This document shows, piece after piece, positions 1 to 64,000 of a stretch of 64,000 nt of DNA. The notes beneath the pieces are model-generated. The model ran no database searches and was not told where the DNA came from. It worked only from the letters and a program-made list of their open reading frames with translations. The stretch lies in IMG/VR virus record IMGVR_UViG_3300042518_000285, positions 1 to 64,000 of that record. The stretch is one strand, 5' to 3'. The position numbers and the translations under genes are program-made. How positions within the stretch are numbered: position 1 is the first letter of the stretch; each line of letters starts with the position of its first letter. This DNA comes from a virus.

Positions 1-614
1 TTCGCCAGCTTCTCGCTCATCTTGGATAGACATTCATGAAGCCGGGCCCACGCGTCTTGCATTGCTTCTGATAACTTGTTCTCATAAAACGATTCGTATT
101 GCGCTTTGAGTTCTTCCTTGTGCTGCTCGTTAATATCAATACGGAAGTCACCAACGTCAGGCACAGGCAGGAACACGAACCGGAACCGGAACTTATCGCG
201 CAACCTGTCCACGTTCGGGTACTCCTCGGAGTCGAACAAGTCACCCAACTGAAACGCCGCTGCGGATACAAGTGTTGGATAGTCAGTTAAGAACGCTTCC
301 ACCGCTTCATTGAACTGCGTCTCAAGGTCATTGAGTGTTGCCTTGTAGTCGAAGAAGTTCTTCATGGGTAGTAGGCGTGAGCCACCATCCGACCACGGCA
401 ACGTCTGCGCGTAGTGCCATGCACGAATCCCAGTAACAAGTTTCTGTAAATCGTCTAGCTTCTGCGTACCTGCCAGCAGTTTCTTATGATAGTTGCCAGC
501 CTTTGTCTTGGTACTCTTGGCGGCATCGATCTCTTCCGACACACGCTTGTCCTGCTTGCGGCCTGTCCACACCGAGATGTTCAGGTCAACCAACATTGCG
601 CTATTCTGAATCAT
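1..614 (-). CDS. DUF3150-like protein, C-terminus cut by window edge
   Basis: An open frame starts with ATG at 614 and runs without a stop through 204 codons to the left edge, so the C-terminus lies outside the window. The start has a good Shine-Dalgarno (GGAGAGTG) just upstream and an operator-like palindrome at 633-646. The product is soluble and rich in charged helices (for example residues beginning LNISVWTGRKQDK). It resembles the DUF3150 family, whose members are often encoded beside MoxR ATPases and VWA proteins. That context, with VWA and MoxR genes directly upstream in the same operon, supports the assignment more than any motif does. Molecular function unknown. Confidence 0.72.
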   Translation of the reverse strand, partial: MIQNSAMLVDLNISVWTGRKQDKRVSEEIDAAKSTKTKAGNYHKKLLAGTQKLDDLQKLVTGIRAWHYAQTLPWSDGGSRLLPMKNFFDYKATLNDLETQFNEAVEAFLTDYPTLVSAAAFQLGDLFDSEEYPNVDRLRDKFRFRFVFLPVPDVGDFRIDINEQHKEELKAQYESFYENKLSEAMQDAWARLHECLSKMSEKLA

Positions 615-632
615 GGCACTCTCCTTAATTTA

Positions 633-646
633 TTAACACGTGTTAA
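633..646. promoter_or_regulatory. Palindromic operator-like site 1 (TTAACACGTGTTAA)
   Basis: A perfect 14-bp dyad of the repeated family TTAACA-NN-TGTTAA, 18 bp upstream of the start at 614. It overlaps the last codons of the VWA gene, which ends at 643. Confidence 0.7.
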
Positions 647-1845
647 TTAATACGAACCGTCTTACCAATTGCACTCACCTCATCCGACGTGATACCCCAT
701 AGCGTCGGGCAAGGCCAGTTCTCACCCCAGTCACCGCCCACATACCCATCGGTCAAGATGACGGCACACTCTGCCTTGATCTTCTTGTCGTTGATGTACT
801 GCGGTATGCAGCTTGGCGATGTACCTCCACCACCTCTAGGCTTGGTACTACTCAACAGCGCACCCAGTTGGTCTTGCTCATACTTCTCGTGCTGCGCGAT
901 GCGAGTATCCCAATACAGCACGTCGATACCCTCGGGCTTCACGTTCTCACAGATGCTGCGGATCTCGCCCAAGAACTGACTGATCTCGTCGCTACCAATA
1001 GAGCCTGACATATCGATAGCCACCACGATGCGACCGACCGACTCACCGATCAAGCTAGGCATGTAAACATCTTCACCTATCCACCGCCGAGACGGACGAC
1101 GCCATGTCGATTCATCCTTGTCCATACAGAATGACGTAACGAACTCACGCAGTGCCTGACGCCAATCAACCTTCGCTTCCAACGCTTCCTTGATCTCACG
1201 TGGCATGTTGCCTTTCATCTTGCCAGCGAGTATCGAGCCTTGGCGGAGAGCCTGATCAATGTCACGTGCTAGAACTTCTTTCTCTTCGCCGCTCATCTCA
1301 TCAGCGCCGTCCCAGTCGTGGTCATCCAACGATGGCGTATCATCTACTGGTACATCACGCCCCACCTGATCGCCCTTGGTCTTGACATGCACCGAGCCCT
1401 TGTCACATTGTTGCTTCAAGTCGTTAAACACACGCTGCGAATCCCAGCCCCGATACTTCGGATCAAGCAAGCCACAGTCAGGCAACTTCACATACTGATC
1501 TGTCGGATCTGAATCGTCGATCATCAGGTTAATCACATAGTCACACGCCATGTTTGCCAACTGCGCATGCTCTTTGTATAGATGCTTCCACATGGTTAGA
1601 TGTCGGAACGCCTTGTGCAAGTTCTCGTGCAGGATCAACGCACGTAGCTCGGGTTCTGACAACTTGTCTGTGAACGCACGACCATACTTCACGTTGCGAC
1701 CATCCGTACATGCAGTCTGCACATCATCCTCCACACTTGTTTTACCAAGCATGAAGACGCCTGAATACAGACAGTAGTTCGGGTGTTTCATGAGCCACAC
1801 ATGTGCTCGTTGCACACGCTGCTCGGCAGATAACTTTGTAGCCAT
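643..1845 (-). CDS. VWA-domain protein with N-terminal HExxH metallopeptidase-like domain (DUF2201 type)
   Basis: 400 residues. The N-terminal domain carries the zincin motif H73-E-N-L-H77. The C-terminal von Willebrand A domain has a complete metal-ion-dependent adhesion site: D278-x-S280-x-S282, T342 in a GGGGTS loop, and D366 in LTDG. This two-domain layout is that of the DUF2201/VWA family, whose members pair with MoxR-type AAA+ ATPases. The VWA domain would bind partner or substrate through Mg2+ and the ATPase would remodel it. The acidic linker (residues 165-190) is typical. The MoxR gene lies 24 bp upstream and the DUF3150-like gene downstream. The ribosome site AGGAG is inside the palindrome at 1849-1862. 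Whether the HExxH site is an active peptidase cannot be told from sequence. Confidence 0.88.
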   Translation of the reverse strand: MATKLSAEQRVQRAHVWLMKHPNYCLYSGVFMLGKTSVEDDVQTACTDGRNVKYGRAFTDKLSEPELRALILHENLHKAFRHLTMWKHLYKEHAQLANMACDYVINLMIDDSDPTDQYVKLPDCGLLDPKYRGWDSQRVFNDLKQQCDKGSVHVKTKGDQVGRDVPVDDTPSLDDHDWDGADEMSGEEKEVLARDIDQALRQGSILAGKMKGNMPREIKEALEAKVDWRQALREFVTSFCMDKDESTWRRPSRRWIGEDVYMPSLIGESVGRIVVAIDMSGSIGSDEISQFLGEIRSICENVKPEGIDVLYWDTRIAQHEKYEQDQLGALLSSTKPRGGGGTSPSCIPQYINDKKIKAECAVILTDGYVGGDWGENWPCPTLWGITSDEVSAIGKTVRIN

Positions 1846-1848
1846 TTA

Positions 1849-1862
1849 TTAACTCCTGTTAA
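1849..1862. promoter_or_regulatory. Palindromic site 2 with embedded Shine-Dalgarno
   Basis: Plus-strand TTAACTCCTGTTAA. On the coding (minus) strand it reads TTAACAGGAGTTAA, then TAA and the ATG of the VWA gene. The AGGAG ribosome site forms the centre of the dyad, so the same bases serve as palindrome and ribosome binding site. Confidence 0.7.
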
Positions 1863-1869
1863 TTTGTTA

Positions 1870-2958
1870 TCAGAACAACCACTGGTTTTCCAACGCCCAG
1901 TCCTTGAACTCCTTGTTCATCACACAGAACGACTGCTTGTCGGATGACTTCATCACGCTTGTTGCGAACAGGGCTTGCCACTCCTTGTCCATACGTTTCA
2001 GGTAGTGCATCCATTTGTCTAGCGTGTCCTTGGAAACACGTGTCACCGCAGAGAACACCAAGATACATTTGGCAACCGTGTCCTCAGGTAGCTTGGCATT
2101 TTTCGGATCGTTCAATATCGCATCCCATGATGGCAACTTGTCCACCACAGTGAAGAACGCTTGCATGTCCCGCGCCGCACTCTCACCGATAGTCCCAGTC
2201 AGCAGAGATATAGTCAGCGCATCACCTAGTTCACTACGTTGTTTGGCAATGAACGACGCCTTCTCCAAACTTCTTGGTGTAACCACCGCACCGCTACCGG
2301 CCCGCGTAGGGTTGAAGATATATACGTTCTCTTTCTGCGACAGATCGGTGTAGCTTGCTAGTGCATGCGGGAACTGCTTGACCCACGCAATGATTGTCGG
2401 ATCAACGTCGTTACCAATTGCCCACTCGATCCACTCATCTGCATCAGGCTTACGCACAGTCACCAAGCACACACGATTCCGAGCATGCGCTTCCAACATG
2501 TCACCCACACCATCTGACATCAAGTTGGTAGTGCCAAACACAATCGATCCCTCAGGCAGGTAGTGGTCACCAATGCGATGTTCTAGCATCAAGGTCAACA
2601 GCACATTCTTGACCGCCTTCATTGCCTTGCCAATCTCGTCAAGCATCACGATCACCGGCTTGCCCTCGTGCATCTTGAACCGTGCGTTCGGTGCGAACTT
2701 CGTGACTTTGTTAACACCTGTTAACCCGTTCTCCACCACCTCGGTGTATGGCAGGGCAAAGTCACCCAAGTCCAGCAAGGTACAGTCGATGTACGCAATG
2801 GCATACTCGGGATACTGCTTGGCAAGAACTTTCAGCATGGAGGACTTGCCAATCCCCGGCTCACCTTGACCGATCACCGTCACATCACGCCCCACCTGCC
2901 CGATAGCTTTCGCAAACTCAATAAGCGATACGGACTGACCAAAGTTGATTGCACTCAT
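1870..2958 (-). CDS. MoxR-family AAA+ ATPase
   Basis: 362 residues. Walker A is at 32-40 (GEPGIGKSS) and Walker B at 103-108 (VIVMLDE), followed by a sensor-like segment with TTN (FGTTNLMSDG). The family works as a ring-shaped chaperone-like ATPase that acts on or with VWA proteins. The next gene downstream encodes exactly such a protein, so the two likely form one complex. It is the first gene of its transcription unit, with a perfect sigma70 promoter at 3010-3038 and a GGAG ribosome site. Codons 79-84 (LTGVNK) are made by a copy of the repeated palindrome at 2711-2724. MoxR-VWA pairs are known mainly from cellular genomes, and their role in a phage is not established. Confidence 0.9.
   Translation of the reverse strand: MSAINFGQSVSLIEFAKAIGQVGRDVTVIGQGEPGIGKSSMLKVLAKQYPEYAIAYIDCTLLDLGDFALPYTEVVENGLTGVNKVTKFAPNARFKMHEGKPVIVMLDEIGKAMKAVKNVLLTLMLEHRIGDHYLPEGSIVFGTTNLMSDGVGDMLEAHARNRVCLVTVRKPDADEWIEWAIGNDVDPTIIAWVKQFPHALASYTDLSQKENVYIFNPTRAGSGAVVTPRSLEKASFIAKQRSELGDALTISLLTGTIGESAARDMQAFFTVVDKLPSWDAILNDPKNAKLPEDTVAKCILVFSAVTRVSKDTLDKWMHYLKRMDKEWQALFATSVMKSSDKQSFCVMNKEFKDWALENQWLF
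2711..2724. promoter_or_regulatory. Palindromic site 3, inside the MoxR gene
   Basis: TTAACACCTGTTAA, a perfect arm match to the family. It lies inside the coding region about 240 bp after the start and encodes L-T-G-V-N on the minus strand. It is not next to a start codon, so it could act as a roadblock site rather than on translation initiation. Confidence 0.6.
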
Positions 2959-3009
2959 TTGTTTCTCCTTTTAGGTTGATTACTTCTTACTACTACCACT
3001 GTAAGACAT

Positions 3010-3038
3010 ATTATAACATAATAGTTACCCTATGTCAA
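3010..3038 (-). promoter_or_regulatory. Perfect-consensus sigma70 promoter for the MoxR-VWA operon
   Basis: On the minus strand, TTGACA (3038-3033), a 17-bp spacer and TATAAT (3015-3010), both hexamers perfect. Transcription should start near 3003, about 45 bp before the MoxR start codon. The 84-bp gap 2959-3042 holds nothing else. The sequence just upstream of the -35 element (ATAC before TTGACA) recurs at the promoter near 54314. Confidence 0.85.
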
Positions 3039-3042
3039 GTAT

Positions 3043-3900
3043 TTAGAAAATGCTCGACTGCGTTCTCTCCATCACTTGGACAGGCACTTTGTCATGTATG
3101 TCAGACACCTTCTCCACCATCCGATAGATTCGGGATTTCAACAGCTCATACGAAAACTGCATGTCATAAAAAGTTGTAGGGTAGGTATGCCCACCAATGT
3201 TCCGCATGATTGTTTCGGCTATCCGACTATCTAGCGCATTGGTACCATCCCATAGCACCACGCATAGGGCTTTCACATACTCTGCATCGTCGCCTGAGCT
3301 TGCCATCTCAAGAATCATCGGCTCGTTGTACTCCCGATAGTTGAAGTACCCATCCGGCATCGGGAAGACTGACTTCCTCGTTTCGTGCATGATCCACCCA
3401 TCCGACAACTTCATGAATGTCTTAGCCCATTTCAAAAACGGCTGATACGGGGCACGGGCTTCCTTCGCTTTCTCACGATTGACAACTTGTTTCTGGATGA
3501 CAACCTCGGATGCCGGTTCCCACCGCCCATCTTCCGTTGGTCGGAATATCAACTCGCCCTCCCTCGGTACGGGGTAGTGCATGTACTTGCCGTCGCTGTT
3601 TGGCACCATCACCCACAACTTGCCGTTACGTTTGAAGCATTGCCACGGCGAGTGGATGTGGATGAAGTCGGCAGTGGATGGGGTTTGCCAGCCACCACAT
3701 TGCAGCCCGATCCGTCCGTCTGGGTAGTACCGAACAACTTGTGTGTGATACAAGACGCAAGCCACAACTGGACCGTCCATCTCGATCACCTCCCAATCCC
3801 TGCGCCGCTCACCAATGGGTCGGGTTTCACATGCCCTGCCACGTATCGGCTTGATCGAGTCGTGCAGGTTCTTGAACTGCTCGTAGTAGTTCTTCTTCAT
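3043..3900 (-). CDS. Conserved-looking phage protein, 285 residues, function unknown
   Basis: No domain recognised. The protein is soluble and rich in Trp, Tyr and His, with a possible beta-rich middle (VVRYYPDGRIGLQCGGWQT, about 58-76) and a helical C-terminal third. The start at 3900 has a strong AAGGAGGGAG ribosome site, preceded at once by the palindrome at 3913-3926. Its stop lies just upstream of the MoxR promoter, so it belongs to the preceding small-gene unit. Confidence 0.75.
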   Translation of the reverse strand: MKKNYYEQFKNLHDSIKPIRGRACETRPIGERRRDWEVIEMDGPVVACVLYHTQVVRYYPDGRIGLQCGGWQTPSTADFIHIHSPWQCFKRNGKLWVMVPNSDGKYMHYPVPREGELIFRPTEDGRWEPASEVVIQKQVVNREKAKEARAPYQPFLKWAKTFMKLSDGWIMHETRKSVFPMPDGYFNYREYNEPMILEMASSGDDAEYVKALCVVLWDGTNALDSRIAETIMRNIGGHTYPTTFYDMQFSYELLKSRIYRMVEKVSDIHDKVPVQVMERTQSSIF

Positions 3901-4334
3901 ACTCCCTCCTTATTAACATCTGTTAATTTAGGGCGTTTCCCAAGCAAGTCCATCTCCATCTCGATACTTCTTGCCACATAACTCAACTCCCACCCGTCCT
4001 CGCCAAAGTGTTCCTCGGTCACGTCCTCTGAGTTCTCACCGATCCGGCAGAACGCGCCCCTGTACTTACCCTCGTCATCATTTAGTTCTTCAAAGAACGC
4101 ATACAGCTTGTTCACCCCATCGACAGGCTCGTACCCGTCGTACCATTTGACATCCTCGTTGTAGAACACAAAGTTGTCAGCATCCCAACCACTTGCATCT
4201 TTGTACCAATGCGCCTCAAACAGATCGCCCGAGATGATGCCCTTGGTTTTGGCAAGTGCCAGCACCGTAGGTATGTCCGGTGCATCTGGATCGGTGCGTT
4301 GTACCCTGATCCCAACCGTTGATCGATATCCCAT
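3897..4334 (-). CDS. Small acidic protein of unknown function, 145 residues
   Basis: Starts at the ATG at 4334 (MGYRSTVGIRVQ). A longer in-frame extension upstream is rejected because the region 4339-4518 encodes another gene in a different frame and the ribosome site AGGAG sits in the palindrome at 4339-4352. The sequence is acidic, with Trp/Tyr/Asp-rich stretches (residues about 45-75). Its last codons read KLTDVNKEGV, of which LTDVN is the palindrome at 3913-3926. It overlaps the next start by four bases (ATGA). Confidence 0.75.
   Translation of the reverse strand: MGYRSTVGIRVQRTDPDAPDIPTVLALAKTKGIISGDLFEAHWYKDASGWDADNFVFYNEDVKWYDGYEPVDGVNKLYAFFEELNDDEGKYRGAFCRIGENSEDVTEEHFGEDGWELSYVARSIEMEMDLLGKRPKLTDVNKEGV
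3913..3926. promoter_or_regulatory. Palindromic site 4 (TTAACATCTGTTAA)
   Basis: Lies 13-26 bp upstream of the start at 3900, immediately before its Shine-Dalgarno, and encodes LTDVN at the end of the upstream gene. Confidence 0.7.
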
Positions 4335-4338
4335 TTTA

Positions 4339-4352
4339 TTAACTCCTGTTAA
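4339..4352. promoter_or_regulatory. Palindromic site 5 with embedded Shine-Dalgarno
   Basis: Minus strand TTAACAGGAGTTAA, five bases before the ATG at 4334. AGGAG is the dyad centre, and the TAA within the right arm is the stop codon of the 59-residue gene upstream. Palindrome, ribosome site and stop codon share the same 14 bases, as at 1849-1862. Confidence 0.7.
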
Positions 4353-4518
4353 CTTGTTTTGGATTGATTGTTTCGAATGGCTCATAGTTATCCTCGAACA
4401 GATAACACTCCGACATAGCCACGAACCGTGCATACGCCTCATCCATCTGGGCATCCCACACCACTTCGCGGTCTAGGTTAGCTGCGTCCATCCATTCGTT
4501 TAGTGTTGGCTTTTTCAT
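4339..4518 (-). CDS. Small acidic protein, 59 residues, unknown
   Basis: Start ATG 4518 with a GGAGG ribosome site directly after the palindrome at 4531-4544. The product begins MKKPTLNEWMDAANLD and is acidic and helical, with no recognised domain. Spacing to neighbours is very tight (the stop is inside the next gene's ribosome site), which supports a real translated gene. Below the usual length cut-off, so easily missed. Confidence 0.65.
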   Translation of the reverse strand: MKKPTLNEWMDAANLDREVVWDAQMDEAYARFVAMSECYLFEDNYEPFETINPKQVNRS

Positions 4519-4530
4519 CTCATCCTCCTA

Positions 4531-4544
4531 TTAACATCTGTTAA
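4531..4544. promoter_or_regulatory. Palindromic site 6 (TTAACATCTGTTAA)
   Basis: Perfect family member 13 bp upstream of the start at 4518, adjoining its GGAGG ribosome site. Confidence 0.7.
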
Positions 4545-4551
4545 CTTGTTA

Positions 4552-4758
4552 TCAGGCCAGCACCCATGTCAATTGCAGAGCTTCTGGCTGCACGTTCAAA
4601 TACACCCAAGCATCGTTGGCTCCGAGCTTCCTGACATGCACAGAGTCCTTGTTGATGTCGAGCACCTCATACCGATGCTTGAACCCTTTGTAGTTCTTGC
4701 GGATCAAGCTATCGCCGACCTGTACTTCCTTGCCGGTTTTCCTGTCGATTAACTTCAT
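4552..4758 (-). CDS. Small basic protein, 68 residues, possible SH3-like fold
   Basis: Start ATG 4758 overlaps the stop of the 28-residue membrane peptide upstream (ATGA), so its translation is probably coupled; its own ribosome site is poor. The product (MKLIDRKTGKEVQVGDSLI...) has a VGD turn and alternating hydrophobic strands, as in small SH3/Tudor-like beta barrels. That fold is a guess. The longer frame extending to 4884 is not used because two small genes occupy that interval. Confidence 0.65.
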   Translation of the reverse strand: MKLIDRKTGKEVQVGDSLIRKNYKGFKHRYEVLDINKDSVHVRKLGANDAWVYLNVQPEALQLTWVLA

Positions 4759-4841
4759 TGCAGCAGTCCCAAGTATTCGGAAACCACCATCGCAATCAAC
4801 ACGCAGAAACATATCAGTCCAACAACGTCTAAGTTGTCCAT
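4755..4841 (-). CDS. 28-residue single-span membrane peptide
   Basis: ATG 4841, AGGAG ribosome site six bases upstream, and both ends overlapping neighbours (TGATG with the previous gene, ATGA with the next). Nearly the whole peptide is one hydrophobic helix (VVGLICFCVLIAMVV, residues 6-20). Function unknown; it could modify the host membrane or another membrane protein. Confidence 0.55.
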   Translation of the reverse strand: MDNLDVVGLICFCVLIAMVVSEYLGLLQ

Positions 4842-4945
4842 CAGAAACTCCTAAATAGCATGATGAGCACCGCCAATACTGCACCGAGTATGGCTCCCAG
4901 AAACGCAGCGGCGATTGCCGCCCATTCGTTTGCGTCTAGTTTCAT
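4841..4945 (-). CDS. 34-residue single-span membrane peptide
   Basis: ATG 4945 with a strong GGGAGG ribosome site. A short polar N-terminus (MKLDANEW) is followed by one Ala/Leu/Val transmembrane helix (residues 9-30) and a basic tail (RSF). It overlaps the upstream stop as ATGA and the downstream start as TGATG. With the following 28-residue peptide it forms a tandem pair of microproteins; function unknown. Confidence 0.6.
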   Translation of the reverse strand: MKLDANEWAAIAAAFLGAILGAVLAVLIMLFRSF

Positions 4946-5217
4946 TTGACGATCCCTCCCTTTTGATTAACACCTGTTAACAAATCCCTGTCACTTACGA
5001 CGATGTAGTTCGACTTGTGCAGGGGCACGACACAATGCTTCACCTTCCGCGCTTCCACCTCGCCGCATGGCATACATAAAGAACTTATCAGGCGACGCTT
5101 TGGTGGGTCAATTTGTGAGCCACATAGACGACAAAAAGTCGTGTCTGTTTTTACGTGTTGGTCTGTTCCGAGTTCTGTTCCGCTTGGGGCGGCTTTGTTC
5201 CAGTCTGAGATACGCAT
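4942..5217 (-). CDS. Small zinc-ribbon protein, 91 residues
   Basis: A C-x2-C pair at about 29-32 (CRLC) and a second at about 46-49 (CMPC) form a likely zinc ribbon. The C-terminal part (VVPLHKSNYIVVSDRDLLTG) is a segment I recall from small proteins of many uncultured phages. The palindrome at 4967-4980 encodes LTGVN near its end. The upstream half of the gene contains three copies of the GGAACA repeat described for 5164-5476. Function unknown; DNA or RNA contact is plausible from the ribbon. Confidence 0.72.
   Translation of the reverse strand: MRISDWNKAAPSGTELGTDQHVKTDTTFCRLCGSQIDPPKRRLISSLCMPCGEVEARKVKHCVVPLHKSNYIVVSDRDLLTGVNQKGGIVK
4967..4980. promoter_or_regulatory. Palindromic site 7 (TTAACACCTGTTAA)
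   Basis: Lies 22-35 bp upstream of the membrane-peptide start at 4945, in front of its GGGAGG ribosome site and inside the end of the zinc-ribbon gene (LTGVN). Confidence 0.7.
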
Positions 5218-5476
5218 GAAAGACCTTTGAGATCAATGTGTTATGTGAATAAATGCCGGTTGTGTTCCAGTGTTCCGCACATTACACCACCTGCCGAAGG
5301 CCACGTTGGTTTACAAACCCATCATGGTTTACATTGTAAACTAGTTCCTCAGGTTTGGGTAGGGGGGGTATATATATGGAACAATGGAACAAACACACAA
5401 AAAACCCCCAAAACGTAGGCGTACCAACGGTTTTGCCTGTTCCAGCGACTGGAACAACGCGGAACAACGCGGAACA
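5164..5476. repeat. Cluster of eleven TGTTCC/GGAACA hexamers
   Basis: TGTTCC occurs at 5164, 5176, 5196, 5263, 5271 and 5438. Its complement GGAACA occurs at 5378, 5386, 5451, 5461 and 5471. The copies at 5438 and 5451 form a 19-bp inverted repeat (8-bp arms TGTTCCAG/CTGGAACA, 3-bp loop), and 5451-5470 is a direct repeat of GGAACAACGC. A random 313-bp stretch would hold well under one copy. Candidate protein-binding array: regulator site or iteron-type replication origin. Confidence 0.6.
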
Positions 5477-5498
5477 GAGCCCTCTGCAACATATTGCA

Positions 5499-5512
5499 TT
5501 AACATCGGTTAA
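5499..5512. promoter_or_regulatory. Palindromic site 8, one mismatch (TTAACATCGGTTAA)
   Basis: Family member with one arm mismatch, located in the non-coding gap between the terminator and the hexamer cluster. Confidence 0.55.
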
Positions 5513-5579
5513 TAAATTGTGCTGCTGCATCATCATCATCAGGGGCTACTATCATCAAAGGGTTGGAAATCACAGGCAA

Positions 5580-5606
5580 TAAAAAACCCCGACCGAAGTC
5601 GGGGTT
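5580..5606 (-). terminator. Rho-independent terminator after the 171-residue gene
   Basis: Read on the minus strand, a 7-bp GC stem (CCCCGAC, loop TTCG, GTCGGGG) is followed by six T. The stem occupies 5587-5604 and lies 17 bp beyond the stop at 5622. The stable TTCG tetraloop is typical of intrinsic terminators. Confidence 0.88.
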
Positions 5607-5621
5607 GCCAAGTGGGGCGAA

Positions 5622-6137
5622 TTACTTTGCTTTTGCCATTTCCGCCTTTGCCAGATTAAGCGCGGCGAGAACTTTCGGTAAATCGTATGAGCGCGATTCG
5701 GCTTTTTCCAGTCTACCGATCAGCGCGACAACGCGCTCCATATCGACAGTTTCCTCTGATTTTTCGCTTGCGGCGGATTCTACTTTTTCAGCCGGAAAAG
5801 CATATTTGACAACACGCGCAAACATGGTATCAGCAGTTGATCGGGCATCCTTTTTCGCCTGATACTGTACTTTCCACTTTTCAACACCGGCGGCGTCGAG
5901 CGCGTTATATTCTTTGCTACCCTTGCGTGGTAACTCCACAGCGAGCGCGGCGGCGTGGCGTTTGTCGAGCGCGGGTAGCACAGCGTCTGCGATGAATTGT
6001 GCTTTGATTTCCAGCAACGCCGCTTCCGATCCGAAAAACTCACGCGCACCCGATCCGACAATCTGCCATTTATTAACAGTGTTGATATCATTGCGAATCG
6101 CGTCGATTACATTCTTGACTAATGTTTCGTATTTCAT
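5622..6137 (-). CDS. Hypothetical phage protein, 171 residues
   Basis: Soluble, Ala/Lys/Glu-rich and mostly helical. Residues about 70-110 are basic, and the C-terminal part resembles a short coiled coil (MERVVALIGRLEKAES...). A GAGGTGAG ribosome site supports the start at 6137. It stands alone: its own terminator follows and the divergent gap precedes it, so it is a monocistronic unit. Function not recognised. Confidence 0.75.
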   Translation of the reverse strand: MKYETLVKNVIDAIRNDINTVNKWQIVGSGAREFFGSEAALLEIKAQFIADAVLPALDKRHAAALAVELPRKGSKEYNALDAAGVEKWKVQYQAKKDARSTADTMFARVVKYAFPAEKVESAASEKSEETVDMERVVALIGRLEKAESRSYDLPKVLAALNLAKAEMAKAK

Positions 6138-6244
6138 AACTCACCTCATTCAGTTGATTGTAGGAAATATGCTCGGCGCGTTTCGCCTTGCATGACTACA
6201 ATGTATCAAACTATTCTAAATCTCAAAGCATTTTCTGAAATTTA

Positions 6245-6258
6245 TTAAGTAGTGTTAA
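6245..6258. promoter_or_regulatory. Degenerate palindromic site 9 (TTAAGTAGTGTTAA)
   Basis: Two mismatches in one arm, the other arm perfect. It lies in the divergent gap about 110 bp upstream of the start at 6137. A further shortened variant (TTAACA-G-TGTTGA) lies at 6073-6085 inside that gene. Confidence 0.4.
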
Positions 6259-6540
6259 TAAATTCAATTTTGACAACCCCACCGTACCCCCACCCCCCGC
6301 TATTGGCTGTTGGTACCATCGCATGCCTTGCCTTAGTAATCTGCGCACCCGATCACAAAATCCCAAAAGGGTTACACTAACCAAGGGGGTCGCAGCTTGT
6401 TAGTTTATTAACAAGTCGTCAGGGATAGGCAAGTGACCCCCACCCCCCTCTAAAATCTGCTGGACTAATCTAAATATCAAAATAGAAAAACACCCCCCTT
6501 GCCTTTTTGGGTCCCCTACAACCCCACCGGGGGGTATATA

Positions 6541-6569
6541 TTGACAACTTTGTACAAGGTGGTTATCGT
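6541..6569 (+). promoter_or_regulatory. Candidate late promoter
   Basis: Perfect -35 TTGACA at 6541-6546, immediately after GGGGGGTATATA. The best -10 at 17-18 bp spacing (TATCGT at 6564) is poor, so an activator or phage factor may be needed. It lies 36 bp upstream of the first late gene. Confidence 0.35.
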
Positions 6570-6604
6570 CGCGCACATCTGGGCCACAAACAGCTACGGA
6601 ACAC

Positions 6605-7204
6605 ATGCCTATACTTGCCACGCCTGAAGTGGGTATCCCACTTCCCTTCGATACGACACCGGAGGAAATTGACGATTTTCGTCAGAAGGCTCATGCACTT
6701 TTTGAAACGGTGCAAGACCTAATAGGTCTAGGAGCGCAGGTAGACATCTCCCCCGAAGACAAAGCGGAATCGCACCGCATCTTCTCCAATAAAAAACTCC
6801 CCCCGGCAAAGCAACTGACGCCCGGCACCATCCTGAACCTAGAAGCAATCCTGAACGAGTGGGATCAAGAAGTACTAGACGTTTCACGTCGGCTTCGTAA
6901 TTACGTGACCAACAAGTTGATCGTTGAGTCTGCTGATCCAGATCCTCGCCAGCGCATGAAGGCACTGGAAAACTTAGGGCGGATTGCGGGAGTTGGGCTA
7001 TTCTCTGAGCGGATTGATATCAGCATCACACACCGCACCGTAAAAGATATTGAGACAGATCTCGTGAAGACCTTGGAGCTGTACGGTGGAGGTGTTGAAG
7101 AGGTCGCGTTCGAGGAAGTGCCTAAGAGTATTGGGGATATTGACGTAGATGCAGAGTTGTCAAACGAAGGGGAACCCGTAGATGGACCCGGAACTACTTC
7201 GTAG
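6605..7204 (+). CDS. Putative terminase small subunit
   Basis: 199 residues, directly upstream of and overlapping the large terminase gene by 23 bp, the usual place for the DNA-recognition subunit. The central region (about 65-135) is helical and the C-terminus is acidic. The segment SERIDISITHRTVKDIETDL (about 132-151) is like that of small-subunit candidates in uncultured aquatic phages. No clear helix-turn-helix is visible, so the call rests mainly on position. Confidence 0.6.
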   Translation: MPILATPEVGIPLPFDTTPEEIDDFRQKAHALFETVQDLIGLGAQVDISPEDKAESHRIFSNKKLPPAKQLTPGTILNLEAILNEWDQEVLDVSRRLRNYVTNKLIVESADPDPRQRMKALENLGRIAGVGLFSERIDISITHRTVKDIETDLVKTLELYGGGVEEVAFEEVPKSIGDIDVDAELSNEGEPVDGPGTTS

Positions 7205-8699
7205 GGCGCAAGCCATACTGCCAACACTACCACCGGCTGTTCAACAGAAGGTGGGTACCCTAATTGCTGAGGCCAGACGCGCCAAGGCACAAGAAGTTGC
7301 TAAGAATAACTTCATGGAGTACGTCAAATATGTTTGGCCCAACTTCATTCATGGCAGGCACCACGAGAAAATGGCGCGAGCGTTTGAGCGGGTGGTTGAG
7401 GGAAAGACCAAACGACTCATCATCAACATGCCACCGCGTCACACGAAGTCAGAATTCGCCTCATATCTGTTGCCGAGCTGGTTTTTGGGCAAGTTTCCTT
7501 CCAAGAAAGTGATCCAGACTTCACACACCGCTGAGTTGGCGGTGGGGTTTGGTCGAAAAGTACGTAACTTAGTGGACTCTGACCGTTATAAGGACTTATT
7601 TCCAGATGTTGCGCTACAAGCAGACTCGAAAGCCGCTGGTCGTTGGGCTACAAATTACGCTGGTGATTACTTTGCTATTGGCGTCGGTGGTGCTGTTACC
7701 GGCAAAGGCGCTGATTTGCTCATCATTGACGACCCGCACAGTGAACAGGAAGCCGCTCTGGCTGAGGTAAACCCCGAGATTTACGATAAAACGTACGAGT
7801 GGTACACATCAGGCCCTCGTCAGCGTCTCCAGCCGGGCGGATCTATCGTGATTGTGATGACTCGGTGGTCAAAGAAGGACTTAACGGGTCAAGTATTGAA
7901 GTCCGCAGCCCAGAGAGGTGGTGAAGACTGGGAAGTGATCGAGTTTCCGGCGTTATTTGACTCGGGAGAACCGCTTTGGCCTCAGTTTTGGTCTAGAAAA
8001 GAGCTAGAAGCGCTAAGAACTGAACTTCCGAACGCTAAATGGATGGCTCAGTACCAGCAGAACCCGACATCTGAGACATCTGCGATAGTGAAACGGGAAT
8101 GGTGGCAGACTTGGGAGGACGACACGCCCCCGCACTGTGAGTTTGTCCTACAAAGCTGGGATACAGCGTTCGAGAAGACCAACCGCTCGGACTATTCAGC
8201 CTGTACCACGTGGGGCGTCTTTTATCAGGAGGACGATACCGGTGTTATTCAAGCTAATATCATCCTTCTCAATGCTTTCAGAGACCGCCTTGAGTTCCCT
8301 TCGCTCAAAAAGAAAGCCATTGAGCAATGCAAAGAGTGGGACCCAGACTCCATCATTGTGGAGAAAAAGGCGACCGGGGCACCGCTCATCTACGAGATGA
8401 GGGCGATGGGGATTCCTGTACAGGAGTACACACCGGTTAGGGGTAACGACAAGATCAGCCGACTAAATGCGGTATCTGATTTGTTTGCGTCAGGTCGAGT
8501 GTGGGCACCCAACACACATTGGGCTGAAGAAGTAATTGATGAGGTAGCAAGCTTCCCCGCTGGGGATCATGATGACTACGTGGACTCTGTGTCGCTGGCG
8601 CTGATGCGGTTTCGCAAAGGCGGCTACATCCGGTCAGTGTTGGATGAGCAGGATGAGATACCAGAGTTCCGACGCAAGAGGCAGTACTACAACGTATGA
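7182..8699 (+). CDS. terL: Terminase large subunit
   Basis: 505 residues. The N-terminal packaging ATPase has a Walker A-like segment (MPPRHTKSE, about 86-94) and a Walker B (LLIIDDPHSE, about 178-187). The C-terminal RNase H-like nuclease has its acidic residues in QSWDTAFEK (about 326), VEKKATG and DHDDYVDS (about 466). It cuts concatemeric DNA and drives it into the prohead through the portal encoded two genes downstream. Complete length for the family. Confidence 0.95.
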   Translation: MDPELLRRAQAILPTLPPAVQQKVGTLIAEARRAKAQEVAKNNFMEYVKYVWPNFIHGRHHEKMARAFERVVEGKTKRLIINMPPRHTKSEFASYLLPSWFLGKFPSKKVIQTSHTAELAVGFGRKVRNLVDSDRYKDLFPDVALQADSKAAGRWATNYAGDYFAIGVGGAVTGKGADLLIIDDPHSEQEAALAEVNPEIYDKTYEWYTSGPRQRLQPGGSIVIVMTRWSKKDLTGQVLKSAAQRGGEDWEVIEFPALFDSGEPLWPQFWSRKELEALRTELPNAKWMAQYQQNPTSETSAIVKREWWQTWEDDTPPHCEFVLQSWDTAFEKTNRSDYSACTTWGVFYQEDDTGVIQANIILLNAFRDRLEFPSLKKKAIEQCKEWDPDSIIVEKKATGAPLIYEMRAMGIPVQEYTPVRGNDKISRLNAVSDLFASGRVWAPNTHWAEEVIDEVASFPAGDHDDYVDSVSLALMRFRKGGYIRSVLDEQDEIPEFRRKRQYYNV

Positions 8700-9241
8700 G
8701 TAATTTTTTGTTCCTGAAGCAACTGCCGCCGGAGGTCGTTGACTTAGCCAATCAAGAATTTGATTTGCTTGATGTCCATGACGGCAAGGTCGTAACGGCA
8801 GGACAACCAGTAATTAACTACAAACACCGCAAGAGCACCCTACGTTCGGCTGAGTTCGGGCATTGGTTTAGTGGGATCTTGTATCAGTTTGGGGTGATCG
8901 CTAACGCAAACTGGGGCTTTGTTATTGATGGGCAAGAAGTAATGCAGGTGGCGGACTATACCGAGGGACAGCACTTCGACTGGCACGCAGACCTGATTCC
9001 GTTCTCTGGCCCAACAGACAGGAAAGTAAGTGTGGTGTGTCTGATGACTGACCCGACCACGTATGAAGGCGGGGAGTTCCAGATACGGAATTTTCAAGAT
9101 GGATCAGAGGTACATACAGTGCCACTAAAAAAGGGATCGGTCATAGCCTTCCCTTCAGCGGTGTGGCATACGGTAACTCCTGTAGTTAGCGGCGTTCGAC
9201 GCTCAACAACTTTGTGGCTAACAGGCCCCTGTTTTAGATAG
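8696..9241 (+). CDS. 2-oxoglutarate/Fe(II)-dependent dioxygenase (PiuC/prolyl-hydroxylase-like)
   Basis: 181 residues of double-stranded beta-helix type. Iron ligands are H97 and D99 (in HFDWHAD) and H158 (VWHTV), with R168 or R169 placed to bind 2-oxoglutarate. It starts inside the terminase stop (ATGA overlap) and ends 9 bp before the portal gene, so it is expressed with the packaging genes. The substrate is unknown; a capsid, portal or tail protein side chain, or a host protein, are options. Enzymes of this class are common in aquatic phages but rarely placed between terminase and portal. Confidence 0.85.
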   Translation: MSNFLFLKQLPPEVVDLANQEFDLLDVHDGKVVTAGQPVINYKHRKSTLRSAEFGHWFSGILYQFGVIANANWGFVIDGQEVMQVADYTEGQHFDWHADLIPFSGPTDRKVSVVCLMTDPTTYEGGEFQIRNFQDGSEVHTVPLKKGSVIAFPSAVWHTVTPVVSGVRRSTTLWLTGPCFR

Positions 9242-9249
9242 GAAAGATC

Positions 9250-11706
9250 ATGGCTATTGATAAAGCACTAAACCGCGCACCGTTGGGTATGAGCGACATG
9301 GGCGTGATGGAGATGGACGAGCCCGCATTGGAGATTGAGATCGAGGACCCGGAGTCAGTAACTATTGGCATGGGCGGGCTAGAGATCGAGATCGAGCCGG
9401 GTGTAGAAGACGACGACTTCAACGATAACTTGGCTGAGAAGCTTAGTGAAGATGTGTTGGAGAGCTTGGCAGGAGAACTACTGAGCGACTTTGATGATGA
9501 CGTGGGTAGCCGCAAGGACTGGATGCAGACCTACGTGGACGGGCTTGAGTTGCTGGGTATGAAGCTCGAAGAGCGTAGCGAACCTTGGGAAGGAGCCTGT
9601 GGTGTTTACCATCCCCTTTTATCTGAAGCTCTGGTTAAGTTCCAATCCGAGACAATTATGGCGACTTTCCCGGCGAGTGGCCCGGTTAAGACGCAGATCA
9701 TTGGAAAGGAGACCACGGAGAATAAGGAAGCTGCCGAGAGGGTTCAGAATGACATGAACTACCAGCTTACCGAGGTAATGACCGAGTATCGCAGTGAGCA
9801 TGAGCGCATGCTGTGGGGCTTGGGTCTATCCGGTAACGCGTTCAAGAAGGTGTACTACGACCCATCGCTGGCACGTCAAGTCTCTATCTTCGTCCCCGCT
9901 GAAGATGTGGTTGTGCCTTACGGCTCAGAGAATTTACAGAACGCCCCACGTGTAACACATGTGATGCGTAAGACTGAGAACGAGCTAAAGAAACTACAGG
10001 TCGCTGGCTTCTACCGCGACGTTGAGCTTGGTACCCCCGCTAATACATTAGATGACGTAGAGAAGAAGATTGCGGAGAAGATGGGCTTCCGCGCTACAAC
10101 TGACGACCGCTACAAACTACTTGAGATGCAGGTTGACCTGAATCTTGAAGGATACGAGGATGAGAGCGGTATAGCGTTGCCATACATCGTCACTATTGAG
10201 AAGGGTACCGGTACGGTATTGGCTATTCGCCGCAACTGGGAGCCAAGTGACGACAGTAAGCAAAAGCGCACTCACTTCGTCCACTACGGCTACATCCCCG
10301 GCTTTGGCTTTTATTGCTTTGGTCTGATCCACTTGATCGGCGCGTACGCTAAATCAGGCACTTCGCTGATGCGACAGTTGGTCGATGCGGGCACGCTGGC
10401 AAACTTGCCGGGTGGTCTGAAGTCCAAAGGCATGCGCACTAAAGGAGACGATACACCTATCGCTCCGGGCGAGTTCCGTGATGTGGATGTGGCGTCTGGC
10501 ACCATACGCGACAACATCCTGCCATTGCCATACAAAGAGCCATCGCAGGTATTGATGTCCCTGATGAACCAGATCGTGGATGAGGGTCGTCGCTTCGCTT
10601 CCGCTGCTGATCTCAAAGTCTCTGACATGTCGGCGCAAGCCCCTGTTGGAACGACATTAGCACTGCTGGAACGCCAACTGAAAGTGATGAGCGCAGTTCA
10701 GGCTCGCATTCACTTTGCGATGAAGCAGGAGTTCAAGCTTCTAAAGCACATCATCGCTGCTTACGCTCCGACTGAGTACAGCTACGAGCCAGTTGAAGGT
10801 AGCCGTCGCGCACGTCAGCAAGACTACGAGATGGTGGATGTGATTCCGGTATCTGACCCTAACGCGGCAACTATGTCGCAGAAGGTGGTTCAGTATCAGG
10901 CAGTCATGCAGATGGCACAGCAAAGCCCACAGATCTACGACATGGTCGAGCTGAACAAACAGATGCTTGAGGTCTTAGGTATCAAGAATGTCCACAAGCT
11001 TGTCCCTGCTGCCGAAGACCAGAAGCCAAGAGATCCAGTGTCAGAGAACATGGCAATCCTGAACATGAAGCCAGTCAAGGCGTTCTTGTATCAAGACCAT
11101 GAAGCACATTTGCAAGTGCATATGACCGCTATGCGTGACCCCAAGATAGCAGGCATGGTGGGGCAAAACCCACAGGCCAACATGATCATGGGCGCGATGA
11201 TGGCGCATATCAACGAGCACATCGCGTTTGAGTATCGCAAACAGATCGAGGAACAGTTGGGCGTTCCAATCGACATTCCTAAATACGAGGATGGAGAAAG
11301 CATCCCAGAGGAGATGGAAGTCGAAATTAGCCGCATGATGGCTATGGCGGCAGATAAGTTGTTGCAGAAGGATCAGGCTGAAGTTGCCCAACAACAAGCA
11401 CAACAAGCCGCACAAGATCCGATTGTCCAGATGCAGCAGCAGGAATTGGCTATTAAGCAGCAGGAGTTGCAGCTCAAAGCTCAGAAGCTTCAGATCGACG
11501 CTGCGGCACAGACTGACAAGATGGACATCGAGTTGGAGCGCATCGCTGCGCAAAAACAGATTGCCGGTATGCAGGTCGGAGCCAAAGTCGCCAAAGATAA
11601 AGCTGAACTTTCTGCTCGACAGCAAGAAGCTGGCGTTCGCATGGGTATCGACATAGCTAAGTCACAAGCGGAACTGGAGCAGCGGTCACCTAAGACAAAG
11701 GAGTAA
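9250..11706 (+). CDS. Portal protein
   Basis: 818 residues. After an acidic leader (residues 20-75, with repeated EIEIE) comes a portal core (from about 90, RKDWMQTYVDGLELLG) with the long helical stem region around 380-480. The C-terminal 180 residues are a Gln/Ala-rich helical barrel (QQQAQQAAQDPIVQMQQQE). Length and context (terminase before, scaffold and capsid after) match P22-like portals. It forms the dodecameric DNA channel at one capsid vertex and the terminase dock. Confidence 0.88.
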   Translation: MAIDKALNRAPLGMSDMGVMEMDEPALEIEIEDPESVTIGMGGLEIEIEPGVEDDDFNDNLAEKLSEDVLESLAGELLSDFDDDVGSRKDWMQTYVDGLELLGMKLEERSEPWEGACGVYHPLLSEALVKFQSETIMATFPASGPVKTQIIGKETTENKEAAERVQNDMNYQLTEVMTEYRSEHERMLWGLGLSGNAFKKVYYDPSLARQVSIFVPAEDVVVPYGSENLQNAPRVTHVMRKTENELKKLQVAGFYRDVELGTPANTLDDVEKKIAEKMGFRATTDDRYKLLEMQVDLNLEGYEDESGIALPYIVTIEKGTGTVLAIRRNWEPSDDSKQKRTHFVHYGYIPGFGFYCFGLIHLIGAYAKSGTSLMRQLVDAGTLANLPGGLKSKGMRTKGDDTPIAPGEFRDVDVASGTIRDNILPLPYKEPSQVLMSLMNQIVDEGRRFASAADLKVSDMSAQAPVGTTLALLERQLKVMSAVQARIHFAMKQEFKLLKHIIAAYAPTEYSYEPVEGSRRARQQDYEMVDVIPVSDPNAATMSQKVVQYQAVMQMAQQSPQIYDMVELNKQMLEVLGIKNVHKLVPAAEDQKPRDPVSENMAILNMKPVKAFLYQDHEAHLQVHMTAMRDPKIAGMVGQNPQANMIMGAMMAHINEHIAFEYRKQIEEQLGVPIDIPKYEDGESIPEEMEVEISRMMAMAADKLLQKDQAEVAQQQAQQAAQDPIVQMQQQELAIKQQELQLKAQKLQIDAAAQTDKMDIELERIAAQKQIAGMQVGAKVAKDKAELSARQQEAGVRMGIDIAKSQAELEQRSPKTKE

Positions 11707-11709
11707 TCA

Positions 11710-11904
11710 GTGGACAAAACACTGGCAATTATCAAGGAACGTATTAACGAGAAACAAGCCCAACTTGCTCATGCCGTAAGCGAGGGCACAATGAAAGATT
11801 TCGCAGAGTATCGCGCAATATGCGGGGAGATTCGGGGTCTATCCATCGCAGAAGGCTTTATCTTAGACCTTGCAGACCAAATGGAGCGCAACAACGATGA
11901 GTGA
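11710..11904 (+). CDS. Small helical protein, 64 residues, unknown
   Basis: GTG start with a GGAG ribosome site formed by the portal gene's last codons. A short amphipathic protein (VDKTLAIIKERINEKQ) that overlaps the cochaperonin start by eight bases. Similar small proteins follow portals in related phages, but no function is known to me. Confidence 0.7.
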   Translation: MDKTLAIIKERINEKQAQLAHAVSEGTMKDFAEYRAICGEIRGLSIAEGFILDLADQMERNNDE

Positions 11905-12289
11905 AATACTAATCGCTACAGAAAGCGGTGAAGTACCACAGACAGCGGAGGAGAAAGCAAAACAACTCCCTGACCCAACTGGCTACCACATCCTTGTAAC
12001 TTTGCCGGACGTTGAGGATACGTTTGAAAGCGGATTGCTTAAAGCGGATCAAACCAAGCAGTTTGAAGAAGTGCTGGCGACAGTTTTCTTTGTTATTAAG
12101 CTTGGTCCCGACTGCTACACAGATACGAAACGGTTTCCAAACGGTCCGTGGTGTAAGGAGGGTGACTTTATCTTAGCTCGTCCGAATAGCGGCACTCGGT
12201 TGAAGATTCACGGTAAGGAGTTCCGCCTGATCAATGACGATACGGTGGAAGCAGTCGTGCAAGACCCACGCGGTATTCGCCGCGCATAA
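11897..12289 (+). CDS. GroES-like cochaperonin
   Basis: 130 residues. The start is placed at 11897 (MSEILIATESG), with a GGAG site 10 bp upstream, in preference to an earlier in-frame codon. The core GYHILVTLPDVEDTFESG...FVIKLG...EGDFILARPNSGTRLKIHGKEFRLINDDTVEAVV follows the GroES beta-barrel plan (the mobile loop would be near residues 44-58). Phage GroES analogues, such as T4 gp31, help the host GroEL fold the capsid protein. The position between portal and scaffold fits that job. Confidence 0.75.
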   Translation: MSEILIATESGEVPQTAEEKAKQLPDPTGYHILVTLPDVEDTFESGLLKADQTKQFEEVLATVFFVIKLGPDCYTDTKRFPNGPWCKEGDFILARPNSGTRLKIHGKEFRLINDDTVEAVVQDPRGIRRA

Positions 12290-12303
12290 AGGAGAGAACG
12301 ATT

Positions 12304-13257
12304 ATGGAACAGCAAGAATTTCAGTTTCCCGACGAGAAGGAAGAAAAGGCTAATCCCGCCGAGGCTAAGCTGGACGATATCGAATTTGAAATAGAAGACG
12401 ATACCCCCGAAGAAGATCGTGGTCGGGAGCCGTTGCCCAAGCAGATCGTCGAAGAGCTTGATCAGGATGATCTGGAGGACTATTCCGAGAAGGTTAAAGT
12501 CCGTCTGAAGCAGATGAAGAAGGTGTACCACGACGAGCGCCGGGAGAAAGAACAAGCCCTGCGGGAGCGTCAGGCTGCGGAAGACTTAGCAAAAAGAATG
12601 CTTGAGGAAAACCGCAGTCTCAAGGGTAGACTTTCCGAAGGGGAAAAACACTATCTCCAAACGTACCAATCAGCGGTTGAGCTGGAGTTGGACGCGGCTA
12701 AGAAGGCTTATAGAGAAGCCTATGATGCCGGGGATACCGATAAGTTGCTAGATGCGCAAGAGAGACTTAATTCCGCTCAAATTAAGTTGCAAAAGGCAAA
12801 AGATTACGTACCCTCTTTACAATATCAACAAGATGAGGTACAAACTAGTCCAGAAGTCCCAGTGGCTCGTCCTGACCCAAGGGCAATTGCGTGGCAAGAG
12901 CGCAATACTTGGTTCGGTCAGGACGAGGAGATGACTAGTCTTGCACTTGGGCTACACCAAAAACTAGTCAAACAGTACGGAACTCAGTACACGTCCACCG
13001 ACGAGTATTGGCAGAAGATTGACGGAACCATGCGTCAACGCTTCCCGGACTACTTCCCAACAGATTCTTCGCCGCAACCTGAAAAGGCTACGCCGCGCAC
13101 AGAAAAACCGTCCACGGTCGTAGCTCCTGCGACCCGCAGCACATCCTCCAAAAAGATAACGCTGAAGCGGTCACAGTTGGACACTATTAAGCGTCTTGGC
13201 ATCACCCCTGAGCAATACGCCCGTGAACTAATGAAAATGGAGGCCAACAATGGCTGA
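12304..13257 (+). CDS. Capsid scaffolding protein
   Basis: 317 residues with a very acidic N-terminus (1-50). A long coiled coil follows (about 60-165, rich in KAREQLEE-type heptads), then a Pro/Ser linker and a short basic C-terminal helix (KKITLKRSQLDTIKRLG, about 285-302) of the kind that docks scaffold to capsid protein. Lies upstream of the capsid genes and overlaps the next gene by eight bases. Confidence 0.8.
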   Translation: MEQQEFQFPDEKEEKANPAEAKLDDIEFEIEDDTPEEDRGREPLPKQIVEELDQDDLEDYSEKVKVRLKQMKKVYHDERREKEQALRERQAAEDLAKRMLEENRSLKGRLSEGEKHYLQTYQSAVELELDAAKKAYREAYDAGDTDKLLDAQERLNSAQIKLQKAKDYVPSLQYQQDEVQTSPEVPVARPDPRAIAWQERNTWFGQDEEMTSLALGLHQKLVKQYGTQYTSTDEYWQKIDGTMRQRFPDYFPTDSSPQPEKATPRTEKPSTVVAPATRSTSSKKITLKRSQLDTIKRLGITPEQYARELMKMEANNG

Positions 13258-13699
13258 AAACAGACTTGCCCGTGAACTTGAAACTCGTGCCGTGCAGGAG
13301 CGCCCCAAGCAGTGGGCTCCACCTGAGCTTCTCCCTGAACCAGATAAGCAACCCGGCTTCGCGTACAGATGGATTCGCGTTTCGACTCTAAACAATGCTG
13401 ACCCACGCAATATTTCCGCCAAAATCCGGGAAGGCTGGGAGCCTGTAAAGATAGAAGAGCAACCAAAATTTCAACTGCTAGTCGATCCGAATAGTCGCTT
13501 TAAGGACAACGTCGAGATTGGCGGGTTGTTACTTTGCAAGACTCCACAGGAGCTGGTGGACCAGCGTAATGGCTACTACCAGAAACAGTCCGAAGGACAA
13601 ATGGATTCTGTAGATAACAGCCTGATGCGCCAGAACGACCCGAGGATGCCGTTGTTTAACGAGCGGAAATCTTCTACATCGTTCGGTAAGGGAAGTTAA
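13250..13699 (+). CDS. Hypothetical structural-region protein, 149 residues
   Basis: Begins inside the scaffold stop. It contains the conserved-looking segment FAYRWIRVSTLNNADPRNI (about 40-58), then IGGLLLCKTPQELVDQRN and a charged tail ending in SFGKGS. No function recognised. The position between scaffold and capsid decoration genes suggests a head component or assembly factor. Confidence 0.7.
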   Translation: MAENRLARELETRAVQERPKQWAPPELLPEPDKQPGFAYRWIRVSTLNNADPRNISAKIREGWEPVKIEEQPKFQLLVDPNSRFKDNVEIGGLLLCKTPQELVDQRNGYYQKQSEGQMDSVDNSLMRQNDPRMPLFNERKSSTSFGKGS

Positions 13700-13719
13700 T
13701 CTAACTTTTGGAGTAAAAC

Positions 13720-14400
13720 ATGGCTTATCCGACTGTATCGGCCCCCTACGGGCTAAAACCGATCAATCTGATCGGCGGTCAGGTGTTCGCGGGCCAAACT
13801 CGTGAACTCCCGATTGCAAGCAACTACGGTACCGCTATCTATAACGGCGACATCGTTCGTCTGGATGGTGGCACTATTGTTAAAGAAACGGGTACTACCA
13901 CTGTTACGTCGCAAGGCGTAGTTGGTGTGTTCCTTGGCTGCACATATACTAATCCGTCTACGGGTCAGATTTTGTTTGCCAACTCGTACCCCGGTAACGT
14001 CGTTGCTTCGGACATTCTGGCTTACGTAGCAGATGATCCTGACCAACTGTTTAAAGTTGCTGTGACTGGCGGCGCTACTTCGACCACGATCACCCCGATT
14101 TCGGGCGCGATTCTGGGCGACAACCTCGCTATTTCTCAGCCTTCGACAAACACCACTATTTCGGGCAACTCGAATATTGGTGCTTATGATTCGGGCAACA
14201 ATACTACGCAGTCGCTTCCGTTCCGTGTTGTGGGTCTGGTTCCTGAGACTACCAACTCTAGCGGCAACTACAGCGAAGTAATTGTTAAGTGGAATGCTCC
14301 ATACCCAACCATCACTATCGACTTCACGGGTGAAACCGCGTCGGTAACTCTGGCTGGCGGACATTCGTACCTCAACCCGAACGGTCCTGACAACGTATAA
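13720..14400 (+). CDS. Putative capsid decoration or minor head protein
   Basis: 226 residues, Gly/Thr/Ser/Asn-rich and beta-strand dominated, beginning AYPTVSAPYGLKPINLIGGQ. The VFAGQTRELPI...YNGDIVRLDGGT segment resembles head proteins encoded just before capsid genes in uncultured phages. Codon use is strongly biased towards GC-ending and TCG codons, as in the capsid gene next to it, a sign of high expression. Confidence 0.6.
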   Translation: MAYPTVSAPYGLKPINLIGGQVFAGQTRELPIASNYGTAIYNGDIVRLDGGTIVKETGTTTVTSQGVVGVFLGCTYTNPSTGQILFANSYPGNVVASDILAYVADDPDQLFKVAVTGGATSTTITPISGAILGDNLAISQPSTNTTISGNSNIGAYDSGNNTTQSLPFRVVGLVPETTNSSGNYSEVIVKWNAPYPTITIDFTGETASVTLAGGHSYLNPNGPDNV

Positions 14401-14413
14401 GGGAGCTTGAATC

Positions 14414-15328
14414 ATGGCTATTTCACGCGCACAACTATTGAAAGAGCTGCTCCCCGGCTTGAACGCACTGTTCGGTCTGGAGTACGCTCGTTACGGCGAA
14501 GAACACAAGGAAATCTACGAAACTGAGACTTCCGAGCGTTCGTTCGAAGAGGAAACCAAACTGTCTGGCTTCAGTGCCGCACCGGTTAAGAACGAAGGTT
14601 CTGCAATCGCGTACGACAACGGTCAGGAAGCTTGGACTGCTCGATACAACCACGAAACCATCGCTCTGGGTTTCTCGCTGACCGAAGAGGCCATCGAAGA
14701 CAACCTGTATGACAGCCTGTCGGCTCGTTATACCAAGGCGCTGGCTCGTGCTATGGCCTACACCAAGCAGGTCAAAGCAGCATCGGTCCTGAACAACGGC
14801 TTCACCAACTCCGCTCAGTACTACGGCGGCGACGGCGTGCCTCTGTTCTCGGCTTCTCACCCGCTGGTTGGTGGCGGCACTAACTCGAACATTCCGGCTA
14901 CCCCAGCCGATTTGAACGAAACCTCGTTGGAAAACGCAGTGATTCAGATCGCTGCTTGGACTGACGAACGCGGTCTGCTGATCGCCGCTAAGCCACGCAA
15001 ACTGATCGTTCCACCTGCTCTCCAGTTCGTTGCTACTCGTCTGTTGGAAACCGAACTCCGCGTCGGCACCAATGACAACGACATCAACGCTCTGAAGAAC
15101 AACGGCTCGATCCCAGAAGGCCATACGATCAACCACTTCTTGACCGACACAAACGCATGGTTCCTGACCACTGACGTTCCAAACGGCATGAAGCACTTTG
15201 TTCGTACCCCGCTGGCTCAGTCGATGGACGGTGACTTTGACACTGGTAACGTCCGTTACAAGGCTCGTGAGCGTTACTCGTTCGGCTGGTCTGACCCGCT
15301 GGGCATGTACGGCTCGCAAGGCGCGTAA
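14414..15328 (+). CDS. Major capsid protein (HK97 fold, Mu gpT-like)
   Basis: 304 residues. It begins AISRAQLLKELLPGLNALFGLEY and has an E-loop-like stretch (SERSFEEETKLSGFSAAPVK, about 35-54), a GVPLFSASHPLVGG motif (about 142-155) and a P-domain C-terminus. The GVPLFS-SHP motif is characteristic of the Mu-like gpT capsid group. A strong terminator follows directly at 15333, which would set its transcript level apart from the tail genes. Confidence 0.88.
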   Translation: MAISRAQLLKELLPGLNALFGLEYARYGEEHKEIYETETSERSFEEETKLSGFSAAPVKNEGSAIAYDNGQEAWTARYNHETIALGFSLTEEAIEDNLYDSLSARYTKALARAMAYTKQVKAASVLNNGFTNSAQYYGGDGVPLFSASHPLVGGGTNSNIPATPADLNETSLENAVIQIAAWTDERGLLIAAKPRKLIVPPALQFVATRLLETELRVGTNDNDINALKNNGSIPEGHTINHFLTDTNAWFLTTDVPNGMKHFVRTPLAQSMDGDFDTGNVRYKARERYSFGWSDPLGMYGSQGA

Positions 15329-15332
15329 GAAG

Positions 15333-15358
15333 AGGGGGGCTTTACGCCCCCCTTTTTG
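15333..15358 (+). terminator. Rho-independent terminator after the capsid gene
   Basis: GGGGGG stem, loop CTTTACG, CCCCCC, then TTTTTG, starting 5 bp after the capsid stop. Probably partial, since tail genes continue on the same strand. The gap 15359-15458 contains a second small hairpin (CAGGC/GCCTG near 15404) and no obvious consensus promoter. Confidence 0.85.
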
Positions 15359-15458
15359 TAGTATATAAAGTAGTTATTCCGGGATTTATCCGGTACGTCA
15401 AACAGGCTCCCGGCCTGACTTCATGCAGATTGACGTGCCTAACCGCATGAGGGAAAAC

Positions 15459-15914
15459 ATGGCTCTTTCTACCACCCAAAGTATTTGGCGTTCGGGCGGC
15501 GGCGACACGACTCGCACCGCATACTGTGGCTCCGGCGTTATGGCTGCTCAGTTCTACATTGCTGACGCATCTGTTGCTACTGCAACTAACGTCAAAGTCT
15601 CTTCTGTTTCTGGTGCTCCTGACCTGATCCTTCCTGAAGGCGCAGTTGTGTTGTCTGTGGAAATTAATGACGCAGGCACAGGCTCTGTTGATCTTGGCAC
15701 CCGTGGCTACACTAGTGGCACCGTGACCGGCGCGGCTATCGCCAACAACCTGACCGTCTCTGCTGTTGGGTCTATTACCGCTGGCTTGACTCGCACTGCT
15801 ATTAGCGAGCTGTCTTACGTTACTGTGACCATCGACACTTCGGGTGCTGGCACTGTTGGTGGCTTCATCACCTACTTCGTTGCTGATCCGCTGGTAGGCC
15901 AGCAGAACGTCTAA
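15459..15914 (+). CDS. Virion-associated beta-rich protein, 151 residues
   Basis: The start at 15459 (MALSTTQSIW) is chosen for its GAGGG ribosome site; the frame is open upstream to 15423. Small-residue-rich beta protein (TATNVKVSSVSGAPDLILPEGAVV). Precedes two similar-sized structural paralogues. Likely a head-surface or tail component; function not recognised. Confidence 0.65.
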   Translation: MALSTTQSIWRSGGGDTTRTAYCGSGVMAAQFYIADASVATATNVKVSSVSGAPDLILPEGAVVLSVEINDAGTGSVDLGTRGYTSGTVTGAAIANNLTVSAVGSITAGLTRTAISELSYVTVTIDTSGAGTVGGFITYFVADPLVGQQNV

Positions 15915-15928
15915 TTGAGGAGCCTATC

Positions 15929-16417
15929 ATGGCGATGCAATACGACGTAAAGTCATTCCACGCAACAGCCTCGGCGCTTGCGTACGCGGATCGTACCCGG
16001 TTGAAGGGCGTAGTTATTTCGCCCTCGACTTCGACGACGTTTAACTCGTGCGTGGTTGATACGCAGGGTGCGTTGTCGGGTACGTACGATATTCCGGGGT
16101 CAACGACTTGCACCGTTACCATCGCTAATCATGGGCTTTCAAACGGCGATACGGTTGGTCTTAACTTTACGACTGGTACGGCAGTAGACGATTCGTATAC
16201 GGTATCAAACGTAACAACGAACACGTTTACTGTAACCACAGCGAGTTTGACCACCAGCGGTAACGTGACGATGTACCCAAAAGTACTTGTCGAGCTGGAT
16301 TGTTCTTCGGGTACGGCGTTCTACACGCTGATTCCGGGTGAAGGCATTCTTGCACAGGGCGGTCTGTTTTGCTTGTTGCCGTCTACCACGGTAACGATGA
16401 CTATTTTTTACGGGTAG
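15929..16417 (+). CDS. Virion-associated protein with HGLxxGDxV beta domain, copy A
   Basis: 162 residues. Contains a beta domain (about 60-110) of the form CTVTIANHGLSNGDTVGLNF...NTFTV...TSGNVTMY. The next gene has the same architecture and C-terminus (LIPGEGI...TVTxFYG), so the two are tandem duplicates. The same domain recurs at 29763-30650 and 33929-36304. Probably structural. Confidence 0.7.
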   Translation: MAMQYDVKSFHATASALAYADRTRLKGVVISPSTSTTFNSCVVDTQGALSGTYDIPGSTTCTVTIANHGLSNGDTVGLNFTTGTAVDDSYTVSNVTTNTFTVTTASLTTSGNVTMYPKVLVELDCSSGTAFYTLIPGEGILAQGGLFCLLPSTTVTMTIFYG

Positions 16418-16421
16418 CGCC

Positions 16422-16913
16422 ATGATGCAAACAGACGTTAAGTCAGCCCGTGCAGCAGGTAGTGGACTGCTGGTGACACAGATTCCCGTACGGCTGAAAT
16501 CTATTACGGTGACAAGTGCGACGGTGTCTGCAAGAAATACCTGTATATGCGACCCAACGCAGCAAAAGTCTGGGACGTACAGCCGTACAAGTCCAAGTGC
16601 CACCATCACAGTCACGATAGTGAACCACGGCCTTGAGACTGGAGATCGGGTATTTCTAGACTTTACGTCTGGCGCGGGACGGGACGGTGCGTACACAATT
16701 ACAAAGACGGGTGACAACACGTTTACTTGTGCAGATGCGCCGACTACGACTACCAGCGGTAACGTCACGATGTATAGCAGTATTGCTTTAGAGATCGATA
16801 CTTTTAATACGGTTGGCTTACCTGTACTGATCCCCGGCGAAGGCATCTACTGCCCTAACGGTATCTTTGTTGGGTGTGGCTCATCGGTAACTGCGACGGT
16901 GTTCTATGGCTAA
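16422..16913 (+). CDS. Virion-associated protein with HGLxxGDxV beta domain, copy B
   Basis: 163 residues, a diverged paralogue of the preceding gene. It shares KSxxAxxSxL at the N-terminus, ITVTIVNHGLETGDRVFLDF in the middle and LIPGEGIYCPNGIF...VTATVFYG at the end. Two Cys lie in a CICDPTQ segment not present in copy A. Separated from copy A by only 4 bp. Confidence 0.7.
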   Translation: MMQTDVKSARAAGSGLLVTQIPVRLKSITVTSATVSARNTCICDPTQQKSGTYSRTSPSATITVTIVNHGLETGDRVFLDFTSGAGRDGAYTITKTGDNTFTCADAPTTTTSGNVTMYSSIALEIDTFNTVGLPVLIPGEGIYCPNGIFVGCGSSVTATVFYG

Positions 16914-17160
16914 GACTCCAGCATGGCAGCGTAAGGAAGGCAAGTCCGAGAAGGGCGGCTTGAACGCCAAAGGTCGGGCTTCGTATAACGCAGCTAATCC
17001 GGGTAAGCCCGGTCTTAAAGCCCCACAGCCGGAAGGCGGGGCTAGGAAGAAGTCATTCTGTGCCCGGATGTCAGGCATGAAAAAGAAGCTGACTTCAGCC
17101 AAGACCGCGAACGACCCGAACAGTCGGATCAATAAATCTTTGAGGGCTTGGAAATGTTAA
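16906..17160 (+). CDS. Small basic conserved phage protein, 84 residues
   Basis: Very Lys/Arg/Gly-rich: AWQRKEGKSEKGGLNAKGRA at 5-24, then KSFCARMSGMKKKL and TANDPNSRINKSLRAW. I recognise this pattern as a short family recurrent in aquatic phages and some algal viruses, function unknown. It overlaps the preceding gene by eight bases and the next by seven. Its basicity would suit nucleic-acid contact in the virion. Confidence 0.75.
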   Translation: MAKTPAWQRKEGKSEKGGLNAKGRASYNAANPGKPGLKAPQPEGGARKKSFCARMSGMKKKLTSAKTANDPNSRINKSLRAWKC

Positions 17161-17345
17161 AAGACCACATCGAGCCAGACCTGATGGACAACGTCTCCAT
17201 CCTTGCGGGGCTGGGCGTTATTCTTGGATGGTTACCAAACGTGCTTTCTATTGTCACTATTGTGTGGTTCAGCATTCGTATCTGGGAATCCGATACGGTT
17301 CGTGGTTTGACCAACCGGAAGAAACCCGATGCCAGCCAAGAGTGA
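17154..17345 (+). CDS. Single-span membrane protein, holin-like candidate
   Basis: 63 residues from the ATG at 17154 (GAGGG ribosome site 7 bp upstream). A polar N-terminus is followed by a hydrophobic segment (ILAGLGVILGWLPNVLSIVTIVWFSI, roughly 16-42) and a basic tail with RIWESDTVRGL. Small phage proteins with this R-I-x-E-x-x-T-V tail often lie among structural genes and are sometimes called holins. The actual lysis cassette lies at 31-34 kb, so the role is uncertain. Confidence 0.6.
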   Translation: MLKDHIEPDLMDNVSILAGLGVILGWLPNVLSIVTIVWFSIRIWESDTVRGLTNRKKPDASQE

Positions 17346-17706
17346 AAAGCAAGAGAAGTTTATGCGGGCTGTCGCTCACAGTCCGTCGTTCGCAAAAAAA
17401 GTTGGCGTACCGATGAGCGTAGGGCGCGAATTCACCAAAAAGGAGGGCGGTATGCCACTCAAATTAACTTCTGAATCAGAAAAGCGTTCATCAGACTCTG
17501 ATGAGTCCAAGCGTAAAGCAGTCAGCGGCATGAAAAAAGGCGGCAAGGTCAAGAAGATGGCGGCTGGCGGTATCGCTGCATCGAAGATGGGCTCTGTGAA
17601 AACCGCTGCTCCTAGCCGTGATGGTGTTGCTGTCAAGGGCAAAACCAAAGGCAAGATGGTCACGATGGCTGGCGGCAAAGGTATGAAAAAGGGCGGGTAC
17701 TGCTAA
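17329..17706 (+). CDS. Small basic protein with MKKGG and SRDG...RGKT-type tail
   Basis: 125 residues. The N-terminus (KSEKQEKFMRAVAHSPSFAKK) matches a short motif known from bacterial and phage small proteins. The C-terminal half is Gly/Lys-rich, with MKKGGKVKKMAAGG, then SRDGVAVKGKTKGKMV and a second MKKGG. The tail is a variant of the one shared by the next small proteins (17988-19322). Unknown function; probably a virion protein. Confidence 0.72.
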   Translation: MPAKSEKQEKFMRAVAHSPSFAKKVGVPMSVGREFTKKEGGMPLKLTSESEKRSSDSDESKRKAVSGMKKGGKVKKMAAGGIAASKMGSVKTAAPSRDGVAVKGKTKGKMVTMAGGKGMKKGGYC

Positions 17707-17981
17707 TGATGCCCTCACGCGGGATGGGTGCAATTAACCCTTCCAAGATGCCCGGCGGGAAGAAGAAAGCCCGTCGGGATAAAACCGACTTTACGCAGTA
17801 CAAAGAAGGTGGGAAGGTTAATGCTGCTGGTAACTACACCAAGCCCGGTCTGCGTAAGAAGATCGTGAGCCAAGTGAAAGCCGCAGCAACTCATGGTACG
17901 GGTGCAGGTCAGTGGTCAGCCCGTAAAGCGCAGTTGGTGGCTAAGAAGTACAAAGCCGCTGGCGGTGGGTACAGAGATTAA
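17706..17981 (+). CDS. Small basic protein with GQWSARKAQLVAKKY motif
   Basis: 91 residues. C-terminal segment KPGLRKKIVSQVKAAATHG then GQWSARKAQLVAKKYKAAGGGY (about 48-90), a pattern I know from short proteins of phages and large algal viruses. It overlaps the preceding stop by one base (TAATG). Unknown function. Confidence 0.72.
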   Translation: MMPSRGMGAINPSKMPGGKKKARRDKTDFTQYKEGGKVNAAGNYTKPGLRKKIVSQVKAAATHGTGAGQWSARKAQLVAKKYKAAGGGYRD

Positions 17982-17987
17982 AGTGGG

Positions 17988-18590
17988 ATGAAAAAGCGCA
18001 AAAGATTTGACGATGGGGGGTCAGTGATGGATATGCCATCACGGGATATGCGTGACCCAGCATACCGTCGGCAACTTGAGCGTGAGCAAGCGTTAGAAGC
18101 ATCTCCTGTAGGCCCAGAAGATTTAATTGGCTTGGGGTTGGGGAAAAGGGCATTAAGCGCCGCAGAAATGGCAACGCGCCCTTATGTTAGAAACCAAGTT
18201 GTTACATCAGAGGGGTTGCGGTTAAAAAGTTCGCCAGTCCGTATGCCGACCAGCGATAAAGATATTACACATGCGTACAGAAATATGTCGCAAGCGGAAT
18301 ATGAAGCAGCAAAAAAATCTGGGTATTTTGAGCGAAACCCAAAACCTAAATACGGCGCGGGCGATGAGAAATGGTGGAGTAGCGGCGATAAAGTTGGTAA
18401 GTTTGGTAGGGAATGGAAAGGTGGCGAGGGGGCTGTTACCATGCGCGTACCCAGAAGCAAAGTGCCAGAAAACAAAGCTGTTAGATTTAAAGACGCAGAA
18501 AAAATGAACAAGGGGGGTGCTGTGAAGTCAGCATCATCCCGTGCAGATGGTTGTGTACAGCGCGGCAAAACCCGTGGAAGGATGGTGTGA
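17988..18590 (+). CDS. Virion-module protein, 200 residues, with SSRADGC...RGKT tail
   Basis: N-terminal part polar and basic (KKRKRFDDGGSVMDMPSRD). The middle (about 60-165) has aromatic-rich segments and may be a small folded domain. The last 28 residues carry the shared tail KGGAVKSASSRADGCVQRG then KTRGRMV. Local AT content is higher than in neighbours, suggesting the middle part is a recent acquisition. Function unknown. Confidence 0.65.
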   Translation: MKKRKRFDDGGSVMDMPSRDMRDPAYRRQLEREQALEASPVGPEDLIGLGLGKRALSAAEMATRPYVRNQVVTSEGLRLKSSPVRMPTSDKDITHAYRNMSQAEYEAAKKSGYFERNPKPKYGAGDEKWWSSGDKVGKFGREWKGGEGAVTMRVPRSKVPENKAVRFKDAEKMNKGGAVKSASSRADGCVQRGKTRGRMV

Positions 18591-18591
18591 A

Positions 18592-18792
18592 ATGCTAGGT
18601 CAGCTAATAAAAGATGCAATACAGCAGGCTAAAGCGAAACAAGACGGCGCAGGTTCACCAAGCTATACATACGACCCTGTAAGCCAGACGTATCAGCAAG
18701 TTGGGGGTCGTGGTATGAAGAAGGGCGGCACCGCCTCTTCTCGCGCTGATGGCTGTGCTGTGCGTGGTAAGACTAAAGGGAGGATCGTGTAA
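18592..18792 (+). CDS. 66-residue protein with SSRADGC...RGKT tail
   Basis: Start at 18592 (MLGQLIKDAIQQAKAKQ), following the preceding stop by one base; the longer upstream frame overlaps the previous gene and is rejected. A short amphipathic helix, then SPSYTYDPVSQTYQQVGG, then MKKGGTASSRADGCAVRGKT at the C-terminus. Same tail as its neighbours on a different N-terminus. Confidence 0.65.
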   Translation: MLGQLIKDAIQQAKAKQDGAGSPSYTYDPVSQTYQQVGGRGMKKGGTASSRADGCAVRGKTKGRIV

Positions 18793-19322
18793 TGGCTAAG
18801 ACCGAGAGATCTCCGAAGATTGAAGCCGTGGGGGAAGAGTCCATGGAAGACGTAAAGCGGTCGGCACGTCAGGAGGCTCAGCACCGGCAAATGGAAAAAG
18901 AACTATATGGTGGGGGTCCTGAATCTCCGGGGGCTAAGCGTACCCGTAAGGAGGCCGCACTAAAAGATAAAACGATGCTGGGGTTGTATGCTGAAGAAAA
19001 AAGTCTTCCGCGTAAGCTTAAGAACGCTTTGACCGGTGAAGATGATTACGGTACTTCTCTAAGCAAAGGTGCAATGCAGGCGGCGGATAAAGCAGCTAAA
19101 GAACATGCGGAGACGGGGACGTGGAAAGACGGTAGCCCGTCTAAGACTCGCGGACAAATAAGTGCTGAATCAATGGACGTAGCACGTAAAGCCGCTCGTG
19201 AAGCAGCATCCGAAGAGCGTCGTGAAGCTCGCGGTATGAAATCTGGCGGTTCAGTAAAGTCCGCTTCTTCTCGTGCCGATGGTTGCGCTATGCGTGGTAA
19301 GACTCGTGGAAAGATAGTGTGA
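18792..19322 (+). CDS. 176-residue helical basic protein with SSRADGC...RGKT tail
   Basis: Starts inside the preceding stop (TAATG). Highly charged, Lys/Arg/Glu-rich helices (about 10-150), then MKSGGSVKSASSRADGCAMRG and KTRGKIV. Third consecutive gene with this tail. No recognised domain; likely packaged or head-associated. Confidence 0.68.
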   Translation: MAKTERSPKIEAVGEESMEDVKRSARQEAQHRQMEKELYGGGPESPGAKRTRKEAALKDKTMLGLYAEEKSLPRKLKNALTGEDDYGTSLSKGAMQAADKAAKEHAETGTWKDGSPSKTRGQISAESMDVARKAAREAASEERREARGMKSGGSVKSASSRADGCAMRGKTRGKIV

Positions 19323-19323
19323 G

Positions 19324-19557
19324 ATGAAGGCCCCGCAGCAAAGCCTGAAGTCGTGGACGGAGCAGAAATGGCGGACAAAGAGTGGCAAGCCGTCGTCGAA
19401 GACTGGCGAAAGGTACCTGCCAGAAGGCGCTATCAAAGCTCTAAGTCCAGCGGAGTACGCAGCAACGACCAAGGCGAAGAGGGCGGGGAAGAAAAGTGGC
19501 AAGCAGTTCGTCGCGCAACCAAAACGCATAGCCCAGAAGACCGCGAGGTTTAGGTAA
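19324..19557 (+). CDS. Small basic conserved protein, 77 residues
   Basis: SLKSWTEQKWRTKSGKPSSK followed by RYLPEGAIKALSPAEYAATTKAKRAGKKSGKQFVAQPK. I recognise this as a short family found in aquatic phages and other viruses, function unknown. It overlaps the next gene's start (TAATG). Confidence 0.72.
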   Translation: MKAPQQSLKSWTEQKWRTKSGKPSSKTGERYLPEGAIKALSPAEYAATTKAKRAGKKSGKQFVAQPKRIAQKTARFR

Positions 19558-20300
19558 TGGCTTTTACAAACAACACAACGACGTTCAACCCCGACCTCAA
19601 TGAGATATTCGAAGAGGCGTTTGAGCGTTGCGGTTTGGAGTTGCGTACTGGCTATGACTTCCGTACGGCACGTAGAAGCCTGAACTTCCTGATTGGCGAG
19701 TGGGCGAACCGTGGTATCAACCTGTGGACTATTGAGCAGGGATCGATCAATCTTGTGCAAGGGCAGGTGACTTATGATCTACCTAATGATACCGTTGATC
19801 TTCTGGAACATGTTATTCGCACTAATTCCGGACAGATTTCTAACCAGACCGACATCAACATCAGCCGCATAAGCGTCTCTACTTACGCGACTATCCCGAA
19901 CAAATTGACGCAGGGCAGACCGATTCAGGTGTGGGTAAACCGCCAGTCGGGGCAGCAGGTTGGATCGAATGCAGCGGTACCGAAGTATCCACAGATTAAT
20001 GTGTGGCCTTCGCCGGATCAGGGTTCGGTAGGCAACCCGTACTACATATTTTATTACTGGCGGTTGAAGCGTATTTTTGATGCCGGAGACGGTACCAACG
20101 TGATTGATATTCCATTTCGCTTCCAGAACTGCTTGGTGGCAGGATTGGCGTACATGATTGCAGTTAAGAAGCCCGAGGTTGATCCAACCAGAATTCAGGC
20201 GTTGAAGCTGATGTACGACGAGGCTTGGGATTTTGCATCTGCGGAGGACAGGGAAAAAGCGCCGGATCGATTTGTGCCGCGTACTACTTTCTACAGGTGA
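19557..20300 (+). CDS. Head-tail adaptor (P22 gp4-like candidate)
   Basis: 247 residues beginning AFTNNTTTFNPDLNEIFEEA; then FERCGLELRTGYDFRTARRSLNFLIGEW (about 22-49). This opening pattern is typical of connector/adaptor proteins downstream of capsid genes in P22-like podoviruses. They form the ring under the portal that extends the DNA channel. Assigned from family resemblance and position; 21165-21848 encodes a second adaptor-like protein. Confidence 0.68.
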   Translation: MAFTNNTTTFNPDLNEIFEEAFERCGLELRTGYDFRTARRSLNFLIGEWANRGINLWTIEQGSINLVQGQVTYDLPNDTVDLLEHVIRTNSGQISNQTDINISRISVSTYATIPNKLTQGRPIQVWVNRQSGQQVGSNAAVPKYPQINVWPSPDQGSVGNPYYIFYYWRLKRIFDAGDGTNVIDIPFRFQNCLVAGLAYMIAVKKPEVDPTRIQALKLMYDEAWDFASAEDREKAPDRFVPRTTFYR

Positions 20301-20303
20301 TGT

Positions 20304-20726
20304 ATGCCCAGTAAGTACGCTAGTGGCAAACATAGTATTGCGGAATGTGATCGATGCGGGTTTCGGTACAAGCTGAAAGAGTTACGCAAGCTGACGATCA
20401 AGACCAAACAGGTGTCGATCAAGGTTTGCAAAAATTGTTGGGAACCAGATCAACCACAGCTTTCGTTAGGTCTATATCCGGTCAACGACCCACAGGCAGT
20501 GCGGGAGCCAAGACCAGACATAAGCTACTTGCAGTCAGGCTACAACGGGCTGCAATTAACTGAGACGCCGGGGACAGCAGTTGATGCTGATGGGTACCCA
20601 GAAGGCGGTAGTCGTATATTCCAGTGGGGTTGGTACCCAGTGGGTGGGGCAAGTGGTAATGACGCAGGGCTGACACCGAATGCTTTAACGTCACCCGCAC
20701 AAATAGGTAGTGTAACAATCTCGTAG
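20304..20726 (+). CDS. Zinc-ribbon virion-region protein, 140 residues
   Basis: N-terminal treble-clef-like ribbon: C15-x2-C18 (AECDRCGFRY) and C40-x2-C43 (VCKNCWEPDQP), with 21 residues between the pairs. The rest is Pro/Gly-rich and probably extended. Such ribbons occur in small proteins beside adaptors in related phages. Could be a structural plug or an assembly factor. Confidence 0.7.
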   Translation: MPSKYASGKHSIAECDRCGFRYKLKELRKLTIKTKQVSIKVCKNCWEPDQPQLSLGLYPVNDPQAVREPRPDISYLQSGYNGLQLTETPGTAVDADGYPEGGSRIFQWGWYPVGGASGNDAGLTPNALTSPAQIGSVTIS

Positions 20727-20734
20727 GAGTGACT

Positions 20735-20899
20735 ATGGACAGCATGAAGAAAGTAGCCAAGGCAGAAGTCAAGGCACATGAGAAGCGTATGCACAAGGGC
20801 ATGGCTAAGGGCGGCGTGACTGGCGAGGCCATGAAGAAGTACGGACGCAATATGGCACGAGCCATGAACCAGCGTGGCGGTGCTTCGCGGGGTCGATAA
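20735..20899 (+). CDS. 54-residue basic protein
   Basis: ATG 20735 with an AGGAG ribosome site; the stop TAA shares its last base with the next ATG. Sequence starts MDSMKKVAKAEVKAHEKRMHKG; Lys/Met/Gly-rich and helical, ending NQRGGASRGR. Resembles very short basic proteins in the tail region of aquatic phages. Below common length cut-offs. Confidence 0.6.
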   Translation: MDSMKKVAKAEVKAHEKRMHKGMAKGGVTGEAMKKYGRNMARAMNQRGGASRGR

Positions 20900-21156
20900 T
20901 GGCTAAATTTTCACAAAAGCAGAATGGCAAAGAAGTAGGCCAAGCTGCGGTTTATGCGGAGCCACACACTATGGACGCTAAAAAAGTAACGGCGCAAGTG
21001 CCTGAAAAGACTGGTACACAATACACCAACGAGATGAATATCGCGGGGGGTGTGGTCAGCAAGGGCAACTACAAGGAACCCAAAACGACCGGCATCAAGA
21101 TTCGCGGTACGGGTGCGGCTACTAAAGGTACGATGGCACGAGGCCCAATGGGTTGA
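20899..21156 (+). CDS. Small basic protein, 85 residues, unknown
   Basis: Gly/Lys/Thr-rich with little hydrophobic core (GVVSKGNYKEPKTTGIKIRG at about 52-71). Tightly packed between neighbours (1-bp overlap upstream, 8-bp gap downstream). Likely a virion peptide. Confidence 0.65.
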   Translation: MAKFSQKQNGKEVGQAAVYAEPHTMDAKKVTAQVPEKTGTQYTNEMNIAGGVVSKGNYKEPKTTGIKIRGTGAATKGTMARGPMG

Positions 21157-21164
21157 GGTGAACT

Positions 21165-21848
21165 GTGAATTACACAGAGCTTGTTGCTGAGATTCAGGCG
21201 TATACGCAGAACTACGAAAGCGATTTCGTAGCGAACATCCCTACGTTTGTTAAGCAAACAGAAACCCGTGTGTACAACACGGTGCAGATTCCTGCACTCC
21301 GTAAAAACGTCACGGGTATAACTACTAATGACATCCAGTATCTATCGTGCCCTTCTGACTTCTTGTCGGTCTTCTCGATGGCGGTAATCGACGGTGGTGG
21401 TAGTTACGAGTATTTGCTGAACAAAGACGTAAACTTTTTACGTGCAGCGTACCCAAACCCAAACACCAAAGGGATTCCGAAGTACTACGCGTTGTTCGGT
21501 CCAACGGTGGCTTCAAACATCATTACGGACGAGCTTAGTTTTATCTTGGCTCCTACACCCGATGCCCAGTACAGCGTAGAACTACACTATTACTACTACC
21601 CAGTATCGATTGCTGATGAAGAGCTAAACCCTAGCGGTACTTCGTGGCTTGGCGACAACTACTCACCGGTGCTGCTGTACGGCTCGTTGGTAGAAGCTTA
21701 CACCTTCATGAAAGGTGAGCAGGACATGATGACGTACTACGAGAAGAAGTATCAGGATGCTCTGATGCAGCTCAATCGTCTGGGTACAGGTCTGGAGCGT
21801 GGTGATGCGTACCGTGACGGTCAGGCGAAGATTAAGGTCAACCCATGA
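21165..21848 (+). CDS. Phage adaptor / tail tube-like protein
   Basis: 227 residues: a helical N-terminus (MNYTELVAEIQAYTQNYESD), a beta middle (YEYLLNKDVNFLRAAYPNP...YYALFG) and a helical C-terminus (LVEAYTFMKGEQDMMTYYEKK then GLERGDAYRDGQAKIKVNP). This pattern is common to tail-tubular-A-like/adaptor proteins encoded before tail proteins in podoviruses. It probably forms a ring between adaptor and nozzle. Confidence 0.7.
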   Translation: MNYTELVAEIQAYTQNYESDFVANIPTFVKQTETRVYNTVQIPALRKNVTGITTNDIQYLSCPSDFLSVFSMAVIDGGGSYEYLLNKDVNFLRAAYPNPNTKGIPKYYALFGPTVASNIITDELSFILAPTPDAQYSVELHYYYYPVSIADEELNPSGTSWLGDNYSPVLLYGSLVEAYTFMKGEQDMMTYYEKKYQDALMQLNRLGTGLERGDAYRDGQAKIKVNP

Positions 21849-22276
21849 TTCAGCAAGGACTGACGAACAGCTTCAAACAAGACATGCTCCAAGCAGGGCA
21901 GAACTTGGTAGCCGATACGATATATATGGCGCTGTATACGGCGTTTTCTGATATTGGTCCTGAGACAACTGTGTACACTACTGACAATGAAGTAGTTGGT
22001 ACGGGCTATACCGCTGGGGGTGTGGTTGTAACAGGTGCGGCAATTAGCACTCAAACTACTGGTCCTGAGGCAGGGACTGTGTATGTGGATTTCGCTAATG
22101 TGTCATGGCCCGGCGCTGAATTTGTAGCTCGTGGTGCTTTGATCTATAACTCGACTCGTGGCAACAAGTCTGTAGCAGTGTTGGATTTTGGCTCAGACAA
22201 AACTTTTACATCAACTAGCAATACCGTCACTTTGCCAGCAAACACTGCAACGACGGCTTTAATTCGTTTTCCTTGA
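21845..22276 (+). CDS. Structural protein, 143 residues
   Basis: ATGA overlap with the adaptor gene. N-terminus SFKQDMLQAGQNLVADTIYMALYTAFSDI, then a beta-rich body with GTGYTAGGVVV and a C-terminal SNTVTLPANTATTALIRF. The phrase YMALYT...YTTDNEVVGTGYTAGG is typical of small tail proteins in phages and prophages. Function in the tail unknown. Confidence 0.68.
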   Translation: MIQQGLTNSFKQDMLQAGQNLVADTIYMALYTAFSDIGPETTVYTTDNEVVGTGYTAGGVVVTGAAISTQTTGPEAGTVYVDFANVSWPGAEFVARGALIYNSTRGNKSVAVLDFGSDKTFTSTSNTVTLPANTATTALIRFP

Positions 22277-22285
22277 GGAGTGATC

Positions 22286-22858
22286 ATGCCTATCGCAAAA
22301 TCGACAATGGGTGAGACTGTCCAAGCTGGCGTGAGCAAACTCACGGCAAGCGACGGTCGTGTAAAACTAGGTGGTGTGTTCAAGGTCGAGTGCTTTGGAC
22401 CAGACGGTAAGAAGAAGTGGGGTGATGAGTTCCATAACCTCGTCGTCAATGAAGGTCTGCAAGACTTGAACTCGAAATATTTTAAAGCCTCTGGCTATAC
22501 CGCTGCTTGGTACCTTGGTCTAGTTACCGGTCCGGGTTCGGGTACTGTATTCGCCGCTGGAGATACTCTAGTTTCTCACGTTGGTTGGACTGAAGATACT
22601 AACTACACCGGCAACCGTAAGGCTGTTACGTTTGGCACTGCTACACTGGCTGACCCATCGGTTATCGATAACTCGGCAAGCCCTGCGGTGTTTAACATCA
22701 ACAACACCACGACTGTTGCAGGCGCGTTCTTGGCTTCGGTAGCGTCCGGTACATCGGGTATTCTGTTTTCCGAAGGCGACTTCACTGGCGGCGATAAGCT
22801 TGTAGCTAGTGGCGATACCCTAAACGTCACATACACTTTCTCGGCTGACGCTGTTTAA
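22286..22858 (+). CDS. Structural protein, 190 residues
   Basis: ATG 22286 chosen five bases after GAGGAG. FKVECFGPDGKKKWGDEFHN then LVVNEGLQDLNSKYF (about 33-68) resembles a domain known in phage tail proteins. The C-terminal half reads like a beta-sandwich (VAGAFLASVASGTSGILFSEGDF). Probably a tail or fibre-network component. Confidence 0.68.
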   Translation: MPIAKSTMGETVQAGVSKLTASDGRVKLGGVFKVECFGPDGKKKWGDEFHNLVVNEGLQDLNSKYFKASGYTAAWYLGLVTGPGSGTVFAAGDTLVSHVGWTEDTNYTGNRKAVTFGTATLADPSVIDNSASPAVFNINNTTTVAGAFLASVASGTSGILFSEGDFTGGDKLVASGDTLNVTYTFSADAV

Positions 22859-22871
22859 TTGAGGAGCAGTT

Positions 22872-23051
22872 ATGGCTACTACGTTTAAAAAAGGCGACAC
22901 CGTGAAGTTGGTGGTTGCCGTCCCGCAAGGTCCAGTTGAGGCTTTGCGTATGGACGAAGACGGTAATTTTTTCTATCTTGTTTCGTGGACTGATGACAAC
23001 GGTGTCGTGCAATCTCGTTGGTTTGAAGAGGCGCAACTGACTACTGCATAA
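22872..23051 (+). CDS. 59-residue YodC/DUF2158-like small beta protein
   Basis: ATG 22872 with GAGGAG upstream. The pattern FKKGDTVKLVV...M-DEDGNFFYLVSWTDDNGVVQSRWFEEAQL matches the short beta-barrel plan of YodC/DUF2158 proteins (KGDxVxLxSG...V.CxWF). Function unknown. Too short for ordinary length thresholds. Confidence 0.65.
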   Translation: MATTFKKGDTVKLVVAVPQGPVEALRMDEDGNFFYLVSWTDDNGVVQSRWFEEAQLTTA

Positions 23052-23064
23052 AAGGTGAAGGCGC

Positions 23065-24339
23065 ATGTTGTTTGGCACTACAGCTTTTTCACAAGCGCCT
23101 TTTTCCTCGGTAGTAGGCGGGAGTATATTTTTTGTCGCGGTATCGGAAGCGGTTAATTGTTCCGCTACAGAAGCTTGTGTCGGTATATTCCCAGCGGCAC
23201 TAGTTGATACAGTTCAGTTCTTAGATACGGTTGAAGATGATCGGTTTGTGTTTGCCGATATTGCAGACGCTGCAAATTTTAGTAGCGTAGTTTCTGTACA
23301 AACTGTATTTGATGGGCAGATCGACGAAGATACGCAATTTGACGCAGTTGTTTCAGCACTCCAAACAGCAGTATCTGCCGTATCAGAAGAAATTAATTTC
23401 AGTAGTACTGTAACCGATACCGTTAATTTGTTGGTATCAATAAGCGAGGCAATTGCTGCTACTGGTAGTAGTGTTGGGGCATTACTTGTAGTTCGTGCTG
23501 TTTCGGAAGAAGTACACGTCACTACTTCTTTGTTCGCTGTTGGTGGGGTTGTAACAGCAGACATACTAGAAGCGATTGACGCATACGATCTGAACATTAC
23601 GTCTAATGTCGCTATTAGCCTATTTGAAGATCGTATTGAGATGGCAAGCACGGTGGTGCCTCTGCTTACTGCGGTAGCAACAGCCGCCGAACAAATAAAT
23701 ACAAGTTCTACGGAAGCAGCTACAGCAGACATATTAAGAGCTGTAGCCGAAGCGATAAATGCTAGTTCGACAGAGGTAGCACAAGCTGATTTTGCAGTAG
23801 ATATTGATGAGGATGCGCAGTTTAACGATACGGTATCCGGTGCGCAGACCGCCTTTGGTGCACAGGATGAAACGGCTAATTTTGACAATACCCAGTCTGT
23901 TCAGGTGAGTTTTGTAGGGGCGCTACTTGAATCCTTAGCGGCAAGTGACGCACAATCTGTACAGACTAACTTCGTTACATTTATCAATGAATCGCTTTCG
24001 GTTAATGATCTGGAAGCAACTAATGTTGACTTTGTAGCAATACAGGCAGAAGTTGTTCGATTATTAAGTTCTGTAGCTTCTAGGACGGATTTTGTTGCTG
24101 CGGTTCAGGAGCAGATACGGGCGCTAGATACGCCACTTGCCCGCCTCTTATGGGAATTGATTAATGACGGACAAGTACCAAACTGGCAAAATATGGGTAG
24201 CAATACTTCCCCGAACTGGGGGGTAATTGGAACCGCTGCAAGCTCTGGATGGCAAGGAATAGATACAGATACTTCGCCGGGATGGGATGAAGTAAATACT
24301 AATATCTCCAATCCTTGGCAGTCTATAAATACGTCATGA
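23065..24339 (+). CDS. Repetitive virion protein built on 20-residue and 11-residue repeats
   Basis: 424 residues. From E28 to about 367 the chain is seventeen near-exact 20-residue repeats (consensus E-x-x-x-F/A-x-S/D-T-x-S-x-x-x-x-F-x-A-x-x). The C-terminus (about 373-423) is five copies of an 11-residue repeat with one Trp each (N/G-W-x-x-I/V-x-T-x-x-S-P/N). No catalytic motif. The first array suggests a beta-solenoid or fibrous shaft, the second a surface-binding tip. It lies just upstream of the tail-fibre gene, so a second fibre or fibre adaptor is likely. Confidence 0.7.
   Translation: MLFGTTAFSQAPFSSVVGGSIFFVAVSEAVNCSATEACVGIFPAALVDTVQFLDTVEDDRFVFADIADAANFSSVVSVQTVFDGQIDEDTQFDAVVSALQTAVSAVSEEINFSSTVTDTVNLLVSISEAIAATGSSVGALLVVRAVSEEVHVTTSLFAVGGVVTADILEAIDAYDLNITSNVAISLFEDRIEMASTVVPLLTAVATAAEQINTSSTEAATADILRAVAEAINASSTEVAQADFAVDIDEDAQFNDTVSGAQTAFGAQDETANFDNTQSVQVSFVGALLESLAASDAQSVQTNFVTFINESLSVNDLEATNVDFVAIQAEVVRLLSSVASRTDFVAAVQEQIRALDTPLARLLWELINDGQVPNWQNMGSNTSPNWGVIGTAASSGWQGIDTDTSPGWDEVNTNISNPWQSINTS
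23146..24165 (+). repeat. 60-bp (20-codon) tandem repeat array, about 17 units
   Basis: Units begin with E or D followed by a small/aliphatic pattern, for example EDAQFNDTVSGAQTAFGAQD and ETANFDNTQSVQVSFVGALL. Most units are exactly 20 residues; a few of 19 and 21 compensate each other. DNA identity between units is low, so the repeat is old and kept at protein level. Confidence 0.75.
24181..24333 (+). repeat. 33-bp (11-codon) Trp repeat array, five units
   Basis: Units NWQNMGSNTSP, NWGVIGTAASS, GWQGIDTDTSP, GWDEVNTNISN and a partial PWQSINTS at the C-terminus of the 424-residue protein. Spacing of Trp is exactly 11 residues throughout. Confidence 0.75.
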
Positions 24340-24346
24340 GGTAGGT

Positions 24347-27300
24347 ATGCCACTTGCAATACAAGACCGCGTAAGAGAGACCACTACCACTACAGGTACG
24401 GGCAATATTACGCTTGACGGTGCAGTGACTGGGTTCCAGCCATTTAGCACCGCGATGGCTATTAGCGACACGACCTACTACACAATCGCAGGGCAGGGCA
24501 CCAATGAATGGGAAGTTGGTATTGGTACTCTAAACGACCCAACTACACTTGTCCGCACCACAGTACTAGATACGTCAAACAATAACACCACCTTGGTGAA
24601 CTTCTCTGCGGGTGTTAAAGACGTATTTATAACCTACCCCGCCAAAAAAGCTGTGTCCAAAGACATGATGGGCGGAACTGCTGGGATGTTGTCGTGGAAC
24701 CCAGCCGGTGATGGTACGTTTACTCCGCGTTCTATAGCAACTAGTAATACTTCTGGCATCGGTATTTCGAGCAGTCTTAGCGTATCTAACCCCACGGGAG
24801 CGGCGGGAAACCCGACCATAAATAGTTCTATTACAAACACAGGTATCGTCCGCGCAAACAGTCGTGAACGAACCCGTCAACTCAGCATATGGCAAAAGCC
24901 GCAGTATTGGAATATTTACGGGGAGGCTTATGGTTACTCTCCGTGGACAAATGGAGGAACCACCAATAACGGGTCGTTGTTCTACCTGCAAAAGGGCGGC
25001 GGGTTCAATAATACAGACACCCCAGATAACTACTACTGGGATAGAAACGCCCTCACTAATGATTCAGCAAACTATTTATTTTGGACTGTAATTGGCTTCC
25101 CACGAGCCAGTATTGATAGAAATAATTTCTTACGTAACTACTATTACATTGGGGATCAAAACGGAGGTAGTGGGCGTTGGTATCAGCGTGAATTGTTGCA
25201 CGTGGCTGAAACTAATTGGCCTACCACAGCAAGGAGTATGCGCAGTAGTTCCGAACTTGTGTTGGGTATAAATTACGTTGACCCAACAGAAGATACTTTT
25301 GCAGACGGTAACTCGTATAACTACGCCGTTGCTTTTGCAGGAGACGCAAGCCAAAACCCTACGGGCACGCGAGTAACAGGGCAGTTTCTTATTAGTGGAA
25401 CGATAGGTACGCCGACGATCTTATCGTTGTCTGTTGTTTCAACGTCAGAGGTATACATACGTATCAACGGAGATAGATACCATATTTCATATTGGACAGC
25501 AGACGGCACGGTTTCTGGGACGATAACCGGTGGGGGGTACTCTGCTTCAGAAACTACACTTACTTTTGCTGGCACTACTACGCTCTACTACAATTACTGG
25601 GCTGAAGGTGACATCTCTTCTAAAACTTTTGTTCACGTATATAACAACAACACTGCTACTACATACTGGACATGGCAGTTAGGTGAAGACCGGGGCGGAA
25701 CAGTTTGGCGAGTTTATGCTTTATCTGCTAATAGGGCTTCCTTTGTGGGGGGCATCCCATTTGTTGATACAGGAAATGGTTATGCCATAGAATTCCCATC
25801 GGCAAGATTACAACGTGTCTTTTCTACAAAATCAATGGCATTGCCATTGACCACTGACTCAAAAGCCCGTGGATTTACTATCCAAGCAAGGTTTAGAGTA
25901 GATGACATTACCACTGCTAACCAGAACGTATTTTGGGTAGCAAGCAGTGCTGCGGCGGCTAACGGCATAAAAGTCATCGTCAACGAAGGCGGTGTAGATA
26001 GGCGGCTATCGGTCACACTTGCAACGACTGCCCCCGCCGCCATTGTCACTTCTCTTCGTGTCTGGCAATTTAACGACATAAATGAGTGGATTATTTTGAC
26101 TTGGGTTTGGAACCCATTAGATACGGCATTCCCCGGCAGGTTGTATTGCAACGGCGTGATGTGCTTTAAAACAGCAAGCAACCCATTTAGTGCTGCTACG
26201 GCGTGGTGGAACGTAGGTTCTACGGTTAACGCAACTGCGAATGGTTTTACCGGGTATTTTGCGTATTTGACGTTTGTTCCAGAAGTATGGGGCGCATACG
26301 TGCCGCAGGGTACTTGCCTTATTGATGTAGATCCGGGAGACCCCGCATGGACAAACGCTGGTAATAACTCCGGGCAAGATGTCACTTTTTCATCTAGAAA
26401 CAACTTTGGGTTCAGGGGCTATCTCCGTGGGTCAAGTTGGGGTATTGGCGCAAATATAAGAAACGACTTTAGTTATTATTTTGATGGCCCAGTTGTAGGT
26501 AGTGCGGCGGAAAGTTTTACGCTCACAGGAGATTCGGTAAGCGGGTCTTCTACGATCACGTTCAGTAAAACAACTAGCGGTTTCAATAGGAACCCCGGAT
26601 ACTTTTTAATAACAGGAACCGGCATACCAACGACAACTAACGTCTACACAACATACATATATTTTGGTCAAAAGACGTTTGATTTAACTGACAGAGCCGG
26701 TTTTGTTAATGCTACGGCTACGGCAAACGGTACGACATTTACGTTTGTGCGGGTTAACTCATATACGTCATACTTACAAATGCCCGGTAATGCGATTAAC
26801 GTCGCTAAGTCAAACAACGTATCAGGTGTCTTTACAAACGAACTTGCTGGGATTAACGCATCTACAGAGACAACTACCTGCGCGTTCCCAACTATTACCT
26901 TCACTGCTGCGGCAGACGCTGGGATTAATACTTACTACACCACACAGAATAGTGCGGGTAACAACACGGCTGTAAGAAATTTACAGAATGCGTTGGCTAT
27001 TGGTAAAGTGTATACAGCATCTGGCAGTGGTTTGACTGCTACTAGCGCCACCATAGATAACGCAAGAATTGTTGCTGTTTATTGGGATTATTTTGGAACA
27101 GGGTTGCACCTTATAGACATGAGTCGCAATAGAAATGCGGCAGTTGTTGCAAGCTCAACGATTACTTGCCGTTTTGTTCCCAACCCCTCCTGCACGTTCT
27201 ATGACTTCGAGTTGCTTGGTGGGGATAGCGCCATGACTACCGACCAATCGGTAGAACTATATGGATATTCCCCTGATGCAGCTTGGTTCTCTTCCTCATT

Positions 27301-27673
27301 AGGGGATCAAGGAGGAACAGGGAACGCTAAAGCAATGATGGCAAGAGCGGGCATCGGTCAATGGCGCTTTATCCGTATTGCCCCACCCGGTTGTATCTAT
27401 GATTCAGGAGTATTTAGAGCAACCGCTGCAACCTTTACTAGAAGAATGTACCTTGGCTATAGCTGTATTGGGTACCTCATTACTTACGGTACAACAGGCG
27501 ACTTTAACTTGTCTACGGTAAACCCTGTTGTATCTACCATAGCGTGGGCAGCGTCGAACGGTATGAACTCTGACGGCATAAGTTTGACGGTGACGGCGGG
27601 TACTGTTTACCGGGTAATTATTCTTCCGTTTAATCCGACTTTGGTAGGCGATTTTTACAATGGACAGTTTTAA
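24347..27673 (+). CDS. Tail fibre protein, 1108 residues, with LamG-like domain
   Basis: The N-terminal 120 residues (DRVRETTTTTGTGNITLDGA...TNEWEVGIGTL...TTVLDTSNN...VFITYPAKKAV) form a widespread virion-attachment domain of fibres. The middle (about 500-650) is a concanavalin/LamG-type beta sandwich (SKARGFTIQARFRVDD...GRLYCNGVMCFKT). The rest is Thr/Asn/Gly/Tyr-rich beta structure with a repeated GTGIPTTTNVYTTYIYFG-type segment. It likely binds host-surface glycan. It overlaps the next gene by 14 bases. Confidence 0.8.
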   Translation: MPLAIQDRVRETTTTTGTGNITLDGAVTGFQPFSTAMAISDTTYYTIAGQGTNEWEVGIGTLNDPTTLVRTTVLDTSNNNTTLVNFSAGVKDVFITYPAKKAVSKDMMGGTAGMLSWNPAGDGTFTPRSIATSNTSGIGISSSLSVSNPTGAAGNPTINSSITNTGIVRANSRERTRQLSIWQKPQYWNIYGEAYGYSPWTNGGTTNNGSLFYLQKGGGFNNTDTPDNYYWDRNALTNDSANYLFWTVIGFPRASIDRNNFLRNYYYIGDQNGGSGRWYQRELLHVAETNWPTTARSMRSSSELVLGINYVDPTEDTFADGNSYNYAVAFAGDASQNPTGTRVTGQFLISGTIGTPTILSLSVVSTSEVYIRINGDRYHISYWTADGTVSGTITGGGYSASETTLTFAGTTTLYYNYWAEGDISSKTFVHVYNNNTATTYWTWQLGEDRGGTVWRVYALSANRASFVGGIPFVDTGNGYAIEFPSARLQRVFSTKSMALPLTTDSKARGFTIQARFRVDDITTANQNVFWVASSAAAANGIKVIVNEGGVDRRLSVTLATTAPAAIVTSLRVWQFNDINEWIILTWVWNPLDTAFPGRLYCNGVMCFKTASNPFSAATAWWNVGSTVNATANGFTGYFAYLTFVPEVWGAYVPQGTCLIDVDPGDPAWTNAGNNSGQDVTFSSRNNFGFRGYLRGSSWGIGANIRNDFSYYFDGPVVGSAAESFTLTGDSVSGSSTITFSKTTSGFNRNPGYFLITGTGIPTTTNVYTTYIYFGQKTFDLTDRAGFVNATATANGTTFTFVRVNSYTSYLQMPGNAINVAKSNNVSGVFTNELAGINASTETTTCAFPTITFTAAADAGINTYYTTQNSAGNNTAVRNLQNALAIGKVYTASGSGLTATSATIDNARIVAVYWDYFGTGLHLIDMSRNRNAAVVASSTITCRFVPNPSCTFYDFELLGGDSAMTTDQSVELYGYSPDAAWFSSSLGDQGGTGNAKAMMARAGIGQWRFIRIAPPGCIYDSGVFRATAATFTRRMYLGYSCIGYLITYGTTGDFNLSTVNPVVSTIAWAASNGMNSDGISLTVTAGTVYRVIILPFNPTLVGDFYNGQF

Positions 27674-28070
27674 TACAATAATTGTAAACACCCCAACTTA
27701 TGTTAGCCACGATGATCTTGGCTTCATCTACTCTGGCGATAAGCTTCATCGGGATGACTATGACGTTACGTCTAAAATGCACCCATTCGATGGGAATTCT
27801 TATCGTTATGTCCCGGAGACAGAGAGTTGGGAGTTGAATCTCGATAGCGTGTGGGTAAAAGTCAGAGAAGAGCGTAACAAGAAGATTGACGCGTTTCGGT
27901 GGAAAGTAGACCGCCAGCGGGATTTGATTGATCTTGGTTTGGCAGAAGCAGCCACTCTAACGCCGTTGTTGCAGTATGTACAGGCTTTGCGGGATATTCC
28001 GCAGACATTTACTGACCCGTTTGCCGTAGTGTTTCCGGATGAGCCGGACTATCTAAGTAATGAGGATTAA
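27660..28070 (+). CDS. Fibre-assembly chaperone-like protein, 136 residues
   Basis: The C-terminal half ([21 protein letters not shown]...[19 protein letters not shown]) resembles phage tail/fibre assembly chaperone proteins, with a VRxERN opening and a YxxALRDIPQ ending. The N-terminal half contains [18 protein letters not shown]. The position directly after the fibre gene fits. A structural role is the alternative. Confidence 0.6.
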
Positions 28071-28072
28071 TC

Positions 28073-29089
28073 ATGCCAACTACATACAACAATAGTTTGC
28101 GAATTGCGGAGATCGGTACTGGCGAACAGGCGGGTGTATGGGGCAATACGACCAACTACAACCTAGCTACGCTTATTACTGAAGCGATTACTGGCGTTCT
28201 AGAAATTCCGATAACGACAAGTACAGCGCCAAGCGACAAGCAGGCTTTGCAGGCATTGGAAGGTTTGACGGATGAATCTCGTCAAGCGGTGCTGCTTTTG
28301 ACAGGTTCGCCTCCCGCAGCATTTACGTTATTGCCGCCTCCGACGAATAAAACCTACATCATAAAAAACAGTACCACTAGAACCGCCACCATAAGTGTGT
28401 CGGATGGTCTAAATTCCACCACCGCAAGTGGGGGAACAACCGTAGCAATTCCTACCGGCAAGACCATAGCGGTTTACTGCTATTACGACGGTACCGTATG
28501 GGATGCAGCAGCAGGAACAGATCATGTAGTTGGCAACCTCTCCGTTACCGGCGACGGTACGTATGGAGGTACAGGAAGTTTAGGTGTTCCTACAGGAAGT
28601 ACGCCACAACGTGCTGGTACAGGTATTCGCTACAACACGACGCTCGGTCAGTACGAAGGCTATGACATAAACACAAGTGTGTGGAGCGGTATTGGCGGCG
28701 GTGCAACTGGCGGGGCTAACAACCAGATATTTTATGAGAACGGGCAGGAGATAACAGCAAGTTACGCCATCCCATCTGGTAAAAACGCAATGTGTACCGG
28801 ACCAGTTACTGTGATCCCTCTTGAGTTTGATGCCACAATTACTGATGGCGGTTCAGGTGCGGGAACCATATTAAACGTAAGCAGTGTTGCTAGTGGCGTT
28901 CTTTATATTGGCGCTGTTATAACTGGTAGTGGTGTATCCCCCGGTACAACAATTACGGCGTTTGGTACAGGTACTGGAGGTACTGGCACTTATACGGTTA
29001 GCATTTCTCAAGGACCTATAGGTACTACCACCATGTCACAGGACATCACCGTCACCGTGCCTAATGGCTCCCGTTGGGTTATTTTGTAA
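28073..29089 (+). CDS. Tail fibre/spike-type protein, 338 residues
   Basis: Begins [26 protein letters not shown] (a recognised fibre start pattern, with [10 protein letters not shown]). It continues with a beta body and ends in a module [19 protein letters not shown] then [12 protein letters not shown] (about 279-325). The same module is found in the tail nozzle protein (34960-35200). One of several adhesin-like genes in series. Confidence 0.72.
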
Positions 29090-29098
29090 GAGGCGAAC

Positions 29099-29749
29099 AT
29101 GGCTACTACGATTAAAGCAGGTAATACGACAGGTGGCACTTCGGTTGCTAGTGACGGTACCGGTATATTGGAGTTGAAAACAGGCTCTGGCTCTGGCACT
29201 ACCGCGCTAACTTTAGATGCCTCACAAAACGCAACATTTGCGGGGAACATTACTTCTTCCACTGGGGGAATATATCCGATTGTGTCGGGTACAGCGGTTA
29301 CGCTGACTGACCAGACTGCACCTGAATTTACAGGCATACCGTCGTGGGTGAAGCGGATTACGGTAATCTTTAACCTTGTAAATACTAGCGGTAGCAGTGT
29401 GCCTTTAATCCAACTTGGAACATCAAGTTCGTACGTAACTTCTGGATATTCGACCGCAGCAACACGGCTTCAAGATTCCTCAGCGGTATCAGTTGGCGCG
29501 TCAACAAGCGGGTTTCACATAAACTCAATATCGTCGTCAAATGCTCTCTCTGGGAATATGGTAATTACCAATATTTCAGGAAACGTATGGGTAGCGCAAG
29601 GATCATTCGCAAGCACGCTATCAGGTAACTTTGTGTTTACTTCTGCCGGTCGTGTTGATCTTTTTAGCGCCGCACTTACGCGACTACGTCTTTACATCGA
29701 TGGCACACAGTTTTTCGATAACGGTAGTTTTAACATCTTGTACGAATAA
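29099..29749 (+). CDS. Receptor-binding tip protein A (GIPxWV...NILYE family)
   Basis: 216 residues. The N-terminal 75 residues are Gly/Thr-rich and shared in style with the next gene. The C-terminal domain (about 80-216) runs from FTGIPSWVKRITVIFN to GSFNILYE, a tip domain very common in aquatic phage and prophage adhesins. Its paralogue lies at 30661-31161. Probably contacts the host surface. Confidence 0.75.
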   Translation: MATTIKAGNTTGGTSVASDGTGILELKTGSGSGTTALTLDASQNATFAGNITSSTGGIYPIVSGTAVTLTDQTAPEFTGIPSWVKRITVIFNLVNTSGSSVPLIQLGTSSSYVTSGYSTAATRLQDSSAVSVGASTSGFHINSISSSNALSGNMVITNISGNVWVAQGSFASTLSGNFVFTSAGRVDLFSAALTRLRLYIDGTQFFDNGSFNILYE

Positions 29750-29762
29750 CACGGAGGCGTAA

Positions 29763-30650
29763 ATGTCAACAGGATTAAAAGCAAACGACGACGGTTCCGC
29801 AGCAATTCAAGTTGGTGGATCTGACTATTTGACGGTTACGTCAGGAGGCGCTGCGACTTTTGTTACCAGCCCAACCACGATGCCATCAGTTACGTTGCAT
29901 CCGTCTGGCAGTGCTGCAACACCTTCAATTAGTTTTGTTGGGGATACAGATACCGGTATTTATCGCCCCTATAGTAATGCCGTCGCGCTTACTGCCGCAG
30001 GGTCAGAGGTTGCGGTATTTAATTCTTTTGGTAATGTTGCTTTTGACGCGGGTTACGGTTCAGTTACTGATGTTTATGGTTGCCGCGCATGGGTAAATTT
30101 TAATAGTCAGGCTGCGGTCACTAGCGCTGATGTCGCTTCAAGTTATTCTCAATTTGGTACGACTGTTACTGTTAATACATCCCCTGTTGGTCACTCGCTT
30201 AAAGTGGGGGATATAGCTTATAACGACATAACTTCTGGAACAGCCCTTGATGGTTCGTATGTTGTTGCCACCGTAACTGATGGGTTCGAGTTTACGTACA
30301 CAGCTAGTACTTCACTGACAACTAGTGGTACTTGTGTTTTAAAGCGCTGCCGTATCGATGGGAGTGGAAACGTAGCTACCGTATCTCGAATTAACGGAAC
30401 TGCGGCTGGCGTTGGGGGTATATCGCCGGGAATATTCGGAATAAACTTTGCGACCCCTATGCCCGATGTTAACTATTCTATGTCCGGGGTAATAAAATAC
30501 ATCTCTGATAATACATTTACTGGGAATATATATTTGAGCATAGCACGGGCTGCTAACAACCCAAGAGTTAATTACGTGATTGTGGTATGTGCTGGTACTG
30601 ACGGTACTCGCTACGATTGTGAAATCGTAACCGCACAATTCATTCGTTAA
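29763..30650 (+). CDS. Receptor-binding tip protein B (RAWVNF...MPDVNY family) with inserted beta domain
   Basis: 295 residues. A fibre linker segment (SISFVGDTDTGIYRP) precedes a tip domain starting CRAWVNFN and ending FATPMPDVNYSMSG...EIVTAQFIR. Between these parts, residues about 120-195 contain an HSLKVGDIAYNDI...FTYTASTSLTTSGTCVLKR module, the beta domain also found at 15929-16913 and 33929-36304. The module thus appears inserted into the usual tip domain. Confidence 0.72.
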   Translation: MSTGLKANDDGSAAIQVGGSDYLTVTSGGAATFVTSPTTMPSVTLHPSGSAATPSISFVGDTDTGIYRPYSNAVALTAAGSEVAVFNSFGNVAFDAGYGSVTDVYGCRAWVNFNSQAAVTSADVASSYSQFGTTVTVNTSPVGHSLKVGDIAYNDITSGTALDGSYVVATVTDGFEFTYTASTSLTTSGTCVLKRCRIDGSGNVATVSRINGTAAGVGGISPGIFGINFATPMPDVNYSMSGVIKYISDNTFTGNIYLSIARAANNPRVNYVIVVCAGTDGTRYDCEIVTAQFIR

Positions 30651-30660
30651 GGAGCCTATT

Positions 30661-31161
30661 ATGTCTGTAATCATAAATGGCAATGCAGGTGTCACGACAT
30701 CATCAGGTGCTGTGTATAACAGCTTGCAAAGAGACACAGTTAAGACAGCCACTGGTACGGCGGTTGACTTCACAGGAATTCCGCCGTGGGTTCGCCGGAT
30801 TACGGTGATGTTTAATGGTGTTTCTTTGAGTGGAACTAACGACATACTTGTGCAAATTGGTGACGTTGACGGTATTGAAGACACAGGTTATGTGTCAGGG
30901 TCAGGATCAGCCGTAAACAGCACCGCTGGGTTTGTAATCCGCGTGGGAAATTCCCTTCGTCTTGTCTACGGAATTATGCAAATTTGCAACCTAACCGGAA
31001 ATAATTGGGTTTCTATGCACTCAATAAACGCTGGCACAACAGCGGATTTTGCTGGCGGCGGTGGCAAAACTTTATCGGGCACCCTTACCCAAGTTCGTAT
31101 CACTAGAACTAGCACGAACTCCTTCGACAATTTTGGAACAATCAACATCCTGTACGAGTAA
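30661..31161 (+). CDS. Receptor-binding tip protein C (GIPxWV...NILYE family)
   Basis: 166 residues with almost no linker. The domain FTGIPPWVRRITVMFNGVS...FDNFGTINILYE is a paralogue of that at 29099-29749, but the middle, presumably the ligand-binding part, has diverged. GAG-type ribosome site. Followed in the same frame, after TAA AAA, by the ATT-started gene at 31165. Confidence 0.75.
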   Translation: MSVIINGNAGVTTSSGAVYNSLQRDTVKTATGTAVDFTGIPPWVRRITVMFNGVSLSGTNDILVQIGDVDGIEDTGYVSGSGSAVNSTAGFVIRVGNSLRLVYGIMQICNLTGNNWVSMHSINAGTTADFAGGGGKTLSGTLTQVRITRTSTNSFDNFGTINILYE

Positions 31162-31164
31162 AAA

Positions 31165-31851
31165 ATTGACCCGCTAACTCTACTCGCCGCTGCAAATGCT
31201 GCTGTTGCAGCGGTCAAGGCTGGATGCAAGCTTTACAAGGACATCAAAGGCGCAGCGGGGGAAGTTGGCGACGTACTGAAAGATTTGAAGGAGCAGTACA
31301 ACAAGATAGTAGACCCGACACCTGCACAAAAAGCACAGTACAACGCGGAAGTGCAGCGGGTGCAGGAGATAGCCAAAGCTGACCCGAACGACGTATTTAC
31401 CGACATCGGCAATCAGTTAGGCGTGTTGATGGATGCGCATGACGAGATCAGCAAGCTATTCTTGAAGGAGCAGATCGAAGCCAAGCAAGTCTATAAAGGT
31501 GAAGAGAGTATAGGTAAGCGGGCGTTGCGGCGGATACTGATCAACTCAAGGCTGGATGCAATATGGGCAGAGGTCAGAGAAACGATGGTGTACAAAGCCC
31601 CGCCGGAGTTGGGTGCATTGTGGGGTAAGTTTGATGAGATGCGGCAGAAGATTGTTGCCGAACAGGAGGTAGCCCACGCAGAGGAACTTAGACTGGCTCA
31701 GATAGCATCATGGCGACGCAAAAGAAGAATAGCGGAAATCAAGTCAAAGGTGGCATGGGTTTCGGCAGTGGTGTTCGTAGTTATATGGGCGGTGGGAATA
31801 ATGTGGCTGACGACAAGAAGCGCGATACAGAGGATGTCCCTTGGTCATTGA
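31165..31851 (+). CDS. Membrane-anchored helical protein, apparent ATT start
   Basis: 228 residues if it starts at ATT 31165. The frame from there reads (M)DPLTLLAAANAAVAAVKAGC then KLYKDIKGAAGEVGDVL, coding-like and matching the usual N-terminus (MDPxTLL...KAGCxLYKDIKG) of this phage family. No ATG, GTG or TTG lies in frame until TTG 31285, which would cut off that conserved part. The body is a long helical region, and the C-terminus has a transmembrane segment (VAWVSAVVFVVIWAVGIMWL, about 203-222). First gene of the lysis region. Role unknown; possibly a virion or lysis-associated membrane protein. Confidence 0.65.
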   Translation: MDPLTLLAAANAAVAAVKAGCKLYKDIKGAAGEVGDVLKDLKEQYNKIVDPTPAQKAQYNAEVQRVQEIAKADPNDVFTDIGNQLGVLMDAHDEISKLFLKEQIEAKQVYKGEESIGKRALRRILINSRLDAIWAEVRETMVYKAPPELGALWGKFDEMRQKIVAEQEVAHAEELRLAQIASWRRKRRIAEIKSKVAWVSAVVFVVIWAVGIMWLTTRSAIQRMSLGH

Positions 31852-32015
31852 TTGTTGTAGTAATGGCAGTGCTGCTGATGTTTTTTATTGTCATGCCAAT
31901 ACTGGCATTTATGTATTACGACATGTATTACGCGACACAGGCGGCGGTGCATGAGGTGAGGAAGATGCGGGAACTGCGCAAAGAAATACAGCTTGAAAGG
32001 ATGTACGACAGATGA
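31710..32015 (+). CDS. Single-span membrane protein, 101 residues
   Basis: Overlaps the previous gene by 142 bp in another frame. A basic Gly-rich N-terminus (QVKGGMGFGSGVRSYMGGG) is followed by a transmembrane helix (SLIVVVMAVLLMFFIVMPILAFMYY, about 46-70) and a charged helical tail ending RKEIQLERMYD. ATGA overlap with the endolysin gene. Candidate holin or antiholin by position and size; no family signature seen. Confidence 0.65.
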   Translation: MATQKKNSGNQVKGGMGFGSGVRSYMGGGNNVADDKKRDTEDVPWSLIVVVMAVLLMFFIVMPILAFMYYDMYYATQAAVHEVRKMRELRKEIQLERMYDR

Positions 32016-32665
32016 TCACGTTGGCACAATTCAAGAGGTTTGCCCCCAACACTAGATACGCACAACAGTGGTACGACACGCTGTTTGGCCCCCAGACCGA
32101 GCTGGGCGGTAAGTCGCTTCTAGAGGAATATCAGATCAACACCAAACCACGTGTTGCATCGTTCTTAGCACAGTGTGCCCATGAGTCGGGCGGTTTTGTG
32201 TTTGTCACAGAGAACCTGAACTACAGCGCGTCTGGCTTGATGCGTGTCTTCCCGAAGTACTTTCCAACCCAAGACCTTGCCAAGCAGTACGAGCGTAACC
32301 CACGGAAGATCGCCAGCCGTGTGTACGCCAACCGGATGGGTAATGGGGATGAAGCTAGTCAGGAGGGCTTCGTATTCCGTGGACGTGGGATTTTGCAGTT
32401 GACCGGCAAGGATAACTATTTTTGGTTCGGTGCGTCGTTGAACCTGACCCCAGAGCAAGCGTCAGAGTACTTGGAGACCTTCGAGGGTGCAGCCCAGAGC
32501 GCGTGCTGGTTCTGGGAGACAAATAAACTAAACGCGTTGGCAGATGCTGGGGACATCAAACAGATGACTAAGCGGATCAACGGCGGCTATATTGGATTGG
32601 CAGATAGGGAGCATCACTATGAGATGGCGCTTAATATGTTTGGCTCTGGTACTCGTCTGGCTTAG
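32012..32665 (+). CDS. GH19 (chitinase-type) endolysin
   Basis: 217 residues. Catalytic-type glutamates E58 (AQCAHESGGF) and E67 (VTENLNYSA), followed by FRGRGILQLTGKDNYFWFG (about 123-141), the conserved substrate groove of GH19 lysins. It degrades peptidoglycan at the end of infection. No signal peptide, so it needs a holin. Its 3' end overlaps the lipoprotein gene. Confidence 0.92.
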   Translation: MITLAQFKRFAPNTRYAQQWYDTLFGPQTELGGKSLLEEYQINTKPRVASFLAQCAHESGGFVFVTENLNYSASGLMRVFPKYFPTQDLAKQYERNPRKIASRVYANRMGNGDEASQEGFVFRGRGILQLTGKDNYFWFGASLNLTPEQASEYLETFEGAAQSACWFWETNKLNALADAGDIKQMTKRINGGYIGLADREHHYEMALNMFGSGTRLA

Positions 32666-32870
32666 TGGGTGTGAGCGGGTTAGATATTTTTGTCAGAACC
32701 CAGAAAACTGGGACAAACCACGATGCCAACGCCCACAATGTGCTGTAACAGGAACTTGCCCGGATCAGTTGTTGAAACCGGAAGTGATGAAAGAGGAACC
32801 CAATGAACCCGCTAAAACTAATAAGCCAGTTCCTTGCGCTGACACAGGAACAACACGATGCAGTAATTAA
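32619..32870 (+). CDS. Small Cys-rich lipoprotein, 83 residues
   Basis: Start moved to ATG 32619 (MRWRLICLALVLVWLSGCER), giving a classic lipoprotein signal with lipobox LSGC at 15-18. The mature part has four or more further cysteines (YFCQNPENWDKPRCQRPQCA...GTCP). It overlaps the endolysin end by 47 bp and the next gene by 68 bp, as lysis genes often do. Likely outer-membrane anchored; possibly a spanin accessory, since a separate Rz/Rz1 pair exists at 33458. Confidence 0.72.
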   Translation: MRWRLICLALVLVWLSGCERVRYFCQNPENWDKPRCQRPQCAVTGTCPDQLLKPEVMKEEPNEPAKTNKPVPCADTGTTRCSN

Positions 32871-33273
32871 GTTCTTTATCGCTGTTACGTTCTGCTGCGT
32901 CGTTATCATCATGGTGGGCGTGAGCTTGTATTCAGTCGTATTCGTCGAGCAACCGATGAGCGGGATGGCCCCGGCGGACAAGCAGTTCTTCCTCATCCTT
33001 TCCGACATGTCTAAATACATATTGGGGAGTCTTGCTACCCTGCTGGCGGTTAAGGGCAAAGACGCGCTGCCAATGTTCACACCGCCCGGCCTATCTACCA
33101 AAGAAGAGCGGGACGACAAGCCAACGCCACCGGCACCCAAGGCACCTGCTGCAACCCAAGCACCTGTGCGTATGGAGCCAAGCATTGACCCAATCAGTTC
33201 ACCCCCGCCGGTAGCCACAGGCTATGGCGGTAAGCCAGCACCCGTACAACCACCACACCCGGAGATCGTATGA
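32803..33273 (+). CDS. Holin candidate with two transmembrane segments
   Basis: 156 residues. Two membrane spans, FFIAVTFCCVVIIMVGVSLY (about 25-44) and YILGSLATLLAVKG (about 69-84), are separated by a short loop, then comes a long Pro/Ala-rich cytoplasmic tail (95-156). The span arrangement fits a class II-type holin, and the gene sits between endolysin and spanins. GAGGAA ribosome site. The long proline tail is unusual for a holin. Confidence 0.62.
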   Translation: MNPLKLISQFLALTQEQHDAVIKFFIAVTFCCVVIIMVGVSLYSVVFVEQPMSGMAPADKQFFLILSDMSKYILGSLATLLAVKGKDALPMFTPPGLSTKEERDDKPTPPAPKAPAATQAPVRMEPSIDPISSPPPVATGYGGKPAPVQPPHPEIV

Positions 33274-33461
33274 AACTGCTAACTTTACGTATGATTGGCA
33301 CCGTCGTTGCCAGCTTGTTCTTGGCGTTCCAGATTCATGCCCAAGAGACCAAGAAGGTCTGCAACAAGCAGAAGGACAGCAAGGGTAAGGAAGTTCAGGT
33401 CTGCAAAGAGATCAAGATTCATAAGAAGCTCGACGGCACCAAAGTACCGGAGAAGAAATGA
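33270..33461 (+). CDS. Small secreted basic protein, 63 residues
   Basis: A signal peptide (TVVASLFLAFQIHAQ, likely cleaved after IHA at about 24) and a short Lys-rich mature part with two cysteines (KVCNKQKDSKGKEVQVCKEI). Overlaps its neighbours as ATGA on both sides. Periplasmic; function unknown, within the lysis cassette. Confidence 0.7.
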   Translation: MKLLTLRMIGTVVASLFLAFQIHAQETKKVCNKQKDSKGKEVQVCKEIKIHKKLDGTKVPEKK

Positions 33462-33928
33462 ATCCGTGGGTAATACTTGGCTTTGTGCTGGCTGTTGGCG
33501 CAGCGGCTGGGGGCGGGTATTATAAAGGCAATTCTGCGGGCAAAGCCGAGGTGCAGCAGGCGTGGGATAAGGAAAAGGCTGAGCAGTATGCAGCCTACGC
33601 CAAAGGGCAGGAAGAAGCTCGGAAGCGCGAACAAGATATGCAAGAGGCAGCGGACAGGCTGCGGAGGGAGAAGGATCGTGAAACGCGTGAGCTTGCTGCT
33701 AGGAATACCGCTCTTGTTAACAGCCTGCGCGACAGGAATGAGCGCCCCACCCAAGGCAATTCCGTGTCCGGTACCACCGGTGTTGGATCAGGCGGCTGTA
33801 CCGGAAAAGAGCTTTACCGACCGGATAGCGAATTTCTTGTCCGGCTCGCTGGAGAAGCCGACGAACTCCGGTTCGCCCTCAAGCAGTGCTACTCCCAGTA
33901 CAACGCCGCAAGACAAAAGGTGAACTAA
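33458..33928 (+). CDS. Rz: Rz-like inner-membrane spanin
   Basis: 156 residues: an N-terminal membrane anchor (VILGFVLAVGAAAGGGYYKG, about 5-24), then a periplasmic coiled coil rich in Ala/Glu/Lys/Arg (about 30-95). The C-terminal part holds two cysteines and ends FALKQCYSQYNAARQKV. Spans the periplasm with its outer-membrane partner, encoded inside this gene at 33678-33923, to fuse the membranes at lysis. Confidence 0.85.
   Translation: MNPWVILGFVLAVGAAAGGGYYKGNSAGKAEVQQAWDKEKAEQYAAYAKGQEEARKREQDMQEAADRLRREKDRETRELAARNTALVNSLRDRNERPTQGNSVSGTTGVGSGGCTGKELYRPDSEFLVRLAGEADELRFALKQCYSQYNAARQKVN
33678..33923 (+). CDS. Rz1: Rz1-like outer-membrane lipoprotein embedded in Rz
   Basis: 81 residues in the other frame, wholly inside Rz. 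GTG start at 33678 with a strong GGAGGGAG site 7 bp upstream. Lipoprotein signal VKRVSLLLGIPLLLTAC, with lipobox LTAC ending at residue 17. The mature chain is Pro/Ser-rich (SAPPKAIPCPVPPVLDQ), as expected for Rz1. Nested Rz/Rz1 is the classic lambda-type arrangement. Confidence 0.85.
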   Translation: MKRVSLLLGIPLLLTACATGMSAPPKAIPCPVPPVLDQAAVPEKSFTDRIANFLSGSLEKPTNSGSPSSSATPSTTPQDKR

Positions 33929-36304
33929 ATGCCGTTGCAGAAACTACAGTTTCGCCCCGGTGTAAACCGCGAAGGCACGACACTTGCCAACGAAGGTGGT
34001 TGGTACGACTGTGACAAGGTGCGCTTTCGTTCTGGCTACCCAGAGAAGATTGGCGGGTGGACGACACTCTCTACACAAACTTTTATCGGTACGTGCCGGT
34101 CATTGTGGAACTGGATATCGTTAAAATCGTTTAATTTATTGGGGGTTGGAACTGAAAAGAAGTTTTATATCGAATACGGTGGTCTTTACTACGATATTAC
34201 GCCACTTCGTCGCAGGGTTACGCTTACCAATCCGTTTACTACCAACATAGACCCCGGTACAGAAAATATCGTTACTGTGACGGACGTTGATCATGGCGCT
34301 ATTACAGGTGACTACGTCACTTTTTCTGGTGCTTCATCTGTCGGTGGTTTGACCCTAAACGGCGAGTACGAAATTACGTACGTCAATACAGACACGTACA
34401 CGATTGTTGCATCAAGTAATGCTACTTCCGCTGCAACCGGTGGGGGTACTGTATTAGCTCAATACCAGATCAATAACGGCACAAACGTCGGTACTTCACA
34501 AGATGGTTGGGGCGCAGGTCTATGGGGCGGTGTTGTTACTGGCTCGACAATTACGCAGCTTAATGGGGCGATCAATAGTTCAGTAACTACTATAACTGTA
34601 GACTCTACCGCTAGTTTCCCTTCAAATGGGACGCTCTTAATTGGCAACGAACTCATAACCTATAGCGGCACGAATTCCCCTACCAATACGCAGTTTACTG
34701 GTTGCGTTCGCGGAGCATTAGGTACTAACCCGCCCGGATCGCCGGGTGTAGGCTATACCCATGCAGATAACTCCGTAGTTACTAATGCACTTAATTACTA
34801 TGGATGGGGCGATAGCGGATCGGAATCTACAAACACGACACTGCGTCTGTGGAGCCAAAGTAACTTTGGTCAGGACTTGTTGTTTAACCCACGACAAGGC
34901 GGTCTTTATTATTGGTCGCCGGGCACTGGCGCTGCCCCAGATGTAGGTACGCGAGGTGTTTTAGTTGGCTCATTCTCTGGCACTGCTAACATTAACTCGA
35001 CAACGACGCTTACTGTTACGTTTGTCACTTCCGGGTCTATCCATATTGGTATGACTGTATCAGGAACTGGTATCCCAGCAGCTACAACTATTGTTGGGTT
35101 TGGTACGGGCACCGGCGGTGCAGGCACTTATATTATGAGTGCAGCGGCTACATCAACGACTACAGGAATTGCACTTACCGGTACGTCAGATGTGCCTTCC
35201 GCGATTAACGAGATTCTAGTATCTGATACGTCACGTATCGTTCTTGCGTTCGGTTGTAATGATTATGGTTCTCCAGACCAAGACCCACTTCTAATTCGTT
35301 GGACTGCCCAAGAAAGCTATACCGACTGGACAGTCACACCAACAAATCAAGCCGGTAGTTATCGTCTGTCGCACGGGTCGTACATTGTAGGTGCTCTACA
35401 GACTCGCCAAGAGATTCTTGTTTGGACAGACGCTGCCATTTATTCCATGCAGTATCTCGGCCCACCGTTTGTTTGGGGTTTTACACTTCTCGCTGACAAT
35501 ATCTCTATTGCCTCGCAAAACGTAATGGCTACTGCGGCGGGTGTGGTGTACTGGATGGGTGTCGATAAGTTTTACATTTATTCCGGTCGAGTCGAGACAC
35601 TACCATGCTCGGTGCGCACGTATGTCTTTAACGACATGAACCGTAGTCAGTTTGCGCAGTTTTTCTCTGGCTCTAATGAAGGGTTTAGTGAAATATGGTG
35701 GTTCTACTGTTCAGCTAATTCTGAAGTAATCGACCGCTACGTCATATTTAATTATCTTGATCGTGTTTGGTACTACGGCACGTTAGAACGTACCGCATGG
35801 CTGGATTCCCCGCTTCGTGGGCAACCGTTAGCTGCTACTCTGGGCAACTTGCTTGTGTTTCATGAAAGCGGTAACGACGACGGTATAACTAACCCACCTT
35901 CGCCAATTTATTCCTATATTCAGTCTTCAGATTTTGACATTCAGGATGGACATAATTACGGGTTTATATGGCGGGTGCTACCGGACATTACGTTTAATGG
36001 ATCAACAAACGTAACAGGTACAACCCCCAAAGTTACGATGACTATGCGCCCAAGACAGAACCCCGGTGCCCCATATAACGCTGCACCAAGCCCAACGGTG
36101 TCATCTACACAGAACTATGGCGGGGTTGAGAAAAACTACACGGTGCAAGAATTTACAGAAATTATCTACACCCGTGTCCGTGGTAGACAGATGGCGTTTA
36201 AGATTGAATCCAATAAACCGGGCTCGGTTGGCGCGAACGAAATTGGAACTCAATGGCAGTTGGGTGTGCCCCGCGTTGACGTACGGCCTGACGGTAGAAG
36301 GTAA
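33929..36304 (+). CDS. Tail nozzle / packaged-DNA stabilisation protein (P22 gp10-like)
   Basis: 791 residues. The N-terminus [23 protein letters not shown] then [19 protein letters not shown] is a recognised opening of gp10-like nozzle proteins. The central propeller-like region carries two inserted beta modules: one [15 protein letters not shown]...[10 protein letters not shown] (about 115-165), one [19 protein letters not shown] then TGTGGAGTY (about 375-405). The C-terminal half (about 430-780) is aromatic-rich ([20 protein letters not shown]). It closes the tail tube after packaging. Confidence 0.8.
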
Positions 36305-36309
36305 TCAAA

Positions 36310-36630
36310 ATGGCAATACGAACTAAAGCAATTGCATTACCTAAAGCGCCGTTGCTGCCATTTGCGCCGGTACAGTATGACCGCTCGTATCAAGACACGC
36401 TCAACAACATCTTGCGCCAATACTTCGGCACGATTGATAACCTTGCTGCACAGTTCTGTCTATTTGGTGTTTACGAAGTAGTTGACCTCCCCGGTGCCAG
36501 TAGTCTAGGAGCAGGGGCAAGGGCGTTTGTTATTGACTCTTCGGTAACGACGTTTGGCTCTACAGTCGCTGGCGGGGGCAGTTCCAAAGTACCGGTTTAT
36601 TCGGACGGAACCGACTGGAAAGTTGGCTAA
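36310..36630 (+). CDS. Small tail-region protein, 106 residues
   Basis: PLLPFAPVQYDRSYQDTLNNIL then RQYFGTIDNL, followed by a C-terminal ASSLGAGARAFVIDSSVTTFGS...VPVYSDGTDWKVG. The latter motif is common in short phage tail/fibre-linker proteins. Likely a small structural subunit of the nozzle or fibre joint. Confidence 0.68.
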   Translation: MAIRTKAIALPKAPLLPFAPVQYDRSYQDTLNNILRQYFGTIDNLAAQFCLFGVYEVVDLPGASSLGAGARAFVIDSSVTTFGSTVAGGGSSKVPVYSDGTDWKVG

Positions 36631-36681
36631 TTAGCGTACCGAAGTGTTAAACTTTGACAAATTTTATGGGATGAGGTAGCG

Positions 36682-38892
36682 ATGAGCCTCCACAGTCTAG
36701 CCAATCACCTTCAATCCGCTGGGCGCGGGGAAGACAAAGTCCTCGTCCACATGACTCCGAAAGAAGTCGGCGGGCTGCAAGCCCTTGCAATGGCGCATGG
36801 TGGGTCGCTTACCATCAACCCCGAGACAGGGCTACCTGAAGCCGGATTCCTAAAAAGAATGCTCCCGATGCTTGCGGGTCTTGCTTTGGCTCCCCTTACT
36901 GCGGGTACTTCGCTGGCGTTTCTTGGCGCTACCCCGCTGGCTTCAGCACTCACAGTGGGCGGTGTTACCGGATTGGTAACTGGAGACTTGAGGCAAGGTC
37001 TGATGGCGGGTCTTGGCGCTTATGGTGGCGCAGGGCTTGGTGCAGGGTTAGCAAAGACGGGTGCTGCCGCTGGTGCTAGTGGGGCTACTGGGGCTACTGG
37101 GGCTACTGGTACTGCTGCTGGTGCTACTGGTACTGCTGCTGGTGCGGGTGCTTCTGGTACAGGTACTTCGCTATTCCCGTCTAGCGCAAACACGTTTGGT
37201 AACGTAGCTAAAGGTACAGGACCTTTCCCAACCTCTATTCCAACCGATTTCGGTCCCGCAGGGTTACAAACTGCCGTGCCAAAAGTCCCATTAAACCCGA
37301 ATGCTTTGGCGTTTAGGCCAGATTATGTCGCCCCCATCCCCGGTGGTGCAGCACCTATTAGTACTTTTGGCAGTATAGGCCAAGGGATAACTGCCGCCCC
37401 ATCTATGGGAAGCAACATGGCCTCAGGGGTTAAGGCGCTTGGGCAAGAAGGCGGACTTGGCAACCTATACGATGCGCTGCCGGGCGGTACGCTACCTGCT
37501 ATCGCTGGTTCGCTGATGCTAAACCGAGATAAACCAGCAGAACCACCAAAAACTGATCCGGGGATGATCCGTCCGTATAACTACGAGAGAACGCAAAACC
37601 AAGCCGCTTACGATATGGGTGCGCCTATGTATTCTAGTACGCCGGGGTCAAGCGCAGAACGTAATTATTTCACGGATAGCTACACAGAACTCAAACCCTA
37701 TAAAGCGCCGGGACCTGAGTACGCTGCTGAGGGCGGCTTGATGGGGTTTGCAGTTGGTGGCCCGATAGAAACTATGTCGGCGATGAATTCTGTCGGTGCT
37801 AATACAGGCTACCCAATGGCGGGTATCAACACAGCACTATATTCCAACCCGATGATCCAGCGGCCTGAAGCGGTGAATGTAATCGCTCCTAGTGGCGATG
37901 CCGGTGTAGGCGCATATAGTGGGGAACCTAAGTTTGCTAGTGGGGGCGGGGTTTTTGCGCCGCAAATGGCGGGTGGGTATAACTATTCGTATGACCCCAA
38001 CACCATGCAGTTTACGCAGACAGGAACGCCTAGGCCAGTGTATAACACTTTTGGAAGTGCTTTGGGGAAAGTGTTTAACACGCTTACAGGTAGACAACCA
38101 ACTTTTGACCACGGACCAAAAGTTTCTGGAGGTATTGCCAAACCTGCCGCAGCACCGGCGATGCCAGCACAACCTGCGTACACACCGCCTAGCATCCCTG
38201 CGTATAAGCCACCTGAGCAACAGCTTGGTCTAGGTAGTTTTTATTCGATGATGAATAGTCAGCTTGGCTCACCAAAGTTTTCAAAAGGCGGTACGGCGGC
38301 GGATAATGCTGCTAAAGAAGCTGCAAAGCTGCAAGGGGAATACACCTACTCATATAACCCACAAACCATGCGGTTTACGGAGTTGGGTACGCCGACATCG
38401 CCGGGGGAAAAACCTAAAGTCGAAATGGGCGGTATGGCACCTCCTAATGCAAATTCTCCAGCAATGCCCGCGCAGCCAGCGTACGGGGCACCTCCGGTTT
38501 CCGCCTATCAGTCACCTGAGCAACAACTTGGTTTGACTGACTTTTATGCAATGATGGATCGTAGGTTAGGGCAAGTAGGCGGGTATGCCGCAGGTGGTGG
38601 AGTTTCTCACTTGGGTGATTACTCTGATGGTGGTCGTCTCTTGAAAGGACCCGGCGATGGAGTTTCTGATTCTATCCCTGCTGTCATTGGCAACCGCCAG
38701 CCTGCTCGTCTTGCTGATGGTGAGTTTGTAGTCCCAGCCCGTATCGTCTCTGAGTTGGGTAATGGGTCAACCGAAGCAGGTGCTCGTAAACTGTACGCCA
38801 TGATGGATCGGGTGCAGAAAGCGCGTCGTAAGACGGTTGGCAAAAGTAGAGTGGCAGCGAATACTAGATCGGAGAAATATCTACCTGCATGA
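36682..38892 (+). CDS. Large glycine-rich virion protein, 736 residues, with DGEFVVPA tail domain
   Basis: The N-terminus is partly hydrophobic (LPMLAGLALAPLTAGTSLAFLGAT, about 59-82), so it may contact membrane. A GAT-rich low-complexity stretch follows (about 130-158). Residues about 430-540 and 550-640 are duplicated modules (YNYSYDPNTMQFTQTGTPRP versus YTYSYNPQTMRFTELGTPTS; both with MPAQPAY...PEQQLGL...FYxMM). The C-terminal domain GPGDGVSDSIPAVIG...ARLADGEFVVPARIVSELGNGS is a conserved end of ejected or tail proteins in aquatic phages. Probably an internal or ejection protein. Confidence 0.72.
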   Translation: MSLHSLANHLQSAGRGEDKVLVHMTPKEVGGLQALAMAHGGSLTINPETGLPEAGFLKRMLPMLAGLALAPLTAGTSLAFLGATPLASALTVGGVTGLVTGDLRQGLMAGLGAYGGAGLGAGLAKTGAAAGASGATGATGATGTAAGATGTAAGAGASGTGTSLFPSSANTFGNVAKGTGPFPTSIPTDFGPAGLQTAVPKVPLNPNALAFRPDYVAPIPGGAAPISTFGSIGQGITAAPSMGSNMASGVKALGQEGGLGNLYDALPGGTLPAIAGSLMLNRDKPAEPPKTDPGMIRPYNYERTQNQAAYDMGAPMYSSTPGSSAERNYFTDSYTELKPYKAPGPEYAAEGGLMGFAVGGPIETMSAMNSVGANTGYPMAGINTALYSNPMIQRPEAVNVIAPSGDAGVGAYSGEPKFASGGGVFAPQMAGGYNYSYDPNTMQFTQTGTPRPVYNTFGSALGKVFNTLTGRQPTFDHGPKVSGGIAKPAAAPAMPAQPAYTPPSIPAYKPPEQQLGLGSFYSMMNSQLGSPKFSKGGTAADNAAKEAAKLQGEYTYSYNPQTMRFTELGTPTSPGEKPKVEMGGMAPPNANSPAMPAQPAYGAPPVSAYQSPEQQLGLTDFYAMMDRRLGQVGGYAAGGGVSHLGDYSDGGRLLKGPGDGVSDSIPAVIGNRQPARLADGEFVVPARIVSELGNGSTEAGARKLYAMMDRVQKARRKTVGKSRVAANTRSEKYLPA
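37081..37149 (+). repeat. Low-complexity GGGGCTACT / GGTACTGCTGCT tandem repeat
   Basis: Three copies of the 9-mer GGGGCTACT at 37081-37107, then two copies of GGTACTGCTGCTGGTGC, coding for G-A-T and T-A-A-G runs in the 736-residue virion protein. Prone to slippage, so length may vary between strains. Confidence 0.8.
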
Positions 38893-39341
38893 CATTCCTT
38901 ACCTACGCCGATTGCGACCCGTTTGTATTTGTAGAAGAACTTAAAGAACTGTTCCCGCTACATTACGAAGAGCTGTGTGTAACGAAAGATTTCCCGTTAG
39001 CGCCAGATTACGATGCGTATAAACGGTTGGCGGATGCAAGGATGCTGCGATGTATTACAGCACGTGTGGGGGAAGAGTTAATTGGTTACATCATATTTGT
39101 TGTCCAGCCGCATCTTCACTACATGACTTGTAAGACGGCGTTTGAAGACATTTACTTCATTCGTAAAGAGTATCGTAAAGGTCGAGTTGGTATACGTTTG
39201 TTTAAGTATGCGGAAGAAGTGCTAAAAGGTATCGGGGTAAACCGTATCATCATGCACACAAAAGTTCATATGGATAACTCCAAGCTGTTCGAATACTTGG
39301 GGTATAAGTGGACAGACAAACTGTTCACCAAGATTTTGTAG
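38889..39341 (+). CDS. GNAT-family N-acetyltransferase
   Basis: 150 residues. The GNAT core runs from about 55 (ARVGEELIGYIIFVV) through the acetyl-CoA loop (IRKEYRKGRVGIRLFKYAEE, about 96-115) to the C-terminal strand (KLFEYLGYKWTDKLF). It starts in the stop of the previous virion gene (ATGA). GNATs are often encoded beside internal virion proteins of podoviruses. Whether it modifies host or phage proteins is unknown. A second GNAT-like domain lies inside the 2174-residue protein. Confidence 0.8.
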   Translation: MTFLTYADCDPFVFVEELKELFPLHYEELCVTKDFPLAPDYDAYKRLADARMLRCITARVGEELIGYIIFVVQPHLHYMTCKTAFEDIYFIRKEYRKGRVGIRLFKYAEEVLKGIGVNRIIMHTKVHMDNSKLFEYLGYKWTDKLFTKIL

Positions 39342-39349
39342 GGGTCACT

Positions 39350-40414
39350 ATGACTTACTCGCGTAGACAACTTGAAGCTTTTGGCGAACCGTTTGGCGAA
39401 AGCGCAACCCGGCTAAAACCGGGCGGACGTATTTATGGTGGAGGCGGTTCCCCTGCACCTCCCGCGCCCGGCCCACATACTGTTACTCAATCAACCATAC
39501 CAGAGTATGCAAGGCCGTATGTCGAGCGCATGCTGGGTAAAACAGAGGCGTTGAGTAAAACACCTTATCAAGCATACGGTGGGGAACGTATTGCTGGGTT
39601 TACACCCCTGCAACAACAAGCGTTTCAGGGCGTTGCAAATCTTCAACCATCGCAACAGCTTGGTGTTGGTACGCAACTAGCGGGGCTTTCGGGATTGCAA
39701 GGGCTTGGCGCAGGTCAGCAGTACGCGCAACAAGCTACATCCCCCGGTTCCATGCAGGCGTATATGTCGCCGTATGCACAGTTGGCGCTTGAACCACAAC
39801 TACGAGACGCTGCACGTCGCTCGGCTATGGAAGGTCAGATGCAGCAGGCGCAAGCCGCGCAGCGTGGTGCTTTTGGTGGGGCACGTACGGCAATAGTAGA
39901 AGCGGAGCGTCAGCGCAATCTGGGTCAGTTGCAATCAGACATCTACGGTCGTGGGATGCAGACCGCGTTTGAGCAAGCACGTCAGGCACAGCAGTTTGGT
40001 GCCGATCTTGGTCTACGTGGTGCGGGTCTAGGGGTACAAGCCGCTGGAGCATTAGGGCAGTTAGGGCAAACCCAGTTTGGGCAGCAAAAAGACATCCTCC
40101 AAGGGCAGCTTTCCGCAGGTGCGCAACAACAAGGGCTGGAGCAACAACGACTGGGACAGGCGTACCAAGACTTCCAAAATCAGCGGCAGTACCCGTATCA
40201 GCAGTTGGCATTTATGTCTGACATGCTACGGGGCTTGCCTTTGGCGCAATACTCTCAGACGATGTATCAACCACCACCATCTATGCTTGGGCAAGTAGCG
40301 GGTGCCGGATTAACGTATTTAGGAGCACAAAAAGCCGGATTATTTGGTGCTGAAGGTGGAGTAGTACCGGGCGGACTTGCTGGTATCGCCGCCGATAAAT
40401 TGATGCAGGGGTAA
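39350..40414 (+). CDS. Ala/Gln-rich internal virion protein, 354 residues
   Basis: Start at ATG 39350 (MTYSRRQLEAFGEPFGES) after GGGGTC. A Gly/Pro-rich N-terminus precedes long Ala/Gln/Gly helices with repeated QQxQQA and RxGAFGGARTAIVEAERQRN (about 170-200). The C-terminus is GGVVPGGLAGIAADKLMQG. Similar helical proteins precede transglycosylase proteins in related phages and may form part of the inner core or ejected channel. Confidence 0.68.
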   Translation: MTYSRRQLEAFGEPFGESATRLKPGGRIYGGGGSPAPPAPGPHTVTQSTIPEYARPYVERMLGKTEALSKTPYQAYGGERIAGFTPLQQQAFQGVANLQPSQQLGVGTQLAGLSGLQGLGAGQQYAQQATSPGSMQAYMSPYAQLALEPQLRDAARRSAMEGQMQQAQAAQRGAFGGARTAIVEAERQRNLGQLQSDIYGRGMQTAFEQARQAQQFGADLGLRGAGLGVQAAGALGQLGQTQFGQQKDILQGQLSAGAQQQGLEQQRLGQAYQDFQNQRQYPYQQLAFMSDMLRGLPLAQYSQTMYQPPPSMLGQVAGAGLTYLGAQKAGLFGAEGGVVPGGLAGIAADKLMQG

Positions 40415-40417
40415 ATC

Positions 40418-42979
40418 ATGCAAAGACAAATCCAAGAAATTCAGGCGTTGGCAACGAAGTACTCTAAGGCCGACCTTGGGCGCATGGTGCAGTTGGGGTT
40501 GCTTGAGCCGCAAAAGGCGATGATGGCTGGCATGATGATCCAGCGTATCGAGCAGCAAAACGCTAAACCTCCGCAGGCTACCGTTGCGCAAGAAGTTCTT
40601 GGATTGCCTACATTGGCAGTGGGCCCACAAAGCCAAACTCCACAACTACGCACATCTCCCGGTGTTGGCACTCCTCCGGCTCCTCCACTCATGATGACTG
40701 CTGCCGATGGCGGGTTGCTCAATATACCTTCTGGTGATGTGGGTGAATACGCTGGTGGTGGCATCGTTGCGTTCGATGATGGTGGCGAAGTAGAAGGCTA
40801 CGCTAAAGGAGACTTGGTACCTTCTGGTCTATTCGAAGCACTTATCCAAGCAGAAAGCCGTGGCAGACACTACCGCAAAGATGGAGAGTTGCTTAAAAGT
40901 AGTAAAGGCGCAGCCGGTATATCTCAATTGATGCCGGGCACTATGCGTGATCCGGGTTATGGCATCAAGCCAGTCCGTGATGAGAGTCTGGAGGAGAACC
41001 TACGCGTTGGGCGCGAGTACCTTGGCGCGATGATGAAGAAGTACAGGGGTAATGTCGATCACGCCCTCGCTGCGTACAACTGGGGTCCGGGCAATGTAGA
41101 TAAGTGGCTACGTCGTGGTGGTGATCCGTCAGAGCTGCCCCGCGAGACAAGAGCTTATATCCCGAAAATCAAAAACTTCATGGCGCAACAACAGCGCCCA
41201 GAACCAGTCCGTGTTGCAGAAAGACCGCAGATGGATGAAGACGGATTGGCTGGCATCCCCGCTGGGCAATTTATGCCTGTATCGGATAGGGTTGGGATGC
41301 CTCCGTTGCTGCGTCGCCCCTTGGAGAGAGTTACTAGATTACTTCCTTCCGCAGAAGCTAGTGGTATTGACGAACTTCCAGCAGGTATGCAATCGCGGAT
41401 GGAATATGCAAGTGGTGGTATTACATCATTCCAAACAGGGGGCTTAAATGTGCCCTTAGATTTGCAAACTCCGTTTGACACAAGTGGAGGCAGTAATACT
41501 GTGTACGGCAGGACTACTACAGATATGCTCCGCCCACGTGCACCCGAAGAAGAAACCTCGTCTATGTTTGGGCGTGGTGTACGGGCTATGGGTAGCACGA
41601 TAGCAGATATATTTAGTGCGCCGCCCGGTGCTTCAGAGCGGTATGCCGCGCAACAAGACGTATTAGCAAGGCAGCAAGCTTTACGTAATCGACTACAGCA
41701 ATTAGAAGGCTACGGATTTAGGCAACAAACAAAAGCCCAACAAGCTGAAGCCGAGCAGATTCGTAAAGAGTTAAGTGCATTGGAAGGACAACTCAGAGTT
41801 GCGGCTAGAACTCAATCGGCACCACCAAGTGGACCATCTGGAATCACACCGTATAAAACTAAGACCGTAGATGGGGTTAGAGAAGACCAATTTCCGCTAG
41901 AGACTTATCAAGAGCGTTTGGCTCGCCGACAGACTGATGTTGGTTATACCGACCCCAAAACTAAACAAAGGATGGGCCCTGACGGAACCCCAATTGATGC
42001 GCCACCAGCACCACCAGCCGCTCCAGATGCCCCATCATATGTTCGGCGCGACATAGCACGCCCAGAACTTGAGTTGCCGGGTACAAAAATTGACGCTTCT
42101 TTCTACCAAGGCAAGGAACCGCTAGAACTTTCTGAGCTAGGTAAGCAGCGCATGGACCACATGAGGTCGCTGGGTGTAGATCCAGATATGTATAAAAACA
42201 TGCTTGCTGCGGTTGAAGATAAGAAAGGCAAGTTGGCTGCACGCAAAGGCGAGTCCAAAGGCGAAGCAATGATGCGTGTTGGTTTAGGGCTAATTGGCTC
42301 CCGTCAAGGAAGAGAGTTTGAAGACCTACGAGAACACGGGCTAAGTGCGCTGAATCAATACAAACAAGATGTTAAAGATTTGCGTGCTTCTGAAGAGAGG
42401 CTGGATGACCGGATGGATGCGTTGCGTATCGCTGATCAGCAAGCAAAACAGAGCGGCGCTGAGAAAGATATTGCTCGTAGGCAGCAAATGGAAGACTCGT
42501 ACGAAGCGGCACAGCGTGATAGGTATAAGCAGCAAAATGAAGTACGGGTAGCGGAAGCTCAATTAGGTTTCCGTGCTGCGGAAATAGCTACGCAATTTAA
42601 CACGCAGATGTATGGCATCGATACGAGAGACGACTTAATGCGTGAGCAATTGCAAGTTGAGCGTGACAAACTAAAAGTTACTGAAAAGTACTACGATAGA
42701 CGAATAAACGCGGAAGAGAGCCGCGCTAAAGCGGCTGGACAACTCGCACATGCAAGATTCTTAACCGCTAAGCAAAAAATTATGGAAGGTCTTCCGAGTG
42801 ATGCTGAATACCTAGCGCTTGTAAAAGACTTGGAAGGTCGTTATGGTAAGAAGTGGGCAACCATACCGCAGGCACAAACTGAGCTAAGTCTATTTAGAAA
42901 AAAGTTTCTTGCAGAGCGTTTTGATGCTGGAGGATTAGACTTAGATACATCCGGTATTAAACACGAGTCTGAATACTAA
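40418..42979 (+). CDS. Internal virion protein with lytic transglycosylase (SLT) domain, 853 residues
   Basis: After an N-terminal helical part and a GGIVAFDDGGEVEGYAKGD linker comes an SLT domain (about 136-255). It has catalytic E146 (ALIQAESRGR), then GAAGISQLMPGTMRDPGYGI and HALAAYNWGPGNVDKWL. The rest is highly charged helices and coiled coil (about 410-460, 640-780). As with T7 gp16, it is probably ejected first and opens a local hole in the peptidoglycan at entry. Confidence 0.85.
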   Translation: MQRQIQEIQALATKYSKADLGRMVQLGLLEPQKAMMAGMMIQRIEQQNAKPPQATVAQEVLGLPTLAVGPQSQTPQLRTSPGVGTPPAPPLMMTAADGGLLNIPSGDVGEYAGGGIVAFDDGGEVEGYAKGDLVPSGLFEALIQAESRGRHYRKDGELLKSSKGAAGISQLMPGTMRDPGYGIKPVRDESLEENLRVGREYLGAMMKKYRGNVDHALAAYNWGPGNVDKWLRRGGDPSELPRETRAYIPKIKNFMAQQQRPEPVRVAERPQMDEDGLAGIPAGQFMPVSDRVGMPPLLRRPLERVTRLLPSAEASGIDELPAGMQSRMEYASGGITSFQTGGLNVPLDLQTPFDTSGGSNTVYGRTTTDMLRPRAPEEETSSMFGRGVRAMGSTIADIFSAPPGASERYAAQQDVLARQQALRNRLQQLEGYGFRQQTKAQQAEAEQIRKELSALEGQLRVAARTQSAPPSGPSGITPYKTKTVDGVREDQFPLETYQERLARRQTDVGYTDPKTKQRMGPDGTPIDAPPAPPAAPDAPSYVRRDIARPELELPGTKIDASFYQGKEPLELSELGKQRMDHMRSLGVDPDMYKNMLAAVEDKKGKLAARKGESKGEAMMRVGLGLIGSRQGREFEDLREHGLSALNQYKQDVKDLRASEERLDDRMDALRIADQQAKQSGAEKDIARRQQMEDSYEAAQRDRYKQQNEVRVAEAQLGFRAAEIATQFNTQMYGIDTRDDLMREQLQVERDKLKVTEKYYDRRINAEESRAKAAGQLAHARFLTAKQKIMEGLPSDAEYLALVKDLEGRYGKKWATIPQAQTELSLFRKKFLAERFDAGGLDLDTSGIKHESEY

Positions 42980-42989
42980 AGGTTGCATT

Positions 42990-45900
42990 ATGATTATCAA
43001 TCTGCCGAAGCTAGGGCCGGTACGTTTTGATGACAACCTAACGGAAGCGCAACTCAACGCACGGGTTAACGAGTTAGCCAAAAAATACGATTTCAAAGTT
43101 CCTACCCCTGAGTTTGGGCTAGGGGAGACTTTTACGCGTGCCGTAAAACGCGGGACAAAACAACTTGGCATCCTTGGGGGCGACGTTCTCCCCGCTATGG
43201 TCGGTAAAGGTCTTGGTTTTGAAGATTACGCTGCCAGACAAATGGAAGAAGCTGCGGTGTCCCAGCAAGAGATTGCTAGGCAGCGCCCGCCTATTTTCGA
43301 ATCCTACAAACAAGTTGAGTCGCCATATCAAGCACTACAGTTTGGTATAGAAGTTATTGGCGAACAGATTCCAAACATCGCCACGTCGCTCATACCCGGC
43401 TTTGGGTTGGGGGCAGTAACTGGTCGTGCTGCGTTAACTTCAACAGGTAAAGCATTAGCAACACAAGCTGCCGAACGTGGTCTAGCGGGCGAAGCCGCTA
43501 CCGCATTTGTAGCCGAGGGCATGAAACGTGCCGCCCCGCAGATTGCTGCTAAAGCGCAGACAGGTCAGAACGTCGGTATATTTTTAGGCTCCTACGCCCA
43601 GAACGCTCCTGAAATCTTCCAGAACATCGTCCAAGAAACTGGGCAGATGGAAGTTGGTACGTCCCTGCTATTCGGTGCAGGTGCTGCTGCTTTAGATTCC
43701 ATATTACCTGCGCAACTTGCAAGGCAGTTAACTGGCCCAATGAAGGCCGGTATCGTAGAGAAAGTGCTAGAGAAATCTGGCATGGATCGTGGGATATTGC
43801 GTAGCACTACTTCCGGCTTGATCAAGGGCACTGCGGGCGAAGGTCTTACTGAAGGCGCACAAGAAGCACTAAGCATCGCTGCTGAAAAGTTTGTTGCCGA
43901 TAACCCTCAAGTCTTTGGTAGTAAAGAATGGGATCGGATCATGGAAGCCAGCGTTCGCGGTGCGATTGCTGGTGGTGGGTTCGGTGTTGTTGGCGGTTCA
44001 GTTGAGCGCATGCGTGAAAGAGCGGCAGACTTACGTGCTCAAGCCGAACAAGCCGAACGTGAGCGTCGTATCGAGGATGCGGCTCGTCTGCGCAAAGAAG
44101 TAGAAGACGCAGAACAGCAAATAGCTGAGATGGAGCGGCATGTTGCTGGAAGGGATTCTGAAAAAGAACAGGGGCGATTAGCGGAGATGGAGTTAGGTCC
44201 AGCTTCCCGTCTCCCCGAAGAACAAATACGACGATTTGAAGCGCTCGCTGCCGGTAAACCCGCTGAGTTTTTTGAACCTCAAAAAACTGCTAAGAGAGCC
44301 GCAGAAAGTGCCAAGAACAAACTAGGTGGCAAGCAACTGGAGCTGTTCGGGCCAGAAGGTAAACTAACTAAAGAAGCTGAGAAAGCCGCAACCGCTGATG
44401 AAAAGCGTGCGGTAAACGTCGCTCGCCAACAAGCCAAGAAAGAAGCAGCGGAGCTAAAGCAGTATCAAGACAGCCTGAAGAAGTTCTTAGGGGCTAAGCA
44501 ACTTGTGCTGCCCGGCATGTCGCCAGAAGAGGTCGCTGCCGCTCAGAAACAACAAGCCGAGCTTGAGGAACAGATTAAAACCACTGGGCAGGGCGACTTG
44601 TTTACGGGCATGCCTGCTGCTCCTAAAACGACTGATGAAGAAGCAACAAAAGCATTAAAAATATCGCCACAACCTAAACCTGAAGAGTTTGCTAATTCGC
44701 CCATAGAAGGATACACGTTCGAAATTCCGGGGGCTAAGGCTTCTTTAATTCATGATGCGGAAAAAAGTCCAAACATATGGAAAGTAGCTAGACTACGTGC
44801 CGCAAAGCCGGGGCAGGGTGCGGGTTCAGAATTATTAAATAAAATTGTTGATTGGGCGGATGAAAATAACGCAACCCTAACTCTCATTGCGGCGGCGGAT
44901 ACCCCGGAAGGAAAAAAATTATCGCAAGAGAAGTTGGTTGAATTTTATGAGCGAAGAGGTTTTGAACCGGACGAACAAGCTCGTAGAAGAATAGAAGCAG
45001 GAGTGGAGTACAACACTCTTGTTCGATACCCAAAAACTAAACCGGGGCAAATTGATACTACTGCGCCCGTAGAAGAAGCTATTGCCGAGCCTACCAAAGT
45101 AGAAGCACCTACTGGGGTAGAGGGTACTATCATCAGTAATACCAAGGAAGGGTTAGCCGCTCTTGGTAAACAACTTGGTATTGGTCGTACGGCAAAGATA
45201 TTACGTCCTGATGGCCCACTGGCTGGCAAAGATCTTTCTGATCCTGCACAGGCTGCTGAAGTTAGGCGCGTGTTGGAGGCGTATGCTTCTGGTAAGCCCG
45301 CTGAAGGCGCGGCATCTAAGATTGAAGAATTCCTACTGCGGCCTGAGTTCGAAGCCGCGCCAATGGAGGTGCCAAGTGAGCCAACTGCACAATTTGACAT
45401 CGGAAGAAGTGAGCCTAGCGTTCCAAGTGATATCACTGATGGAGCAGAGCAACTTGGAGATCGAGGTGCCGGAGAGCTTGCAGAACCTATCAGCACAGGA
45501 TTGGGCGAGACTGGACCTGCTGCTGGAGATATTAATGTCGGAGAAGAAGCTGCTGGGCGTCCACTAGGCGTCAAAGAAACCAAAGATGTAGCTAGAGCCG
45601 AAGCAGCTACAGAAGAGGCGGTGCGTCAGCAAGCGGACTTTGTTACTAAAAATGACGAGCGCACAAACAATATCCTGACTGGTCTGCTACGTGAAGCGGC
45701 TGCTGCCGAAGGTATTGATCCTAAGTTTCTACCGTCTGAAGACCTGCGCGGTACACCAGAACATTCGTATTTGCGTCTGCCTAGCCTGATCAATGAGTAT
45801 CTACGGCTTCGTGACATTCTGGGCATACCCCCAACGACTCCTGCTGAACGGGCGCAAGCGGCACGCAACCAGCAAGAGTTTGAAATTATCCGTGATGCCA

Positions 45901-48900
45901 TCCTGCAAAGCGACCCTAACATGCCTCAGTTCTTACAGAACATGGAGGCTGCGACCCCGGCGCAACGAGAACAAGTGTTGTCGCAAATTAACCGTGAAGC
46001 GGTTGCTCAGTTTGCACCGGTTATCGAGAAGCGCATCGCAAGCCTAAAGCTTGAGGAAGAAGAGCGAGAAGCAGCTAGACCCAAAGCTGAGCCTACCGAA
46101 GGTAGTTTAGATCGACTTGCTGCAATCAAAGCCGCATCTGAAAAAATGTCAGGTGAGGTTGCAGCGACCGGTAAAGAAGCGGAACGTAATACAAAATCTA
46201 TTTTAAAAGCTTACGAAAAAAAGTTCGGTAAAAAGTTGTTCCTGCCCGTGCATCGTGGACCTGACTTGTCCGACGCGGGCCGCGCACTGGTTGAAAGTGG
46301 CGACCTAAAAGGTGTTATTGATTACCTCAGAAATTCAGTTAAGAGCAAAGTTGTACAGCAGATTCTTAACAAGATCAAAACACTCAACCTTGGCACTAAG
46401 ATTGTTGTCGGGCCGGTTGAAGGCAATCAGGCTGGCTCTTTCGACCCGCGCACTAACACCATAACCATCAACCCCGAGATGGGGATGAACGAGCACACGC
46501 TGCTGCATGAACTCATGCACGCTGCCATATCCCATGTGCTACGCAACCCTAACCTGCCAGTCACCAAGCAGCTAACGTCGTTGTTCACCCAGATCCAGAA
46601 CCAGATGGGTGCGGCGTACGGTGCCCAAGACTTGCAGGAGTTTGCTGCCGAACTGGTAAGTAACCCTGAGTTCCAAGCTCTGCTCAAGACCATCAAGACC
46701 CCTAAGAGTCAGAACATGTTTGTGCGGTTTATGCAAACACTGGCGGAGTTTTTTGGGTTTGCGAAAGGCACCAACGCCTACGACAAAGGCTTGAAGTTGG
46801 TCAGCGACGCTATCGATATATCCACAGATATTATTCCTTCCCCTGCCGATGTATTGTTCATGGGCACTCCTAACGGCGCAGCGATGGGTCTTGGTGTGGT
46901 TGGGCGTATTGGGCAGACGATGCCTTCGCTCGCTGGTAGGACTATAGAGGAAACCAAAAACTACTTGTCGAATATGCCGGGAGATACACAATCCCTCGCA
47001 ATGGGGCTTCTGCGTTTGGACAACATCAACACCATCTACGGTAAAGAACTACCGTCTCTCCAGAAACTTCTTGATGCATTGGAGAAACGTAATGGCATGC
47101 AGGAAAAGTACATCAAGCGCATCAACGAGAACTATAAGCGCTTTTTGGATGTAGAAAGCCGCCACCCGCAAGCCATGCAGCGTATGAACGACATGGCGAT
47201 TGACGCACGACGCGAACAAGTCGATATACTCGACCCAAAGTTTAAGCCAAGCGCGACGCAACTGGCGCAATACAACCGACTGAAGAGCGTCTACAACGGA
47301 CTGCCCGATGATGTTAAAAAAGTCTACAGAGACATCCGTGGTGAATACGATGCGGCTATCAACGAGTACGAAGATATTCTGCTTAACTCCGTCCAAGACC
47401 CGTCGGTACGTCGTAAATTAAAAGCTCAGTATGAAGCACGTAAACGGCAGGTTGGCTATATCCCGTTCCTGCGCCGAGGCGACTTCTGGGTTGAGTACGA
47501 TGAGAATGGTGAGCGTGCAGTACAAGCGTTCCAATCTCAACGTGAGCGTCAGATGTTTATCGACAGCCAACTCAAAGGTAAGTCGTACAAGATTTATAAG
47601 AACATAAACGAAGCGACATTCAATCAGAGCACACTGCCTTCCTCGTCGTTTATCGTCGGGTTGATGGGCGAGTTGAACAAGCAGGGTGCGAGTGACCAGC
47701 TCAAGCAGAACGTATATCAGTCATACCTAGCGTTATTCCCAGCCGAGTCTTTGGCAAAGAACTTCATGAAGTCCGAAAATTTTCTGGGCATGGAGCGAGA
47801 CATCGTGCGCGGGTATGGCGAGACGATGATCAAGTGGGCACGCAAGCTGTCATCCAGTAAGTACAACCCTGAGATTGACCGTGCGTTGAGCGAAATAGCC
47901 ACACAGGGAAGTGAAGCATCTACCAAGCCTGACGGTGCTGGGGCTTACGCCGCTGCTCAGAATGTAATGGATCAGGCAAGCTTCCTACATAATCCAACAT
48001 ACGGAAAACTTGTTAGCGCCACCACAACACTTAGCTACTTTGCTCACATCGCGGGTAACGTCTCGTCGGCTCTAATTAACTTGACCACGCTTCCGATGTT
48101 CTCTTGGTCAATTCTTGGTGCCAAGTTTGGGTTTGATCAGTCTTTCCTTGCTCTGTCGTCAGCTTCCAAAACCACAATCGACTATATCTTTAACAATAAG
48201 ATACCAACTAAGTACGCTAAGTTGTTTGATGTGCTGAATGATCACGCGCAGTTGGAACACACGATGGCCCGTGAGGTGCTGGAAGGGCGTAGACAAACAA
48301 CTTCTGAGTTCATCGGTATCAAGGCTCGGATCATGGACGGCGTGTCCATCCCGTTTAGTAAAGCAGAAGTACTTAACAGAGGCGCAACGGCTATTGCTGC
48401 TTACGATCTGGCACGGGCTGGTAGTTCAGCGATGGGTATAAAGCCCATGAACGAACAGGATGCGATCCGCTATGCCTTGAACACCGTCAAGGAGATCAAC
48501 ACTTCTGGCCTGTCCGCAACTGCTCCGCGCTTTATGCAGCATCCGGCTGGGCGTGTGTTCTTTACGTTCAAGTCGTTTGTGTGGAATAGTGCATTCGTGG
48601 TGGGTCGTGCCTTTCATCAGGCCGTAAAAGGTGAATCCCCTGCGGTACGCAAAGAAGCCTTCCGGCAACTGATTGGTATCTATGGCATGGCGATGGCGTT
48701 TGCTGGTATCAAAGGTCTGCCGTTCATGGGGGCTGTATCTACACTGGCAACCATTATCAATTCACTGCTTGGTGACGATGATGAGCCGTATGACTTCGAT
48801 GTCATGATGCGTAGCTGGACAGACGAGTTGTTCTACAAAGGTCTGGTCAACTACGCTACCAATCTGGAAATCGCTAATCGTGTTGGTGTGGCTAACGACC

Positions 48901-49514
48901 TAATCTTCCGCGATGACCCCAAGGGGGTTGCAGAAAATGGCTACGTATTGACCGCCATACAGCAAGCATTTGGTCCTGCCGGGGCATTTGCAGCAAGTGT
49001 GGAAGATGGCGCTAAGCAGGTGTCGGAAGGTAATATCGTGCGCGGTATCGAGGCGATGTTGCCTACATTCTTGAAAAATATACTCAAGGCGACGCGCTAT
49101 GCTACCGAAGGTGTCACAAACCGTAAAGGCGAGTTAATTATAGATGACATCTCCAACTACAACGTAGTTATGCAAATCGTCGGGTTCTCTCCTGCCAACT
49201 TGTCTAATGTGTACGAAGAGATTGGCATGAAGAAGGACTTTGAGCGCAAAGTAATGGCACAGCGTAGCAAGCTGCTCAATAAGTACGACATGGCACGTCG
49301 GGCTGGAGACTCAGATTTGATGACAGAGGCACTAGAAGAGATCGGCGAGTACAACGAGAAGCGCAAAGATCCTAAGGCCAAGATCACTCAGGACACATTG
49401 AATCGATCAGTCAGGGCACGAGAGGCTGCTGAAAGAGATAGCGTCAACGGCGTTCGGTTCAATAAGAACCTAAGAACTGAGATTGACGATCTGTTGGAAG
49501 AGTACGAGGAGTAA
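42990..49514 (+). CDS. Giant ejected polyvalent-type protein, 2174 residues, with GNAT and zincin domains
   Basis: Order of parts: a Gly/Ala-rich possibly membrane-active N-terminus (about 50-340); a coiled coil (about 340-500); a GNAT-like domain (about 572-680, with LRAAKPGQGAGSELLNKIVDWA); an acidic linker; and a zincin-like domain with H1173-E-L-M-H1177, followed by QEFAAELVSNPEFQ as likely third ligand. Helical regions follow, then a C-terminal membrane-associated part (about 1660-1960, with FMQHPAGRVFFTFKSFVWNSA). The layout fits the phage polyvalent proteins, delivered with the DNA and thought to protect it in the new cell. Last late gene, ending at a strong terminator. Confidence 0.8.
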   Translation: MIINLPKLGPVRFDDNLTEAQLNARVNELAKKYDFKVPTPEFGLGETFTRAVKRGTKQLGILGGDVLPAMVGKGLGFEDYAARQMEEAAVSQQEIARQRPPIFESYKQVESPYQALQFGIEVIGEQIPNIATSLIPGFGLGAVTGRAALTSTGKALATQAAERGLAGEAATAFVAEGMKRAAPQIAAKAQTGQNVGIFLGSYAQNAPEIFQNIVQETGQMEVGTSLLFGAGAAALDSILPAQLARQLTGPMKAGIVEKVLEKSGMDRGILRSTTSGLIKGTAGEGLTEGAQEALSIAAEKFVADNPQVFGSKEWDRIMEASVRGAIAGGGFGVVGGSVERMRERAADLRAQAEQAERERRIEDAARLRKEVEDAEQQIAEMERHVAGRDSEKEQGRLAEMELGPASRLPEEQIRRFEALAAGKPAEFFEPQKTAKRAAESAKNKLGGKQLELFGPEGKLTKEAEKAATADEKRAVNVARQQAKKEAAELKQYQDSLKKFLGAKQLVLPGMSPEEVAAAQKQQAELEEQIKTTGQGDLFTGMPAAPKTTDEEATKALKISPQPKPEEFANSPIEGYTFEIPGAKASLIHDAEKSPNIWKVARLRAAKPGQGAGSELLNKIVDWADENNATLTLIAAADTPEGKKLSQEKLVEFYERRGFEPDEQARRRIEAGVEYNTLVRYPKTKPGQIDTTAPVEEAIAEPTKVEAPTGVEGTIISNTKEGLAALGKQLGIGRTAKILRPDGPLAGKDLSDPAQAAEVRRVLEAYASGKPAEGAASKIEEFLLRPEFEAAPMEVPSEPTAQFDIGRSEPSVPSDITDGAEQLGDRGAGELAEPISTGLGETGPAAGDINVGEEAAGRPLGVKETKDVARAEAATEEAVRQQADFVTKNDERTNNILTGLLREAAAAEGIDPKFLPSEDLRGTPEHSYLRLPSLINEYLRLRDILGIPPTTPAERAQAARNQQEFEIIRDAILQSDPNMPQFLQNMEAATPAQREQVLSQINREAVAQFAPVIEKRIASLKLEEEEREAARPKAEPTEGSLDRLAAIKAASEKMSGEVAATGKEAERNTKSILKAYEKKFGKKLFLPVHRGPDLSDAGRALVESGDLKGVIDYLRNSVKSKVVQQILNKIKTLNLGTKIVVGPVEGNQAGSFDPRTNTITINPEMGMNEHTLLHELMHAAISHVLRNPNLPVTKQLTSLFTQIQNQMGAAYGAQDLQEFAAELVSNPEFQALLKTIKTPKSQNMFVRFMQTLAEFFGFAKGTNAYDKGLKLVSDAIDISTDIIPSPADVLFMGTPNGAAMGLGVVGRIGQTMPSLAGRTIEETKNYLSNMPGDTQSLAMGLLRLDNINTIYGKELPSLQKLLDALEKRNGMQEKYIKRINENYKRFLDVESRHPQAMQRMNDMAIDARREQVDILDPKFKPSATQLAQYNRLKSVYNGLPDDVKKVYRDIRGEYDAAINEYEDILLNSVQDPSVRRKLKAQYEARKRQVGYIPFLRRGDFWVEYDENGERAVQAFQSQRERQMFIDSQLKGKSYKIYKNINEATFNQSTLPSSSFIVGLMGELNKQGASDQLKQNVYQSYLALFPAESLAKNFMKSENFLGMERDIVRGYGETMIKWARKLSSSKYNPEIDRALSEIATQGSEASTKPDGAGAYAAAQNVMDQASFLHNPTYGKLVSATTTLSYFAHIAGNVSSALINLTTLPMFSWSILGAKFGFDQSFLALSSASKTTIDYIFNNKIPTKYAKLFDVLNDHAQLEHTMAREVLEGRRQTTSEFIGIKARIMDGVSIPFSKAEVLNRGATAIAAYDLARAGSSAMGIKPMNEQDAIRYALNTVKEINTSGLSATAPRFMQHPAGRVFFTFKSFVWNSAFVVGRAFHQAVKGESPAVRKEAFRQLIGIYGMAMAFAGIKGLPFMGAVSTLATIINSLLGDDDEPYDFDVMMRSWTDELFYKGLVNYATNLEIANRVGVANDLIFRDDPKGVAENGYVLTAIQQAFGPAGAFAASVEDGAKQVSEGNIVRGIEAMLPTFLKNILKATRYATEGVTNRKGELIIDDISNYNVVMQIVGFSPANLSNVYEEIGMKKDFERKVMAQRSKLLNKYDMARRAGDSDLMTEALEEIGEYNEKRKDPKAKITQDTLNRSVRAREAAERDSVNGVRFNKNLRTEIDDLLEEYEE

Positions 49515-49545
49515 AAAAGACCCCCGGCGTACCGGGGGTTAATTC
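49515..49545. terminator. Bidirectional terminator between converging gene blocks
   Basis: A 7-bp GC stem (CCCCCGG, loop CGTA, CCGGGGG at 49521-49538), with AAAAAAGA on the left and TTAATTCTT on the right. It gives a T-run on either strand, stronger for minus-strand transcripts. It sits exactly between the plus stop at 49514 and the minus stop at 49539. Confidence 0.92.
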
Positions 49546-49787
49546 TTCTCATTGAAATGTGAAGGAGAAGAAGAGTGCGAGGGCATTATATCCTCAACTC
49601 TCCAGACCCGTAAACCGTACTTGCCTCGCTCCACCACTTGTTTACAAATAACTTCGACTTTTAGCCGCTTGGCTTCGGTTTCTACAAACCGTTGCGTGAG
49701 CTTGCGATCCAAACAAGGCACGAAGAACGACGTGCCCGGCTCGAATTTATCCCACTCAATCAATAGTGGCAGTCCCAGTATCTTCAT
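49539..49787 (-). CDS. Small protein, 82 residues, unknown
   Basis: Begins inside the end of the primase-helicase gene (32-bp overlap). The sequence MKILGLPLLIEWDKFEPGTSF then VPCLDRKLTQRFVETEAKRLK and VVERGKYGLRVWRVED looks like a small alpha/beta fold. Its stop codon lies in the flank of the terminator. Last gene of the replication operon; no family recognised. Confidence 0.65.
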   Translation of the reverse strand: MKILGLPLLIEWDKFEPGTSFFVPCLDRKLTQRFVETEAKRLKVEVICKQVVERGKYGLRVWRVEDIMPSHSSSPSHFNEKN

Positions 49788-52641
49788 CTTTTAGCAACAC
49801 TGTTTCGCTGAAGTACTCCAGCTTGGACGTATCAAACCAAATAGCACTGACCGGTGCTTGCATGTTGGCAACAGTCCCTGCGGTCATACGCTTTTTCTTG
49901 ATGTCCACAAACGCCTTGCTCTTGCGATAAGGGATCAAGGACTCCTCAAAGTTCATGAACAGCTTGGCGCAGTCGTCTCGATAGACCTTTGTGACAACAA
50001 ACAATAGCTTGGTGTCTGGCTCATACCGGATGGTAAGTGCCCCGCGAGGTTCCCGAATTGGGCCAAATTCAACCCCCGTACGCTTGTCGCGGTTGCCGTT
50101 GATGACCAGAATCTCATGGAAGTGTCGCTGCAAAAACCCACCAAGGAAGTCATCTGCGTCCAGCATAAGCTCTTTGGTGCGGGTACGAGTCTCCTTGACC
50201 AAGTTAACGCCAAAGTCAAACACCGGCTTGATCGGTATGTCGTGCAAACCAAGTGTTTTGGCAATCGCCCCACCTGTTATGCTTATTGTGACCATAGCTG
50301 ACCAGTACCGTTCTGTGTTCGTGATACCAGCAGCCGCATCTACCTTGGCCTCAAACTCTTCTATCTTCTGCATGACCATCGGAAGTTGGCCTAGTACCGC
50401 CTTCGAATACGGCTCGATAGCATGCCCGTAGTTGGATAGCAGCTTGCCAAAATGATTTCTTGACCAGTGCGGATCGTTGTGCGTATCCGGCTTTACGTTG
50501 ATCTCCAAGATACGATTCAGTTCACCATCGGGAAAGCCCTTTATGTTCAGCAGCATGTCGGGCACTGACCGGTTGCTCGAAGTAACCAACCCACTAGAAA
50601 ACTTGGTGTGGTTTAGTCGTTCAGCGTTCTCGTGCCGACTCATCCGGTTCTTGCCCCGCCCAGAAGTCACGTCATAAATTTGTTGTGACATGTGATCCGG
50701 CTGCATGTTGGTGATCTCGTCCATCGTCACGCAAAGGTTTTGCAGGGTTCCGAACCGCTGCATCCGTGCGTTGTATGTATCTTTAGGCGATAGCATTAGC
50801 TCTTTGGGTCTGCCGTAGATACTGTTGATAGCGTGTAGGATGGTTGTCTTGCCCGAACCAGACTCACGGCTCATCAGGTTAACGAGAAACCCATCAAGTG
50901 CGCCCTTTGCAACGAATGGCATCAGCAACGTGCCAAACCCCATGAAGAAAGAAAAAGCTCTGCCTTCCATCCCCGGTCTGCCGTACGCGTTGATGACATC
51001 CTTCCAAACATGAAAGTCACCTTTGGGGGTGAACAACGGCACCAGTGGTAGGGTCGGTGCGGATGGGGGGCTGTAACTTACTCCTGTTGCTCTGATCTCT
51101 CGGTCGCCTACGATGATTGCAGACTGATCATCTACCCAACCAAACTGCTTATGCGCCTTCTCTGCTTGCATTGACATTTGCAACTCCTCTACCCATTTCG
51201 CCACGTACCACATGAGCGTGTCTTGCTGCTTGCTAAGCGCAGCGATGCCGTGTGATGCGATGATTTCTCTGAACTTATCTTTAGCTAGTGCCGATGCCAA
51301 GGGTATGATGAACTCGCGCACTCCATCTTTTGGCAGATGTAGGCGTAGCAGCAAGGTCTCACCCAAGTCGGGGTCGGTCATGCGCTTGACTACATAGAAG
51401 TCGTACGGATAAACAACTTCATCTATATCGTTACCATCTTTGTCTTTGGTGTGAACGAACACCCCGCCGTTCTTGCCACGGAAAAACGGGAACGGAAACT
51501 TCGGGATGACGTATTCTTTAAGTTCTTTAGTCTGCGCTTCGACACCAATGACGGTGCTTTGTTCTTCCGTAGCCTCGACGATCTCTCGCCCCAACTGAAT
51601 AGGCGACGTGATCTTTTGCTGGCATCCTTCGCAACCTGTGGGATTAAGTTTCTTAAAAGTCTCGCAGGTGTACGGACCTTTTGTCTCGTTTGCTTTCTTC
51701 TCGGTATGCTCGAACGAATACCCCGGATACCCCTTGCTGATAACATGTATTGCTTTGTCGCGGTCTATGCACTGCTGGGCAATAGATAGACCGGCTCTCC
51801 ACAACGGCTCCTCGATTGTGGCTTGGTTGTCGTAGATATTGACGATCTGTGCGCAGCCGTTACCCTCAACCGACTTGATCAGGATTGTCTTGAATCGTGA
51901 CTGACTCGCACCGATCAAAGCTAGGGTCGTTGCATCAAGTGGTCGCTTGCCAAACTCCTTGGCGACTGTTTCTAGTACAGCGTCCGATGGCTCTAGCAGT
52001 TCCTTTATGCGTTCGTTCGGAACCAGCGGTGCCAGATACAGAATCTCAACCGGTATCGGATTGGTCGGATCTTTCAGGTGATTGGTTTCAGGAACGCGCA
52101 ACACCCGCGCCGCATCTGCTGGCACGGCGTAGTCAATATCAAACTTGTGTGTGGTGCAAAGGCTCTTGAGCTGCTCGGCAAATGGCTTCCACTCCTCTTT
52201 GGTAAGAGGCTCTTCCAGAATCCAGTACACGTGCGCACCGCGCCCAGACCTAAGAATCGTCGGCTTCGGTAGCCCAGTGGCTTTGCAGAAGTTCTTGAGT
52301 GCTACCAACCCATCATCTAGCGTGGCGTAAGGCTTCCCCTCGCCACAATCAAGGTCTAAGAAAAACGACTTGAGCGCAATCGCGTTGGTTGCGTAGCGTC
52401 CGTTCTTGGTCGCACCGAACTTAGCCAGTGCAAAGAAAGAATTGAACCCGCCGTTTTGCAGATCGTCCGCTTGGCTGCTGAGAACGTCGATACTGTTCGC
52501 AAACCGCTGCCGAACAACGTCTTTGTACTTGTCCTCGCCGTCCTCTTGGACTAGCTCTTTTTTATTACCCCAGTTGCAGTAGTGCTCACCTTCTTCAAGA
52601 GGTGGTAACACCAATGCAAAAAATTCTTTGCGAGAGAGCAT
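49756..52641 (-). CDS. Primase-helicase (archaeo-eukaryotic-type primase plus DUF927-like helicase)
   Basis: 961 residues. The N-terminal primase domain has FFLDLDCGEG (about 92-101, the DxD metal site) and SGRGAHVYWIL (about 127-137). A Cys cluster follows (CETFKKLNPTGCEGCQQKI, about 323-341). The C-terminal helicase has Walker A SRESGSGKTT (about 590-600), Walker B LCVTMDE and a GLVTSSNR sensor segment. It combines RNA-primer synthesis and duplex unwinding in one chain, as in many phages, and forms the replisome with the polymerase at 57203. Confidence 0.85.
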   Translation of the reverse strand: MLSRKEFFALVLPPLEEGEHYCNWGNKKELVQEDGEDKYKDVVRQRFANSIDVLSSQADDLQNGGFNSFFALAKFGATKNGRYATNAIALKSFFLDLDCGEGKPYATLDDGLVALKNFCKATGLPKPTILRSGRGAHVYWILEEPLTKEEWKPFAEQLKSLCTTHKFDIDYAVPADAARVLRVPETNHLKDPTNPIPVEILYLAPLVPNERIKELLEPSDAVLETVAKEFGKRPLDATTLALIGASQSRFKTILIKSVEGNGCAQIVNIYDNQATIEEPLWRAGLSIAQQCIDRDKAIHVISKGYPGYSFEHTEKKANETKGPYTCETFKKLNPTGCEGCQQKITSPIQLGREIVEATEEQSTVIGVEAQTKELKEYVIPKFPFPFFRGKNGGVFVHTKDKDGNDIDEVVYPYDFYVVKRMTDPDLGETLLLRLHLPKDGVREFIIPLASALAKDKFREIIASHGIAALSKQQDTLMWYVAKWVEELQMSMQAEKAHKQFGWVDDQSAIIVGDREIRATGVSYSPPSAPTLPLVPLFTPKGDFHVWKDVINAYGRPGMEGRAFSFFMGFGTLLMPFVAKGALDGFLVNLMSRESGSGKTTILHAINSIYGRPKELMLSPKDTYNARMQRFGTLQNLCVTMDEITNMQPDHMSQQIYDVTSGRGKNRMSRHENAERLNHTKFSSGLVTSSNRSVPDMLLNIKGFPDGELNRILEINVKPDTHNDPHWSRNHFGKLLSNYGHAIEPYSKAVLGQLPMVMQKIEEFEAKVDAAAGITNTERYWSAMVTISITGGAIAKTLGLHDIPIKPVFDFGVNLVKETRTRTKELMLDADDFLGGFLQRHFHEILVINGNRDKRTGVEFGPIREPRGALTIRYEPDTKLLFVVTKVYRDDCAKLFMNFEESLIPYRKSKAFVDIKKKRMTAGTVANMQAPVSAIWFDTSKLEYFSETVLLKDEDTGTATID

Positions 52642-52665
52642 AACCGTCCTTAACGAACCGTCAAA

Positions 52666-52700
52666 AGAGGATGGGCAGGGGCGTGACGGTAACGCCCTCT
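52666..52700 (-). promoter_or_regulatory. Two-tier hairpin in the leader of the primase-helicase gene
   Basis: On the minus strand, outer stem AGAGG/CCTCT and inner stem GGCGT/ACGCC, followed by TTTTG. It lies in the 89-bp gap between the HTH gene (ends 52731) and the primase-helicase start at 52641. It could be a weak terminator or attenuator that lowers helicase expression relative to the upstream genes. Confidence 0.4.
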
Positions 52701-52730
52701 TCGGTAGCTAACCTAGCCCCCCTACAACTG

Positions 52731-52982
52731 TTAAGCTAACTTTTCAATTAGCTTATTCATGCGGTCAACGTGTTTGCCGGAGACAACCGCTTTACCTTTG
52801 AACCACTTGTAAACGGTCATTCGGCTGACCTTAAAGAAGTCGGCAACATCTGTAACAGGAATGTCGTCTCGTAAACAAATCTGTGCCAGTTGTACGCCGA
52901 GCAGTTTCTGGTCAGCCCTCCGAATCTCTTCCACGGTTAGTAGTGAGTATCCGGTCGGCATATTAGTCATCCCACTCGTCAA
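52731..52982 (-). CDS. Helix-turn-helix DNA-binding protein, 83 residues
   Basis: The HTH is at about 47-68: PVTDVADFFKVSRMTVYKWF, with the typical turn and YKWFKG recognition helix. Overlaps the ssDNA-binding-like gene by 20 bp. A candidate regulator of the early region or of the dispersed palindromes, or a replication accessory protein. Confidence 0.75.
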   Translation of the reverse strand: MTSGMTNMPTGYSLLTVEEIRRADQKLLGVQLAQICLRDDIPVTDVADFFKVSRMTVYKWFKGKAVVSGKHVDRMNKLIEKLA

Positions 52983-53862
52983 GGATTTTGGATAAGTCTT
53001 TCTTCTCCGCTGGTGCTTCCTCCTTCTTTGCGGTGCGCTTCACGGGTTCTTCGACTTCTTCTACTTCTACGGCGGCAACTTCTTTCTTTGGCTTAACCGT
53101 TTCAAATTCCAAAGCGTTGGCTTCTGCTACCTTCACACCATCAGTTTCAGCAACGGTCATGGTGATGGCACGTTTCGCAGCAGCCGATTTACCCTGATCG
53201 ATTGCAGCCGCATGCTCGTTGGAATCCAGAACACGTACTGGCTTGAATGTCAGTTTCGGTGTGGCGCTGCTAGTATCAAAGCGCATCTCGGTGACAACCG
53301 CTGTAATGGGTACACCCTTGCTACCAATCATCTTGGCGTACGTCTGCAAAGGCCACTTACCAGCTTCGCCAGCACCAAAGATAGACGCAGCAGGTAAGGT
53401 TAACTGGAAGATGTCACCCTTAACGTCATTGGCTAATACGACAGCCAAGCGTTGACTGTAACGGCAAGCACGGCTTTCACCCTGTCCCGAGCCTCTAATG
53501 TTTTGTGGGCAGTCGAGGCATCGCTTGGACTGTGGTTCTTTGACTTTTGCGTCTGGCATTTCTCCATCCGCTGACCAGCAGTCGGGAGCAGTAACCTCGC
53601 CACCTTCTGAGTATTGCTTTGCATAAAACGTCCTTGATACTTTCTCTGCCGCTGCGACGATTACAACATTCATCGAACGGTCTTCGTTCTTGGCTACTTC
53701 CTTACCATTCACCATCATGCGCCATACGCCGCCCTTGATGGAAATACGTTTTGATTCTCCGCCACCGCCCCCACCCATCAGGGCTTTAGTGGTTGCATCT
53801 AGCTCCGCATCTTTTAGGTAAGAGGGAAGACCTTGATCCAGCACTGCGAGTTCGTTACTCAT
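52963..53862 (-). CDS. Putative single-stranded DNA-binding protein
   Basis: 299 residues. Central Cys motif: C at WSADGEMPD (about 92), then CLDCPQN (about 113-116) and ACRYSQRLAVVLAND (about 132), consistent with a zinc-stabilised OB-type fold. The C-terminus is a flexible Lys/Glu tail ending KILDEWDD. An acidic tip of this kind is the hallmark by which phage SSBs (T7 gp2.5, SSB) recruit replisome proteins. Located in the replication operon. The fold cannot be confirmed by eye. Confidence 0.62.
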   Translation of the reverse strand: MSNELAVLDQGLPSYLKDAELDATTKALMGGGGGGESKRISIKGGVWRMMVNGKEVAKNEDRSMNVVIVAAAEKVSRTFYAKQYSEGGEVTAPDCWSADGEMPDAKVKEPQSKRCLDCPQNIRGSGQGESRACRYSQRLAVVLANDVKGDIFQLTLPAASIFGAGEAGKWPLQTYAKMIGSKGVPITAVVTEMRFDTSSATPKLTFKPVRVLDSNEHAAAIDQGKSAAAKRAITMTVAETDGVKVAEANALEFETVKPKKEVAAVEVEEVEEPVKRTAKKEEAPAEKKDLSKILDEWDD

Positions 53863-53871
53863 TGCACTCTC

Positions 53872-54255
53872 CTAGCGTTTAACGATAACAATAGTTTGTG
53901 TCACATCCGCGTTCAGCCCCGGCGGATGCACATCGGGGTTTTCTTCAAGGTACTGCTGCATGTTGGCTGTGTTGATGCGTTGGTAAAGCAAAGACATAAC
54001 GTCTTTCTCTTTGATGAACTTATAGAACGCATCCCAGTCCGTAGGCCAGAATCGTTTATTAGTCCTTCGAGAGATGGTGCCGTGCTGAGTGCGTATAGTT
54101 GCAGCCCCTTGCTCTTTGCAAATCTCAAGCAACTGATGAGCGACTAACTCTAACTGCTCTTCTAGTTCACGATCTTGCTTTGCAAGTTCTTTACGCTTCT
54201 CACGGATTTTGACATAGACTTTTGCAAGCCTATCAGCATTAACTGTTTCTGACAT
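53872..54255 (-). CDS. Conserved phage helical protein, 127 residues, Gam-like candidate
   Basis: ADRLAKVYVKIREKRKELAKQ and a coiled coil (about 7-50), then AATIRTQHGTISRRTNKRFW and NMQQYLEENPDVHPPGLN. I recognise the pattern from many phages; its function is unknown. The coiled coil followed by a small domain is reminiscent of Gam nuclease-inhibitor proteins but not diagnostic. It has its own promoter at 54286-54314. Confidence 0.72.
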   Translation of the reverse strand: MSETVNADRLAKVYVKIREKRKELAKQDRELEEQLELVAHQLLEICKEQGAATIRTQHGTISRRTNKRFWPTDWDAFYKFIKEKDVMSLLYQRINTANMQQYLEENPDVHPPGLNADVTQTIVIVKR

Positions 54256-54285
54256 CGCACTCTCCTTTTTATGAACTGCTGACTA

Positions 54286-54314
54286 ATTATGGGCACCGCA
54301 GTTTACATTGTCAA
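54286..54314 (-). promoter_or_regulatory. Strong sigma70 promoter for the SSB/primase unit
   Basis: Minus strand TTGACA (54314-54309), a 17-bp spacer and CATAAT (54291-54286), one mismatch in total. The -35 overlaps the stop codon of the SNF2 helicase gene. Transcription should begin near 54279 and include 53872-49539. Confidence 0.8.
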
Positions 54315-55873
54315 GTATCTTCAACCACATTTTTATAAAGATCGATGAGTCGTGAATGAATATCAACTTTCTCTGACAACATCTTGTAGATACGATGCTC
54401 GACTGGGCTGCCTTGCAGATGCACAACCGTACATGGGTTGCGTTGCCCAGCGCGATGCACTCGTGCATTAGCTTGTAGGTAAGTTTCAATAGATGTAATC
54501 GGACCCCACCAGACAACGACGTTTGCAGCATGAAGTGTTACACCGTGCGCAGCAGCTTGTGGTTGAATGACTAACACGTGTGGGCTGTCTGTCGTTTGAA
54601 AGTTGGCAAATATTTCCGTGCGTTTAGTTGCACTGATGCCGCCATGAATTACCTCAGTGCTAATTCCGTTTGACTTTAACTCTTCGGCAATTATGTCAAT
54701 GGCATGTTTGAACGGCGCAAACACAATGACCTTGTGGCTTGCCTCTTCTATAACTTCCAGCAGCGCGTTCAGGCGACTCTTGGCATCAAACGCCACCACC
54801 TCTCCAGTATCGGCATACACTGCACCGCACGACAGTTGTAATAACTTGTTGAGATTTGCCGCTGCATTGACAGTCGTGATCTCTTCTCCTGCGGCGACCG
54901 TCATCATGTCTCTTCGGATCAGCTCGTAGAATTTCTTTTGTTGCGCCGACAGCGGAACATCTCTGGTTACGTACGTCATGTCGGGTAAGTCAAGGCACTC
55001 TTCTTTTGTGAATCGTATGGCTGGCTGCAACACATCGTGGACTAGCTTTTCTGATTGCGGCTTGGGTATCCACTTAAACTGTGTAATGCGTTGCATTACC
55101 ATGTCGCGGAACGCGCCATAGAACTTAGGTACTCCGCTCGGGTTTATTAATTTCGCAAGGCCGTACGCATCGGTGGGCGATTGCGACGCAGGGGTTCCGG
55201 TCAGCATCCATACCCAGCTTGTAGGTTTGATCAGCCCGGCTAGGGTCTTCCAACGCTTTGTCTGAACATTTTTGTAGGCGTTAGCTTCATCCACCACAAT
55301 TAAATCAAAGTTGGCTTTCTCAACTTCTTCCTTGACGATCTCTAGCCCGTCGTAGTTGATGATCACAAACTCTGCGGAACTGTTTATCGCTTCAACTCGT
55401 TTCTCTTTGTTGTAGCTGTGGGCGATAGCACATGTCCTGTGCATGGCGAACCGGAATAAGTCCGTCTCCCACGCTGGCTGCATGATGGACAGGGGACACA
55501 ACACCAACACCCGCTTGATGACACCCTTGTTCAGTAAGTAGTCCGCTGCCCAGATAACGCTCGATGTCTTACCAGTACCCTGCTCGTTGAAACAGAACGC
55601 TCGTTTGTGCAGGGTTAGGAATGATGCGGTTTCTTTCTGGTGGTCGAACGGGCGGTACAGTCCGGGCCAGTCATACTGATTTTTGATTGGGGACGGTACG
55701 TTCTTGATCCGCAGATTCTTCAGTACCTGAGCTTCTTCAAGCCCCCACTTCACCAGCACTTCGCCGGTATCTAGCACCTTGGCTTTTGGTATGACGGTTG
55801 TGATGCGGTTAGGTTCTTTAACGCGCAGCAGCAATGCCCTGTTGTCGATGATTTGCACTCTATCTCCAGACAC
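54311..55873 (-). CDS. SNF2/SF2-family DNA helicase
   Basis: 520 residues: motif I FNEQGTGKTSS (about 94-104), motif II VVDEANAYKN (about 192-201), motif III MLTGTPASQSP (about 220-230), and motif VI QANARVHRAGQRN (about 479-491). The arginine-rich HRAGQ is typical of SNF2-like enzymes. It likely translocates on DNA during replication or recombination. The upstream gap 55874-55932 holds a small AAGTGG/CCACTT hairpin. Confidence 0.9.
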   Translation of the reverse strand: MSGDRVQIIDNRALLLRVKEPNRITTVIPKAKVLDTGEVLVKWGLEEAQVLKNLRIKNVPSPIKNQYDWPGLYRPFDHQKETASFLTLHKRAFCFNEQGTGKTSSVIWAADYLLNKGVIKRVLVLCPLSIMQPAWETDLFRFAMHRTCAIAHSYNKEKRVEAINSSAEFVIINYDGLEIVKEEVEKANFDLIVVDEANAYKNVQTKRWKTLAGLIKPTSWVWMLTGTPASQSPTDAYGLAKLINPSGVPKFYGAFRDMVMQRITQFKWIPKPQSEKLVHDVLQPAIRFTKEECLDLPDMTYVTRDVPLSAQQKKFYELIRRDMMTVAAGEEITTVNAAANLNKLLQLSCGAVYADTGEVVAFDAKSRLNALLEVIEEASHKVIVFAPFKHAIDIIAEELKSNGISTEVIHGGISATKRTEIFANFQTTDSPHVLVIQPQAAAHGVTLHAANVVVWWGPITSIETYLQANARVHRAGQRNPCTVVHLQGSPVEHRIYKMLSEKVDIHSRLIDLYKNVVEDT

Positions 55874-55932
55874 TGATAGGCCGAAAGTGGTATTCCCACT
55901 TGCAGCCTATAAAAAATTACTTTGTAAACTAC

Positions 55933-56229
55933 TTACTTCTTTGCTTCGCGCTTGCTCTTCTCGGAAACTAGGTTCCCTTGGCTATCACGGCGAAACGATC
56001 TGTTTGCTGTTTTTGATTCTACACGGACTCCATCCTTTGTGGAACCCCCTTTATCGATGGCTTTGCGGTGGGCTACATCCTTACCATCGCCCTTACTAAC
56101 CTTGCCATCTTTCAACAACTTCCTACGTGCAGCGTTACGTTCGACCCGATTGTTCTTTTGCTCTTCGGTTCCTTGGTAATTGGCGTATTCACGTTTGTAG
56201 TTGCGATCTTCCTTATTCTTATAAGGCAT
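55933..56229 (-). CDS. Small, highly basic protein, 98 residues
   Basis: Lys/Arg/Asn/Gly-rich (MPYKNKEDRNYKREYANYQG then EEQKNNRVERNAARRKLLKDG). Basic phage proteins of this kind contain a YQGTxEQxxxRxxRNxARR pattern that I have seen before. Function unknown; probably nucleic-acid binding. Eleven-base overlap with the upstream gene. Confidence 0.7.
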   Translation of the reverse strand: MPYKNKEDRNYKREYANYQGTEEQKNNRVERNAARRKLLKDGKVSKGDGKDVAHRKAIDKGGSTKDGVRVESKTANRSFRRDSQGNLVSEKSKREAKK

Positions 56230-56539
56230 CTTGCGCTCCCCACTTGATTATGCTTGCAACCTTCTCGGCCTCAAGTATTAGCTTCATGGCGTGTAGCAAC
56301 TCGCTACGTTCTACCCCACCAAAGATTTCAACATCCACAGCCGTTACGTCCTCGACTTTGATGTATTGATTATCCTTCCAACGCTGCTTTATGTACAGAT
56401 TTATGGTGGCACCACCTGCGTCCTCTAGACTGAGTACCGTTCTTGCGCTGTTACCACTGTCCTGATCACTTGTGTAACCAACATCCATAAAAGCAGGGGG
56501 ATCATCTGAGTCTGACAGCCGGATAACTAGATCGTTCAT
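56219..56539 (-). CDS. Hypothetical protein, 106 residues
   Basis: Acidic N-terminus (MNDLVIRLSDSDDPPAFMD) and a beta-rich middle (GATINLYIKQRWKDNQYIKVED), then a helical end. ATGA overlap with the nuclease gene upstream. No domain recognised. Confidence 0.68.
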   Translation of the reverse strand: MNDLVIRLSDSDDPPAFMDVGYTSDQDSGNSARTVLSLEDAGGATINLYIKQRWKDNQYIKVEDVTAVDVEIFGGVERSELLHAMKLILEAEKVASIIKWGAQDAL

Positions 56540-57216
56540 CGGTATTCTCCTTTGCCATTATGAATACAATCCTTGACGGGGCACCACTGCCCACACGTGA
56601 AGTTTGGGCGCGGGTTCCATACCCCCAGCTCCACCGCTTTTTCCAATCTGTTAACGTCTTCTATCCACTTCGTCCAGTACATACCGGCGCTGTCTTTCTG
56701 GTACTCGGTGGTCACGAAGTCGTTTGCCACCACGAACAACAGCCCTGCCTTGATCTTTTTTACCTGCGGGAAATGTTTAAATAAAGCTAACGACAGAATC
56801 TCCAACTGCTTGGTGTCGGCGTACTTGGCGGACTTGCTTGTTTTGTAATCCACCACGTAGGCTTTGTCCCCCCGCAGCACGATCAAGTCAGCGATCCCTC
56901 TCCACCAAACATCTTTTGCACCGAACTTGCAGGGTTGCAGATCCCTAGTCAAACCAAGGCGTTGTTCGCAAAGCTTGTCCCCATCCATTGCTCGGATGCG
57001 CTCCAGCGGGGCAAGCAAGGTGCTGTACTTTGGTGGGATGGGGGTGCCATCTCTAATGTAGTCCTCGGCTGCTTTGTGTACGTCCAAACCAAATCTCAGA
57101 TGTTCCTGCGGCGGCTCGACGACATCCTTCTTTACCTTGAGTCGGTAATACTTGTGTGGACAAAGCTTGAACATATCAAGCGACGAGTAAGACCAAGCAA
57201 CTTTAGACTGCGCCAT
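56536..57216 (-). CDS. PD-(D/E)XK nuclease with Cys cluster (Cas4/RecB-like)
   Basis: 226 residues from ATG 57216 (MAQSKVAWSYSSLDMF), which has a GGAG site; an in-frame start 24 bp upstream is rejected. Nuclease core: D110 (RGIADLIVL), D123-x-K125 (VVDYKTSKS) and Q137. Four cysteines in Cas4/AddB style, C19 near the N-terminus and C208-x3-C212-x4-C217 at the end, suggest a 4Fe-4S cluster. Probably a 5'-3' exonuclease in phage recombination or host-DNA breakdown. Overlaps the polymerase end by 14 bp. Confidence 0.85.
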   Translation of the reverse strand: MAQSKVAWSYSSLDMFKLCPHKYYRLKVKKDVVEPPQEHLRFGLDVHKAAEDYIRDGTPIPPKYSTLLAPLERIRAMDGDKLCEQRLGLTRDLQPCKFGAKDVWWRGIADLIVLRGDKAYVVDYKTSKSAKYADTKQLEILSLALFKHFPQVKKIKAGLLFVVANDFVTTEYQKDSAGMYWTKWIEDVNRLEKAVELGVWNPRPNFTCGQWCPVKDCIHNGKGEYR

Positions 57217-59026
57217 AGTTATCTCCAACCCCAGCTTCACAGTTCAACGGAAGAGTAGCCGCCCAATCTGGACGCCACTGCATACAAGTTTCCACGTATT
57301 TTTTAGCATCACGAGCCTCTTCCAACGGAGCGATACACGCCACAGCATCATGCACGGTGAGCACCACTTTGTACTGCTTGGCGATCTTGATCATCTGCTC
57401 TGCAATTACACATCTAGCAACAGCTTGGCAGATGTTCTCAACCACCTTACCACCATAAATTTTCACGAGTCCCTTGCGGGTCTTGTATTGGAACTGCTCT
57501 TTACCCTCGGGGTCATATATACGCTCAAGCCCGTCGTACCGCTGCCACAACCCACTAGGTAGCAGGAACCCTCGCTCAGTCGGGTCGAACGTAACCGCAT
57601 CCACCGCGCCGAACGGCGCTGCATTACCACTGATGATGGCACCCAAACATGTATGTGCTTGCCGCCACAACGCTGGAATCTTGGCGTAGGTCTGGCGATA
57701 CACTGCGATGATCCGCTTACATTCCTCCAGCGGGATGTCCACGCCAAATATTTTTAATTGCGCTTGGAACTTCTCAGCACCCATGCCGTAGCCAGCACCA
57801 AGAATCGTGGTCTTCCCCACGAACCGTTCGTCTGCACTAATGCTCTCAACTTCTTTGCCGTAGATAGCGGACGCCATGATCTTGTACACGTCCTCGCCCT
57901 TGTCGAACGCCTCGACCAAATCATCCTGCCCTGCCAGCCACGCAACTGTCCGCGCTTCGATCTGCGATGAGTCCGAGTCAATAATGACGTGCCCTTCCGG
58001 TGGCTTGATCGATGACTTCAACTTACCTGCGTTCTGCCCTCGGCTTGGCAGGTTCTGTAGGTTGATCTTGTCATCCCCACCCCAACGCCCAGTATGTGCG
58101 GCGTAGTACTTGATGGGTACGGGCAGCTTGCCGCGATTGGAAATATCGATAAACCGTTGAGTGCGAGTCTCTTCCAAAGTTGTTTTCGTACCAAGCCGCG
58201 CAGCCACTAGCGCTTGTACACGTGGGTCAGGATGCTTTGCCAACTCCTTGAAGTCTTCATCAGTCTTGGCAAACGCCCACGCTTCCTTGCCCGTCCGCGC
58301 ACTTATCTTGCGAGGTGGGTCAACCCCCAGACTGATAAGCAGTTCTGCAAACTTGTCGTTGGACATCAACGTATCTTTGTCTGATGCCGCCGCTGCCAGA
58401 AGCTTTTCTTTCTTGGTCTTAACGTCTATAAGATGCTGCTCCAACATAGCCGTATCCAACTCCAGCTCTGGTTCTACAAACATCTTTAGCGTTGTGTCGA
58501 TAACCTTAAGTTCTTTCTTAGGAAAAGACTTCATCAGAATACTAAATAAGGTGTGCGTCAAATCCACGTCGTTGCGACAGTACGCACCGTACTGCGCCAA
58601 CTCTTCTTCCGTGAAATCCACCCTGCGCTTACCCAGCGCGTTGATAACCTCGTCTCCCTTAGCACCGATCTGATAGCGTTCTACCAACGCTTTCAAGCTA
58701 CCTCCGGCATCCACGCCGTGCAGTGCGCGTGACATACAGAGCGTATCGAACCAGCCTTTGGGGGTGACGCCAAAGTGCCACGACAGAATGGCTCCATCAA
58801 ACATCGTGTTGTGTGCCAACACAAATGAGTTAGCCCAGTCGTACTGACGCAGATGCTTCCTGAGTTCGTCTTTAGTTCCAGAGAACCATGACGTTTCCTC
58901 GTCGTCAACCTTGATACCTACACCGATAACTTCAAATTTATCGTCACGTACGTATTCTTCGGTGGTCAATTTGGATAGGGAAAACTCTTTGTCGTAGTAC
59001 GTTTCAAAGTCTACGGTGAGTATCAT
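57203..59026 (-). CDS. Family A DNA polymerase with 3'-5' exonuclease
   Basis: 607 residues, no 5'-3' nuclease domain. Proofreading domain: D6-F-E8 (VDFETYY), HNTMFDGAILS and YCRNDVDLT. Polymerase motif A is DSDSSQIEARTVAWLAGQ. Motif B is RFVGKTTILGAGYG, where the residue equivalent to E. coli Phe762 is Leu409. Motif C is LTVHDAVACI, with Ala where Glu is usual (HDE). It overlaps the upstream 340-residue gene by four bases. Main replicative polymerase. Confidence 0.93.
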   Translation of the reverse strand: MILTVDFETYYDKEFSLSKLTTEEYVRDDKFEVIGVGIKVDDEETSWFSGTKDELRKHLRQYDWANSFVLAHNTMFDGAILSWHFGVTPKGWFDTLCMSRALHGVDAGGSLKALVERYQIGAKGDEVINALGKRRVDFTEEELAQYGAYCRNDVDLTHTLFSILMKSFPKKELKVIDTTLKMFVEPELELDTAMLEQHLIDVKTKKEKLLAAAASDKDTLMSNDKFAELLISLGVDPPRKISARTGKEAWAFAKTDEDFKELAKHPDPRVQALVAARLGTKTTLEETRTQRFIDISNRGKLPVPIKYYAAHTGRWGGDDKINLQNLPSRGQNAGKLKSSIKPPEGHVIIDSDSSQIEARTVAWLAGQDDLVEAFDKGEDVYKIMASAIYGKEVESISADERFVGKTTILGAGYGMGAEKFQAQLKIFGVDIPLEECKRIIAVYRQTYAKIPALWRQAHTCLGAIISGNAAPFGAVDAVTFDPTERGFLLPSGLWQRYDGLERIYDPEGKEQFQYKTRKGLVKIYGGKVVENICQAVARCVIAEQMIKIAKQYKVVLTVHDAVACIAPLEEARDAKKYVETCMQWRPDWAATLPLNCEAGVGDNYGAV

Positions 59027-60045
59027 TGAATTCCTTGTCGTTGCACTCGTTTGTTTTTAGCATCGTCATAAAGACCAACTGCGTAGTCCTTCACGATCTT
59101 GCCATTCTTCTCATCACCAACCAGCATCGGGTCGATGAACACAGTTTTACCCGACGCGTAGTGCCTCCAGTGCCCACGCCGCCAGTGCTGTTTTGGTGAA
59201 GCATGTGTGCCAGCGGGTGGTGCTTTGATCGGGTCTGGTTTCTTGCCATCTATTGTAATCAATTTAAACTCGATTAAGGGTTTTTTGCCTTTTCGAATTC
59301 GTTTTTTATTTTTATCACTTTCTTCTTTAGTTGGTATTGAGATGCACACCTGTGCGGTAGAAGGGTTCAGCGTCATCATGTATATAGTTTCGGATAAGTA
59401 ACGTGATATTTTTTCAATTTCGTATTGACTTATCCATGATTTTTGTTCTGGAGGAATTCCTATTAATATTTTTGGCGCTCCTGTTGGAGTTTCTCCATAA
59501 CTCATGTGTATTTCCACAAGAAATACGCCTTTACCTGATTGTCGGCCTATCATGGGTACAATTACACACACAGATTCGTCAGATAATTGACTAGCGCAAA
59601 ACGAAAAGAAATATCTTAAATGCCCGTCACCATAATCTGCGGTTTGCCTATGGTGTTCAGGTACAATTTTTTCTATGTCGTCATAAGGTTCCCCCACAAC
59701 TACTACTAGCTTGGGGAAAGGCAGCTTCAGCGCTTGTACATTCTTGAAATGTGGATTAATTATTACATCAGCAAAATCATCGTGTTCTAGCAAAATTTTC
59801 GGATGATCCAAAATGGCGGATGTAACGATACTTCCAGCGTCTTTTGATCCTCTGTAAGCCCCGCTTTGCACTGTTTCGACATGATTCTTCCAGTACTCAA
59901 GTACTAATGTTTTGACGGGAATATCTTGAAAAACTTCTTTTACAGTTTTGAAACCTTTGGCAGATATAATTCCACCGGTTATTAAATTATCATTGCCTGT
60001 CGCTACAATTTTAGAGTCTACTTCTGAAATAACCGTTATTGCCAT
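59023..60045 (-). CDS. AT-rich orphan protein, 340 residues, unknown
   Basis: No enzyme motif recognised. The body is a plain alpha/beta sequence. The C-terminal part is basic (KKRIRKGKKPLIEFKLITID, about 248-267) and ends with QHWRRGHWRHYASGKTVFID (about 289-308). Its HxRRGHxRxYxSGKxVxVxP form I know from the ends of various phage and plasmid proteins. Base composition is visibly more AT-rich, with many T/A runs, than in the polymerase gene next to it, suggesting recent acquisition. Inserted between the polymerase and the winged-helix genes. Confidence 0.6.
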   Translation of the reverse strand: MAITVISEVDSKIVATGNDNLITGGIISAKGFKTVKEVFQDIPVKTLVLEYWKNHVETVQSGAYRGSKDAGSIVTSAILDHPKILLEHDDFADVIINPHFKNVQALKLPFPKLVVVVGEPYDDIEKIVPEHHRQTADYGDGHLRYFFSFCASQLSDESVCVIVPMIGRQSGKGVFLVEIHMSYGETPTGAPKILIGIPPEQKSWISQYEIEKISRYLSETIYMMTLNPSTAQVCISIPTKEESDKNKKRIRKGKKPLIEFKLITIDGKKPDPIKAPPAGTHASPKQHWRRGHWRHYASGKTVFIDPMLVGDEKNGKIVKDYAVGLYDDAKNKRVQRQGIQ

Positions 60046-60046
60046 A

Positions 60047-60346
60047 TCAGATCTCCGCTAGGTATTTGACAAGTTCGCTCGTTTTATTTGTGGGTTTCAA
60101 CTTCTTGATACGTAGGTTCTCATCATCACCAACACGTGAGAGCAACCCAGACTGCACCAACCGCTTCATCCGCGCATGCGTCGTAGCTTCAGACGCACCG
60201 TCGAAATTTTTTATGAACTGCATGGTCAGCACGTCACCCTGCTTGTTCATCTCGATCACAGAGTTAAGGATCAGTAGGTCGGTGCTATCGACTTTGAACT
60301 TGTCGCGCACGTTGTTTAGGGCTTGCGCCAATTTATCTAACTTCAT
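60047..60346 (-). CDS. Winged-helix protein, 99 residues (MarR-like)
   Basis: The winged-helix core (about 22-85) reads DLLILNSVIEMNKQGDVLTM then FDGASEATTHARMKRLVQSG and LLSRVGDDENLRIKKL, the last strands forming the wing. First of three winged-helix genes translated with ATGA overlaps. A candidate transcription or replication regulator. Confidence 0.72.
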   Translation of the reverse strand: MKLDKLAQALNNVRDKFKVDSTDLLILNSVIEMNKQGDVLTMQFIKNFDGASEATTHARMKRLVQSGLLSRVGDDENLRIKKLKPTNKTSELVKYLAEI

Positions 60347-60555
60347 TTGTTTCTCCTGACACGGTAATAGTAGTAGCGATCTTCGCCTCGGAATTTAAAC
60401 TCGATCACATCAAGTTCTTTTAGCATGACGATGTACCGCTCTGCGCTACGGATGCTTCGCTTCAGTATCCGAGCAACATCTTTTACGTTAAACAAATACC
60501 TGCCCTGCAACTTCCGCTGCAACTTAACCAACATACCTTTGCTTGGCTGGCTCAA
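60343..60555 (-). CDS. Winged-helix protein, 70 residues
   Basis: RYLFNVKDVARILKRSIRSAE and RYIVMLKELDVIEFKFRGED form the HTH and wing, followed by the Tyr/Arg-rich YYYYRVRRNK. ATGA overlap with the neighbours on both sides. Strongly basic; DNA binding likely. Confidence 0.7.
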   Translation of the reverse strand: MSQPSKGMLVKLQRKLQGRYLFNVKDVARILKRSIRSAERYIVMLKELDVIEFKFRGEDRYYYYRVRRNK

Positions 60556-60749
60556 ACCTTCACCTTGTAAAACTTAATGCTGCCCTGCTTGGTTACTTCT
60601 ACCAACCCAATTGATCCAAAGAAATCCAGTGCCCTCTTTGCATGTGTCTCACTGACGGTAAGCGCTTTCACAACTTGCTTGACGGTTACAGGCGCCTTCT
60701 TATCAGTGACATACGTAAAGATCTTTTCGTCCTTTGGATCAATCGCCAT
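60552..60749 (-). CDS. Winged-helix protein, 65 residues
   Basis: PVTVKQVVKALTVSETHAKR then ALDFFGSIGLVEVTKQGSIKF, a compact HTH with wing. Third member of the overlapping set. The gene upstream (60739-60972) overlaps it by 11 bp. Confidence 0.7.
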   Translation of the reverse strand: MAIDPKDEKIFTYVTDKKAPVTVKQVVKALTVSETHAKRALDFFGSIGLVEVTKQGSIKFYKVKV

Positions 60750-60972
60750 AATTTTTTCCCTTGATCAAGTTAAGCATTACGACATAAGCCTTCGTGCTTT
60801 GCTCGTGTGTGTTCGCGTACACCATATCAAATGCTGCTTCGTACACCCGCGAAAGTTCAATCAGTACAGAAGCAGCTTCTAAATCATCCTCATTACGGGG
60901 CATCTCTCTAAAGTTGTTTGCCAGACGTGTGGCTTGTCTAGTTAATTTCATTTGTATATCCTGCTTTGCCAA
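60739..60972 (-). CDS. Small helical protein, 77 residues
   Basis: Charged helices (MKLTRQATRLANNFREMPRN, then VLIELSRVYEAAFDMVYANT). No domain recognised. Overlaps neighbours by 11 and 25 bp, so it is part of the same coupled operon. Confidence 0.65.
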   Translation of the reverse strand: MAKQDIQMKLTRQATRLANNFREMPRNEDDLEAASVLIELSRVYEAAFDMVYANTHEQSTKAYVVMLNLIKGKNYGD

Positions 60973-61280
60973 AGAGTCACGCTAGGCATGTGGTTGTGTG
61001 ATTTTTCCGGTACGACTTTCTTTACAGGGTTTATCCATCCTATTATGTTCAATGCTCTTACGCCTGACACCCATACATTCGGATGAACATGCTTTGGACG
61101 GGCTAAACCATTCTGGTGACAGAACGCTCTGAACTCTTCACCACGCACATACGGTTTCGATAGCAACAGTTTTTCAGCATGTTCGAGATAGGATTCCACG
61201 AACTCAGGTGCTTCGCTGTTGGCTTTATTCCAGCACTTGTCTGCTAGATCAAGCGCGTTTTTCATACGGTCACTTATCAT
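60948..61280 (-). CDS. Hypothetical protein, 110 residues, possible winged-helix fold
   Basis: Helical N-terminus (NALDLADKCWNKANSEAPEF), then GEEFRAFCHQNGLARPKHVH followed by VSGVRALNIIGWINPVKK. The second half resembles small phage HTH-like proteins that begin with a GxxFxxxCxxxGLxxP pattern. Low certainty about the fold. Confidence 0.62.
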   Translation of the reverse strand: MISDRMKNALDLADKCWNKANSEAPEFVESYLEHAEKLLLSKPYVRGEEFRAFCHQNGLARPKHVHPNVWVSGVRALNIIGWINPVKKVVPEKSHNHMPSVTLWQSRIYK

Positions 61281-61313
61281 CTCGTCTCCCCATAGGTTTC
61301 AACAAATCTTTCT

Positions 61314-61535
61314 TCATGGCGCACCCCTTTCGCGGATAGCAAAAGCAACACCATATCGCGGCATGCCGTTACATCTCCAGTTCTCAGCAATATCAGCACA
61401 CGCCTCACGCTCTGCTGCTGCGACTAGGTTGGCGAAGCGTTCCAAATGCTCAGCATCCATCACTACCCCTAACGCCATCGTGCCGTGAAAGAGTCCGTGT
61501 TCTTGTATCAACTTGTTGATGTCATCTCTGTTCAT
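61314..61535 (-). CDS. Ead/Ea22-like small protein, 73 residues
   Basis: Contains HLERFANLVAAAEREACADIAE (about 30-51), the short LERFAxLVxxxEREACA motif common in small early proteins of phages. The function of the family is unknown. It overlaps the zinc-ribbon start as ATGA. Confidence 0.7.
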   Translation of the reverse strand: MNRDDINKLIQEHGLFHGTMALGVVMDAEHLERFANLVAAAEREACADIAENWRCNGMPRYGVAFAIRERGAP

Positions 61536-61687
61536 CGCTTCTCCTTATTTACATTGCGGTAGATGCTCTCGCTCTTACGGTCTAAGCATGCTCGGCATAT
61601 CCAGCGCCTCGTTTTGTTCACGAGTTTGTACTCACCTGTAGCTTCTTCTCGGTGGCATTGGCAACTGGTACAGAACCGCGTCTTCAT
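61532..61687 (-). CDS. 51-residue zinc-ribbon protein
   Basis: ATG 61687 with GGAGG upstream. MKTRFCTSCQCHREEATGEY then RRWICRACLDRK gives two C-x2-C pairs (C6/C9 and C32/C35). The stop overlaps the next gene's start (ATGA) and its start shares a base with the preceding stop (TAATG). Too short for usual length filters, but well framed. Likely a small nucleic-acid or protein adaptor. Confidence 0.7.
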   Translation of the reverse strand: MKTRFCTSCQCHREEATGEYKLVNKTRRWICRACLDRKSESIYRNVNKEKR

Positions 61688-61890
61688 TAAATCCTCCGCT
61701 GGCAATTGAACGCTTGTATGTCTGCGCGGAATGATCCGGCGAACTTGCAGTCAGAAACAATCCGTCCCTCAGTGGTCACGCCGCCGATCCATAGCCCAAT
61801 CAAAAACAAAAAGATGGCGATCAACGACTTTGCCCACACTGCGTTGATCCAATTCCAAACTGCTTTAAAGTTAACCGTTTCGACAATCAT
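61687..61890 (-). CDS. Single-span membrane protein, 67 residues
   Basis: Amphipathic N-terminus (NFKAVWNWINAVWAKS), a transmembrane helix (LIAIFLFLIGLWIGGVT, about 23-39) and a short tail with two cysteines (SDCKFAG...FNCQRR). ATGA overlap upstream with the 37-residue membrane peptide. Function unknown. Confidence 0.68.
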   Translation of the reverse strand: MIVETVNFKAVWNWINAVWAKSLIAIFLFLIGLWIGGVTTEGRIVSDCKFAGSFRADIQAFNCQRRI

Positions 61891-62000
61891 TTTCGTTCCT
61901 CATCTAACAACATATACAACGCTGCTAACACCCCAAACACCAACACTGCGACCCCAGCACCCATAAGTAAGATACCTGCGATCATCAGAGTGGCTGTCAT
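61887..62000 (-). CDS. 37-residue single-span membrane peptide
   Basis: ATG 62000. Sequence starts MTATLMIAGILLMGAGVAVL and continues as one hydrophobic helix to about 31, ending DEERK. Overlaps neighbours as ATGA at both ends. Resembles in plan the two microproteins at 4755-4945. Missed by length filters. Confidence 0.58.
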   Translation of the reverse strand: MTATLMIAGILLMGAGVAVLVFGVLAALYMLLDEERK

Positions 62001-62203
62001 CTGAGTAACCCCCTTATCTTCTCGATTGACCATCCGGTTTTATCGTAGATATGCAGTATGCGTTCCGCCGACACGCCTTGAAACCCGTTACGCCATTTAG
62101 ATAACGCGCTTGGTGGTACTTCCAAAAACTTAGCAAGTGCTGCGTCATTCTTCAAACCAAACTCTTTTATCAATGTGTCCAGCAAAAGAAAAGAACTTTT
62201 CAT
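61997..62203 (-). CDS. Cro/XRE-like HTH regulator, 68 residues
   Basis: The HTH reads KNDAALAKFLEVPPSALSKW then RNGFQGVSAERILHIYDKTG, with the LAKFLxVPPSALSKWRNG form of lambda-Cro/XRE regulators. Candidate repressor for the dispersed 14-bp palindromes; its gene lies in the same early operon region as two of the sites. Confidence 0.82.
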   Translation of the reverse strand: MKSSFLLLDTLIKEFGLKNDAALAKFLEVPPSALSKWRNGFQGVSAERILHIYDKTGWSIEKIRGLLR

Positions 62204-62214
62204 GATTACCCCAA

Positions 62215-62397
62215 TCAGATGCGTAGCATAAATCCAAATATCTTTGACAGAAAATTATGCTGATTGTCCCTATACCCGAGCAACACGTTCTGCATGAAGC
62301 GTTCTTCCGGCGTACGATCTTCTTCCTTCACCTGCGGCACGTAGAACTGCCCAATCCTCGGTGGCTCTTCCTTGATGAACCGTCCATCTCTCAACAT
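62215..62397 (-). CDS. Small protein, 60 residues, unknown
   Basis: Start set at ATG 62397 (MLRDGRFIKEEPPRIGQFYV) after a GGAGG site; the in-frame codon 15 bp upstream lacks one. Acidic middle (VKEEDRTPEERFMQNVLLGY). No recognised domain. Confidence 0.6.
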   Translation of the reverse strand: MLRDGRFIKEEPPRIGQFYVPQVKEEDRTPEERFMQNVLLGYRDNQHNFLSKIFGFMLRI

Positions 62398-62398
62398 G

Positions 62399-62740
62399 TC
62401 AACCTCCCTCAAAATTTTTTAAAAAATTAAGAAAGACCCCATCGTTCAATTTATTAACGTCTGTTAACAAAACTTTTAGTTTGTCGAGTCCCGTTTCATC
62501 AACGGCGACTGCTATGCCCCCCGCCGATGATAGTTCTCGCAAATTCTTTACTTGAAGCGCAGTGGGGTTATTGCCGTTTGCCTTGCACTCAATACCGATA
62601 AATTTACCATGTAAGCAAGCGACAATATCAGGAACTCCTGACGATCCGTAACCATGCGTAGCTGGCATGAAGTGGTAGGCTCCATGCGCAGCTAATAACT
62701 TCTTCACCTTATCCTTAACTTTGCTTTCAGGTGCAGGCAT
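62399..62740 (-). CDS. VRR-NUC-type nuclease (Holliday-junction resolvase-like)
   Basis: 113 residues. GVPDIVACLHGKFIGIECKANG (about 35-56) gives the PD-(D/E)xK residues D38, E52 and K54, followed by PTALQVKNLRELSSAGG with the conserved Gln. This is the minimal VRR-NUC fold of phage replication regions and probably resolves branched DNA. The palindrome at 62454-62467 is translated as LTDVN near its C-terminus. Confidence 0.85.
   Translation of the reverse strand: MPAPESKVKDKVKKLLAAHGAYHFMPATHGYGSSGVPDIVACLHGKFIGIECKANGNNPTALQVKNLRELSSAGGIAVAVDETGLDKLKVLLTDVNKLNDGVFLNFLKNFEGG
62454..62467. promoter_or_regulatory. Palindromic site 10, one mismatch (TTAACGTCTGTTAA)
   Basis: Inside the end of the VRR-NUC gene, about 57 bp before the next start codon at 62397. 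Confidence 0.6.
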
Positions 62741-62742
62741 GG

Positions 62743-63147
62743 CTACGTGCGTTTGGTGATGGTGATTTTGGATTCCAGATAACGTAGGACAGCTAAGGTG
62801 TCGTAGTATTTGATGGTGGTGTCCTGCAACTTCTTCTGCAAATTATCGATCTCTGCTTGCGCCCGACCAAGCTGCTTCGCAAAAGATATCTCTGGTCTGG
62901 ATGGTAGTGTTTTGACTGGCTCAACATTCGGCGTTATGGCAGTCAACGCAGGGGCATCGGCTATTGCGTACCGCCCATTGCCTAGCTTAGTTAGATAGCC
63001 ATTCTGTTTCAACGTACCAAGCGCGGTGTACACACGACCAGCCGCCCTGCCAGTAGTTGTGATGAGTTCTTTTGGCTTCATCGGGCCGTGTGTTTTGATA
63101 GCGCGGGTTACTGACTCACGAACTGAGATTTTGGTTTTCATTTGCAC
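62743..63147 (-). CDS. Winged-helix DNA-binding protein, 134 residues
   Basis: The N-terminal winged helix (about 5-60) reads SVRESVTRAIKTHGPMKPKE, then TGRAAGRVYTALGTLKQNGY and LGNGRYAI as wing. The C-terminal half is a coiled coil (KQLGRAQAEIDNLQKKLQDT). Fourth clear winged-helix gene in this 3-kb stretch. Overlaps the upstream gene by 10 bp. Confidence 0.72.
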   Translation of the reverse strand: MQMKTKISVRESVTRAIKTHGPMKPKELITTTGRAAGRVYTALGTLKQNGYLTKLGNGRYAIADAPALTAITPNVEPVKTLPSRPEISFAKQLGRAQAEIDNLQKKLQDTTIKYYDTLAVLRYLESKITITKRT

Positions 63148-63410
63148 TCTTCCTTTATTTGTTGAAATTCGTCATACGTAATGTAGATAACAATTATGTT
63201 GTCTTGCAGTCTTCGTCCTATAAATTCTCCTTTGGTAGATTTATTAACATCTGTTAACTTGAGCATAGCGAACCGTTCAACTACGAACTTAGGCGCAACA
63301 TGAAACTCTGCGATCCAAACCGTTTCAAGTGACTCGTTATCTCGCGCAACGATGCTAATCGAATCGCCGCGCTCATCCATAGTTACCCAGATAACAAATC
63401 TTCGATCCAT
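63138..63410 (-). CDS. Small protein, 90 residues, unknown
   Basis: Beta-rich first half (RRFVIWVTMDERGDSISIVAR) and a mixed second half containing LTDVN from the palindrome at 63244-63257. Follows the candidate promoter at 63432-63460. Function not recognised. Confidence 0.65.
   Translation of the reverse strand: MDRRFVIWVTMDERGDSISIVARDNESLETVWIAEFHVAPKFVVERFAMLKLTDVNKSTKGEFIGRRLQDNIIVIYITYDEFQQIKEECK
63244..63257. promoter_or_regulatory. Palindromic site 11 (TTAACATCTGTTAA)
   Basis: Perfect family member inside the 90-residue gene, about 97 bp upstream of the winged-helix start at 63147. Confidence 0.65.
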
Positions 63411-63431
63411 AATAATCCTCGTTGTGGCTAT

Positions 63432-63460
63432 AATTTATAAACATACTCTAACATTGTCAA
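63432..63460 (-). promoter_or_regulatory. Early promoter candidate
   Basis: Minus strand TTGACA (63460-63455), then TAAATT at 17 bp or TATAAA at 15 bp spacing. It lies in the 68-bp gap 63411-63478 upstream of the 90-residue gene. The -35 flank (CTTGACAATGT) equals that of the promoter at 54286-54314. Confidence 0.55.
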
Positions 63461-63478
63461 GCCCCACAACAAAGATTT

Positions 63479-63979
63479 TTACTCGCCCATCACCTCGACC
63501 CAATAGCCGTTCTCACTAGTGCGTACACCAACCTCGGGGACGAATGTTTTCATCTCCATCATTCGCAGCATAGCAATTTGTTGTTGTATGGATAATGGCG
63601 CATCATCAATCGATTGATAGAAGTTGTTACCTTCTTGGATACCTGCATAGCCCAACTTGTCGGGGCAGTACACCTCAACCGTATCGTCGGTGTTTACGCA
63701 CACATACACCTGCATCACCTTGCGTGACTCGCGTCGTATCTTTTCTTCCCATGCAGGCACACCTGATTGGATGATTTGTGCAAACCTCTCTGTCTGTGGT
63801 GTGTAGCCAGTAGCTTGCAGTCGGAGTATCTCGCGCATCAACTCGTCTCTTGTCACCGTGCAATGATCACGAACAAGTTTGTCTGCGGAGTACATCCAGT
63901 CTCGAATTGCTGATTCAAAGTCCCTGTGCCATCGATCCGCCATCTCCGCAATAGATATGGTGCGAATGTAGTCCTGCAT
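63479..63979 (-). CDS. Hypothetical protein, 166 residues, near window edge
   Basis: From ATG 63979 (MQDYIRTISIAEMADRWHRD). The frame stays open to the right edge and no good ribosome site is visible, so the true start may lie outside the window. Helical N-terminal half; the middle reads RRESRKVMQVYVCVNTDDTV; the end is GVRTSENGYWVEVMGE. No domain recognised. Confidence 0.6.
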   Translation of the reverse strand: MQDYIRTISIAEMADRWHRDFESAIRDWMYSADKLVRDHCTVTRDELMREILRLQATGYTPQTERFAQIIQSGVPAWEEKIRRESRKVMQVYVCVNTDDTVEVYCPDKLGYAGIQEGNNFYQSIDDAPLSIQQQIAMLRMMEMKTFVPEVGVRTSENGYWVEVMGE

Positions 63980-64000
63980 GTAACGCACCAACTTCTTTAC

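Follow-up and report, generated by a model that had tools for sequence, protein, structure and literature searches.

The window analyzed here is 64,000 bases of the 64,980-base virus record IMGVR_UViG_3300042518_000285. Positions 1 to 2958 hold three contiguous genes, all on the minus strand, that encode a MoxR-like AAA+ ATPase, a protein combining a zincin motif with a VWA domain, and a DUF3150 protein. The features at this end of the window are as follows.

3..614, minus strand: DUF3150 protein, first 204 of 288 amino acids (PF11348; total length deduced by joining the record at its overlapping ends)
633..646: palindrome TTAACACGTGTTAA, preceding the DUF3150 gene
643..1845, minus strand: DUF2201-family zincin (HExxH) and VWA protein, 400 amino acids (DUF2201_N, DUF2201, PHROG 1314, VWA fold match)
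1849..1862: near-palindrome, TTAACAGGAGTTAA on the minus strand, that overlaps the VWA ribosome-binding site
1870..2958, minus strand: MoxR-like AAA+ ATPase, 362 amino acids (Pfam AAA and AAA_5, PHROG 1297, invariant catalytic residues)
2711..2724: palindrome inside moxR, encoding LTGVN in a variable loop
3010..3038, minus strand: sigma70 promoter of consensus sequence (TTGACA-N17-TATAAT, 12/12 match, with TGn), upstream of moxR

Pfam and PHROG matches bore out the three contiguous genes (AAA+ MoxR, VWA plus zincin, and DUF3150-like) that an earlier note had read from this DNA. The DUF3150-like gene is real and contiguous with the other two but incomplete in the window (204 of 288 amino acids), as the window edge cuts it and the remainder is found at the opposite end of the record. 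The record ends share a 417-bp overlap at 96% identity, which makes a circular or terminally redundant genome probable. Closely packed leftward genes run from the moxR promoter through the record ends into the replication genes, and the block includes the following.

62743..63147, minus strand: small HTH-like protein, weak candidate for a regulator acting at the palindromes (below-cutoff HTH_IclR match, E 0.005)
62399..62740, minus strand: endonuclease or Hjc-like resolvase (PHROG 93, Pfam Hjc)
57203..59026, minus strand: DNA polymerase (PHROG 17, 4.5e-92)
56536..57240, minus strand: exonuclease (PHROG 69, 2.4e-20)
54311..55873, minus strand: DNA helicase (PHROG 62, 2.6e-115)
49756..52641, minus strand: primase/helicase-like protein with DUF927 (PHROG 8841, 1.4e-23; Pfam DUF927)

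The gene order indicates that the trio opens this long leftward block ahead of the replication genes, with a single transcript putative. The placement of the trio at the end of an early block, as the earlier note had it, did not hold; because the record ends overlap, that appearance stems from the point at which the record was opened. By DNA comparison the phage collection held almost no close relatives.

The ATPase matched Pfam AAA (4.5e-06, 27.6 bits; cutoff, 21.2), AAA_5 (22.8 bits; cutoff, 22), and PHROG 1297, named "ATPase" (1.2e-55). With AAA_3, the model of classical MoxR proteins, it scored 15.9 bits, below the cutoff of 27, and we therefore call it MoxR-like, based on AAA_5, its VWA partnership, and its phage homologues, and not a classical MoxR. 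The Walker A Lys, Walker B Asp, sensor 1 Asn, arginine finger, and sensor 2 Arg were invariant in 38/38 ATPase homologues, and the second Walker B acid was Glu in 25 and Asp in 13.

The VWA protein has an N-terminal metallopeptidase domain with the HExxH motif (DUF2201_N, 1.4e-29) and a C-terminal VWA domain with a full MIDAS (DUF2201 VWA, 7e-13). Among 39 homologues drawn from this phage group, plasmids, and N4-like and jumbo phages, the MIDAS residues D278, S280, S282, T342, and D366 were kept in all 39 and HExxH in 38, and the N-x3-D pair that follows was invariant. The intact MIDAS and zincin motif claimed earlier are thus well founded, and the active sites of the trio, as judged from these alignments, show no decay. 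On its Pfam domains the protein is a zincin-VWA protein, and we rejected the name "HNH endonuclease" carried by PHROG 1314.

The earlier note had proposed structure prediction for all three proteins. The predicted models of the VWA and DUF3150 proteins were of low to middling confidence; the VWA domain gave a fold match, the sole fold matched among the trio, whereas the DUF3150 model was weak (mean pLDDT 68) and found no credible PDB match. PDB sequence searches with all three proteins returned nothing useful. The DUF3150 protein scored 28.8 and 27.7 bits with PF11348 (cutoff, 24.9) and had no credible PHROG match, and none of the papers searched mentions DUF3150. The phage profile gave zero matches to cellular DUF3150 proteins, which plasmid sequences used as queries did find. 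Comparison of the phage type with that of plasmid pCAR1 gave a profile match that was weak and covered the N-terminal half (E 3e-4, probability 39%). This match, with the modest Pfam score, weakly suggests that the two types are homologous.

The trio was strictly maintained in related phages. Scanning IMG/VR with the VWA protein yielded 42 loci at 62 to 99% identity, and scanning with the DUF3150 alignment brought 359 relatives, 80 of which we retained. MoxR and VWA both lay upstream of DUF3150 in 79 loci and the remaining 34 ended at a contig edge, counts that include some contigs twice. When loci were anchored on the terminase gene, moxR was present in 22/22 whose upstream flank reached 5.8 kb or more; the three without it had just 4.6 to 5.3 kb. 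The earlier note had staked its reading beforehand on conservation of the trio as a unit, and we found it wherever the flank sufficed. Median identities were 81 for MoxR, 71 for VWA, and 72 for DUF3150, close to the 78 of the terminase, and 31 to 52 for the nearby early genes orf285, orf171, and orf63479. Because the trio is present in every relative with enough flank and is conserved at about the level of the terminase, these comparisons indicate that it belongs to the core of this phage group and not to its accessory arms-race genes. Trees of the VWA and MoxR proteins fix the phage clade but not its position relative to the N4-like and plasmid proteins, where long branches meet.

The perfect sigma70 promoter described earlier was confirmed, with a 17-bp spacer and TGn, and is the sole 12/12 match in the record (3038 to 3010). 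A 12/12 promoter lay at most 320 bp from moxR in 34 of the 45 distinct relatives with enough DNA upstream of moxR, always with a spacer of 17 bp. Elsewhere in the relatives, 584 kb held only eight other 12/12 matches. The 34 promoters carry 27 different spacer sequences; retention of the 12/12 match while the spacer varies points to selection for recognition by the sigma70 RNA polymerase of the host. Since this consensus host promoter is conserved, the trio is probably expressed early, in line with the earlier suggestion that it is regulated and made early.

The palindromic sites noted earlier at the trio also proved sound. Exact TTAAC-N4-GTTAA palindromes occur 11 times in the record, all within the leftward block, and several lie just upstream of, or overlap, a ribosome-binding site. 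In 28 relatives of one subgroup we observed 114 exact sites against 0.4 expected, and other relatives had none. Only the exact sites exceed chance; when two mismatches were allowed, the count was not above it. One locus (L033) has eight TTATC-N4-GATAA sites, of similar core, in their place. The palindromes look like operators of a phage regulator with shifted specificity. The small HTH-like protein of the leftward block, which has homologues in relatives, is a weak candidate for that regulator.

The MoxR/zincin-VWA pair is already known in phages, and homologues of the VWA protein and the ATPase were found in 695 and 609 phage records, respectively. The gp24 and gp25 proteins of N4, core genes of N4-like phages (Schitoviridae) that have been described as middle genes (PMC4193335), are a homologous MoxR-like ATPase and zincin-VWA protein (PHROG 1297 and 1314) encoded adjacently or nearly so and near replication genes. 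However, the N4 proteins are only 24 to 30% identical to those of this phage, and DUF3150 was not recognized in the N4-like loci examined. In EcP1, LUZ7, and nACB1, the pair has helicase and DNA polymerase genes as neighbors. Jumbo phages carry MoxR with a metallopeptidase-vWA protein to which virion assembly was assigned (PMC7824862); domain architectures are the same as here and active sites are kept, and no DUF3150 was found near the pair in jumbo phage loci L129 and L215. The homologous ATPase of PA5oct is flagged ESI-MS/MS in its record and may be in or on virions. Among the phages of the annotated collection, phage-type DUF3150 was limited to Pag-Yong1 and two further records equal to it in length. 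Because the Pag-Yong1 ATPase and VWA proteins group with those of a Rhodovastum plasmid in trees that involve long branches, Pag-Yong1 appears to be a second phage lineage carrying the trio. We found no earlier description of a phage trio that includes DUF3150, or of its likeness to plasmid modules.

Burkholderiales-type DUF3150 was found on 41 plasmids, nearly all from Burkholderiales, and in the records that both searches listed, the VWA gene directly adjoins it. The plasmids that we examined carry the ATPase as well, and several modules lie between PRTRC and type IV secretion genes; some neighbors are anti-restriction or methylase genes. All three proteins are homologous to those of the phage (DUF3150, 30 to 32%; VWA, 26 to 33%; ATPase, 26 to 27%), but the order is ATPase-DUF3150-VWA, as in 59/80 loci on genome contigs, and not the ATPase-VWA-DUF3150 of the phage.

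A second plasmid type follows the same domain grammar of MoxR, DUF3150, and HExxH-VWA. In pCAR1, ORF101 to ORF103 encode in a row a CbbQ-type MoxR, a DUF3150 protein (8e-92), and an HExxH-VWA protein; 1,118 plasmids match this type of DUF3150, 969 of them typed as conjugative. Unlike in the phage, the ATPase is CbbQ-type, with a CbbQ_C domain in pCAR1, and the larger VWA protein belongs to another family, whose homology to that of the phage is suggested by motif order more than by score. The IncC module differs further in that it wraps around ssb-bet-exo (ATPase-x-ssb-bet-exo-DUF3150-VWA), and a Vibrio plasmid has the same order without an annotated ssb. Genes of the pCAR1 stretch ORF100 to ORF103 were reported in 2009 to be conserved in R478, Rts1, SXT, and R391 (PMC2642839). 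When bet, exo, s067, s068, and s070 of SXT were deleted, transfer fell at most 10-fold (PMC2791158); IncC synteny suggests that s067 to s070 include the DUF3150 and VWA genes, and the module, if among the deleted genes, is therefore not essential there. More divergent DUF3150 proteins of planctomycetes, deltaproteobacteria, and others are encoded downstream of a CDC48-like AAA ATPase in 14/17 loci, at distances of 0 to about 4 kb, and the other three loci begin near a contig edge. An AAA+ ATPase was near DUF3150 in almost every setting examined.

Among cellular systems, NorQ/NorD and RavA/ViaA also join a MoxR ring to a VWA partner, which in NorQ/NorD holds the substrate through its MIDAS (PMC9976466). 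By analogy the working principle is likely shared, although these systems are cellular, act on other substrates, and lack DUF3150. The VMAP ternary conflict systems (PMC7159879) resemble the trio in coupling MoxR and VWA with a third protein. However, the bpMoxR model scored 11 bits against the ATPase, below its cutoff of 27, and Pfam scanning of the window proteins found no VMAP or effector domains. On these domains we rejected a VMAP-type conflict system, and the link to MoxR-VWA biological-conflict systems drawn in the earlier note is weak. A cobaltochelatase was likewise rejected, as the Pfam scan found no CobS, CobT, or CbbQ_C domain in the trio.

Our best reading is that the trio is an early remodeling machine for the replication or recombination complexes of incoming mobile DNA, a proposal that we consider about evenly balanced between right and wrong. 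The zincin and the helix-rich third subunit, added to a MoxR-VWA pair, suggest a remodeling machine that could also cut and that has an adaptor of its own. The three proteins would form one ATP-driven machine, made early in infection, in which, by analogy with NorQ/NorD, the MoxR ATPase would assemble as a ring, the VWA domain would dock on it with the MIDAS metal holding the target, the zincin domain would cut or handle that target, and the DUF3150 protein would be the adaptor choosing it. Complex formation, early timing, the role of DUF3150, and the substrate are the parts of this model that we infer. The target would most likely be a DNA-acting protein complex, either one that replicates or recombines the incoming element or an obstructing host complex, and the machine would help mobile DNA to become established and be copied in a new cell rather than build virions. 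We favor a role on DNA complexes because the module occurs on plasmids, has replication and recombination neighbors, and is preceded by a host-type promoter. A broader proposal, which we put forward tentatively and think somewhat more likely wrong than right, is that DUF3150 is the constant adaptor of AAA+ machines on phages, conjugative plasmids, and probably SXT/R391-type elements; with varied AAA+ and zincin-VWA partners, it would clear or reshape the protein complexes that sit on incoming DNA and thereby allow replication or recombination to begin.

Several observations count against the best reading: the neighborhood evidence is indirect, the DUF3150 model is weak and lacks a credible PDB match, N4-like phages manage without a recognized DUF3150, the PA5oct ATPase may be in or on virions, and the SXT deletions, if they include the module, lowered transfer at most 10-fold.

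The pair might instead be a chaperone-protease of virion assembly that folds and processes structural or ejected proteins, with DUF3150 as scaffold or adaptor. Such a role was proposed for the jumbo-phage pair, with p618/p892 of Acidianus two-tailed virus as a reported precedent (PMC7824862), and it agrees with the PA5oct flag and with the virion proteins that N4-like phage RPP1 encodes near its gp24/gp25 homologues (PMC4193335). We nevertheless regard it as unlikely here, given the consensus host promoter, the location before the replication genes and not in a structural block, the same module on plasmids, which make no virions, and the middle-gene status of N4 gp24/gp25 (PMC4193335). We think it equally improbable that the machine dismantles a host complex (e.g., of defense or the nucleoid) that harms incoming DNA. 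Likely early expression, the sharing of the module by phages and conjugative plasmids, the anti-restriction and methylase neighbors, and a gene that its depositors named AcrVA2, which follows the trio in Pag-Yong1, would all fit that role. However, the AcrVA2 name is unsupported by Pfam, and the terminase-like conservation is unlike that of most arms-race genes. PADLOC models gave zero matches for the ATPase and the VWA protein, one negligible SspC match for DUF3150 (E 0.009), and no credible match for the window proteins. The disarming of defense proposed in the earlier note is thus not specifically supported, as the trio evolves about as slowly as the terminase. Insertion of a metallocofactor into a phage or host enzyme, as by CobS/CobT or NorQ/NorD, we consider very improbable: cellular MoxR-VWA pairs can do this (NorQ/NorD, PMC9976466) and the pCAR1 ATPase has its CbbQ_C domain, but the window proteins lack CobS, CobT, and CbbQ_C domains and no metalloenzyme partner was evident in the contexts examined.

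We found no reported function for the N4-like MoxR/zincin-VWA core genes or for the plasmid DUF3150 genes. The phage and plasmid sets look like versions of one module, which joins two separate sets of genes of unknown function, and in a large uncultured phage group this module is strictly conserved and driven by a consensus promoter. The question becomes testable in laboratory systems, with N4 in E. coli K-12 and pCAR1 in P. putida KT2440. The distribution of the module gives reason to doubt virion assembly as the role of the pair, and a trio common to phages and many conjugative plasmids suggests a shared role in establishing and copying incoming DNA.

Positions 1-417 of the window overlap the other end of the record (64564-64980) over 417 bp at 96% identity, and the differences are mostly silent in DUF3150. 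From the sequence of these ends, the record is probably a circular assembly whose closure joins two strain variants. The rightward block is closed by a large ORF, the first 670 aa of which were scanned with Pfam and gave no match over the cutoff.

42990-49514: 2,174-aa ORF

The label of PHROG 1314, the family of the VWA protein, is "HNH endonuclease," which many RefSeq phage records carry, also as "homing endonuclease." We rejected this name for the protein encoded at 643-1845, which is a zincin-VWA protein of the DUF2201 family.

The trio is also present in a second phage lineage, in Pag-Yong1 (3454-9899), with a plasmid-like gene order; the depositors annotated the gene after it as AcrVA2, a name unsupported by a Pfam scan. 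Plasmid pSYSA carries the MoxR-VWA pair without DUF3150 (10955-13233), with type I-D CRISPR adaptation genes about 10 kb away. A homologous jumbo-phage ATPase, PA5oct gp149 (1-1114 of the compared locus), is annotated "ESI-MS/MS," which may mean that it was detected in virions. Loci L196-L212, from planctomycetes, deltaproteobacteria, and other groups, hold genes for divergent DUF3150 proteins and, upstream of them, a gene for a CDC48-like AAA ATPase. Some of these DUF3150 genes are close to PRTRC-like ThiF/JAB genes, and the MoxR-VWA pair is absent from these loci.

A 14-bp palindrome, TTAAC-N4-GTTAA, is present in multiple copies and was found in the leftward block only, where some copies overlap ribosome-binding sites.

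633, 1849, 2711, 3913, 4339, 4531, 4967, 5499, 62454, and 63244 (window) and 64290 (record): TTAAC-N4-GTTAA palindromes

The locus of a phage relative (L033) has eight TTATC-N4-GATAA sites in their place. Judged by the sites themselves, this swap from TTAAC to TTATC looks as if a putative regulator with altered specificity acted in that relative.
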